From: Lachnospiraceae bacterium
GTDB lineage: Bacteria > Bacillota > Clostridia > Lachnospirales > Lachnospiraceae
Length of the DNA stretch: 37,015 nucleotides
NCBI GenBank assembly: GCA_024696945.1
Contig: JAILGF010000194.1
Location: 1 to 37,015, forward strand
Direction of reading: 5' to 3'
Within the stretch, counting starts at the first letter, position 1; every line of letters begins with the position of its first letter. A program made the translations under genes and the position numbers. This document shows, one piece after another, positions 1 to 37,015 of this stretch. The notes under the pieces are model-generated. The model saw only the letters and a program-made list of their open reading frames with translations. It had not been told where the DNA came from and ran no database searches.

Positions 1-264
1 GTTCAAGGCAAGACCAAATTCGGCCGCAAGCTCTGCATCAACCAGATCTGAATCTTCCCCAAGCCCGGCATCAAGTTCAGCAAGTCCTTCGTCCACATGA
101 GAAAAGAACTCATCTTCCGTTAAACGTCTGAAAGGACGCTCTATAGGTTTTTTATTCATAATAATCACTGCAACATTTCGAACCGCCTGAAGTTCTTCAT
201 CTGTCATAGACTCGATAACATCAATAGTCTGATCAAGTTCGGATTTTCTTAATGTTCCTACCAT
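1..264 (-). CDS. Hypothetical protein, C-terminus cut by window edge
   Basis: An open frame runs from ATG (264-262) to the left window edge, 88 codons without a stop. It is preceded by GGAGGATAAAT, a good ribosome site. The product begins MVGTLRKSELDQ and becomes acidic, rich in Glu, Asp, Ala and Leu (for example EDEFFSHVDEGLAELDAG). It has no signal peptide or membrane segment. I do not recognise the family. A short acidic helical protein of this kind could be an antitoxin or an adaptor, but nothing in the window tests that. The gene is partial, so its true length is unknown. Confidence 0.6.
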   Translation of the reverse strand, partial: MVGTLRKSELDQTIDVIESMTDEELQAVRNVAVIIMNKKPIERPFRRLTEDEFFSHVDEGLAELDAGLGEDSDLVDAELAAEFGLALN

Positions 265-358
265 ATTTATCCTCCATTTACCGGATTCTTTTCCATAACA
301 TAACTACGATATCAGCTTTATATACTTTTTTGTATGCTCGATATCTCTGAACGTAATA

Positions 359-387
359 TTTATAACATATCAAACTTTCTTAAGCAA
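359..387 (-). promoter_or_regulatory. Predicted promoter of the partial gene at 1-264
   Basis: On the minus strand, TTGCTT (387-382) and TATAAA (364-359) are separated by 17 bp, about 95 bp upstream of the ATG at 264. This is a reasonable sigma-A match. Prediction by sequence only. Confidence 0.4.
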
Positions 388-482
388 GTTGATTTTTGAT
401 TCACGGGCAGTAATGTTCATTTTTACCCCATAAACTTTGGAAACCCTCAAAACTTTGAAGACACCAAAAAAGGTGACAAACA

Positions 483-491
483 GAACCGTCC
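483..491. repeat. Left copy of 9-bp target-site duplication
   Basis: GAACCGTCC directly abuts the left inverted repeat and is repeated at 2191-2199 beyond the right one. Because the target is a repeated palindrome, part of the match could predate insertion, but it abuts both ends exactly. Confidence 0.7.
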
Positions 492-583
492 GAGACCACT
501 GAAAAAGTCCCCTGTCAAGTCCCCTGTCAACTAAAAAACTCCTAGATTTTTTTGTAAAAACAGCACAAAAGCCAACCTGTTTA

Positions 584-592
584 TGGTATAAT
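584..592 (+). promoter_or_regulatory. Extended -10 promoter of the transposase gene
   Basis: TGGTATAAT at 584-592 is a full extended -10 element (TGnTATAAT). No good -35 hexamer lies 17 bp upstream. It is 38 bp before the transposase ATG and inside the element. Confidence 0.55.
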
Positions 593-629
593 TAAGCTGC
601 GAAACAAAACATACTAGGAGGTGGCTTTT

Positions 630-2165
630 ATGCTGAAAAGAGAAGCTAAACAACTTAACTTCTATGCAACATTATACAACAGAATCCCGGAAAATCATAT
701 ACTAAATTTGATAAATTCTTCAGTTTCTTTCAATTTTGTATATGACCTTGTAAAAGACAGCTACTGTGAGCATTTCGGCAGGCCTGCTAAAGACCCTGAG
801 ATGATGGTAAGAATACTGATTCTTCAGCATCTTTACAACCTTTCCGACGAAAGAGTCATAGAAGACCTACATGTAAATCTTGCATATATGTGGTTCATAG
901 GCATCAATCCGGATGATGAACTGCCCGATGGCAGCCTGCTCTCTAAATTCCGTACACTCCACCTTGGAGATACTACTCTCGATGATATCCTGACTGAGAT
1001 AGTACGCCAGTGCATGGCAAAAGGGATTATAAAGGAATCGTCGGGTATTTCTCTTGACACAACGCACATAGAGGCCAATACCACCAAGAAGGTACCCGAA
1101 CGTATAATGAAACAGCTTGCAAAAAAGATCTTCAAAGCGGAAGGAATCGAGGATAAGGAAATCCCGGATTACAAAAGCATCGAAGATCATAATGAAGCAA
1201 AGCAGGTTATGAAGGATTTTCTGGAGGATGTGATCGATAATGCTACCGAGAAATCATCAGAAGAAGTGGCAGAGGCTAGGGAAGTCCTGGAGAGTGATCT
1301 TTTCATTGAGCAGAGAGGCATCCGTTCACTTACAGATAAGGAAGCCCGGGTAGGCAGGAAATCAAGTACGCAGTATTTCTTCGGTTATAAATCGGAGTAC
1401 TGTATGACTACCGAAGGGATCATAACCGCCATGGGTGTACACAATGGTGCGTATTTTGATGGTAAAGATTTTGACATTCTTTGTGACAGGACCTTGGAAG
1501 CCGGTCTGAAAATAGCTGAATTTTTCGGAGATAAAGCATATTTTATGCCGCAGATACTGAACAGACTCAAGGGACTTGGGACAAGAGCATTCATACCTGT
1601 CAGTGCAAGCAGTTATAAGATTGATGAGGAACTCTATTCGTACAATAAGGACAGTGATCAATGGTTCTGCAGATATGGTAATGAAACCGTAAAGAAATCC
1701 CGGAACAGGAGAAAGAGACGCCAGAAGGATTTCGAGAGCTACAGATACTATTTTAAGCCTGACCAATGTAGGAACTGCCCTCACCGGGATGAATGTATCG
1801 GAAAGACAAGATCCGTGCGGAAGATCCTGGATGTAAGCGTTAACGCTCCTGAATACTATGAGTATTCACAGTTTGAGAAAACAGATGAATTCCGCGAAAA
1901 ATATAAACAGCGTGCAGGCATAGAGAGAAAGAATGCCGAAATGAAACGCTTTCATGGATTAGCTCGTACCAGAGGGTACGGGCTTAGGAGCGTGTCGCTC
2001 CAAGCCAAATTTACCGCAATAGCGGTAAATTTAAAGAGGATTGCCAAGCTGGTATCCTCTCTAAACGATAAAAAATATCAAAAAATACAACTATTCTTAA
2101 TAAAACTGAAGAATATGATGAGAGTAAAAATTTACAGGGACATGGAATGGGAAGAAACTACTTAA
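630..2165 (+). CDS. IS1182-family transposase
   Basis: A 511-residue DDE transposase. The start is ATG 630, 8 bp after AGGAGG (616-621); a GTG at 621 overlaps that ribosome site and is less likely. The N-terminal part (residues about 10-110, with RPAKDPEMMVRILILQHLY and LPDGSLLSKFR) matches the DUF772-type domain of this family. Catalytic acidic positions are visible as SLDTTHIEA (Asp143), FFGDKAYF, and the C-terminal AGIERKNAEMKRFHG. A Cys-rich patch, CRNCPHRDEC, precedes the C-terminal catalytic segment, as is usual in IS1182 proteins. The frame is intact and ends 8 bp before the right inverted repeat. It should cut and rejoin the 17-bp ends; activity cannot be judged from sequence alone. 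Confidence 0.93.
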   Translation: MLKREAKQLNFYATLYNRIPENHILNLINSSVSFNFVYDLVKDSYCEHFGRPAKDPEMMVRILILQHLYNLSDERVIEDLHVNLAYMWFIGINPDDELPDGSLLSKFRTLHLGDTTLDDILTEIVRQCMAKGIIKESSGISLDTTHIEANTTKKVPERIMKQLAKKIFKAEGIEDKEIPDYKSIEDHNEAKQVMKDFLEDVIDNATEKSSEEVAEAREVLESDLFIEQRGIRSLTDKEARVGRKSSTQYFFGYKSEYCMTTEGIITAMGVHNGAYFDGKDFDILCDRTLEAGLKIAEFFGDKAYFMPQILNRLKGLGTRAFIPVSASSYKIDEELYSYNKDSDQWFCRYGNETVKKSRNRRKRRQKDFESYRYYFKPDQCRNCPHRDECIGKTRSVRKILDVSVNAPEYYEYSQFEKTDEFREKYKQRAGIERKNAEMKRFHGLARTRGYGLRSVSLQAKFTAIAVNLKRIAKLVSSLNDKKYQKIQLFLIKLKNMMRVKIYRDMEWEETT

Positions 2166-2190
2166 AATAGGTTACTTTTTCAGTGGTCTC

Positions 2191-2199
2191 GAACCGTCC
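2191..2199. repeat. Right copy of 9-bp target-site duplication
   Basis: GAACCGTCC directly follows the right inverted repeat of the insertion sequence and matches 483-491. Confidence 0.7.
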
Positions 2200-2213
2200 C
2201 CTTTGTCACAAAA

Positions 2214-2248
2214 AAGGTGACAAAGAGAACCGTCCCCTTTGTCACCTT
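2214..2248 (-). terminator. Palindromic repeat acting as leuS terminator
   Basis: A perfect 12-bp stem (AAGGTGACAAAG at 2214-2225 pairing with 2237-2248) encloses an 11-nt loop. Read on the minus strand it begins 5 bp after the leuS stop and is followed by a T-run (2215-2210), the form of an intrinsic terminator. The same element, interrupted by the insertion sequence, lies just beyond (472-491 plus 2200-2209), so this is one of two tandem copies of a repeat and not a unique terminator. Confidence 0.75.
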
Positions 2249-2252
2249 CTTG

Positions 2253-4694
2253 TTATTTTACAACTATGTTTACAATTCTTCCTTTAACGTAGATCTCTTT
2301 TACTACGGTCTTGCCGGCGATGGCGGCCTGGACGTACTTGTTGGCGTTGGCCTTGGCGATGGCGGATTCGCTTTCTTCGTTTACGCCTACCTCTATGGTG
2401 GCCTTTACCTTACCGTTTATCTGAACAGCTATCTCAACGGTGTCTTCCTTGATGGCTTCCTCATCATATGTCGGCCAAGGCTCATAAGCTATGGTGTTTT
2501 CATGTCCTAAGACATTCCACATCTCCTCGCCGATATGCGGGCAGATGCATGAAAGCATCTTTATAAGTCCTTCGGCATAAGCCTTAGGGCACTTGCCGTT
2601 TTTGTAAACCGCATTTACAAAGATCATCATCTGGCTGATCGCGGTGTTGAAGCCTAACGACTCAAAGTCTGATGTAACCTTCTTTACGGTCTGGTGATAT
2701 ACCTTCTTTAACGCCTCATCCTCTCTGTCCGTCAGGTTCTCTTCATTTGTGAAGAAAGCCCATACACGGTTAAGGAAACGTCTTGCACCCTCAACACCCT
2801 GAGGGCTCCAGGGCTTTGAAACCTCAAGAGGTCCCATGAACATTTCATAAAGCCTTAAAGTATCTGCACCGTACTGGTCTACTATATCAGAAGGATTAAC
2901 TACGAACTCAGGGAAACGCTTACCCATCTTGATACCGTTTTCGCCCAGGATCATACCCTGATGAACAAGCTTCTTGAACGGCTCCTTTACGGGCGAAAGA
3001 CCCTTGTCATAGAGATATCTGTTCCAGATCCTTGAATACATAAGATGACCAACCGCATGCTCGGGTCCTCCGATGTAAAGATCTACGGGAAGCCAGTGCT
3101 TTAAGAGTTCATAATTTGCAAACTCTTTCTCGTTATCGGGATCTATGTAACGGAAATAATACCATGATGATCCTGCGGAACCGGGCATGGTAGAAGTCTC
3201 ACGCTTGCCCTTTATACCGTTGTGATCATACTGCTTCCACTCTGTGGCATTCTCCAAAGGCGCCTGTCCGTTCTTGGACTTGTAATCCTCAAGCTCGGGA
3301 AGTACCAAAGGCAGCTCATCATCGTCAAGCACATGGATCTGACCGTCTTCTGTATGTACTACAGGTACGGGCTCGCCCCAGTAACGCTGACGTGCGAATA
3401 TCCACTCACGGAAATGATAGTTTACGGTACGCTTTGCAACACCCATCTTCTCAAGCTTCTGAGTGATCGCTTCCTTTGCCTCTTCTACGGTAAGACCGGT
3501 AAACTCCTCTGAATTGATAAGCTTGTAGCCTTTTCCGAGATAATCGTATTTTTCAAGAGCATGCTCTGATACATCAACATGTCCGTCCTTCTCGTTTCCG
3601 TCGATAACCTGGATCATATCGATATTGTGAGCAACTGCATACTCAAAGTCACGCTGGTCGTGACTGGGAACCGCCATAACAGCACCTGTTCCGTAATTTG
3701 CCAATACAAAATCACCGATAAAGAGCTCTGCTTCCTTGCCGTTTACGGGGTTGATACACTTTACACCCTCTAAGCGGCATCCTGTCTTGCCCTTGTTGAG
3801 CTCTGTACGGTCCATATCATTCTTTTTCTTGGTTTCTTCTATATAAGCTTTTACTTCTTCCTGATTCTTGATTCTCGGCATTAAGTCCTGAACAAGCTGT
3901 CCGTCGGGAGCAAGTACCATAAATGTGATGCCGTAGATGGTCTCGATACATGTGGTGAATATTGAGAACTCTCCGCCGCCAACAATCTGGAACTTAACCT
4001 CGACACCCTCTGATTTTCCGATCCAGTGTCTCTGCATATCCTTGGTGGACTCGGGCCAGTCAATCTCGTTTAAGCCCTCGAGCAGCTTCTCTGCAAATGC
4101 AGGCTGGTCGATAACCCACTGCTTCATATTCTTACGGATTACGGGGAAGCCGCCGCGCTCCGACTTTCCGTCAATAACCTCATCATTGGAAAGTACGGTG
4201 CCGAGCTCTTCACACCAGTTTACGGGCATATCGATATATTTAGCATAACCGTCAAGATAAAGCTGCTTAAAAATCCACTGTGTCCAGTGATAGAACTTGG
4301 GATCGGAGGTTGCTACAAGCTTGGACCAGTCATAATCAAATCCCAGCTCTTTAAGCTGCTTTGAGAATGTCTTTATGTTTTCCGAAGTAAAGCCCTCGGG
4401 ATGATGTCCTGTATTTATTGCATACTGCTCTGCCGGAAGTCCGAATGAGTCATAACCCATGGGATGGAGGACATTATAGCCCTGCATTCTCTTCATACGG
4501 GATACTATGTCTGTAGCAGTGTAGCCCTCAGGATGTCCTGCATGCAGACCTACACCCGAAGGATAAGGGAACATATCCAGTGCATAGAACTTAGGCTTGC
4601 TAAAATCCCATACATCGGTTTTAAATGTCTCGTGCTCACTCCAATAGGTCTGCCACTTAGGCTCTACGGTCTTCGGATCGTATACTCTTTCCAT
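2253..4694 (-). CDS. leuS: Leucine--tRNA ligase
   Basis: Class I aminoacyl-tRNA synthetase that charges tRNA-Leu, 813 residues, a normal bacterial length. The HIGH region reads YPSGVGLHAGHPEGYTATD (from about residue 43). The central CP1 editing domain is present (SERGGFPV and the TGAVMAVPSHDQRDFEYA region). The second signature is KMGKRFPE where the textbook form is KMSKS; it lies in the expected context, ENGI before and VVNPSDIV after. A zinc-type CxxC insertion is not obvious. The C-terminal anticodon-binding part and the terminal VNGKVK-type domain (here INGKVKATIEV) are complete. The gene is monocistronic, with a promoter at 4785-4813 and a palindromic terminator at 2214-2248. I see no T-box leader in the roughly 90-nt 5' leader. 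Confidence 0.97.
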   Translation of the reverse strand: MERVYDPKTVEPKWQTYWSEHETFKTDVWDFSKPKFYALDMFPYPSGVGLHAGHPEGYTATDIVSRMKRMQGYNVLHPMGYDSFGLPAEQYAINTGHHPEGFTSENIKTFSKQLKELGFDYDWSKLVATSDPKFYHWTQWIFKQLYLDGYAKYIDMPVNWCEELGTVLSNDEVIDGKSERGGFPVIRKNMKQWVIDQPAFAEKLLEGLNEIDWPESTKDMQRHWIGKSEGVEVKFQIVGGGEFSIFTTCIETIYGITFMVLAPDGQLVQDLMPRIKNQEEVKAYIEETKKKNDMDRTELNKGKTGCRLEGVKCINPVNGKEAELFIGDFVLANYGTGAVMAVPSHDQRDFEYAVAHNIDMIQVIDGNEKDGHVDVSEHALEKYDYLGKGYKLINSEEFTGLTVEEAKEAITQKLEKMGVAKRTVNYHFREWIFARQRYWGEPVPVVHTEDGQIHVLDDDELPLVLPELEDYKSKNGQAPLENATEWKQYDHNGIKGKRETSTMPGSAGSSWYYFRYIDPDNEKEFANYELLKHWLPVDLYIGGPEHAVGHLMYSRIWNRYLYDKGLSPVKEPFKKLVHQGMILGENGIKMGKRFPEFVVNPSDIVDQYGADTLRLYEMFMGPLEVSKPWSPQGVEGARRFLNRVWAFFTNEENLTDREDEALKKVYHQTVKKVTSDFESLGFNTAISQMMIFVNAVYKNGKCPKAYAEGLIKMLSCICPHIGEEMWNVLGHENTIAYEPWPTYDEEAIKEDTVEIAVQINGKVKATIEVGVNEESESAIAKANANKYVQAAIAGKTVVKEIYVKGRIVNIVVK

Positions 4695-4784
4695 AATGTC
4701 GTCCTTCTTTCTTCAATCAATCCAATACCTCATCTTTTAAGGATGAGGCTGTGTCAACGTCATTCGCAAACTTCGACATATCAC

Positions 4785-4813
4785 ATCATATATCAAAAGC
4801 AAAAAAAGTGCAA
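4785..4813 (-). promoter_or_regulatory. Predicted leuS promoter
   Basis: Minus strand TTGCAC (4813-4808), 17-bp spacer, TATGAT (4790-4785). The leader that follows contains a 7-bp hairpin (CCTCATC at 4728-4734 with GATGAGG at 4742-4748), which is not a T-box. Confidence 0.6.
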
Positions 4814-4865
4814 GTACCTTTATTTTCAATTTTTTCACAAAATGATGGTTTTTTTGTCAAATATC

Positions 4866-4874
4866 TGATATACT
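4866..4874 (+). promoter_or_regulatory. Extended -10 promoter of the secreted beta-helix gene
   Basis: TGATATACT (4866-4874) is an extended -10 element 33 bp before ATG 4907. A TTGTCA at 4854 is too close to serve as its -35. Confidence 0.4.
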
Positions 4875-4906
4875 ATTTCGACTGGTAATAAAAAGGAGCA
4901 ACCATT

Positions 4907-6730
4907 ATGAAACCAACGAAACTTATCATATCGAAAAAATTTCTTTTTTCGTTTATTCTTATATTATTAATCTCAGTGACGGCATTTATTCTTCCGTCCA
5001 CCCGGGTTCTGGCTGACAACTCCGATGTGACAGACATAACAGATATTTTAAAAATGACCGGAGTTGGCGCTTCAGAAGACGAAGATGATGAAGATGAAGC
5101 CGATACGGATACAAAATACGCATTCACCGAAAAGTCCGTAACCCTTTATGTCGGATGGGAAAGCTACTACTGTGATGTAACCGGCACTGAGGAGGATGCG
5201 GTCATCACCTATCGCTCAAAGGATGACAGTATTGCAGCCGTAAACGATGAAGGTATCATATCGCCGGTGTCTGCCGGAAAGACCAAAATCTATGCGGATA
5301 TAACCGAAAATGGGAAAACACACAAGTGTTCCATGAAGGTAACCGTTATCGAGCCCTACACCGAAATAGCTTCTTATACCGAAACAATGACCTGCAACGG
5401 TGATTATGTTTTTTCCCTTAAAAGGATCGGCCATGACGAGCCCATACTTTGGACTCTTTCGGGCGAAGGATTGGCAGAGCTTGAATCCATATCCGCCACT
5501 GAATGTAAAGTCCACACATTAAATCCGGGTTTCATAACACTCAATGCGGAATGCAGGGGAGTTTCTTTTTTCTTTCGCATTAAGATCTATCCCGGAACCG
5601 GAGAGCTTTTTATAATCTCTCCGTCCTCGGATCCTTATAACGGCTATTATAAAAAATACAGCACCTATAATAAAAAAACGAAGGGATACTATCTCCTCCG
5701 TTCATACCTTGAAAGGCTGAACACCTTAAAGGGCGGCGTGCTCGTATTACAGCGCGGGACTTATTCCATCACCAATACCCTTTGCATTCCTTCAAATACC
5801 ACCATAGTATTGGAAGACGGAGCTACCATAGTCAAGTCAAGTGAAACCGGAACGACCTCCCTTAAAGCTACCGGATCTCTTTTTCATACGGTGTCTTTTA
5901 CTAATGCCGCAAAAGAGGGTGTCTTTTCGGGATATGACGGCGAGCATGACATTCAGATCCTCGGCGAGGGTACAGCGACCATAGACATGAACAACGTCGC
6001 CAGTCAGGGTATTGTGGCAGCTCATTGTAAAGGACTGACCATTAAGGGTATCTCGTTTAAAAATATGAATACCTTCCATTTCATAGAACTGGCAGGCAAC
6101 AAAAACGTAGTAATATCCGGAAATTATTTTTACGGTCATATCGATTCCAGCACCACCCGTAAGGAGGCTATCAATATCGATACGCCCGATAAGGAAACCA
6201 ACGGTTTTAACCAATACTGGACAAGTTATGACAAAACACCGAATCTGAACGTTTATATTACGGACAATGTTTTTTATAATGCTGAAAGCTGCGTCGGAAC
6301 ACATAAATATTCCGAGGGCAGCCTTCATAAGAACATTAATATCATAGGTAATACCTTTATCGACAGCGGAACTTTTTCGATAAGAGGCATGAACTGGGAC
6401 AGTCCCGTGATAAAAAACAACGTTTTCACATATTCGGTTCCGTCCGACTATGCAGAGCTTGCCATAATCATGAACGGTGTAAAAAATCCCGTTATATGTG
6501 AAAATCTTTTTGAAAATGTCACTACTCCCATGAGCTTTTATCATTGGAGGAATTCCGGAAGCGGCAAGTCATACAATCCAATATATAACGAGATAAGTGA
6601 GTACTGCATGGAACTTTTAAGGCAGAATTATCTCATTAACGTTACCAATCCTTATTTTGAATATTACAGAATATATAATGATTTCAGTGAGGACAGTCTT
6701 GAGTTTCACCTTATAGACGGGAAATTCTGA
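4907..6730 (+). CDS. Secreted Big2-domain, right-handed beta-helix protein
   Basis: A 607-residue exported protein. The start follows AAAAGGAGCAACC. Residues 1-36 form a signal peptide (basic start, hydrophobic core, cleavage near RVLA). An acidic linker at about 57-68 (EDEDDEDEADTD) leads into a bacterial Ig-like Big2 domain at about 72-148, with the typical ITYRSKDDSIAAVNDEGIIS and AGKTKIYADI strands. From about 235 to the end the protein has the repeating short strands of a right-handed parallel beta-helix, as in pectate lyase or glycosidase-type folds: GGVLVLQRGTYSI, NTTIVLEDGATIV, KNVVISGNYF, KNINIIGNTF, SPVIKNNVF. This suggests a cell-surface or secreted polysaccharide-acting or binding protein. 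I could not identify catalytic residues, so the substrate is open. It converges with the lipoprotein gene at 6736. Confidence 0.8.
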   Translation: MKPTKLIISKKFLFSFILILLISVTAFILPSTRVLADNSDVTDITDILKMTGVGASEDEDDEDEADTDTKYAFTEKSVTLYVGWESYYCDVTGTEEDAVITYRSKDDSIAAVNDEGIISPVSAGKTKIYADITENGKTHKCSMKVTVIEPYTEIASYTETMTCNGDYVFSLKRIGHDEPILWTLSGEGLAELESISATECKVHTLNPGFITLNAECRGVSFFFRIKIYPGTGELFIISPSSDPYNGYYKKYSTYNKKTKGYYLLRSYLERLNTLKGGVLVLQRGTYSITNTLCIPSNTTIVLEDGATIVKSSETGTTSLKATGSLFHTVSFTNAAKEGVFSGYDGEHDIQILGEGTATIDMNNVASQGIVAAHCKGLTIKGISFKNMNTFHFIELAGNKNVVISGNYFYGHIDSSTTRKEAINIDTPDKETNGFNQYWTSYDKTPNLNVYITDNVFYNAESCVGTHKYSEGSLHKNINIIGNTFIDSGTFSIRGMNWDSPVIKNNVFTYSVPSDYAELAIIMNGVKNPVICENLFENVTTPMSFYHWRNSGSGKSYNPIYNEISEYCMELLRQNYLINVTNPYFEYYRIYNDFSEDSLEFHLIDGKF

Positions 6731-6735
6731 TCCTC

Positions 6736-7743
6736 TCAATCAGACAATGATATAAGATTCCATACCGCTTCGTTGTTTTCTACCTCGACATTTTTTATCC
6801 ATTCGGCATACTCCGTTCCAAACACCTGCTGCTCGCGTTGTTCTATGACTTTAACGCGGGCAGCATTTGTGCTGTCCTCATCCGTTATCTTTACGCACTC
6901 AAACAGGAACAATGCTTCATCCGTTTCTATCAGGGGACTTAACTCATTCTTTCTGAGCCAGAACACTACTCCGGCCTCTTCTTCGGGAAGTCGTTCCTTC
7001 AGATCAGCCAGATCCGCAATTATATCCGTTACAACCAGCTCATCGGTCTCAGCATCCTTCAGGGTAAGGGTATCGCTGTTCGATATCCTGTCCTTTATCG
7101 AAATAAGCTCGTTTCTCTTTAAGGTTATTTCCTCATCCGAATGAAATACAGTCTCTCCTTCGCGGTTTTCATATGATTTTGAATACATTATATACCTGAG
7201 CTGCATATGACGGACTTCTTTTTCATCCGTTTCGGTATCAACGTTCAGGGTCAGATGCTCATATACCTTTGTGGCAAGCATATTGTCGGAATAAACCTTG
7301 TTTACAAGTTCTTCCGTTATCCCATATTTCTTCATTAATGACGAAGAAAGCTGTTCCATATACTCGTCTGTTGCAAGAGCCACCTCATTCTTATCGTCTT
7401 CGGTAAGCGCAACCCCGAGTTCTTTCGCCTTTGAAGCAATGAGCTTGACCGATACGATCCTGTCTCGGATGTCCTCCTTCAGGGACTCTCCGAAAAGCTT
7501 GCCTTCGGAATCCATCTTGAAATCCCATATCTCTTTTCCGTACATTTTATCAATATCGGCTATAGTCGGCCTCGCATAAAGGTTCCATTCTCCCATTGAA
7601 ACCTCTTCACCGTTTACGGCAAATACCGTATCCTCTTTATAGGTCTTTGGGGCTTCATTGTTTTCTTCCTTTTTGCAGGCCGAAAATATTAAAATGATAA
7701 GGCAAAATAAAACCGTTGATAAACATTTCTGCTTTATTTTCAT
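6736..7743 (-). CDS. PrsA/SurA-like foldase lipoprotein (peptidyl-prolyl isomerase type)
   Basis: A 335-residue lipoprotein. The signal sequence ends in a lipobox (IFSAC, lipidated Cys23). A SurA-N-like helical region follows (VNGEEVSMGEWNLYARPTI to about residue 150), with a region beginning VRHMQLRYIMY (about 180) where the parvulin isomerase domain sits in relatives. The C-terminal TDEALFLFECVKI resembles the end of a parvulin domain. The central part has diverged, so isomerase activity is uncertain; a chaperone-like role outside the membrane is the safer statement. It lies 37 bp downstream of mfd in the same direction with its own site AAAGGAT, so it is probably the last gene of a pth-mfd operon. 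It converges with the gene ending at 6730, and I see no clear terminator between them. Confidence 0.75.
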   Translation of the reverse strand: MKIKQKCLSTVLFCLIILIFSACKKEENNEAPKTYKEDTVFAVNGEEVSMGEWNLYARPTIADIDKMYGKEIWDFKMDSEGKLFGESLKEDIRDRIVSVKLIASKAKELGVALTEDDKNEVALATDEYMEQLSSSLMKKYGITEELVNKVYSDNMLATKVYEHLTLNVDTETDEKEVRHMQLRYIMYSKSYENREGETVFHSDEEITLKRNELISIKDRISNSDTLTLKDAETDELVVTDIIADLADLKERLPEEEAGVVFWLRKNELSPLIETDEALFLFECVKITDEDSTNAARVKVIEQREQQVFGTEYAEWIKNVEVENNEAVWNLISLSD

Positions 7744-7780
7744 TTTTCTATCCTTTAGTTTTTATCTGCTAAACATACCC

Positions 7781-10700
7781 TTATTGCTGATCTGAAGCAT
7801 TTTGTGCATCCGGTTTGAGACGTATGTTCTTCATATCCTCAAAAAGATTCTTAAGCTGTTTTATTATCTCCTCAGGTTTAAATCCCGTCACTTTCTTTCC
7901 TCGTTCACCCTGAAGAATGTAATCGAATTTCGGAACCTTTGCCGGGTACATTTTTAAGGCTCCGTCATATTTCTTTAAAAGCTCGGGGATACGGCCGACA
8001 TCCAGCCCCGCCTTTTCATACATCTTAAGTTCCACCACCATACCCTTCTGGGTAATTGATGTAACAAAAGCATCATGTCCGTATGCCTTTACCAGAGCGA
8101 TGTTTAAAAGATTTTTTACAGGTGAGGGCGGATCTCCGAACCTGTCGGTAAGCTCTTCCTCCAGATCCATGCGCATATTTTCATTTTCAACGGAGGCTAT
8201 TCTCTTGTACATATCAAGCTTTTGAAGCTCGTTCTTTATATATGTCGAAGGAATGAAAGCATCCATTTCCAGATCGATCGAGGTCTGGTAATACTCTATT
8301 TCCAGTTCTCCGGGCTTAAGATTCTTTATCGCCTGATTCAGCAGCTTACAATAAAGCTCGTAACCGACCGCCTCCATATGGCCGCTCTGTTCGGCTCCTA
8401 AGAGATTACCGGCACCTCTTATCTCAAGATCGCGCATGGCTATCTTTATTCCGCTTCCGAGCTCTGTAAATTCTTTTATGGCTTCCAAACGCTTCTCGGC
8501 ATTTTCCTTAAGCTGCTTGTCGCGCCTATACATCATAAAGGCATAAGCCATCCTGTTCGAACGTCCCACACGGCCTCTCAGCTGATAAAGCTGGGCCAGT
8601 CCGAACCTGTCTGCATCATCTATTATGATGGTGTTTACATTCGATATATCAAGTCCCGTCTCGATAATGGTGGTAGAAACCAGAACGTCTATTTCCCCGT
8701 TCACAAAGGAGTACATGATATCCTCAAGTTCTCTCTCGTTCATCCGCCCGTGCGCATATACTATGTTGGCATCGGGGAGCAGTTTCTGCAGTGTTCCCGC
8801 AACATCATCAATTCCGGCTATCCTGTTATGGACATAATATACCTGTCCGCCGCGGGCAAGCTCTCTGTTTATCGCCTCGCGGACTACTTCTATATTATAC
8901 TCCAGGACAAAGGTCTGTATCGGAAGCCTGTCGACGGGAGCTTCATCCAGAACGCTCATGTCACGTATTCCGGCAAGGCTCATATGCAGGGTTCTGGGGA
9001 TCGGGGTGGCGGTAAGGGTAAGGACATCCACATTTCCTTTCATCTGTTTGATCTTTTCCTTATGTGTCACTCCGAAACGTTGTTCCTCATCAACCACCAG
9101 AAGACCGAGATTCTTAAAACTGATATCCTTAGAAAGAAGCCGGTGGGTACCTATCACGATATCCATAAGTCCGGTTCTTACCTTCTCTATTATCTTCTTC
9201 TGTTCGGAAGGCGTTTTAAAGCGTGAGAGCATCCCTATATTAACAGGGAATCCTCCCATACGCTGGATAAAGGTATTGTAATGCTGCTGGGCAAGGATTG
9301 TTGTGGGCACAAGTATGGCTACCTGTTTTCCGTCCTGAACGGCTTTAAATGCGGCACGGATGGCTATTTCGGTCTTTCCGAAGCCCACATCTCCGCAGAC
9401 AAGGCGGTCCATTATCGCGGTTGACTCCATGTCTTTCTTTGTTTCTTCTATTGCTTTAAGCTGATCCTCGGTTTCTTCGAACGGAAAAAGCTCCTCAAAT
9501 TCCTTCTGCCATACGGTATCACGGCCGAATCTGTAGCCTGTTCCCGCCTGGCGGATGGCATAGAGTTTTATCAATTTCTCAGCTATTTCTTTTACCGCAC
9601 CCTGAACTCTTGATTTGGTCTTCTTCCATTCGCCCGAATCAAGCCTGTTAAGCTTTGGCGGCTTTCCTGTGTCGGCTCCCGAATACTTCTGAAGCTGTCC
9701 CATGGCGGAAGCAAGTACGTAAAGAGTACCTCCGGCACTGTACTCGACCTTTATATAGTCTTTTTGGATCCCGTTAAGCTCTACCTGCTCAATTCCGCGG
9801 TATATTCCTATTCCGTAGCTTTCATGAACCACATAGTCCCCTTCGTTAAGTTCCGCAAAGCTTTCAATCTTTGTTCCGGTGCCTGCATAAGGTTTTTGTT
9901 TACGTTTTACCTTTCTTGCACCGAAAATATCCGTTTCACATATTACGGCATATCGGATAAGAGGGTATTCAAAGCCGCGGCTCAAATGCCCTGATTTTAC
10001 TACAACTTCGCCTTCCTTGGGAGCTCTTTCGTCATCCTCGCTGAAAAATGCGGTCAGCCCATTATCCCTAAGTTCTTCTGCAAGTCTTACACCCCTCGAC
10101 TTTGATGCGGCAAGAAGAGCCACCTTGTATTTTCGCTTCTTCCACTTATTAAGATCCGATATGAGCATTTCAAAATTTCCGTTATAGGATGCCGTAGCGG
10201 AAACCGAAAGCTCAAACGAACGGGTAACGGGTATATCTCCGAACCTATAATCCATGGTAGAAAGTAATATTGGCTTTAAGCCGTTTAATACCGACATTAC
10301 TTTTTCGCCGTCAAATATCGCATCCGTCTGTTTCGGAAGTATCAGTCCCCTTGTAAGCCTTCCCTTCATGCTCTCCGAAAATTCCAGTTCCTGAGCAGAG
10401 AGCGTTTCCTTTATTTTAGCAGGTTCATCAAGGAATATAATTGTTTTTGTAAGGTCGAAATATTCAAAGAATGAGACAGTGTCCTGTAAAAAGTAATTTA
10501 CAAAGCTGTCCAATCCGACATTCCCTTTAAAGTACTCTATATCTTCCTTTAACTGATTTATGGTTCTTCGTATATTTGAAGCAGCTGCTGCGTCTTCTGT
10601 CTTCTCGAATTTTGCCTCCTGTTTCTTGGCGGCCTTTTCTATTTCCTTTAAGCCCGCTTCTATCTCATCCGAAGAGATTATTATCTCCTGAGCCGGAAAT

Positions 10701-11392
10701 ATGTCAGTTTCCTTAATATTCTCTATGGAACGCTGGCTTGAAGCATCATAGCTTCTGATGGAATCGATCTCGTCACCGAAAAATTCGATACGTATGGGGA
10801 CTTCCTCCTGTACGGGAAAGATATCCACTATTCCGCCACGTACCGAAAACTGTCCGGCAAGCTCAGTAATACCTTCCCTGGAATAGCCTATGGCTACAAG
10901 CTTTGCTGCCAATTCCTCAGGTTCGATTATCGTCTCATAGTCTATATGGAGTATCTGGTTTTTAAGTCTCTCCGAAGCCGGCAGACGGTCAAGCCCTGCG
11001 GAAATACTTGTTACTATCGTTAGCTCTCCCCGGATCGAGCCCGGTTCTTCGGAAGGCTGCTCAGGCTCCAGTATCTTTTTTATAATGTTCAGTCTTTCCC
11101 TCTGGATAGTATTGCTTTTAACGTCCGCACTGTAAAACAGTATATCCTTAGCGGGATAAAAATATACGTTTTTGTCATAAAGGCTCAGATCATCCGTGAG
11201 TTCCTTGGCTCTCAGATCATTCTCGGCAATGATCAGCTTTACCGGAAATTTTTCCGAAACAGCAAAAATAAGGTTACTTTTCTGTGCTCCCGCACATCCG
11301 GTAACCCTGACAGGTAATTTTCCTTTTTCTATTGCTGTTTTCAGGTCTTCTATGACCGTATATTCCTTTAAAGGCTCTGTTAATGCATTCAT
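7781..11392 (-). CDS. mfd: Transcription-repair coupling factor Mfd
   Basis: A 1203-residue ATP-dependent translocase that removes stalled RNA polymerase from damaged DNA and recruits UvrA. In order: a UvrB-like N-terminal region (to about 350), a polymerase-interacting CarD-like domain (LNEGDYVVHESYGIGIYRG), helicase motor 1 with Walker A GDVGFGKTE and DEEQ motif VVDEEQRFGV, motor 2 with QLRGRVGRS, and the C-terminal TRCF domain. Length is normal. The ATG is 24 bp after the pth stop and has only a weak ribosome site, so translation may be coupled to pth. Together with pth upstream and the PrsA-like gene downstream it forms an apparent operon. Confidence 0.96.
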   Translation of the reverse strand: MNALTEPLKEYTVIEDLKTAIEKGKLPVRVTGCAGAQKSNLIFAVSEKFPVKLIIAENDLRAKELTDDLSLYDKNVYFYPAKDILFYSADVKSNTIQRERLNIIKKILEPEQPSEEPGSIRGELTIVTSISAGLDRLPASERLKNQILHIDYETIIEPEELAAKLVAIGYSREGITELAGQFSVRGGIVDIFPVQEEVPIRIEFFGDEIDSIRSYDASSQRSIENIKETDIFPAQEIIISSDEIEAGLKEIEKAAKKQEAKFEKTEDAAAASNIRRTINQLKEDIEYFKGNVGLDSFVNYFLQDTVSFFEYFDLTKTIIFLDEPAKIKETLSAQELEFSESMKGRLTRGLILPKQTDAIFDGEKVMSVLNGLKPILLSTMDYRFGDIPVTRSFELSVSATASYNGNFEMLISDLNKWKKRKYKVALLAASKSRGVRLAEELRDNGLTAFFSEDDERAPKEGEVVVKSGHLSRGFEYPLIRYAVICETDIFGARKVKRKQKPYAGTGTKIESFAELNEGDYVVHESYGIGIYRGIEQVELNGIQKDYIKVEYSAGGTLYVLASAMGQLQKYSGADTGKPPKLNRLDSGEWKKTKSRVQGAVKEIAEKLIKLYAIRQAGTGYRFGRDTVWQKEFEELFPFEETEDQLKAIEETKKDMESTAIMDRLVCGDVGFGKTEIAIRAAFKAVQDGKQVAILVPTTILAQQHYNTFIQRMGGFPVNIGMLSRFKTPSEQKKIIEKVRTGLMDIVIGTHRLLSKDISFKNLGLLVVDEEQRFGVTHKEKIKQMKGNVDVLTLTATPIPRTLHMSLAGIRDMSVLDEAPVDRLPIQTFVLEYNIEVVREAINRELARGGQVYYVHNRIAGIDDVAGTLQKLLPDANIVYAHGRMNERELEDIMYSFVNGEIDVLVSTTIIETGLDISNVNTIIIDDADRFGLAQLYQLRGRVGRSNRMAYAFMMYRRDKQLKENAEKRLEAIKEFTELGSGIKIAMRDLEIRGAGNLLGAEQSGHMEAVGYELYCKLLNQAIKNLKPGELEIEYYQTSIDLEMDAFIPSTYIKNELQKLDMYKRIASVENENMRMDLEEELTDRFGDPPSPVKNLLNIALVKAYGHDAFVTSITQKGMVVELKMYEKAGLDVGRIPELLKKYDGALKMYPAKVPKFDYILQGERGKKVTGFKPEEIIKQLKNLFEDMKNIRLKPDAQNASDQQ

Positions 11393-11416
11393 ACTGAAAT
11401 CTGCTTTGTTTCCGGA

Positions 11417-12037
11417 CTACTGCTTTCCTTCGTCCGCGGATGAATTTTCCTCAGGCTTTTTCTCTTCTTTTTTCCGAGGTGTATTATAGCGGTTCATGGC
11501 AGCGTCTATACCGTCCGCCAGCCATGTTTCCACCGCTTTTACTACGTTTCCGATAGCCTCTCTGATCAAGGGTTCTGAATTTCTGTCAAATCTTGCAAGA
11601 ACATAGTCGGCCAGGTCCCAACCCTCCGGTTTTTCTCCTACTCCGACCCTGATACGCGGAAATTCCTTGGTCCTGAGATGAGCTATGATGTTTTCTAATC
11701 CGTTATGGCCTCCCGCACTTCCTTTTTTTCTTATACGAAGATGCCCAACATCTAGATTTATGTCATCACAGATTATTATCAGTTCTTCCGGCTCCAGCTT
11801 ATAAAAGTCTGCAAATTCCCTTACGCATTCTCCGCTCAGGTTCATGTACGTCTGCGGCTGTATAAGCAGTACTTTCTCTCCTCCAATAAAACCGTCGGCA
11901 TACAAGCCTTTAAATCTTTTATTGTTTATTTTAAAATTATATTTATCAGCTATTGCCGTTACTGCATCGAAGCCTATATTATGGCGGGTTCCGGCGTATT
12001 TCATCCCCGGATTTCCCAAACCTATTATTGCTTTCAT
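11417..12037 (-). CDS. pth: Peptidyl-tRNA hydrolase
   Basis: A 206-residue enzyme that frees tRNA from stalled peptidyl-tRNA. ATG 12037 begins MKAIIGLGNPG, the conserved N-terminus; a longer frame to 12106 would add 23 unrelated residues and run through the promoter. Catalytic residues are in TRHNIGFD (His) and CDDINLDVGHLRIR (Asp), with KGSAGGHNGL also conserved. A charged tail (about residues 188-206, rich in Lys, Glu and Ser) extends past the usual end. First gene of a likely pth-mfd-prsA-like operon. Confidence 0.95.
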   Translation of the reverse strand: MKAIIGLGNPGMKYAGTRHNIGFDAVTAIADKYNFKINNKRFKGLYADGFIGGEKVLLIQPQTYMNLSGECVREFADFYKLEPEELIIICDDINLDVGHLRIRKKGSAGGHNGLENIIAHLRTKEFPRIRVGVGEKPEGWDLADYVLARFDRNSEPLIREAIGNVVKAVETWLADGIDAAMNRYNTPRKKEEKKPEENSSADEGKQ

Positions 12038-12077
12038 TCTTATACGCTTCCTTCCGCTTATTGTGAAAACTGCTATA

Positions 12078-12106
12078 TTTATAGCACAATCCACAGCATA
12101 AATCAA
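12078..12106 (-). promoter_or_regulatory. Predicted pth operon promoter
   Basis: Minus strand TTGATT (12106-12101), 17-bp spacer, TATAAA (12083-12078), about 40 bp upstream of the pth ATG. Confidence 0.55.
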
Positions 12107-12122
12107 GCGTCAATCGCGCGGT

Positions 12123-15100
12123 CTAAATATTATCCGCCCTGATCGCGTCAAGCGTATTATCCTTCTTTATCTTTCCGGATGCATAAAGCATTGTTACAAA
12201 TACAACTATGAATACTGCTGCCACCGCTATCAGTACACTGTACCAGGGTATGCTGAAGGTTACCGAAAATGCCCTGTTTGTAATCTTATACAATCCCCAG
12301 GTAACCGGGATTGAAAGCGGAAGACCTATTATAAGACTCCATGAACCGTAAATGAGACATTCAATGTTAAGTATCTTTGAAACGCCCTTATTTGAAAGTC
12401 CCATGGATTTTAGCATTCCAAACTCACGTCTGCGCAGGTTTACATTTGTTGATATAGTATTGAAAACATTTGCTATGGCAACAAGAGATATTAGTAAAAT
12501 AAAGCCGTATGAGAACACACTCACAATCCTGCCTATCATCCTTCTGCCTGTATTTGCGTTGTCAACGTTGTATAGTCCTCCGGTATCCATATTACGTTCT
12601 ACCAAAAGATTGTTTATCGCTTCCTCGGAATTCTGCGAGTTGTTACTGTAAATATAATATTCGGGAGCCTCCTGCACGTTCGTTAACTCGTCAGGCCTGG
12701 CACTGAACGGAAGAAGTATTACCGCATCGGTAGAAAGAGCATAGTCCTCATTATAGGTAACGCCTAATATATTAAGATCATATTTGGTGCCCAGATCTTC
12801 CTGCTTCTTAAAAATACACTTTTGAATAATATCCAATTCCTCCGCAGAAAGAGTTTTTCCGGAGTCTGTTATTTTCGAAACATCCTGAGGCTCATCCGAA
12901 ATAGTTGCCGAGCCTTCCTCATAATCTACGGAATAATCCCAATCTATAAACGCTACTCCTTCCGAGGACTCACCTATGCTTTCAAGATAATTCCTAAACT
13001 CGTCATATAAGGCAAGCTCTGTCAGTCTCCATTTTTCTTCACTGTCCATAATGTTATAATAATCATAAACAAGATCATTATCCATATAAGCTATATAGAC
13101 TTCACCGTTTGCATCAACCATCTGGTCTATGGGTGAAATACCCTCTAAGCCGTATTGATTGTACCACTTGACTTCAAGCTTTTTAGGCAGTTCATCCTCA
13201 TTTTCAATAAACTTATATCCTATCTTTCGCTGATTGCCATTTTCATCATACGTATAATAAGTTCCTTTATTGAATACAACTGCATTCCACGCTCCGTCCG
13301 AGCCTTCCGGAACGGTCAGTCCCTCAGATTTTAAAAGTTCCGAAAAGCTTTCATCATCTATAAAATAGAGACTTGCGGAATTTTCATATGCGGCTTCCGG
13401 ATAATAAGCACCGTCTATAATCTCCTCGGTTTCAGGTTTGACTTCAACGTCAGGATCGATGAGGGTATAATCAAACAGATTGTCCGTTACGATAACATTT
13501 GAAACATCCTTTGCAGAAAGCAGCATTTCTTTTATCTCGCGATAGTCGCTTGAGGAGATCGGGACTTCATTGTTTGAAGCAAGCTCTTCAGGCTCGGTAA
13601 ATTCCGAAGCCGTATAAGTACTAAAATCATAATAATAGTAGACCAGATCGACATTTCCGGTATAAACCTCACTTTCGGTCGCGGAATTAAGATATGAGCA
13701 GAAGGAGGAGGCCGCAATAAAAAGAATGATGCTTACCGTAAGAGAAACTATTGTAGAACGGTATCTTTTTTTATTGCGGCTGTAATTTTTGGAGGCTAGC
13801 ATTCCTTCCGCACCGAATAAACGCGATAATATCCTTGATTTTTTAATCTTGCTCGAAGCTTTTATATCTGCATTCTGACGTACCAGGTCTATAGGCGAAA
13901 CCTTTGATGCCCTGAGTGCCGGGATTGCAGCGGACAAAAGCACCGAAATGATAACTATAGCAATCGCCAGCAGGATCATAGGAACATTAAGGACCAGACT
14001 GATCTTAATATTGTCGGAAGTAAAACCTCCGAAATATCCTATGAATCTTGCAAAGCCTTCCTGAAGCATGAAAAGAGTAATGCCTATTCCAAAACATCCC
14101 AATGCAATTCCCAGCGGTATAGATATAATACAGTCAAAAAATGCCTCATAGAATATAGTTTTTCTTATCTGCTTCTTAGTGGCTCCGACGGATTTCAGGA
14201 TTCCGATCTGTTTTGTTCTTTCATTTATCGAAATAGAGAAGGAATTGTATACCAGAGAGATGCTTCCGAAAAGTATCAATCCTATAAGCACCATCACGAA
14301 TCCGGTGAACACGGTGGTCACGGATCTGCTGCCAAGACCGCCGTACATTGCCACAAGCTCTCTGTTTTTAATAATTGTAACACCCTTATGTTCTCTTTCA
14401 AAGGTATCATGGAACCTGTTGTAATCTACCGGATCCTTTACCCTAAAGAAAACGCAACAGGAAGGGATTTCGGTTCCGTTATAAATATGAGAAATACCGT
14501 CTGCACCGCTTCTTACTATAGCGGTATAGCCCGGACACATATACTGTTCTATCGTATAAGGCAAGCGTTCCATTATTCCGCAAACGGTATATGTTTTTGT
14601 CAATACCTCAAAACCGTCTTTTTCGGTAAGAAGTCTTTCCTGATTTACATATCTTGTTGTTTCGGGAATGATCCCGTCTATTATAGAATCCTTTTCCTCA
14701 ATGCCCAGATTATCATAATCATTATAATCTCCGTAGTAATCGTAATCAGTAGTGTTGTTATTATTAACATAATCTTTATCCAGATATCTCTCACTTAATG
14801 TCAAAGTGATCGTATCTCCGATCTTATATTGAACATTTCCGTTAGATTCCAGATGAGCCGGAAGCATGATTTCATTATCGGTTTCCGGGAATCTTCCTTC
14901 CGTGATCTTTACGCTTAAGAAATCTATTATTTCTTCAGTAGCTTCCTTTACAAGAAGATAAGGTTTTGAACTGTTCTGACTGTCAATTTCGGCCCAGCCT
15001 ACCGTATCAAAGGTAGCAAAGCTTTCCAATTCATCCTTCCCGATAAATTCTGCCGACGTATCGGTTGTCATATTCATCGCATAACCGTGATGGTTTCCGT

Positions 15101-15263
15101 AAGCGTCCTTTAAAATGTCCCTTATATATTCGACACCGCTGAACGCTCCCTCTATAACAGCTGCAACCAAAGCTACCGAAAGGATGATCCCCATAATGGT
15201 CATCGTTGTACGAAGACGGTTCTTTTTCAGATTTCGTTTTACATATGTTTTGAAGATATCCAT
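12123..15263 (-). CDS. FtsX-type ABC transporter permease (MacB/BceB-like)
   Basis: About 1046 residues. I chose ATG 15263 (MDIFKTYVKRNLKKNR), 9 bp after AAGGATGG; an upstream start at 15311 would overlap the ATPase gene. There are two FtsX-type modules. An N-terminal transmembrane helix (MTIMGIILSVALVAAVIEGAF) is followed by an extracytoplasmic domain. A three-helix block follows with the family signature ISINERTKQIGILKSVGATKKQIR. A second helix (IVSLTVSIILFIAASSF) and a large acidic, Tyr-rich extracytoplasmic region come next. The last block contains NLRRREFGMLKSMGLSNKGV. Such proteins work with a cytosolic ATPase to export or detoxify peptides or lipoproteins by mechanotransmission. Its ATPase partner is the next gene upstream. 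Confidence 0.88.
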   Translation of the reverse strand: MDIFKTYVKRNLKKNRLRTTMTIMGIILSVALVAAVIEGAFSGVEYIRDILKDAYGNHHGYAMNMTTDTSAEFIGKDELESFATFDTVGWAEIDSQNSSKPYLLVKEATEEIIDFLSVKITEGRFPETDNEIMLPAHLESNGNVQYKIGDTITLTLSERYLDKDYVNNNNTTDYDYYGDYNDYDNLGIEEKDSIIDGIIPETTRYVNQERLLTEKDGFEVLTKTYTVCGIMERLPYTIEQYMCPGYTAIVRSGADGISHIYNGTEIPSCCVFFRVKDPVDYNRFHDTFEREHKGVTIIKNRELVAMYGGLGSRSVTTVFTGFVMVLIGLILFGSISLVYNSFSISINERTKQIGILKSVGATKKQIRKTIFYEAFFDCIISIPLGIALGCFGIGITLFMLQEGFARFIGYFGGFTSDNIKISLVLNVPMILLAIAIVIISVLLSAAIPALRASKVSPIDLVRQNADIKASSKIKKSRILSRLFGAEGMLASKNYSRNKKRYRSTIVSLTVSIILFIAASSFCSYLNSATESEVYTGNVDLVYYYYDFSTYTASEFTEPEELASNNEVPISSSDYREIKEMLLSAKDVSNVIVTDNLFDYTLIDPDVEVKPETEEIIDGAYYPEAAYENSASLYFIDDESFSELLKSEGLTVPEGSDGAWNAVVFNKGTYYTYDENGNQRKIGYKFIENEDELPKKLEVKWYNQYGLEGISPIDQMVDANGEVYIAYMDNDLVYDYYNIMDSEEKWRLTELALYDEFRNYLESIGESSEGVAFIDWDYSVDYEEGSATISDEPQDVSKITDSGKTLSAEELDIIQKCIFKKQEDLGTKYDLNILGVTYNEDYALSTDAVILLPFSARPDELTNVQEAPEYYIYSNNSQNSEEAINNLLVERNMDTGGLYNVDNANTGRRMIGRIVSVFSYGFILLISLVAIANVFNTISTNVNLRRREFGMLKSMGLSNKGVSKILNIECLIYGSWSLIIGLPLSIPVTWGLYKITNRAFSVTFSIPWYSVLIAVAAVFIVVFVTMLYASGKIKKDNTLDAIRADNI

Positions 15264-15282
15264 GTCTGACAACCATCCTTTT

Positions 15283-15975
15283 TTAATGCACGTTATTCCT
15301 GATTCTTTCATCCTTTACGATCTTTCCGTCCTCTATGGCTATTATCCTGTCGGCCTGAAGAGCTATGGATTCGTCATGGGTTATGACTATAAGAGTCTGA
15401 TTATATCTGATATTTGAATACTTAAGCAGATTTACTATCTCCTGGCTGTTTTTGGAATCAAGATTTCCCGTAGGCTCATCGGCAAGTACTACGGAAGGCG
15501 CATTCATAAGGGCTCTTCCTATCGATACCCTCTGCTGCTGTCCTCCTGAGAGCTGGTTTGGAAGATTTTCCTTACGATCATCGAGTTTTAAAATACTCAA
15601 CAGCTCTTCGAGCCTTTCCTGATTTACCTTCCTGCCGTCCATAAGTACGGGAAGAGTTATATTTTCAACTACGTTCAGAACCGGTATCAGATTATAAAAC
15701 TGGTAGATCAGTCCGACATATCTGCGTCTGAAGATGGCAAGATTCTCTTCGTCCTGATCATATACATCCTGTCCGTCCATGTATACCTTGCCAGACGTTG
15801 GACGGTCAACGCCGCCCAACGTGTGAAGCAAGGTAGATTTCCCTGACCCCGATGGACCGATAATAGCTAAAAATTCTCCTCTTTCAACACTGAATGACAC
15901 ATCGTCAAGTGCCTTCACCAGAGTACTTCCAGAACCGTATTCCTTTGTAAGATGTTCACATCTGAGTATTTCCAT
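15283..15975 (-). CDS. ABC transporter ATP-binding protein (MacB/LolD/BceA type)
   Basis: A 230-residue cytosolic ATPase. Walker A GPSGSGKS (40-47), signature LSGGQ (142-146), Walker B VVLADEPTG (162-170) and the switch His in VITHDES are all present. The LADEPTGNLDS form and short length are typical of the ATPases that partner FtsX-like permeases. The ribosome site is AAAGGA. The permease gene begins 19 bp after its stop. No two-component genes lie next to it, so an antibiotic-sensing role as in Bce systems is not supported by context. Confidence 0.93.
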   Translation of the reverse strand: MEILRCEHLTKEYGSGSTLVKALDDVSFSVERGEFLAIIGPSGSGKSTLLHTLGGVDRPTSGKVYMDGQDVYDQDEENLAIFRRRYVGLIYQFYNLIPVLNVVENITLPVLMDGRKVNQERLEELLSILKLDDRKENLPNQLSGGQQQRVSIGRALMNAPSVVLADEPTGNLDSKNSQEIVNLLKYSNIRYNQTLIVITHDESIALQADRIIAIEDGKIVKDERIRNNVH

Positions 15976-16014
15976 TCTTTTTTCCTTTGTTCCGAAATAT
16001 TTTATTAATCCGAA

Positions 16015-16049
16015 ATCATAATAAATCGATAAAGTGACTCAATAGTGAC
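16015..16049 (-). promoter_or_regulatory. Predicted promoter of the ABC exporter, with a direct repeat
   Basis: Minus strand TTGAGT (16042-16037), 16-bp spacer, TATGAT (16020-16015). On the plus strand AGTGAC occurs twice 11 bp apart (16033-16038 and 16044-16049), overlapping the -35 region. An 11-bp spacing on one face of the helix is typical for response-regulator sites, but two short copies can arise by chance. Confidence 0.35.
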
Positions 16050-16075
16050 AAATTAAAAAGATTTTTATAAATTAT

Positions 16076-16104
16076 TTGACTTTTTTTTGATATTTTTCTA
16101 ATAT
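16076..16104 (+). promoter_or_regulatory. Predicted promoter of the RNA methyltransferase gene
   Basis: TTGACT (16076-16081), 17-bp spacer, TAATAT (16099-16104), in a very T-rich stretch about 75 bp before the ATG. Confidence 0.6.
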
Positions 16105-16179
16105 GATTACATACTAAGGTCAGTAATCACATAAATCTAAGTCTTATATATAGTTATTATTTCGAAAGGTTTGTTGAAA

Positions 16180-17037
16180 ATGGAGATAATTACAAGCAAC
16201 AAAAACGAAAAGATAAAACGTCTCGCTTCTCTGCTAAAATCAAAAAAAAACCGTGATGAACAGGGTGTTTTTGTAATAGAAGGAATCAGGCTGTTTAAGG
16301 ATACTCTAAAGACTGCTTCAAAGTATATAGAAAGTGTTTTCATCAGTGAAGGTTTTCAGAACAGATCGGCTGACAGCAGTTCAGAAGAAGCATCCATCTT
16401 AAGCTCGACCTCAAGTCTGCTTTCCAACAATATAAATATATATTGTATAAAGGATTCCGTATTTGAAGTCATCAGCGGAACCGTATCCAGCCAAGGCATA
16501 ATGGCGATTGTCAGGAAACCCGTATATACTCTTAACAATATTCTTGGTCCGGGTTCCGATGGAGGAAACAGTGTCTCCCCCAATATGACCGATCCGGGAT
16601 CAAGAAAGCGTTATCTGGTTTTAGAAAACATCCAGGATCCCGGGAATCTCGGTACAATGCTAAGAACGGCCGAAGCGGCAGGAATGAACGGGATTATTAT
16701 GAGCGGCGATTGTACCGATATCTTCAGTCCCAAGGTAGTACGCTCCTCCATGGGATCGATATTCAGGATGCCTTTTGTTTATTGCGAAGACTTTTTGGCC
16801 GGTATCAACGAAATAAAGGAAAAAGGAGTCACCGTCTATGCAGCTTATCTGCACGGAGGTGTCTCCTATAAAGATATTATATTTGAAAATAACTATGCGA
16901 TCCTCATCGGAAATGAAGGAAACGGTCTTACCGAGCAAGCGGTTAATGCAGCCGACAAACGCATCTTCATCCCGATGCAGGGTGAAATTGAATCATTGAA
17001 TGCCGCTATCGCCGCAGCTATCCTGATGTACAAATGA
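16180..17037 (+). CDS. TrmH/SpoU-family RNA 2'-O-methyltransferase
   Basis: A 285-residue SPOUT methyltransferase. ATG 16180 is 10 bp after GAAAGG; the TTG codons at 16171 and 16174 are too close to that site. An N-terminal substrate-binding domain (residues about 4-110, with DEQGVFVIEGIRLFKD) is followed by the knotted catalytic domain: motif 1 NIQDPGNLGTMLRTAEAAG, then VVRSSMGSIFRMPF, then IGNEGNGL, and finally IPMQGEIESLNAAIAAAILMY. These cover the S-adenosylmethionine knot. The usual target is a ribose in 23S rRNA; the exact nucleotide cannot be told. A Ser-rich segment near residue 65-80 (SADSSSEEASILSSTSS) is a low-complexity insertion. Single-gene unit with its own promoter and terminator. 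Confidence 0.9.
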   Translation: MEIITSNKNEKIKRLASLLKSKKNRDEQGVFVIEGIRLFKDTLKTASKYIESVFISEGFQNRSADSSSEEASILSSTSSLLSNNINIYCIKDSVFEVISGTVSSQGIMAIVRKPVYTLNNILGPGSDGGNSVSPNMTDPGSRKRYLVLENIQDPGNLGTMLRTAEAAGMNGIIMSGDCTDIFSPKVVRSSMGSIFRMPFVYCEDFLAGINEIKEKGVTVYAAYLHGGVSYKDIIFENNYAILIGNEGNGLTEQAVNAADKRIFIPMQGEIESLNAAIAAAILMYK

Positions 17038-17050
17038 TTCTCTATACAAA

Positions 17051-17081
17051 AAGATCCTTCACTTTACCGGCGAAGGATCTT
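17051..17081 (+). terminator. Terminator of the RNA methyltransferase gene
   Basis: A 10-bp stem, AAGATCCTTC (17051-17060) with GAAGGATCTT (17072-17081), followed by ATCTTTT, 14 bp after the stop codon. Confidence 0.8.
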
Positions 17082-17103
17082 ATCTTTTAGTCAATGTCAC
17101 CTC

Positions 17104-17183
17104 GAAAACGCTTTCAGCGTTTCCTCGGTAACAAAATGATGCTACGCATCTCATTTCAGTCGGGACTTGTACCCCGACTGAAA
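17104..17183. other. Cluster of three adjacent hairpins, no gene
   Basis: Three stem-loops follow each other: AAACGCT/AGCGTTT (17106-17122), AAATGA...TCATTT with an inner TGC/GCA (17134-17156), and an 11-bp perfect stem TTTCAGTCGGG/CCCGACTGAAA (17154-17183, loop 17165-17172). The second and third overlap at 17154-17156, so they would compete. No open frame covers them. They lie between two terminators. They may be a dispersed repeat or a small structured RNA; no promoter is evident. Confidence 0.5.
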
Positions 17184-17184
17184 C

Positions 17185-17232
17185 AAAGATCTCCCCCCAC
17201 CTTCGCTACGCTATGAGGTGGGGGATATCTTT
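17185..17232. terminator. Bidirectional terminator downstream of pgi
   Basis: A long hairpin: AAAGAT (17185-17190) with ATCTTT (17227-17232) outside, and CCCCCACCT (17194-17202) with AGGTGGGGG (17216-17224) inside. It starts 8 bp after the pgi stop on the minus strand and also faces the plus-strand gene upstream. Confidence 0.75.
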
Positions 17233-17239
17233 TATTTTG

Positions 17240-18586
17240 TTATAATCTCTTCTTCAGTTCTGCTGAAAGCTCCTCATATCCGGGTTTTCCGAGAAGTGCG
17301 AACATATTCTTCTTGTAGCTTTCCACACCGGGCTGGTTAAAAGGATTAACTCCCAGGATGTATCCGCTGACACCGCATGCGAACTCGAAGAAATAGAACA
17401 GCTGTCCGAGTGAATATTCGGTTCTGTCAGGAATATAAACCTTAAGCTGGGGAACACCGCCGTCGGTATGTGCCAGCTGAGTTCCTCTCATAGCACTCTT
17501 GTTAACAAAATCCACGGTCTTGCCTGCTAAGTAGTTAAGGCCGTCAAGATCAACATCTTCCTTCTCGATCACGATATCCGTATCCGCCCCGTCAAGCTCC
17601 ATAACGGTCTCGTACATGGTTCTCTGACCGTCCTGAATGAACTGGCCCATTGAATGAAGATCGGTGGTAAGATCAAGAGATGCAGGGAAAATACCCTTTT
17701 GATCCTTGCCTTCGCTCTCTCCGTAAAGCTGCTTCCACCATTCTGCAACATAGTGAAGCGCAGGCTCATAGTTTGCAAGAACCTCGATTGACTTACCCTT
17801 ACGTAAAAGGATGTTACGTGTTGCGGCATACTGAAGTGCAGGATTCTTATCATACTCTGCCTCAAGACATATCTTTCTCATTTCTCTTGCACCCTTCATA
17901 AGGGCGTCAAGATCTGCACCGCTGACAGCGATGGGAAGAAGTCCTACTGCTGTAAGTACCGAAAATCTTCCGCCGATATCATCGGGTACAACAAACTCCT
18001 CGTAGCCTTCCTCGTCTGCAACCTTCTTTAATGCTCCCTTTGCCTTATCGGTAGTGGCATATATTCTCTTAGCTGCCTCTTTTTTACCGTACTTATCGAT
18101 AAGCATTTTTTTGAAGATTCTGAATGCGATCGCAGGCTCAGTGGTGGTTCCGGACTTGCTTATCATGTTGATCGAGAAGTCCCTGTCACCTATTACGTCT
18201 TTAAGATGAGCCATATACTGGGTGCTGATGCTGTTTCCCACATAATAGATCTCGGGTGTCTTACGCTGCTTCTTTGAAATATTGTTATAGAAGCTGTGAC
18301 GAAGGAAATCAATAGCTGCACGGGCCCCTAAATAAGATCCGCCGATACCGATAACAAGAAGAACGTCCGAATCCTTCTGTATTTTTGCTGCAGCCTCCTT
18401 GATCCTTGCAAATTCCTTCTTGTTGTACTTTGAAGGAAGGTCTATCCAGCCAACGTAATCATTGCCGGCACCGGTTTTGTTTACAAGCTCTTCCTTAGCT
18501 GCAAGGGTGATCTTTTCCATGTTTTTCAGTTCGGCATCGTTGATAAATACTTTTGCGGCCGAATTGTCAAAGGTTACCTTTTTCAT
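17240..18586 (-). CDS. pgi: Glucose-6-phosphate isomerase
   Basis: A 448-residue glycolytic enzyme that interconverts glucose 6-phosphate and fructose 6-phosphate. Family motifs are clear: [17 protein letters not shown] near residue 80, the phosphate-binding [10 protein letters not shown], the [19 protein letters not shown] segment with the catalytic Glu, and [12 protein letters not shown]. Length fits the short Firmicute form. It lies 43 bp downstream of trxA in the same direction and ends at a strong bidirectional hairpin. It is probably the last gene of the prfA-trxA-pgi end of the cluster. Confidence 0.97.
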
Positions 18587-18629
18587 ATTCTGTACTTAAC
18601 CTCCGTTATAATTAATTTTTTATAACATT

Positions 18630-18935
18630 TTACTTCAACATATCCAGAATTTTCTCTTTGGGCGCTGCTCCTACCTGCTTTGAAACTACTTCACCGTTTT
18701 TCATTACCACAAGCATGGGAATGCTCATTACTCCGAACTGTTCCGCAAGATCTTCTTCGTCATCAACGTTTACTTTTCCTACAAGGAACTCCGGGTGTTC
18801 ATCCCCTATCTGATCTACTAAGGGAGAGACCATCTTACAGGGTCCGCACCAGTCTGCATAGAAATCCAAAAGAACAGGCTTCTCGCTGTTCTTTATCTCG
18901 TCAAAATTCTCATTTGTTACCATTACTACTGCCAT
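18630..18935 (-). CDS. trxA: Thioredoxin
   Basis: A 101-residue cytosolic disulfide reductase with the active site WCGPC (Trp29, Cys30-Cys33) and the conserved cis-proline region SIPMLVVMKNGE. The start follows GGAGGTGTTTTAA. No thioredoxin reductase gene is next to it. It sits between prfA and pgi. An imperfectly placed 8-bp hairpin (18962-18990) just upstream overlaps the prfA stop and has no T-run, so read-through from prfA is likely. Confidence 0.96.
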   Translation of the reverse strand: MAVVMVTNENFDEIKNSEKPVLLDFYADWCGPCKMVSPLVDQIGDEHPEFLVGKVNVDDEEDLAEQFGVMSIPMLVVMKNGEVVSKQVGAAPKEKILDMLK

Positions 18936-18988
18936 TTAAAACACCTCCTGTTTTTATTTTCGATCAGATTATCTTTTCTCCGATCTGA

Positions 18989-20062
18989 TCAATTCTCGCT
19001 CATTTTTAAAAGCTTTGCTGCCTGATCGGCTGCGGTCAAGCTGTCTATCAGCTGATCGAGATTACCGTTCATAACATCCTCCAAGGTATAAAGAGTAAGC
19101 TTTATCCTATGATCCGTACACCGGCTCTGAGGGAAATTATAGGTTCTGATCTTTTCCGAACGGTCTCCGGTTCCGACCTGGCTTCTTTTTGCTTCAGCCT
19201 CTGCGTCGTGAGCTTTTTCCAGCTCAAGCTCATAAAGCTTTGCTCTTAAAACCCTTAATGCTTTATCCCTGTTTTTTAACTGGGATTTCTCATCCTGACA
19301 GGAAATAACTATTCCTGTCGGAATATGCGTAAGCCTTACCGCGGAGTCGGTTGTATTTACACACTGTCCACCGTTACCGGAGGCTCTGAACACATCGAAT
19401 TTACAATCATTCAGATCAAGATTGACCTCAACCTCTTCCGCCTCGGGCATTATAGCTACCGTAGCCGTCGAGGTATGTATCCTTCCGCCGGATTCGGTAA
19501 CCGGGATACGCTGTACGCGATGTACTCCGCTCTCATACTTAAGTCTCGAATAAGCGCCCTTTCCGTTTACCATGAAGATAACTTCCTTGAAGCCGCCTAT
19601 TCCGCTCTCATTTACACTTACAAGCTCTATCTTCCAACGCTTAGAATCCGCGTACTTGCTGTACATCCTGTACAGATCTGCCGCAAACAGTGCCGCTTCG
19701 TCTCCTCCGGCGCCTCCTCGGATCTCAACAACAACATTCTTTTCGTCGTTGGGGTCCTTGGGAAGAAGAAGGATCTTCAGTTCATTCTCTATGACCGGAA
19801 CCTGTTGACGTGCCTCGGAAAGCTCCTCCTTGATCATCTCTCTCATTTCCGGATCGTTTTCCGAATCAAGAAGTTCCAGGCTTTCCTCTATGGTCTGCTT
19901 GGTTTTCTTATATTCCCTGTATTTTTCTACTATTGCGCCCATGTCGGTCTGTTCCTTCATGAGCTTTCTGAATCTGGCTTGATCGTTTACAACTTCGGGG
20001 GCGGACAACTCCGCCTGGATTTCCTCAAAGCGTCTTTCAAGCTCTTCTATTTTTTCAAACAT
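18989..20062 (-). CDS. prfA: Peptide chain release factor 1
   Basis: A 357-residue factor that ends translation at UAA and UAG. The codon-recognition tripeptide is PVT (187-189), the PxT type of RF1 and not the SPF type of RF2. The catalytic GGQ is at 231-233 in SGNGGQCVN. The glutamine is the residue methylated by PrmC, whose gene is directly upstream. The ribosome site GGTGAAATAAG precedes the ATG. The N-terminal 100 residues are a helical coiled region, as in the family. Confidence 0.97.
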
Positions 20063-20119
20063 CTTATTTCACCATTATTTAAAACATGAATGACACTATT
20101 TTAATAACATGGGATCCTT

Positions 20120-21094
20120 CTAATCGAATTTTCCCTCGATCACTCTCCGCAGGTGAGCCAAATCCCTATGGACTTCTATTTCTTTAAAACCTGCAGCATC
20201 CATCATTTTTGCCACAGGCTCTGCCTGGGAATCATCGAATTCCATCATAAGCCTTCCGCCTGGGTACAGATATTCGGGTGCTTCCCTGACTATTATTCTG
20301 TAAAAGTCCATTCCGTCCGCTCCACCGTCAAGTGCCAGGTGAGGCTCGTGTTCGGTAATCTCCGGCATCAGTGTTTTTATCTCATCCCGGACAATGTACG
20401 GCGGATTGGCAGTTATAATATGGAATCGGCCGTTTATACTTCCAAATAAGTCACTTTCCGTAAACCCGGCATTTATCTGTACTCCGTTCCCTTCGGGTCT
20501 GATGTCGGTATTTCTCTCATGAATCCGATGCTCTTTATTATACTCCCAGTTTTTTCTTGCAAGAGCCACCGCAGCAGGGGAAATATCAGCTCCCGTCACA
20601 TCAATGTTTTTTATGGGAAAAGCTGTTCTTCCAAGAATCCTTTCCTCCAGTGCAAGTCCCGTCGAAACGGCTACACATCCACTGCCTGTGCAAAGATCGA
20701 GTATCCGAAATTCATTTACTTCCAAGCTTCCGTCTAAAGCTCTTTCGTTAAGTTCGAAAAATGCCTTCTCAGCCCTTTTGACAGCCAGTTCTGCCAGGAT
20801 TTCGGTATCAAATCTCGGGATCAGGACGTCAGGCGTTACAATAAACATATATCCCATGAAATCCTGATTGCCGATTATATACTGAAGCGGTTCATGGGAA
20901 CTTCTTCTTTCTATCAGCTCCTCAAACTTCTTTTCGATATCGGCAGGCATTTCTTCATTCCAGCGTATAAACAGTTCATTTCTTTCAAACCCTGACGCAC
21001 ACTGAAGGAGATACTCCGCATCCACGTCGGCTTCTTCAATTCCTACACCTGAAAGTACTGCCGCAGCTTTCTTTTTTGCTTCTGAATATAACAT
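20120..21094 (-). CDS. prmC: Release-factor glutamine methyltransferase
   Basis: A 324-residue S-adenosylmethionine enzyme that methylates the GGQ glutamine of release factors. The SAM motif ILDLCTGSGCVAVS and the amide-methylating NPPY motif (TANPPYIVRDE) are present. The N-terminal helical domain carries the usual QYIIGNQDFMG. The stretch between the SAM motif and NPPY has small insertions relative to the common length near 280. It is 57 bp upstream of prfA, the classic pairing, and 22 bp downstream of the DUF1385 gene. Confidence 0.96.
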   Translation of the reverse strand: MLYSEAKKKAAAVLSGVGIEEADVDAEYLLQCASGFERNELFIRWNEEMPADIEKKFEELIERRSSHEPLQYIIGNQDFMGYMFIVTPDVLIPRFDTEILAELAVKRAEKAFFELNERALDGSLEVNEFRILDLCTGSGCVAVSTGLALEERILGRTAFPIKNIDVTGADISPAAVALARKNWEYNKEHRIHERNTDIRPEGNGVQINAGFTESDLFGSINGRFHIITANPPYIVRDEIKTLMPEITEHEPHLALDGGADGMDFYRIIVREAPEYLYPGGRLMMEFDDSQAEPVAKMMDAAGFKEIEVHRDLAHLRRVIEGKFD

Positions 21095-21116
21095 GGTTAG
21101 GCATACACCTCATCTG

Positions 21117-22541
21117 TCAATCTTCGGATTCGGTATCCTTAAACCGGTTTTCATATTCCTCGGTTCTTTTTCTGGACAGCTCGTCCTGTCTTTTTTCCTC
21201 TTCCTCAAGTTCTTTTTCAAAAGCCTTTGCCTTTTTTGCCGCTTCCTTTTTGAGAATGGCATTCTTCTTTTCGTTTTCAAGCTCTTTTTCTGCAAGCCTG
21301 TCTGCAGCGGCATCAATCTCTTTTATCTTATCATCGGACATATCTTCTTCAACTATGCCCTTTGCTTCCATTCTTTTACGGATCTCATCCTCTCGTTCCT
21401 TGCGTCTCTGCTCACGGCTTTTAGCCTTTTTGGCAATCGCTTCTTCCTCTTCCGCTCTCATATCTGCCTGAAAAGCTCTCCAGTCAAATACAGCTTCTAC
21501 AGATGCAATGGCACATTCTATCATGGAATCATCCGGTTCCCTGGTAGTAAGCTTCTGAAGTGCCAGTCCCGGTTTGCTTAAGAATCCGATAACCTTATTT
21601 TCGCTTTTCCCGGCAAGTCTGATAAACTCATACGATATTCCCGCTATAAGAGGGATCAGGAGCAGTCTTGCCACTATCATAAGAATGGTTGATTCGAACC
21701 TTATGAAAAGGAAAAAGATAATGCTTAATACCATAACGATAAGAAGGAAGCTTGTTCCGCACCTCTTGTGCTCCCTTGAACAGGTCCTTACATTCTCAAC
21801 CGTAAGCTCTTTTCCGCTTTCAACACAGTTAATGGACTTATGCTCAGCTCCGTGATACATGAAAACCCTTTTTATATCCTTCATGCACGAAATAGCCGCA
21901 ACATATCCGACAAAAAGTCCTACCCTGATCAAACCCTCAATAAGTGCAAGCAGGAAAGTAGATGTAATGACTTTCTTTAAAAATGTTGAAATAAAATATG
22001 GCAGTATCATAAACAAGCCTACCGCGAATACTATCGATACAACAACAAGGAGACCCATTATAAGACCTTCCTTACGTTTTTCGGAAGCCGATTTCTCCTT
22101 GGGGACGGACTTTGTAACCTTTACCGTCTTCTGTTCTTCAGCCGTTCCGTCAGCTTCGATATCCGAGGTTATTTCCTCAAGTACGATACCCTCATCTGCG
22201 GGAGTTTCGTTGCTTTCTCCGTCAATTGCCTCATCTGTTCCGATATCTTTTTGGCTTACCTCTTCAGCGTCTTTCTTTGCTGCTCCTTCCTCTTCTTCCT
22301 CGAAAAAGCTGGCCGACCAGGTAAGTGTCTTTATTCCTATTTTGAGCGACTCGACAAAGGTAACCACTCCTCTTATTATAGGAAGTTTAAAAAACTTAGA
22401 TTTATCCTGAAGCGAAGTAGTCCTCTGGTCATCGACTTCAATGGTTCCGTCAGGCTTTCTTACCGCACATGCATAATGGGAGCCGTTCTTCATCATAACG
22501 CCTTCCATCAAAGCCTGTCCGCCTATTCCAGATAATTTCAT
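21117..22541 (-). CDS. DUF1385 (YqhQ-like) integral membrane protein with coiled-coil tail
   Basis: A 474-residue membrane protein. The N-terminal GGQALMEGVMMKNG and the central HGAEHKSINCVESG and HKRCGTSF motifs are typical of DUF1385. Hydrophobic segments lie at about 163-190, 193-220 and 265-310. Two parts go beyond the usual family length: an acidic linker at about 80-150 (EEEEEG, then many Glu and Asp), and a highly charged coiled-coil tail from about 365 to 474 rich in Glu, Lys and Ala. Function in the family is unknown; its constant place beside rpmE, prmC and prfA suggests a link to translation or the envelope, but this is only inferred. The ribosome site is AAGGGGA. Confidence 0.88.
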   Translation of the reverse strand: MKLSGIGGQALMEGVMMKNGSHYACAVRKPDGTIEVDDQRTTSLQDKSKFFKLPIIRGVVTFVESLKIGIKTLTWSASFFEEEEEGAAKKDAEEVSQKDIGTDEAIDGESNETPADEGIVLEEITSDIEADGTAEEQKTVKVTKSVPKEKSASEKRKEGLIMGLLVVVSIVFAVGLFMILPYFISTFLKKVITSTFLLALIEGLIRVGLFVGYVAAISCMKDIKRVFMYHGAEHKSINCVESGKELTVENVRTCSREHKRCGTSFLLIVMVLSIIFFLFIRFESTILMIVARLLLIPLIAGISYEFIRLAGKSENKVIGFLSKPGLALQKLTTREPDDSMIECAIASVEAVFDWRAFQADMRAEEEEAIAKKAKSREQRRKEREDEIRKRMEAKGIVEEDMSDDKIKEIDAAADRLAEKELENEKKNAILKKEAAKKAKAFEKELEEEEKRQDELSRKRTEEYENRFKDTESED

Positions 22542-22574
22542 ATTATATAATCCCCTTAATTTATACTATGCAAA

Positions 22575-22607
22575 AAAGGTTGAGGCTTTTGTCTAACCTC
22601 AACCTTT
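22575..22607 (-). terminator. Terminator after rpmE
   Basis: An 11-bp stem (AAAGGTTGAGG at 22575-22585 with 22597-22607) followed on the minus strand by TTTTTTG. It lies 18 bp after the rpmE stop and about 35 bp before the DUF1385 start, so the downstream genes need read-through or a promoter I could not define. Confidence 0.8.
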
Positions 22608-22624
22608 ATCAACAGTGATAAATT

Positions 22625-22831
22625 CTACTTGTTCTCAAGACCATACTTACGGTTGAACTTATCAATAGCACCACGAGCCTGAACTGACTTCTGCTGTCCT
22701 GTATAGAACGGATGGCACTTTGAACAGATTTCAACGTGGATCTCCTTCTTTGTAGAACCGGTCACGAACTCATTGCCGCAGTTACATGTAACCTTTGCCT
22801 GATAATATGTAGGCTGTACATTCTCTCTCAT
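22625..22831 (-). CDS. rpmE: 50S ribosomal protein L31 (zinc-binding form)
   Basis: A 68-residue ribosomal protein. It has the C+ zinc pattern: CNC in the first half (TCNCGNEF) and CSKC in ICSKCHPFYTG, four cysteines in all. The C-terminal GAIDKFNRKYGL is conserved. It has its own promoter and terminator between rho and DUF1385. Confidence 0.96.
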   Translation of the reverse strand: MRENVQPTYYQAKVTCNCGNEFVTGSTKKEIHVEICSKCHPFYTGQQKSVQARGAIDKFNRKYGLENK

Positions 22832-22897
22832 TTTTTCACCTCATTCTCATCTTTTACTGATTTTCCAATAACTGTACACGGATACACAGTGAAAAGC

Positions 22898-22926
22898 ATT
22901 ATAGCACGATTTTTTTCAAAATGCAA
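22898..22926 (-). promoter_or_regulatory. Predicted rpmE promoter
   Basis: Minus strand TTGCAT (22926-22921), 17-bp spacer, TATAAT (22903-22898), directly after the rho stop. Confidence 0.7.
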
Positions 22927-22944
22927 TATCTTTTTTATATTTTT

Positions 22945-24450
22945 TCAGATGAGCTTGGTTTTTTTAACAATATCACAGAATTCCCTGTTGTTCCTTGTTC
23001 TTGCGAAAAGGCTTATTATCTTCTCTACGGCATTCTCGGCCCTGGAAGAGCTGAATGCATGTCTGATAATCTCATTTGCCTCACTCTCATCCTGCGTCAG
23101 CAGAAGATCGTCGCGGCGCGTGCTGGATTTTGGAAGGTCGATTGCGGGGAATATCCTCTTTTCCGAAAGGTTTCTGTCAAGTACAAGCTCCATGTTGCCG
23201 GTACCCTTAAACTCCTCGAATACAACGTCATCCATCCTGCTTCCCGTTTCCACAAGCGCTGTTGCAAGGATCGTAAGGCTTCCGCCCTCTCGCATGCATC
23301 TTGCGGCACCGAAGAATTTCTTTGGCATATGGAGCGCCGCAGGGTCAAGACCTCCCGACAAAGTCCTTCCGCTGGCGGTACAAGTAAGATTGTATGCACG
23401 GGCAAGCCTTGTGATGCTGTCAAGCAGGATAACTACATCCTGTTTTTGTTCCACAAGCCTTTTGGCACGTTCGATAACCATCTCCGAAACCCTTTTATGA
23501 TTCTCGGGAAGTTCATCAAATGTGGAATATATAACTTCGACGTTATCCCCCTTAATGGATTCCTTCATATCCGTTACTTCCTCAGGTCTCTCGTCTATCA
23601 GGAGGATGATCATATGCATCTCGGGATTATTTGTAGTGATCGCATTTGCTATCTGCTTAAGCAGAGTTGTTTTTCCTGCCTTAGGCTGGGAAACAATCAT
23701 TCCACGCTGTCCCTTTCCTATAGGTGAAAGGATATCCATGATCCTCATCGCAGGCTTGCAGCCGGGGGTTTCAAGGCGCAGCCTTTCATGAGGGAAAATA
23801 GGTGTCAGATTCTCAAACTTCGGTCTCGAAATACTGTCATTTATATGCCGTCCGTTTATTTCCTTGGCATACATCATGGCATTGAATTTATCTCCGGGCA
23901 TCTTAGCCTTGGTAACTCCGACTACCATATCACCCGTTCTTAACCCGAGCCTTCTGATCTGCATTGGCGATACATATACATCCTTGTCACCCGGAAGGAA
24001 ATTCTCGCTTCTTATAAAAGCAAAACCCTCGGGCATGATCTCTAAGATACCTTCCTTAATATCCCCTTTATTGAATGCTGCAACATCATTGGTATTTTTT
24101 CTGAGTACAGGAGCCGGACGGTTTTCGTCATCTCCCTCCGGATTTTTCTCTCCCTGTTCTTCGTAAGCGTTTCCTTCGCGAACCTCCGAGATCCGGTCTT
24201 CCTCTTCATCTGTTTCTTCGACAGGCTGAGCTTCAATAGCACTATCGGATTCTTTTACAGGCTCTTCAAACTGTACAAAGGGCTTTTCGTCCGCTTCAAC
24301 AGGCTGGACGGAGACATTTCCGGAAGGCTCCGTGTCAAGAGCTTTCAATTCATCTATTATTTCCTGCTTTTTAAGGGAAGAAACCTTTTTAAGCCCCTTC
24401 TCTTTAGCCAGATTGCGTAATTCAGCCAAAGTCATCTTACTATAATCCAT
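22945..24450 (-). CDS. rho: Transcription termination factor Rho
   Basis: A 501-residue hexameric RNA helicase that ends transcription. Residues 1-38 form the N-terminal Rho helix-turn domain (TLAELRNLAKEKGLKKVSSLKKQEI). Residues about 40-120 are a very acidic, low-complexity linker found in many Clostridia. An RNA-binding cold-shock-like domain follows (EGILEIMPEGFAFIRS, 133-148), then the RecA-type motor with Walker A SQPKAGKTT (254-262), Walker B VVILLDSITRLAR, the Q/secondary loop around SGGLDPAALHMPKKFFGAAR, and FEEFKGTGNMEL. It is the first gene of the rpmE-DUF1385-prmC-prfA neighbourhood. Confidence 0.97.
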   Translation of the reverse strand: MDYSKMTLAELRNLAKEKGLKKVSSLKKQEIIDELKALDTEPSGNVSVQPVEADEKPFVQFEEPVKESDSAIEAQPVEETDEEEDRISEVREGNAYEEQGEKNPEGDDENRPAPVLRKNTNDVAAFNKGDIKEGILEIMPEGFAFIRSENFLPGDKDVYVSPMQIRRLGLRTGDMVVGVTKAKMPGDKFNAMMYAKEINGRHINDSISRPKFENLTPIFPHERLRLETPGCKPAMRIMDILSPIGKGQRGMIVSQPKAGKTTLLKQIANAITTNNPEMHMIILLIDERPEEVTDMKESIKGDNVEVIYSTFDELPENHKRVSEMVIERAKRLVEQKQDVVILLDSITRLARAYNLTCTASGRTLSGGLDPAALHMPKKFFGAARCMREGGSLTILATALVETGSRMDDVVFEEFKGTGNMELVLDRNLSEKRIFPAIDLPKSSTRRDDLLLTQDESEANEIIRHAFSSSRAENAVEKIISLFARTRNNREFCDIVKKTKLI

Positions 24451-24565
24451 AGAATAGTCTCCATTCCTATATTATGTTAATTCATCTTGGGAAAAAAAAG
24501 AACAGCATCGACCCCGTTACCGGGTAAAGAAATAAATCAAACGAATAATATACTTACTTGCAAAG

Positions 24566-24594
24566 ATACTAACATACTTTATGTTTTTTGGCAA
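24566..24594 (-). promoter_or_regulatory. Predicted rho promoter
   Basis: Minus strand TTGCCA (24594-24589), 17-bp spacer, TAGTAT (24571-24566). The leader is about 110 nt; it contains CCCGGTAACGGGG, a short hairpin (around 24515-24528), but I see no known riboswitch. Confidence 0.55.
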
Positions 24595-24603
24595 GAAAAA
24601 TTT

Positions 24604-24631
24604 AAAAACTGCGCCAAGTGACGCAGTTTTT
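24604..24631 (-). terminator. Terminator after the ComFB-like gene
   Basis: Stem AAAAACTGCG (24604-24613) with CGCAGTTTTT (24622-24631), 8 bp after the stop codon, with T-rich sequence on the minus side. Confidence 0.8.
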
Positions 24632-24639
24632 ACGATCGA

Positions 24640-24909
24640 TCAATGATGATGCGGATTTTTCTTTACTATCTCTACCGCAGCCGCTATTTCTGTCATAATG
24701 GCCGTGCTGTATGGGATGCTTACCGAATCGACGCGTGAAAGAAGCTCTCCCTGTTCGGTAGATACATATTTGGGTTTAAGACGGTTCAATGAATAGCAGA
24801 GGATATCGGTCTTACAGGTATCGCATTTACAGCAGTTGAGTCCGGGAAGCATCTGTTCCAGCTTATCCTCGACCATCTTCTCCATAATATTTTTTACTAA
24901 AGCAGACAT
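24640..24909 (-). CDS. ComFB-like small protein
   Basis: An 89-residue protein. The ATG at 24909 follows a GGGGG site; a longer frame to 24996 would cross the promoter. It matches the late-competence ComFB family by the N-terminal helix (SALVKNIMEKMVEDKLEQMLPG), a Cys patch NCCKCDTCKTDILCYSLNRL (Cys26, 27, 29, 32, 38) and LKPKYVST. It ends in three histidines. ComFB-type proteins have been reported to bind cyclic dinucleotides and metal, so a signalling role is possible. It sits directly downstream of hydF but has its own promoter. Confidence 0.8.
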   Translation of the reverse strand: MSALVKNIMEKMVEDKLEQMLPGLNCCKCDTCKTDILCYSLNRLKPKYVSTEQGELLSRVDSVSIPYSTAIMTEIAAAVEIVKKNPHHH

Positions 24910-24986
24910 GTGTAACCCCCTAATATATGCATTGGCAGGACCTGTCCGGAATCTGCCCGTAATACATTTAATACCGCTACATAGAA

Positions 24987-25015
24987 ATTTTAGCACTTCT
25001 TGTCTGCTCTTTCAA
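24987..25015 (-). promoter_or_regulatory. Predicted promoter of the ComFB-like gene
   Basis: Minus strand TTGAAA (25015-25010), 17-bp spacer, TAAAAT (24992-24987), just after the hydF stop at 25023. Confidence 0.6.
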
Positions 25016-25022
25016 CAGTTTT

Positions 25023-26258
25023 TTACAGATTAATGTTAATTCCTTTTACAGCACGTTCCAGGATACCGTTTATATAAGCTATCAATATCCCGTAATTGAC
25101 TACAGGAACTCCCTGATCCTCCGCACACTTAACACGATAGGTTATTTCTCTTTCGTTCAGCATACAGCCTCCGCAATGGATGACTGCTTTATAGGCGCTC
25201 AGATCCTCCGGGAATCCTGTTCCGGAGCTGGTATCATACTCTACTTCAAAGCCGAACTTTTCCTTAAGCCACTTAGGTATTTTTACGGTTCCTATATCAT
25301 TGCACTGTCTGTGATGTGTACAGCCTTCGGATATAAGTACCTTATCCCCTTTTTTCAGATTCTTAAGAGCATTTACTCCCTTAAGAGCACTGTCAAGATA
25401 TCCCTTATACCGTGCAAGAAGGATTGAAAAAGAAGTCAACGGAATATCCGTCGGTGTAACCGCAGCCACCTTCTTAAATACCTGGCTGTCGCAGATCACC
25501 AATCTCGGTCTTTCTTTAAGTTTGTTCAGTGCACCTTCAAGTTCCTCGGTCTGTACGCAGAGGGCCATTCCGTGTTCATCCAGGATGTCACGTATCATCT
25601 GTACCTGAGGAAGGATAAGTCTGCCCTTCGGTGCCGCTTCATCCTGGGGCATGACCAAAATAAGCATATCCGAGGGAGTTATAAGGTCTCCTATGAGTCT
25701 CCGCTCGGAACCCTCCGGTTTTACGGATGCGATCAGTTCCTTCAGTTCATGTATATTTGTTTTATTGAGGGCCGATACATATATGCAGGGGATTTCTTTT
25801 CCCGAGCCGGTACGGTACAAAGTCTGCTTTCCGGTCCCCTGATCGGGAGTGCCGTTTTCTGTCAGCATGTCGGTCTTGTTAAATGCGATAACATAAGGTA
25901 TGTTCTTTTGGGCAAGCCTTTCCGCAAGCCTTTTATCATCATCGGTCAGGCCCGTTACAGCATCTGATACCAGTACAGCTATATCGGTCTTATTCATTAC
26001 CTGATCTGCTTTTTTTATACGCAGTTCGCCGAGTGTCCCCTCATCATCGTAACCCGGAGTATCGATTATTACCACGGGCCCTAAAGGAAGAAGCTCCATC
26101 GATTTATATACCGGATCGGTAGTAGTTCCTTTTATATCGGAAACTATTGCAAGCTCCTGATCCGTTACGGCATTTACAAGACTTGATTTTCCGGCGTTTC
26201 TTTTTCCAAAGAAAGCTATATGTATCCTATCGGCTCTTGCAGTATCGTTTAAACTCAT
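25023..26258 (-). CDS. hydF: [FeFe]-hydrogenase maturation GTPase HydF
   Basis: A 411-residue scaffold GTPase on which the two-iron part of the hydrogenase H-cluster is assembled. ATG 26258 is preceded by GGAGGTGAATAC. The GTPase domain has G1 GKRNAGKS (18-25), G3 DTPG (66-69) and G4 NKTD (127-130). The C-terminal cluster-binding set is Cys313-Thr-His315 then His361-Cys-Gly-Gly-Cys365, the CxH...HCxxC pattern of HydF. Length is normal. It begins 34 bp after the substrate-binding lipoprotein gene in the same direction, so it appears to be the last gene of the nitrogenase-like operon. hydE and hydG are not in the window. Confidence 0.95.
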   Translation of the reverse strand: MSLNDTARADRIHIAFFGKRNAGKSSLVNAVTDQELAIVSDIKGTTTDPVYKSMELLPLGPVVIIDTPGYDDEGTLGELRIKKADQVMNKTDIAVLVSDAVTGLTDDDKRLAERLAQKNIPYVIAFNKTDMLTENGTPDQGTGKQTLYRTGSGKEIPCIYVSALNKTNIHELKELIASVKPEGSERRLIGDLITPSDMLILVMPQDEAAPKGRLILPQVQMIRDILDEHGMALCVQTEELEGALNKLKERPRLVICDSQVFKKVAAVTPTDIPLTSFSILLARYKGYLDSALKGVNALKNLKKGDKVLISEGCTHHRQCNDIGTVKIPKWLKEKFGFEVEYDTSSGTGFPEDLSAYKAVIHCGGCMLNEREITYRVKCAEDQGVPVVNYGILIAYINGILERAVKGININL

Positions 26259-26292
26259 GTATTCACCTCCCGCAAATATGTAATTATGCCTT

Positions 26293-27516
26293 TTATTTCC
26301 CGTTTCCGACAAATCCTGTACCTGCCGCGGTTACGGGCGAGAATATTTTGTTTGCCTGCTCGTCGGTAAGAGTTATGCCAAATACTTCGCTGTAATATTT
26401 CTTTGTTTCGGCAGTGATATCAATATCCTCAAACAATGAAGGATACGTGGTTTTTGCAAGCCATAGAAGCGTAACGGGTGTATCAACACCACAGGTGTAG
26501 CTTCTGTACATTCCGAGAGGCATCTTATATACTTCCTTGTTCTTAATGGCTTCAATCTCGCTCCAATCATAGTTTCCTATAGTATTGTTGTAAAGATCTT
26601 CAGGCTTTGCGGTATTGAAGTTTGTAATAAAGATAAGCTCCGGATTCCATGCATATATCTGTTCCATGTTTACGGCAACGGAGTTATCGTTTTCAAGCTC
26701 TTCGCCTGCATTTACGGCTCCTATCGCATCACACCACCACTGACCGAAGAATTTCTTTCCGCTGGTCATAATATTTGAGTCCGAATACTGGAAAAGGAAG
26801 AAAGCCTTTACCTTTTCTTCATCCTTAAGTCCGGCGACTCTTTCCTGTACGAGCTTATAGGTTTTTTCGGAGTAATCCCTTACAATTTTTGATTTATTGT
26901 TCTCCGGGAATATCTGTACTAAGGTTTCTATCCACTGATTGAGTGTTTCTATGGCGTCATATCCCCACTTTCCGGGTGATATAGCAATGGCGGGGATTCC
27001 GGCATTTCTTAAGAGTTCGCCTTCTTCCTTGCTTCCTGCACTATAGAAGACTACATCTGGATTAAGCTTTAAGAGTTCTTCGATGTTTACATTGGTTCCG
27101 TCGATGAAATCTGTCTTTGCGTTAAGTATCTCGGGATAAAGTTCGCCAAGCAATCCGTTCTTGGCCGCACTCATACAGGGAGGAGCCATTCCGACTATTT
27201 TCTCTGCAGAATCAAAGAATACTGTAAGAACCGATGCCATGGGATAAATGTCTGCAACCACTATCCTGTTTACGGTATTGGGAACTTCCACTTGATTTCC
27301 GGCATGGTCTGTAACGATATGCGTTCCGGAAGGGTCTGCTGCAGGGGTCGCTGCAGCAGTAGTATTTGCGGTGGTATCTGCTGTAGTATCTACTTTTGTT
27401 TCTGCTTTGGTTACGCTGTTCACATTGTCGTTCGTGCCGCCCTTTTCATCCGAGCTGCAGGCAGCAAGGCTCAGGACTGTAGCCAGTACTAGGATGATCG
27501 CTAAAAGTTTCTTCAT
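26293..27516 (-). CDS. ABC transporter substrate-binding lipoprotein, FecB/BtuF type
   Basis: A 407-residue lipoprotein. Signal peptide with lipobox SLAAC (Cys20), then a Thr/Ala-rich linker to about residue 62. The domain begins HIVTDHAGNQVEVPNTVNRIVVAD, as in binding proteins for iron chelates, haem and corrinoids. Later parts are NIEELLKLNPDVVFYS and YAWNPELIFITN. Unusual for this class are three cysteines on the exported side: APPCMSAAK (Cys114), QWWCDAIGA and YTCGVDTP. It begins 68 bp after the second component-1-like gene with its own GAGGT site. It is the binding partner expected for the FecCD-type permease and ATPase of the same operon. The ligand cannot be read from sequence. Confidence 0.88.
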   Translation of the reverse strand: MKKLLAIILVLATVLSLAACSSDEKGGTNDNVNSVTKAETKVDTTADTTANTTAAATPAADPSGTHIVTDHAGNQVEVPNTVNRIVVADIYPMASVLTVFFDSAEKIVGMAPPCMSAAKNGLLGELYPEILNAKTDFIDGTNVNIEELLKLNPDVVFYSAGSKEEGELLRNAGIPAIAISPGKWGYDAIETLNQWIETLVQIFPENNKSKIVRDYSEKTYKLVQERVAGLKDEEKVKAFFLFQYSDSNIMTSGKKFFGQWWCDAIGAVNAGEELENDNSVAVNMEQIYAWNPELIFITNFNTAKPEDLYNNTIGNYDWSEIEAIKNKEVYKMPLGMYRSYTCGVDTPVTLLWLAKTTYPSLFEDIDITAETKKYYSEVFGITLTDEQANKIFSPVTAAGTGFVGNGK

Positions 27517-27584
27517 TGGTTTTTACCTCGTGCTTTCTAGTTATACATTTCTTATATAATTTTAAATTTGCTCCCTTATTAATA

Positions 27585-28727
27585 TTAAATATCAAAGGGA
27601 ACCTTTAAAATCAGATTCGGTATGTCCGCCCGATACAGCCTTCCTGAAAAGGCTTCATGGGGAAGTGAAATAAATTGTATCCGTTCGCTTTTTTCCTTCT
27701 CCACCAGCTTTAATATGGGTTTAAACAGCGGATCCGCTATTATGGTCTGTATATCTTTTAATGAATTGATAACATTTATTATTTCATCTTCATCCGAATC
27801 GGTCGTAGCATACCCCATACATTTTTTCCCGGTTTTTACGGTCAGGTATTTTGCCAAGGACAAGGAGCCTACCCGTTCTCCCAATATCAATATTTCTGCA
27901 TTAGGATTTAGGGCACCTTCAATTTCGTCTGTTACATCAATGTCCTCTCCTCCGAAGGGTGTTCCGACCTTATAGGGAATACCAAATCTCTCTTTAAGTT
28001 TCAATGCAGCGCCTAAACCGGTTTCCGAAACCACTATATTCAGATCCGCTCCGGCCGACCTGCCAATCTCTTCCAGGGACGAACCCATGGCCCAGGAAGA
28101 TACTATTTCATACCCCTTTTTCTCATAGAATTCCTTTATCGACCTGTCACTTCCATTTACTGAAAAATCAAGCGGGGTAAGTCCTAGGATATTTATTCTT
28201 TTTGTTTTACTTTCGGATTTTTTTTCGCTTTCTTTCGTCTCATGCGAATTGTTTTCAGGTTGTCTTTTTGCACTGACAGGCTGTTCCACAAATCTTTCCG
28301 CTATTGCTTCAAATGCCATTCCGGCACCATGAACGTATGATCTCATTCCCGTTGTGGCAAATCCGAATGCGGGGATTCCGGTTCCGTCCTCGATGACACG
28401 CGCTGCAGCATCCGCATCAAAGCCTGTCATTGCAGGAATCGGTGTTCCGGCTACGGCAATAAATCTTGGATGAAGTTCTTCCGCAGCTCTTACTATATCT
28501 TCTATCAGTTTGCTGTCATCACCCATTATTGCTTCTATTTCTGTCAGCGCGGATATATAGATCATGCTGTCCATGTCATACCAGCGTGGTTCATCATGAG
28601 TGGTATATGTTGAATTGCAGCCGGATGCATCATGCATTACTACCATTCCGCCAAGTTCATATAATGCGGAACATACTCCGAATGTATCCGCCGAATAAGT
28701 TGATATAAATCCTGATGTCTGTTTCAT
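27585..28727 (-). CDS. Nitrogenase component-1-like protein, NifK/NifE-like subunit
   Basis: About 380 residues. Similarity is to oxidoreductase nitrogenase component 1. ATG 28727 starts MKQTSGFISTYSADTFG; a TTG at 28748 would overlap the upstream gene by 13 bp, and neither start has a strong ribosome site, so coupling is likely. HDASGCNSTY (Cys37) lines up with the NifK HGSQGC cysteine. The place of the third P-cluster cysteine is lost: VAGTPIPAMTGFD has Pro96 there. Only Cys19, Cys37 and Cys303 exist. A low-complexity Lys/Glu/Ser linker at about 150-176 joins the N-terminal domain to a Rossmann-like second domain (INILGLTPLDFSVNGS). It pairs with the 453-residue gene just upstream as the probable second half of a reductase core. 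Confidence 0.82.
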   Translation of the reverse strand: MKQTSGFISTYSADTFGVCSALYELGGMVVMHDASGCNSTYTTHDEPRWYDMDSMIYISALTEIEAIMGDDSKLIEDIVRAAEELHPRFIAVAGTPIPAMTGFDADAAARVIEDGTGIPAFGFATTGMRSYVHGAGMAFEAIAERFVEQPVSAKRQPENNSHETKESEKKSESKTKRINILGLTPLDFSVNGSDRSIKEFYEKKGYEIVSSWAMGSSLEEIGRSAGADLNIVVSETGLGAALKLKERFGIPYKVGTPFGGEDIDVTDEIEGALNPNAEILILGERVGSLSLAKYLTVKTGKKCMGYATTDSDEDEIINVINSLKDIQTIIADPLFKPILKLVEKEKSERIQFISLPHEAFSGRLYRADIPNLILKVPFDI

Positions 28728-28735
28728 ATTTTTAT

Positions 28736-30097
28736 TTAACCCATACAACAGTTTCCGCAGCCCATGCCCTTTATCTGGACAAGACTCCGCATGTTCTTGG
28801 GATTTTCAAAAGCATCACACATTAGTTCAAGGGTATCCGTTATTGCTTCAAATCCAAACATTCCGCCGCCTTCCACAATATTTACGAAATGATCGGTGTT
28901 TAGGAAATAGGCTGCTTTCTGTCCGATAGCAAGCCATTTTTGTCCGTCCCTTTCAGCTGAAGCAAGAAATCTCGACCTAACATCCACTGTGGGATACAGC
29001 TCCAGATCGGGATGGTTTTCTTTTAAATATTCATAGTCCTCTTTTTCTTCCCCGGTAAAACTGTCTAAATAAATTCGTTTTACGTTAAACCCATGGTTAA
29101 GCAGCATTTTTGCCACTGATGTGGGTCTGGGGCAAAAGGTGTAATCTATGGCTATAGGTGTATCCCCTACCAGTTTCAGCGTTTTTTCAAATGCCTTTTC
29201 ACATTCGGATATCGATTGATCGTAATCCTTATCAATATCCATCGAAATTCCGTATCCTTCGAATTCTGACTTAAGGGAGTTAAGTGCTCTTGTTATCTCC
29301 ATGTAATCCCAGCTGTAAGGCAGGTATATATGCTTTCCGCCAAGCCTCTTGGCCAGTGCGTCCCCGCCTGCCTTGGCTGCCGGATAATATGTAATATACA
29401 GGCTGCTTTCAGCCATCTCCTGATATTCCGCATAGGTTCTACATGATGTTATTTCATGTATTTTTAGTCCTGATGCCTTTAATATCTTATACAAATCTGA
29501 GTTTTTCCTTGTGGGAAGATCGTTTCCTATTATAGCTACAGCATTGCTGTTCTTTTCGCGGGGTTTCAGCAATGCATAAAGCTGTCTCCGCATTGTCTGG
29601 TCGGGAGTAAGTCCGCTTTTCCTTAAGGTAGGGTTCATATAGCAGTCTACGATATCTATATCCGAAAACCGTTCCCTTAAGGTCCCAAACATCACCCCCC
29701 AGTCACAGCCTGTGAAATGGTGTACGCAGCTGGTATATACCAGAACGGCCGGCGGTCGTTTTTCCAGCTTATCGATCACATCGCTTACACCATCTATCAA
29801 CAGTTCTTCAAGGTTACCGTCCAGCAGGTTGTTTTCCTTTACCTCGACGGTTGAAAACCTATCCATCGCATCCATTTCAGCCGCAGTAAGGACCACGCCC
29901 CTTAGGCAACTTGCGGCACATACGAATATTTCGTGTGCTTCGGGAATAAGCATGCCGGTGTGGACTATATTCCAAGTACCACGAGCAGGGGAAGCATATT
30001 CAAGGCCGCCTTTGAACGGAACAGGGAAATTTGCCTCACCCATCCGAACCAAGGCGTCATTTTCAGTTATCCTGTTTTCTCCGATTTTTTTTAACAT
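28736..30097 (-). CDS. Nitrogenase component-1-like protein, NifD-like subunit
   Basis: A 453-residue cytosolic protein. Cys60 in FVCAASCLRGVV lines up residue for residue with NifD Cys62 (GCAYAG-KGVV), and Cys124 in SCVHHFTGCDW with NifD Cys154 (ECPxGLIGDD). The middle P-cluster cysteine (NifD Cys88) has no equivalent. The region of the FeMo-cofactor cysteine is YITYYPAAK without Cys, so a FeMo-type cofactor is unlikely. Extra cysteines are Cys64, Cys131, Cys322 and an unusual C-terminal tail GCGNCC (447-451). It starts 22 bp after the NifH-like gene. With the next gene it should form a complex reduced by that iron protein. Family membership is clear; the substrate is not. Confidence 0.85.
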   Translation of the reverse strand: MLKKIGENRITENDALVRMGEANFPVPFKGGLEYASPARGTWNIVHTGMLIPEAHEIFVCAASCLRGVVLTAAEMDAMDRFSTVEVKENNLLDGNLEELLIDGVSDVIDKLEKRPPAVLVYTSCVHHFTGCDWGVMFGTLRERFSDIDIVDCYMNPTLRKSGLTPDQTMRRQLYALLKPREKNSNAVAIIGNDLPTRKNSDLYKILKASGLKIHEITSCRTYAEYQEMAESSLYITYYPAAKAGGDALAKRLGGKHIYLPYSWDYMEITRALNSLKSEFEGYGISMDIDKDYDQSISECEKAFEKTLKLVGDTPIAIDYTFCPRPTSVAKMLLNHGFNVKRIYLDSFTGEEKEDYEYLKENHPDLELYPTVDVRSRFLASAERDGQKWLAIGQKAAYFLNTDHFVNIVEGGGMFGFEAITDTLELMCDAFENPKNMRSLVQIKGMGCGNCCMG

Positions 30098-30119
30098 TCT
30101 ATATGGATTCCTCTTTTAT

Positions 30120-30899
30120 TTATCTCACCAGTTTCTGTGCCATTTTACGGTATTCTTCCGCCATTTTGCTGTCAGGGAAAGCTTCCATTACTGTCTTCCC
30201 AAGTTCTTCAGCATCCTGAACCGTCTCGCTTCTTGACAATTCTCCGATTATTTCGGTTTCAAAATCGTTTGCAAGCTCACAGACCTTTTCGTTCTCAGTC
30301 TCGGCATTATGTCTTAAGGATGTTTTCATTTCCGCGGTGTAACGATGGTTCAATATCAGACCGCCCAGTTCCGCATAGCCCTTCGATTTAAAACTCCGTA
30401 CCGCCATGGCTATGTTGGCTGCGGCATAAATCGACATTTTTTCACCTGAAGTAATTATATATACCTTGTCGGCATAGCCCGCACGCATCGGCATCGAAAA
30501 GCCGCCGCAGACCACATCGCCCAAAACGTCATACAGTACGATATCTGGTTTGAAAATTTCGTAAGCCCCTTTTTCCTTAAGCTTGTCAAGGGCCGCGATT
30601 ATTCCCCTTCCAGCACATCCGACACCCGGGGTGGGCCCACCGGCTTCAACGCAGATGACGCCGTATGCGCCTCGTACCGCCATATCTTCCAGTGCAAAAT
30701 TATTACCATGCTCCCGTATCAAATCCAGAACCGTTTTTATATCCTTATTTCCACCCCTAAGGCTCAGCGTAGAATCCGCTTTAGGATCGCAGCCTATCTG
30801 CATGACGGTCAAGCCCTGCTGCGCTAGGGCTACCGCTATATTTGAAACCGTGGTGGATTTTCCTATTCCACCCTTTCCGTATATCGCAATCTTCTTCAT
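30120..30899 (-). CDS. NifH-like iron protein (nitrogenase reductase family)
   Basis: A 259-residue ATPase. ATG 30899 follows GGGAGGCAGA. The P-loop is GKGGIGKS (8-15). Both cluster cysteines of NifH are kept: Cys95 in PGVGCAGRGI and Cys131 in DVLGDVVCGGFSMPMR, so a homodimer bridged by one 4Fe-4S cluster is expected. Arg98, the residue ADP-ribosylated in some nitrogenases, is also present. Its job would be ATP-driven electron transfer to the two component-1-like proteins encoded directly downstream. It is a little shorter than true NifH. Close relatives by motif include NifH, BchL and CfbC, so similarity alone does not show nitrogen fixation. Confidence 0.93.
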   Translation of the reverse strand: MKKIAIYGKGGIGKSTTVSNIAVALAQQGLTVMQIGCDPKADSTLSLRGGNKDIKTVLDLIREHGNNFALEDMAVRGAYGVICVEAGGPTPGVGCAGRGIIAALDKLKEKGAYEIFKPDIVLYDVLGDVVCGGFSMPMRAGYADKVYIITSGEKMSIYAAANIAMAVRSFKSKGYAELGGLILNHRYTAEMKTSLRHNAETENEKVCELANDFETEIIGELSRSETVQDAEELGKTVMEAFPDSKMAEEYRKMAQKLVR

Positions 30900-30925
30900 T
30901 CTGCCTCCCGCCATTTTTGAGAAGT

Positions 30926-31732
30926 TTATCGCTTCTCGGTTACATATAAGGGTACTATATTCTTTATGGTTTCACCATCAACCTGCATCTCGTTTATAAC
31001 CGCCCTTACTCCGAAAACCGCTTCTATAGTTTTTTCATTTACGGTTTCTTCCGTCCTTCCAAAGTACGGCCTGTCTCCACCAAGTATCAGTGAGCAATCC
31101 GCCTTTTGTAGCGCATGCTTGGGATAATGCGTGTTAAAAATACAGCTGATTCCTTTTTCCTTCAGTCTGTCCATGGTGTTCAAAACGATAAGCTGGTTTC
31201 TGAAATCAAGACCCGATTCCGGCTCGTCCAGTATCAAAAGTTCGGGACCAGATACAAGTGCCTTTGCTATAAGCACCATTTGGAATTCACCGCCGCTCAA
31301 AGTATTGCAATCCCTATTTTTATAGGCTATGATACCCAATTCTTCCATTATCTTTTCTGTGGCTTCTATGTCGCTTTTTTTCGGGGTACTTAAAAATCCT
31401 ATCTGTCCGGACCTTCCTAGCAGGACACTTTCAAATGCGGTAAAGGATGAAGTTGCCATACGCTGTTGGGGCACATAGCTGACCTTGCTCCAGAATTCCT
31501 TAGAACTCAAGGTATTTGTATCCCTGTCGTCAAAAAAGCTTATCCCAGATGTCCACTTTAGCATGCCCATAAGGCACCTTAGAAATGTGGTTTTTCCACT
31601 CCCGTTAGGTCCTAAGATGGCCATTATCCTGCCGCTTTCAAGTTCTATATTTACATCACGGAAGATATACTTTTTTTCATTGCCGGCCCTTCCCGGATAT
31701 GAAAACGATACATTTTCGGTTCGTAATTTCAT
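30926..31732 (-). CDS. ABC transporter ATP-binding protein, FecE/BtuD type
   Basis: A 268-residue ATPase. Walker A GPNGSGKTT (41-49), signature LSGGE (145-149), Walker B LLILDE (165-170) and H-loop His202 are complete. The domain layout is that of class II importers for iron chelates and corrinoids, and the gene follows a FecCD-type permease. The stop is 26 bp before the NifH-like start. A 99-bp gap separates it from the permease and holds a 9-bp hairpin. Confidence 0.92.
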   Translation of the reverse strand: MKLRTENVSFSYPGRAGNEKKYIFRDVNIELESGRIMAILGPNGSGKTTFLRCLMGMLKWTSGISFFDDRDTNTLSSKEFWSKVSYVPQQRMATSSFTAFESVLLGRSGQIGFLSTPKKSDIEATEKIMEELGIIAYKNRDCNTLSGGEFQMVLIAKALVSGPELLILDEPESGLDFRNQLIVLNTMDRLKEKGISCIFNTHYPKHALQKADCSLILGGDRPYFGRTEETVNEKTIEAVFGVRAVINEMQVDGETIKNIVPLYVTEKR

Positions 31733-31787
31733 AATTTCATTCTTTCTATCACAAAATTGAAGATGCGGAGCTTCGTTTTGTTATTGA

Positions 31788-31808
31788 GAAAACGCCAAAG
31801 GCATTTTC
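31788..31808 (-). other. Intercistronic hairpin between permease and ATPase genes
   Basis: A 9-bp stem (GAAAACGCC at 31788-31796 with GGCATTTTC at 31800-31808, one G-U pair on the RNA) with a 3-nt loop. No T-run follows on the minus strand, so it is more likely a processing or stability structure than a terminator. Confidence 0.45.
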
Positions 31809-31831
31809 AATGTGACATCGACATATAGTAA

Positions 31832-32815
31832 TCACTGGATAAGCCGTTTTCTTGACGTCAAAATCAGGATAAAGAACGGTGCGCCAATTATCGCCGTAAG
31901 TATTGATACCGGTATCTCTGAGGCACTGACTGAACGAGCCATGGTATCTACTATCACCATAAATGCTGCCCCGATGCTTATGGATGCGGGAATAAGCTTC
32001 TTGTTGTCCTGTCCCCAGAGCATCCTGCACATGTGCGGGACTATGAGTCCCACCCAACCGACCTGTCCGCACATCGAAATGACCGAAGACGTCATGGCGG
32101 CGGCACATATGACTACCAAAGTTCTTAAAAGCCTTACATTTGTTCCCGATGCTATCAGCTCATCCTCCGAAAGGCTTAAAAGATTCATTCTCCAGCGCAA
32201 AAGGAAGATAATAACGATACTTACGATAATTATCGGAGCTCCCATTGCCAGGTTCTTGTATCCCGCACTACCCAGGCTTCCCATAAGCCAGTATGTGATG
32301 GCCGGAAGCTGTGATTCGGCATCCGCAACAAATTTGACCAGTGAAACAAGTGCCGAAAATAGTGAGCCTACCATTATTCCTGATATAACCAGAACGGCCG
32401 GGCCATGATCTCTGCCGGAAGCAGCCAGCTTTGTTGCAATTACGGCTCCCGCGCCGAAGACGAATGACATTATCTGGACCCCTATCATATCAAACCCCAG
32501 TAAAAGGCCAAGCGCCGCCCCGAAGCTTGCGCCACCCGCAACACCCATGGTATCGGGAGTAGCCAACGGGTTTGAGAAGAAGCTCTGGAAGCTGCAGCCG
32601 GCCACGCTCAATCCGGCTCCGCACAGAAGTCCCAAAAGAATACGGGGAAGGCGTACGTTCATAACCGTTATCCTAACGGTCCCCTTTATCTCTTCCGAGC
32701 CGATAAACGCCTTAAACACCTCGGCAGGACTAATCCCTATCCTTCCGATACAGATACAGACAAGGGCCGCCACGATGGGCAACAGTATCAATATTACCAT
32801 TGTTGTTTTTTTCAT
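31832..32815 (-). CDS. FecCD/BtuC-type ABC transporter permease
   Basis: A 327-residue integral membrane protein with about nine to ten hydrophobic segments. Family landmarks are RLPRILLGLLCGAGLSVAG, FSNPLATPDTMGVAGGASFGA, and near the end GQVGWVGLIVPHMCRMLWG. These proteins form the membrane channel of importers for siderophores, haem or corrinoids. The start is 29 bp after the TM1266-like stop with a site TAGGAT. It is the first transport gene of the operon. Confidence 0.93.
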   Translation of the reverse strand: MKKTTMVILILLPIVAALVCICIGRIGISPAEVFKAFIGSEEIKGTVRITVMNVRLPRILLGLLCGAGLSVAGCSFQSFFSNPLATPDTMGVAGGASFGAALGLLLGFDMIGVQIMSFVFGAGAVIATKLAASGRDHGPAVLVISGIMVGSLFSALVSLVKFVADAESQLPAITYWLMGSLGSAGYKNLAMGAPIIIVSIVIIFLLRWRMNLLSLSEDELIASGTNVRLLRTLVVICAAAMTSSVISMCGQVGWVGLIVPHMCRMLWGQDNKKLIPASISIGAAFMVIVDTMARSVSASEIPVSILTAIIGAPFFILILTSRKRLIQ

Positions 32816-32844
32816 TTATATCCTACCTATTTTGGAACATCGTG

Positions 32845-33093
32845 TTATTTGACATTTGAATAGTTGGTCTTAGCGGAAATCCCATGCAACCTTCCTATTT
32901 TGCCCGTCATGGCATTTATGTCATTCTCTTCCATATCCACCGCCACACAGATGATGTTGACCTTTTTTCCCTTATAAGGAAGGCCCATCCTTCCGATAAT
33001 CCCGTCACGGTACTGTGTAAGTATCGCATTCAATGCTTCCACCGAAGCGACATCTTCAACTATTATTGACACTACTGCAACTCTTTTTGCCAT
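32845..33093 (-). CDS. TM1266-type iron-only hydrogenase system regulator
   Basis: An 82-residue ACT-like (NikR C-terminal-like) protein. ATG 33093 follows GGGAGGAAGG; a start at 33114 would add seven unrelated residues. MAKRVAVVSIIVED and IIGRMGLPY (32-40) are the family hallmarks, along with NIICVAVDMEENDINAMTGKIGRL. Members sit in hydE/hydF/hydG gene groups and are thought to be small ligand-sensing regulators; no DNA-binding domain is present. Here it opens the operon that ends with hydF, which links the nitrogenase-like genes to hydrogenase maturation. Confidence 0.9.
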   Translation of the reverse strand: MAKRVAVVSIIVEDVASVEALNAILTQYRDGIIGRMGLPYKGKKVNIICVAVDMEENDINAMTGKIGRLHGISAKTNYSNVK

Positions 33094-33139
33094 TTCCTTC
33101 CTCCCAAAAACCAAAAACTACCTTCAATGAAAAATAAAA

Positions 33140-33163
33140 AGCCGCATCTAAAAAGATACGGCT
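33140..33163 (-). terminator. Intrinsic terminator or attenuator ahead of the nitrogenase-like operon
   Basis: On the minus strand, AGCCGTATCT, a 4-nt loop, and AGATGCGGCT (one mismatch) are followed by TTTTTATTTTTC. It lies 38 bp after the mini-ORF stop and 46 bp before the TM1266-like start. I see no promoter between it and that gene. The operon would then need read-through, which fits attenuation. Confidence 0.7.
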
Positions 33164-33201
33164 GTAAATACCAAAATAAAAACAAATATTTGGAAGACTT
33201 T

Positions 33202-33252
33202 TTACATCTGCGAAGGAACTTCCCGCACATCTGATTTTTCTTCTTTTGCCAT
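33202..33252 (-). CDS. 16-residue leader peptide (mini-ORF)
   Basis: ATG (33252-33250) to TAA, product MAKEEKSDVREVPSQM. It has a good ribosome site, GAGGTGAAAGAT, and lies between a consensus promoter and an intrinsic terminator. The mini-ORF contains CAGATGTGCGG (minus strand, around 33223-33233), which could pair with the 5' arm of the terminator and so compete with it. It has no run of one amino acid as in classic amino-acid attenuators. It may be a leader peptide; a free-standing small protein is the alternative. Confidence 0.5.
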   Translation of the reverse strand: MAKEEKSDVREVPSQM

Positions 33253-33296
33253 ATCTTTCACCTCAAGGACTTGCTTTCGGTGTTAGATTTTAGGCA

Positions 33297-33325
33297 ATTA
33301 TAATATGTGCGTCGACTTTTGTCAA
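33297..33325 (-). promoter_or_regulatory. Consensus promoter of the nitrogenase-like operon
   Basis: TTGACA (33325-33320), 17-bp spacer, TATAAT (33302-33297): an exact match to the sigma-A consensus in both boxes and spacing. Such a strong promoter ahead of a terminator suggests control after initiation. Confidence 0.85.
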
Positions 33326-33326
33326 G

Positions 33327-33383
33327 TTATTTTGTATTTTTTCTGTTAATAACAGTATCAAAGTCCAGATTCCTTTCGCCCAT
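33327..33383 (-). pseudogene. N-terminal remnant of a PatB/MalY-type C-S lyase gene
   Basis: ATG (33383-33381) with a good site AAAGAGG opens a frame of 18 codons, MGERNLDFDTVINRKNTK, then TAA. The FDTVINRKNT segment matches the very start of PatB/MalY aminotransferase-like cystathionine beta-lyases (FDxVIDRxNT). The remaining roughly 370 codons are absent, and the consensus promoter begins 2 bp beyond the stop. This is a truncated relic. Confidence 0.65.
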
Positions 33384-33409
33384 GAAATACCTCTTTTCAT
33401 AGTCCCATA

Positions 33410-33541
33410 TTACGCATTAAAGGCCGCCTCTAGATCACTGATCAAATCACTTGGAGCTTCCAATCCCACCGACAAACGCAATAACCGGTCATTTATTCCA
33501 ATTCTTTCCCTTTGCTCGTCAGGAACGTCTGGGTGTGTCAT
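33410..33541 (-). pseudogene. C-terminal remnant of a methionine gamma-lyase/cystathionine gamma-synthase-type gene
   Basis: A 43-codon frame ending in TAA encodes [16 protein letters not shown], then [22 protein letters not shown]. This is the C-terminus of PLP-dependent Cys/Met-metabolism enzymes (MTHxxxPxExRxxxGIxxxLIRLSVGIExxxDLIxDL). In-frame stop TGA lies two codons before the MTH, and no further homology is seen upstream, so the catalytic part is lost. It ends 26 bp before the PatB-like remnant, the spacing of an operon junction. Confidence 0.75.
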
Positions 33542-33663
33542 AAATCACATATGATATCAGTATGACTACTACATACGCCGTAGCGTCAAAGTAACGCAGA
33601 TAAAATTTTATCGGTCGTCGGTTTTCGGGCGGTTACTTTATATATACTTATTCGTCTTATATA
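33542..33663. other. Intergenic stretch beyond the transsulfuration remnant
   Basis: About 120 bp with AT-rich sequence and small inverted repeats. I see no gene, tRNA or strong terminator. The rest of the long gap between 33094 and 33741 is covered by the leader, promoter and relic entries. Confidence 0.5.
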
Positions 33664-33692
33664 TTGAAAGGCCAATTAGAAAATGTTATAAT
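33664..33692 (+). promoter_or_regulatory. Promoter of the anchored-protein gene at 33742
   Basis: TTGAAA (33664-33669), 17-bp spacer, TATAAT (33687-33692), with TG one base before the -10 (extended -10). It overlaps an alternative TTG start at 33664, which is therefore rejected. Confidence 0.75.
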
Positions 33693-33741
33693 ACAGAGAA
33701 ATACGGAAATCGCATACGACAGTCGAAAGGAGGCCATAATC

Positions 33742-34713
33742 ATGCTAAAGAAGCCGGTTTTTAGGGTGACAATTGCCACCGTTTTATTAATCGGAATGTT
33801 TGTCTTACTTATAAAGCTTGGATCAGGGGGAAATAGTGCTGATAACGAAAACATGCATATAAGCGGTGATGAATATGACCACCATATTTATACGATTGGT
33901 ACCGTTCTGGATCTGATACAGGAAGAAGTAAAGGTGGGTGATTCAGTAAAATACAAGACCATCGGTTACAGGGTGATGGTCTTGGTTCCGTTGTCAGAAA
34001 AGCTGAAAGAGTATGATCTGATCAATGTTTATGCAAAATATACAAGAAAGAATCCCGAAGAGGGTCCCCAAGAATTAAGTGCCGGAGACCTCATCGTAGT
34101 ATCGTATTTTAAAAATGCTTTGGACATATCAGAATATCCATATACAATAAATGCAGATGAGTACAATATTACATATGCAACCTACGACCTTCTTGAGAAA
34201 TATAAAAGATTATGGAATGGTAACGCTGACGGTCTGATGGATGCCATGATAAATGTCCCTGATGATTTTTCAATATCTTTAGCTTGGGATTATAACGGCA
34301 GAAGCAGGTATGACAGTGCATCCGGAGAATTGATAAAGGATATTCAGCCTCAAGAACACCCCACTTCTGATTTCACAACGCAGTTTTTCTTAAACGACAT
34401 GGGCAAGGCAGTCCTTTATTTTATGTTGCAGAAGATGAATCTGGATTCCTATCCCGATGTATATGATCCGTATACTTCCACAAGCCTCCCTTCGGAAAAC
34501 ATCGTCCTGACCGTAAAGAGTAATGATTATGAGAAAACAATAAGATGTGATGGCATAGGTTTTACATCATACGATTATTCAATCTTCCGGCCGGATCCTG
34601 TTGTGGATGAGAATGCCGGCCGGTTTGTTACCTTTGTAAAAACCATCGTTAGGATGATTTATTCCAGCAAAGAATGGAAGGCTCTGCCGGATTTCGATTT
34701 TCGTCCTGATTAA
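33742..34713 (+). CDS. Membrane-anchored protein of unknown function
   Basis: A 323-residue protein. ATG 33742 follows GAAAGGAGGCC. Residues 5-25 (PVFRVTIATVLLIGMFVLLIK) form an uncleaved or cleavable membrane anchor, and the rest is a soluble extracytoplasmic domain rich in Asp and Tyr. I do not recognise the family. Visible features are a beta-rich first half (KYKTIGYRVMVLVPLS), a central helical part (YDLLEKYKRLWNG) and no cysteine apart from one near the C-terminus (TIRCDGIG). It has its own strong promoter and diverges from the nitrogenase-like operon. No clear terminator follows in 34714-34850. Confidence 0.75.
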   Translation: MLKKPVFRVTIATVLLIGMFVLLIKLGSGGNSADNENMHISGDEYDHHIYTIGTVLDLIQEEVKVGDSVKYKTIGYRVMVLVPLSEKLKEYDLINVYAKYTRKNPEEGPQELSAGDLIVVSYFKNALDISEYPYTINADEYNITYATYDLLEKYKRLWNGNADGLMDAMINVPDDFSISLAWDYNGRSRYDSASGELIKDIQPQEHPTSDFTTQFFLNDMGKAVLYFMLQKMNLDSYPDVYDPYTSTSLPSENIVLTVKSNDYEKTIRCDGIGFTSYDYSIFRPDPVVDENAGRFVTFVKTIVRMIYSSKEWKALPDFDFRPD

Positions 34714-34850
34714 ATGTCATTAATTACCTGACCGCCGTCTTTATCACAGCTTCAGGCTATTGGGGTCTGTAATTTTACCTTTTCTACGATAAATCATCCT
34801 GCATGATTAATATTGCTGAGAATTATATCTATACAAGGAAACAAGATTCT

Positions 34851-35726
34851 TTAATTATCGCCATCTTTCTTGTCAATGTCATGATCACCTTCAAAGGATA
34901 GCTTTTCTTTGTTCAGTTCATTGTAAAAATTTACTATGATAGATGTTATCAAAGCTACGACTATTAAACCGTATATTCCCAGTACAACTGACAGCATCCT
35001 TCCGATGGAGGTGGTTGCAGTAATGTCACCAAAGCCGATCGTGGTTACTATTGTGAAGCAATACCATAATGCATCCTCAAAGTTTTCCATCGATTCTTCT
35101 ATATAAGTAAATGCAAATGAAAAACATATTATGAGTACCGCCAAACCACTGAGGATTTCATATACCATAGATTTTCTCATAACCTTAAAAAGAATATCAA
35201 ATCTAAATCTTGAAAACGACAGGGCGGTAATCCGAGCTAAAATATGAGCCGGAACAGCAATGCAGAAGTACAAGGATGCGTAAATATCTAATACCTCATA
35301 ATTGGATAGAACCTTAACGAACAAGACACCCCAAATCAGAATTATCAGGATATCCACTACGCTGTCCGCTAAAGTATGTTTTTTGACAATTATGAATATC
35401 CGGGATGCTATAATTAAAATACCATATATGAAAAAAATATATGTAATGATATTTTCCACATTCCTAAATACCAGCAGTACGAATGTCATGATCAGATAGG
35501 TGACCACTGCCGATACAAATTTAAAAAAGCTGATTTTGTTCTTTCCTTTTGCATTCAGGGCACTTAGTCCAAATGCAAATATATTAATACAGAATACTAT
35601 CAGATATGTGTCTTCATAACAATCGGAAATAAGGCTCATCATTTTCATCGAAAAAAACAATGAGACTATAAATGTAAGGCTCTCAATAATTCGTAAGATG
35701 ATATCAATTTTCTTTTTATTATCCAT
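34851..35726 (-). CDS. Potassium-channel-like membrane protein
   Basis: A 291-residue integral membrane protein. The pore region reads YCFTIVTTIGFGDITA, with the K+ selectivity filter TIGFGD (229-234), between helices at about 190-209 and 243-268. At least five further hydrophobic segments precede it, giving the shape of a six-helix voltage-gated-like channel, although an S4 helix with regularly spaced arginines is not clear. The C-terminus is short and acidic, without an RCK/TrkA-N domain. The ATG has no good ribosome site, so the exact start is uncertain. It lies 74 bp after the membrane protein gene at 35801 in the same direction. Confidence 0.8.
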   Translation of the reverse strand: MDNKKKIDIILRIIESLTFIVSLFFSMKMMSLISDCYEDTYLIVFCINIFAFGLSALNAKGKNKISFFKFVSAVVTYLIMTFVLLVFRNVENIITYIFFIYGILIIASRIFIIVKKHTLADSVVDILIILIWGVLFVKVLSNYEVLDIYASLYFCIAVPAHILARITALSFSRFRFDILFKVMRKSMVYEILSGLAVLIICFSFAFTYIEESMENFEDALWYCFTIVTTIGFGDITATTSIGRMLSVVLGIYGLIVVALITSIIVNFYNELNKEKLSFEGDHDIDKKDGDN

Positions 35727-35800
35727 AATTCAAAATTGTTTTGCAGACTTGCGATTTCAAAGCCTATGCATCTGCACCACAGGTCTTTTTAACCAATCGG

Positions 35801-36532
35801 TTATTCTAATGGGAAAAATCTATTAGCTACAATATCATAAACTGATGAATTTCTAAAAGCAATTAACAAATTTTTTATAATACCCATTATTCCATCCAGG
35901 TAGATCAATGCGATTCCGAATATCCCCAGAGCTGTTATACCTGAATCAATTAGTGTACGCTTATGGGTTCTGGTGTACGAAAAAAGTAATAAAAACGGGG
36001 TGAAAATTAGCATGTTTTTCATATCGCCGATCCCACATGCACTTACAGCAGGGGCAATAATGAAATCATAAGCTGAAGCATATTCCTCAGGGATTATACC
36101 CTTATTGTGTGCCACAATCCTCGGAACAATAAGGTCTTTAAGTAAAAACTCATCAATTACTATGATAACCAGAATGGCTGCGATCGCAAATAACATTATA
36201 TCAAGTGAGTTCTTATTGGTTTGTAAAAACGCCTGATAATCTTCTTTTGTTTTTCCGGTTTTAAGGAACTTTCTTTCCCTGATTTTTATATAAATACCCA
36301 ATGCCATAAAAAGTATAAAAACCAGTGGCGGCTTCGTGGTAAGGAAAGGGAACAAAGAAACAGGCAACAGTTCTGCCGGGAAGCTTGCAATTCTTATTTT
36401 CAATACTATGCAAACTATTTCATATATCAATGGTATAAGTACTAAAGAACGGAATATGAATATCTTCTTCCCCTTAAACCATTTCTTTGGCGTATATATT
36501 ATAAAAAACCATCCAAGTGTACACAGAAGCAT
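35801..36532 (-). CDS. Hypothetical multi-pass membrane protein, possibly N-terminally truncated
   Basis: About 243 residues with five or six hydrophobic segments (LCTLGWFFIIYTP, SLVLIPLIYEIVCIVL, PLVFILFMALGIYI, IMLFAIAAILVIIVIDEFLL, IFTPFLLLFSY, ITALGIFGIALIYLDGI). I do not recognise the family. The first in-frame ATG (36532) has no ribosome site, and it falls at once into a membrane helix, with an in-frame stop six codons upstream. This looks like a gene that lost its true start, perhaps by rearrangement near 36541. Function unknown. Confidence 0.5.
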   Translation of the reverse strand: MLLCTLGWFFIIYTPKKWFKGKKIFIFRSLVLIPLIYEIVCIVLKIRIASFPAELLPVSLFPFLTTKPPLVFILFMALGIYIKIRERKFLKTGKTKEDYQAFLQTNKNSLDIMLFAIAAILVIIVIDEFLLKDLIVPRIVAHNKGIIPEEYASAYDFIIAPAVSACGIGDMKNMLIFTPFLLLFSYTRTHKRTLIDSGITALGIFGIALIYLDGIMGIIKNLLIAFRNSSVYDIVANRFFPLE

Positions 36533-36535
36533 CAA

Positions 36536-36940
36536 GCAATAATGAATTTATACGGATACAGTGATATTTTCAGAGGGCAAGCCCAGGCAGACGAGTATTA
36601 TACGAGAACAGCTTTCAAGGGTAAGCGAGATCCTGAGTTTTTCATATATACATTAAGGCGTATGCCGAGACATCATTATACATACGCTGAAAAGGTTACT
36701 TGGCTTCAAAATGCTGGTTTTTTCTACTGCACTAATCATAGTATCCTTCTTTCTGATTTTTTGTAAAAGCTTGATTTTTAGCATGTATACTAAGAAATAA
36801 TGCTATTTGGTGTGGGTCTAATGGACATAACTAGAAGTAGGTATCTACTTTTGGAATGTATATAACTTGTCCATACTGCTCATCGCTTAATTGTAAATGA
36901 AAAAATTAGATGAATTTGGTTATTGGCGGTTGACATTAGT
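36536..36940. other. About 400 bp with no convincing gene
   Basis: A 74-codon plus-strand frame (36542-36766, MNLYGYSDIF...) has no ribosome site and no recognisable similarity. The rest is AT-rich with no clear promoter pair. I see nothing that I can call. Confidence 0.4.
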
Positions 36941-36977
36941 AAAAATAAAAAGAGCACACATGTTCGATGTATGCTCT
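36941..36977 (-). terminator. Terminator of a minus-strand gene beyond the right edge
   Basis: AGAGCACACAT (36951-36961) pairs with ATGTATGCTCT (36967-36977), one mismatch, followed on the minus strand by TTTTTATTTTT (36950-36941). The transcript it ends would come from outside the window, and its stop codon may be near 36978. Confidence 0.65.
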
Positions 36978-37015
36978 AATATGAATTGCGTATGAAACAT
37001 AAACAATTTGGTTGA

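Follow-up and report, generated by a model that had tools for sequence, protein, structure and literature searches.

In this study, we describe an operon of eight genes that probably encodes a HydG-independent maturation module for the H-cluster of [FeFe]-hydrogenase, in which a NifHDK-like pair would act as ATP-driven reductase. From the sequence data we give this reading a probability of about 60%. The operon lies in a stretch of 37,015 nucleotides from a Lachnospiraceae bacterium (assembly GCA_024696945.1, contig JAILGF010000194.1), referred to as the window. The clade to which its NifD-like protein belongs and HydG stand in a near-exclusive relation, which is new here. The NifHDK-like enzyme occurs among hydrogenase-assembly genes and almost only where HydG is missing, and is therefore probably a stand-in for HydG in the supply of CO and CN- ligands. 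This bears out in part a preliminary description of the window, which had proposed an ATP-driven nitrogenase-like reductase tied to [FeFe]-hydrogenase maturation.

According to PMC3105041, all CO and CN- of [FeFe]-hydrogenases originates from HydG. Part of a survey from 2022 (PMC9431212) reports HydE and HydF without a clear HydG in 5 of 8 acetogenic Clostridium species, gives no straightforward explanation for the missing HydG and offers an atypical radical-SAM gene as a possibility. In further members of this bacterial group, HydG may be replaced by a nitrogenase-like reductase together with an importer or with the cyanide machinery of [NiFe] Hyp proteins, which would be a concrete and testable answer. 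Nitrogenase-like genes that have ABC transporters as neighbours and, in Coprococcus catus and other Firmicutes, genes for hydrogenase maturation were described in part of Dos Santos et al. 2012 (PMC3464626), where a role in active-site metallocluster assembly was proposed and FeMoco ligands were reported absent from diverse archaeal and Firmicutes nitrogenase-like clades. The preliminary description named no assigned function for the gene combination; its association with hydrogenase maturation has been in print since 2012, and the relation to HydG is new. Neither this relation nor a Hyp link or a regulatory RNA appears in section 11 or the first part of section 12 of Dos Santos et al.

Operon layout and protein families

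All eight genes lie on the minus strand in the order TM1266, FecCD, ATPase, NifH, NifD, NifK-like, binding lipoprotein and HydF; open reading frames and family matches bear out the order and coordinates given earlier. The longest gap of about 100 bp was also right, because the gaps between frames are 29, 99, 11, 22 and 68 bp. Small overlaps exist between NifD and NifK and between lipoprotein and HydF; with the next ATG as start they turn into spacers of 8 and 34 bp. The first gene encodes a small regulator of the TM1266 family (32845..33114, ATG at 33093; PF21699, 95 bits; TIGR03959, 95.4 against a cut-off of 60.8). A type II ABC importer is complete, with FecCD-type permease (31832..32815; PF01032, 272 bits), ATPase (30926..31732; PF00005, ABC_tran, 106 bits) and substrate-binding lipoprotein (26293..27516; PF01497, Peripla_BP_2, 65 bits). 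Between these lie a NifH-like [4Fe-4S] ATPase/reductase (30120..30914; PF00142, Fer4_NifH, 273 bits), a NifD-like subunit without NCBIfam family (28736..30097) and a NifK/NifE-like subunit (27585..28748). The last gene encodes the H-cluster maturation GTPase HydF (25023..26312, ATG at 26258; TIGR03918, 561 bits against a cut-off of 326). In the window genome, which is 86% complete, HydE accompanies HydF (C38:71834-72850, 587 bits) and HydG was not found, the HydG model giving just a cross-match of 86 bits (cut-off 312), which lies at the HydE gene.

The NifD-like and NifK-like proteins belong to the PF00148 (Oxidored_nitro) nitrogenase component 1 superfamily, uncharacterised Group IV, with scores of 50.1 and 104.1 bits against a gathering threshold of 28.6. 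With the Group IV proteins of Coprococcus catus, Dorea, Methanocorpusculum and Desulfitobacterium, as these are described in part of PMC3464626, they share the presence of conserved cysteines in both subunits and of ABC-transporter and hydrogenase-maturation neighbours; the same text mentions two linked NifHEN-like copies in some members, as found here. Alignments A3 (28 rows) and A4 (36 rows) of the NifD-like protein both show C60, C64 and C124 as invariant and C447 as near-invariant; C450 is invariant in A4 only. In the NifK-like protein C44 is invariant in alignments A2 (24 rows) and A5 (36 rows). AlphaFold models of the two subunits (pLDDT 84.3 and 81.8) find their best Foldseek matches in nitrogenase and NifEN chains; Mar and DPOR chains are also among the matches. 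Fold and two-component layout are common to these proteins and NifEN, CfbCD, BchLNB and methylthio-alkane reductase, while the nitrogenase-like proteins of the window stay below the curated cut-offs in all cases for which a model exists.

Nitrogen fixation, considered unlikely from the beginning, as well as CfbCD and DPOR activity were discarded on the grounds of scores and absent partners. The NifH-like protein misses the NifH equivalog (TIGR01287, 301.5 against 394.35), the NifD-like protein has no match to the NifD equivalog and the NifK-like protein reaches 42.6 against 653.55 with nifD. NifE and NifN were not found in the 86% complete genome, because PF00148 matches just the two window genes there. 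The NifH-like protein also misses the CfbC cut-off (294.5 against 402), and CfbD (23.4 against 268.4), BchL (186.4 against 345.15) and BchB (38.9 against 490.35) cut-offs are missed likewise. In a tree without CfbD and Mar proteins, the window NifD clade stands apart from NifD, NifE, NifK, NifN, BchN and BchB references; placement inside a characterised group, which would have refuted the preliminary description, was thus not seen with these references.

Recurrence of the locus and exclusion of HydG

Related loci were compared among 80 named ones, counted if at least 5.5 kb upstream or at least 6 kb downstream was available. Upstream of NifHDK, TM1266 is found in 57/57 loci, FecCD with ATPase in 52/57, HydE in 19/57 and HydG in 0/57; downstream, the lipoprotein is found in 50/55 and HydF in 15/55. 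The arrangement is therefore not an accident of one strain. The tie to hydF proposed earlier holds as a link to hydrogenase maturation, but the bond is stronger to the absence of HydG than to HydF. NifHDK-like hydrogenase-assembly clusters were found in gut and rumen bacteria.

The common core consists of TM1266 and NifHDK in a genome that also has HydE and HydF, and comes as either type A or type B. Type A, as in the window, joins the core to the type II importer. In type B the cluster contains HypF-HypC-HypD-HypE, all above curated cut-offs, and a further NifHDK; no importer was seen in the stretches examined. In G475 the genes HydA-HydE-HydF-TM1266-NifHDK2-HypFCDE are contiguous. Five named loci have neither importer nor Hyp genes nearby (type C). 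The NifD-like proteins of types A, B1 and C fall into a single clade (SH-aLRT 100). The proteins in type B clusters are those of [NiFe]-hydrogenase maturation; unlike there, they are grouped with NifHDK and often with HydE and HydF, and none occurs in the window. HypA, HypB and a [NiFe] large subunit were not found among 12 flanking ORFs of type B clusters, and about 1.78 Mb of the type A genome G388, whose size is about 2.0 Mb, yielded no HypC to HypF. No well-supported tree branches indicate repeated exchange of importer and Hyp modules, and no specialised HydF clade was found in a tree of 28 sequences, of which just 3 are HydF from HydG genomes. A congener of the type B genomes has the locus TM1266-HydE-HydG-HydF (L146). 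HydA adjoins L135 and L143; beside L119 and L133, the proteins with HydA-like BLAST labels are in fact a DUF362/ferredoxin and a GGDEF protein.

The distribution was determined in a class sample of 392 genomes, requested at a completeness of at least 95% and including the window genome (86%). HydF exceeds its cut-off in 258, HydG in 232, and the NifD clade is present in 23 with E<1e-110, a threshold set with knowledge of the gap that separates these genomes from the next match (9e-89). The clade occurs in 23/30 genomes with HydF and without HydG, in 0/228 with both and in 0/134 without HydF (Fisher p=4.9e-27, many of the genomes being MAGs and not mutually independent). HydE and HydF exceed their cut-offs in 23/23 clade genomes and HydG in 0/23; PF02906 (HydA-type) is present in 23/23, one weak. 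The contrast holds within 8/8 families containing both states. Genus g92 has 8 genomes with the clade and no HydG and 6 with HydG and no clade, and in the window's genus HydG is found in 0/14 clade genomes against 5/10 others. The cluster fills the phyletic place of HydG (TIGR03955, tyrosine lyase) alongside HydE and HydF, with different fold and chemistry: HydG cleaves tyrosine by radical-SAM chemistry (in part of PMC9431212), as against an ATP-driven nitrogenase-like reductase.

A divergent HydG copy hidden in clade genomes is unlikely. Matches to the HydG model below its cut-off (E 1e-50 to 1e-66) occur in 7/23 clade genomes; the one of these that was assigned, a 1e-51 match in G388, is ThiH (511 bits against a ThiH cut-off of 380), and six others have matches of similar strength. 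A further 15 show just weaker matches, and the match in the window genome is HydE. There are exceptions: of the 80 named genomes 50 were searched, and HydG exceeds its cut-off in 2/50 that bear the cluster; G072 and G074 have both HydG and a NifHDK-like cluster. Seven genomes have HydF and neither HydG nor the clade (G052, G294, G326, G329, G364, G386, G422), which in G294 and G422 looks like the result of assembly gaps. Absence of maturases is common: in at least 112/392 genomes a PF02906 gene is present and HydF does not reach its cut-off.

A candidate riboswitch in the leader

Upstream of the operon, a sigma-70 type promoter is predicted at 33297..33325 (minus strand; TTGACA-17-TATAAT, 12/12 consensus positions, a consensus match only). 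Among 25 promoter-like sites, with 20.6 expected, this is the only 12/12 match. It is followed by a covarying RNA element (33245..33290, minus strand; CUGACACCGAAAW-loop-WUUGAGGUGAAAGAU) which scores 52.7 bits with model R1, trained on 20 leaders including that of the window, and covaries in alignments A7 and A8. An intrinsic terminator lies at 33140..33163 (minus strand), whose 5' arm GCCGUAUCUUU is able to pair with AAAGAUAUGGC of the element in a predicted antiterminator. A conserved covarying structure ahead of an expression platform is riboswitch-like, and the element is a candidate riboswitch or attenuator. Rfam gave no family in the window and, in the 7 relatives compared, no match to the element, and a known riboswitch was therefore discarded; a leader peptide was rejected, the ATGGCA frame of the window not being conserved in relatives. 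The element precedes type A operons and also HydF-HydE-HydG in a HydG-positive genome (G009). In 1.77 Mb of the type A genome G388 it has one copy, which speaks against a broader regulon there.

Proposed pathway and alternatives

Nitrogenases form CO or HCN by reduction of CO2, cyanate and thiocyanate. In the proposed module, the NifH-like protein would hydrolyse ATP and send low-potential electrons via a [4Fe-4S] cluster at the interface of the NifD-like and NifK-like subunits. On reaching a bound substrate, they may produce or reduce the Fe-CO/CN unit normally delivered by HydG, after which HydE and HydF would complete the H-cluster as usual. In type B, HypF/E and HypC/D would provide cyanide and the Fe-CN/CO unit; an equivalent iron compound or precursor may be supplied by the importer in type A. 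TM1266, free or, as in relatives L031 and L078, fused to the C-terminus of the importer ATPase, and the leader RNA may serve as feedback sensors. The imported metal chelate or tetrapyrrole of the preliminary description was not established as substrate, related clusters carrying HypF-C-D-E with no importer seen, and any identity of reductase substrate and importer cargo is a guess. One tentative and rather unlikely version is salvage: the type A importer would take up an iron compound bearing cyanide, CO or both, e.g. hydrogenase cofactor shed by neighbours, which the nitrogenase-like enzyme would reduce for HydE/HydF, while type B would make the unit via Hyp proteins. A new riboswitch class would sense the precursor and control the importer operon as well as HydF-HydE-HydG in some HydG genomes.

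Alternatively, the operon may serve iron acquisition, the NifHDK-like enzyme being a very-low-potential ATP-driven reductase that releases the iron of imported ferric chelates such as a catecholate siderophore, and lying beside hyd genes since maturation is iron-hungry. The FecCD/PF01497 importer fits this, as do more distant sets of importer and NifHDK genes (Treponema, G027, Sporomusa), where the stretch seen shows no Hyd genes. Plasmid pSPTER of Sporomusa termitida groups a TonB siderophore receptor, AraC regulator, binding protein, two permeases, ATPase, NifHDK-like genes and a PF00756 esterase; its proteins, however, fall outside the window NifD clade. The lipoprotein matches SstD (catecholamine-iron, 48 bits, cut-off 450) and IsdE (heme, 37, cut-off 299) far below cut-off. 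We consider this explanation possible but unlikely, as it accounts neither for the mutual exclusion of NifD clade and HydG nor for HypF-C-D-E without importer in the type B stretches seen or the leader RNA ahead of HydF-HydE-HydG.

It is more doubtful that another gene or scavenged CO/CN- replaces HydG, with the NifHDK-like module doing another H-cluster step needed only then, e.g. reducing a HydF-bound precursor. Part of PMC9431212 cites about 1% activation by HydE and HydF without HydG from trace diatomics, and the seven genomes with HydF alone of the three markers lack the module; the HypF-C-D-E of type B clusters, by contrast, place a cyanide source beside NifHDK. Type II importers carry cobalamin and heme, and the NifH-like protein has 294 bits with CfbC, yet a CfbCD- or BchLNB-like reductase of tetrapyrroles or cofactors, with an imported pigment or corrinoid as substrate, is most improbable, given the missed CfbC, CfbD and Bch equivalog cut-offs and a HydG link that would not be expected.

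If the HydG-independent maturation module is true, a function would be assigned to a large orphan group of gut-microbial proteins within the nitrogenase superfamily, two hydrogenase maturation systems would be joined, new parts for making hydrogenases would be at hand, and one more candidate riboswitch class would be added.

The eight-gene cluster and its conserved neighbourhood

The window is an entire contig of a 3.9 Mb genome that is 86% complete (G000). Its same-genus relatives include MAGs titled Lachnospiraceae, e.g. G008 (contig L024). The cluster lies on the minus strand at 25023-33114, and the frames in the window bear out the eight same-strand genes where the preliminary description had placed them, with a largest gap of 99 bp. 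Pfam and NCBIfam assign TM1266, FecCD, an ABC ATPase, a NifH-like protein, two PF00148 proteins (NifD-like and NifK-like), a PF01497 lipoprotein and HydF; among these eight proteins the equivalog cut-off is exceeded by TM1266 and HydF alone. A ComFB-family gene is found 3' of hydF at 24640-24996, and ComFB-like matches occur downstream in loci L025, L026, L029 and L030 as well.

The alignments show no variation at cysteines C60, C64 and C124 of the NifD-like protein or at C44 of the NifK-like protein. C124 corresponds to a NifE cysteine and C44, in a weak alignment, to a cysteine of the NifN part; we take both to be P-cluster-type ligand positions. AlphaFold models (pLDDT 84.3 for the NifD-like and 81.8 for the NifK-like protein, with low confidence around residues 31-45 and 442-453 of the former and 45-58 of the latter) match nitrogenase and NifEN chains. 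Because of the invariant cysteines, their alignment to NifE and NifN and the fold matches, an interface [4Fe-4S] cluster is likely.

A profile built from 11 NifD-like proteins retrieved 463 relatives from the genome collection. The 80 best loci were retained, and their titles point mainly to Clostridia MAGs from ruminant or other animal guts. The co-occurrence with TM1266, FecCD and hydF genes that the preliminary description proposed to look for extends well beyond this strain. Among the best 80 loci, those with at least 5.5 kb upstream carry TM1266 there in 57/57 cases, FecCD and ATPase in 52/57, HydE in 19/57 and HydG in 0/57, and those with at least 6 kb downstream carry the lipoprotein in 50/55 and HydF in 15/55. 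HydE, if present, is often located between ATPase and NifH (L031, L120). In two loci (L031 2662-3756, L078 3880-4974) the importer ATPase carries a fused C-terminal TM1266 domain, as though TM1266, besides being a free regulator, served the importer for ligand sensing.

Distribution of the NifD clade and HydG

The window genome encodes HydE, HydF and three PF02906 genes, and a search of this 86% complete genome revealed no HydG. HydG exceeded the cut-off in two of the 50 cluster-bearing genomes searched (50 of 80, of unstated completeness). The control was an even sample of 392 genomes from the class of the window, with a requested completeness of at least 95%, G000 being included at 86%. Here HydG exceeded the cut-off in 232, HydF in 258 and PF02906 in 370 genomes; a PF02906 gene without HydF over cut-off was observed in at least 112 of the 392, e.g. 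in G412 and G272, which have top PF02906 scores. The NifD profile matched 32 genomes. Of these, 23 had E<1e-110 and make up the clade of the window, whereas the other nine lay between 1e-12 and 1e-89; this clade cut was chosen post hoc, once the gap in E-values was visible.

The clade was found in 23 of 30 genomes with HydF but without HydG, in 0 of 228 with both HydF and HydG, and in 0 of 134 without HydF. HydE exceeded the cut-off in 23/23 clade genomes, and PF02906 was matched in all 23, in one of them weakly. In its phyletic distribution the NifD clade takes the position of HydG, with HydE and HydF retained. This exclusion of HydG is confined to the clade, since seven of the nine genomes with distant NifD matches have HydG.

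Fisher's test on the clade counts gives p=4.9e-27, a figure inflated by the relatedness of the genomes, so that contrasts within taxa weigh more. Nine families contain the clade, eight of them also hold HydF-positive genomes with HydG, and the direction is identical in 8/8. In genus g92, eight genomes have the clade without HydG, six have HydG without the clade, and two have neither and no HydF; genus g157 is divided two against two. In the genus of the window, HydG is present in 0/14 clade-bearing genomes versus 5/10 others, several of these being incomplete.

Exceptions exist in both directions. G072 and G074 hold both HydG and the clade system. Seven genomes with HydF have neither HydG nor the clade: in G294 a contig end cuts HydE; G422 is without HydE as well, although its congeners possess both; G364 carries HydE and has a HydG-bearing congener; G326 and G386 show only a sub-cut-off HydE match; and G052 and G329, with HydE and HydF, are left unexplained. 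Sub-cut-off matches to the HydG model reach E 1e-50 to 1e-66 in 7/23 clade genomes and only 1e-14 to 1e-24 in 16/23. A divergent HydG is unlikely: the match is ThiH in G388 (the sole one of the seven identified) and HydE in G000.

Two architectures around one nitrogenase-like core

Of the 23 clade genomes, all but G266 and G217 contributed a cluster to the comparison (21 in total). Seven, the window counted, combine the importer with one NifHDK (type A). In the other fourteen (type B) NifHDK or NifDK genes occur a second time and Hyp genes are present (14/14), mostly between the two NifHDK sets, with no importer seen within the stretches of these loci; HydF and/or HydE adjoin the NifHDK or Hyp genes in many of them. 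Curated scores, checked in L138 and L130, exceed the cut-offs for HypF (739 vs 466 bits), HypD (385 vs 193), HypE (414 vs 252) and HypC (58.7 vs 48). HypC is a frame of 68-76 aa in 9/9 type B loci inspected and passes the Pfam threshold in L138 and L128. In L143 (G475) flavoprotein, [FeFe]-hydrogenase, HydE, HydF, TM1266, NifHDK2 and HypF-C-D-E are consecutive on one strand (2813-17598). A HydG-bearing congener of type B genomes has the order TM1266-HydE-HydG-HydF (L146). Five named loci (type C) have TM1266, plus HydE in L085, and NifHDK with no importer or Hyp genes nearby. HypC-F and HydG are both absent from about 1.78 of about 2.0 Mb of the type A genome G388. In L122 (G273) the NifH-like and NifD-like parts share a single open frame of 698 residues (8709-10805).

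A quick maximum-likelihood tree of 69 proteins places the NifD of the window and those of types A, B1 (the type B proteins of this clade) and C in one clade of 28 rows (SH-aLRT 100); type B NifD2 forms a separate clade with support of 100. The clade of the window stands apart from the NifD, NifE, NifK, NifN, BchN and BchB references, which are long branches of unsure placement. On the best tree five changes are needed within the clade for type A and three for type B1; if only well-supported branches are considered, three and one remain obligatory, with the window and type C rows counted as other labels. This tree suggests that importer and Hyp genes may have been exchanged repeatedly around one core. 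The 19 rows of clade genomes do not group together in a HydF tree (6 changes; mean of 7.8 on shuffling), which holds 28 rows, only three of them from HydG genomes.

The importer-associated sets of Treponema, G027 and Sporomusa fall outside the clade. L023 (Treponema saccharophilum pTS1, 9872-17528) and L157 (G027) have an importer and NifHDK-like genes, no Hyd genes in the stretch seen, and belong to a more remote branch with NifD about 26% identical. In L261 (Sporomusa termitida pSPTER, 3589-16038) NifHDK-like genes lie between those for a TonB siderophore receptor, a PF00756 esterase and a FecCD-type importer, suggesting a locus for ferric siderophores that includes a nitrogenase-like reductase.

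Nitrogenase-type enzymes can convert CO2, cyanate and thiocyanate into CO and HCN. NifHDK, together with either the Hyp proteins or the importer, would supply an Fe-CO/CN unit. This is the simplest reading, because the clade replaces HydG phyletically and type B carries HypC-F, which make an Fe(CN)2CO unit (PMC9431212). Alternatively, the NifHDK-like module might serve iron supply, as the Sporomusa siderophore locus would favour, but this leaves the relation to HydG unexplained. ABC-transporter and hydrogenase-maturation neighbours of nitrogenase-like genes were already seen by Dos Santos et al. 2012, who proposed a role in active-site assembly (PMC3464626); no earlier description of the HydG exclusion, the Hyp link or the leader RNA was found in the open-licence literature.

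A candidate regulatory RNA in the leader

The leader in the window consists of a promoter (12/12 consensus), a 45-nt element and a terminator, in that order, and its fold is stronger than that of shuffles (z -3.35). The element was spotted by eye in relatives, and 20 leaders picked upstream of TM1266 were aligned. The alignment covaries: 93% of its cells are paired, a share that falls to 84% on shuffling and to no more than 43% in slid controls. No matching family was found in Rfam. Searching 75 sources with an RNA model gave 30 matches at E<1e-3 (13 outside the training set), and 54 further sources gave six (three outside); apart from the match in G009 described below, they are located 5' of TM1266 or FecCD. 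Over 37 matches, 31 cells are changed on both sides versus 7.5 in shuffles, the alignment being fitted to the model. By a simple rule, an intrinsic terminator follows 32 of the 37 matches (mean of 2.3 in shuffled stretches), and the complementarity of element and terminator is higher for pairs from one locus than for pairs from different loci (6.59 vs 5.53, p=0.0017, 23/32). The element is regarded as a candidate riboswitch or attenuator.

Type B loci gave no match at E<1e-3. Two of the 12 HydG-holding loci searched, eight of which are short stretches, have the element: in the HydG-positive genome G009 (L158) it lies between TM1266 and HydF-HydE-HydG, and a weak match (E 0.015) lies 48 nt upstream of the HydG frame of G072 (L110). 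G388 has a single copy in 1.77 Mb. Two copies per cluster, before TM1266 and before FecCD, were observed in L094 (5599, 5974) and L103 (5579, 5977).
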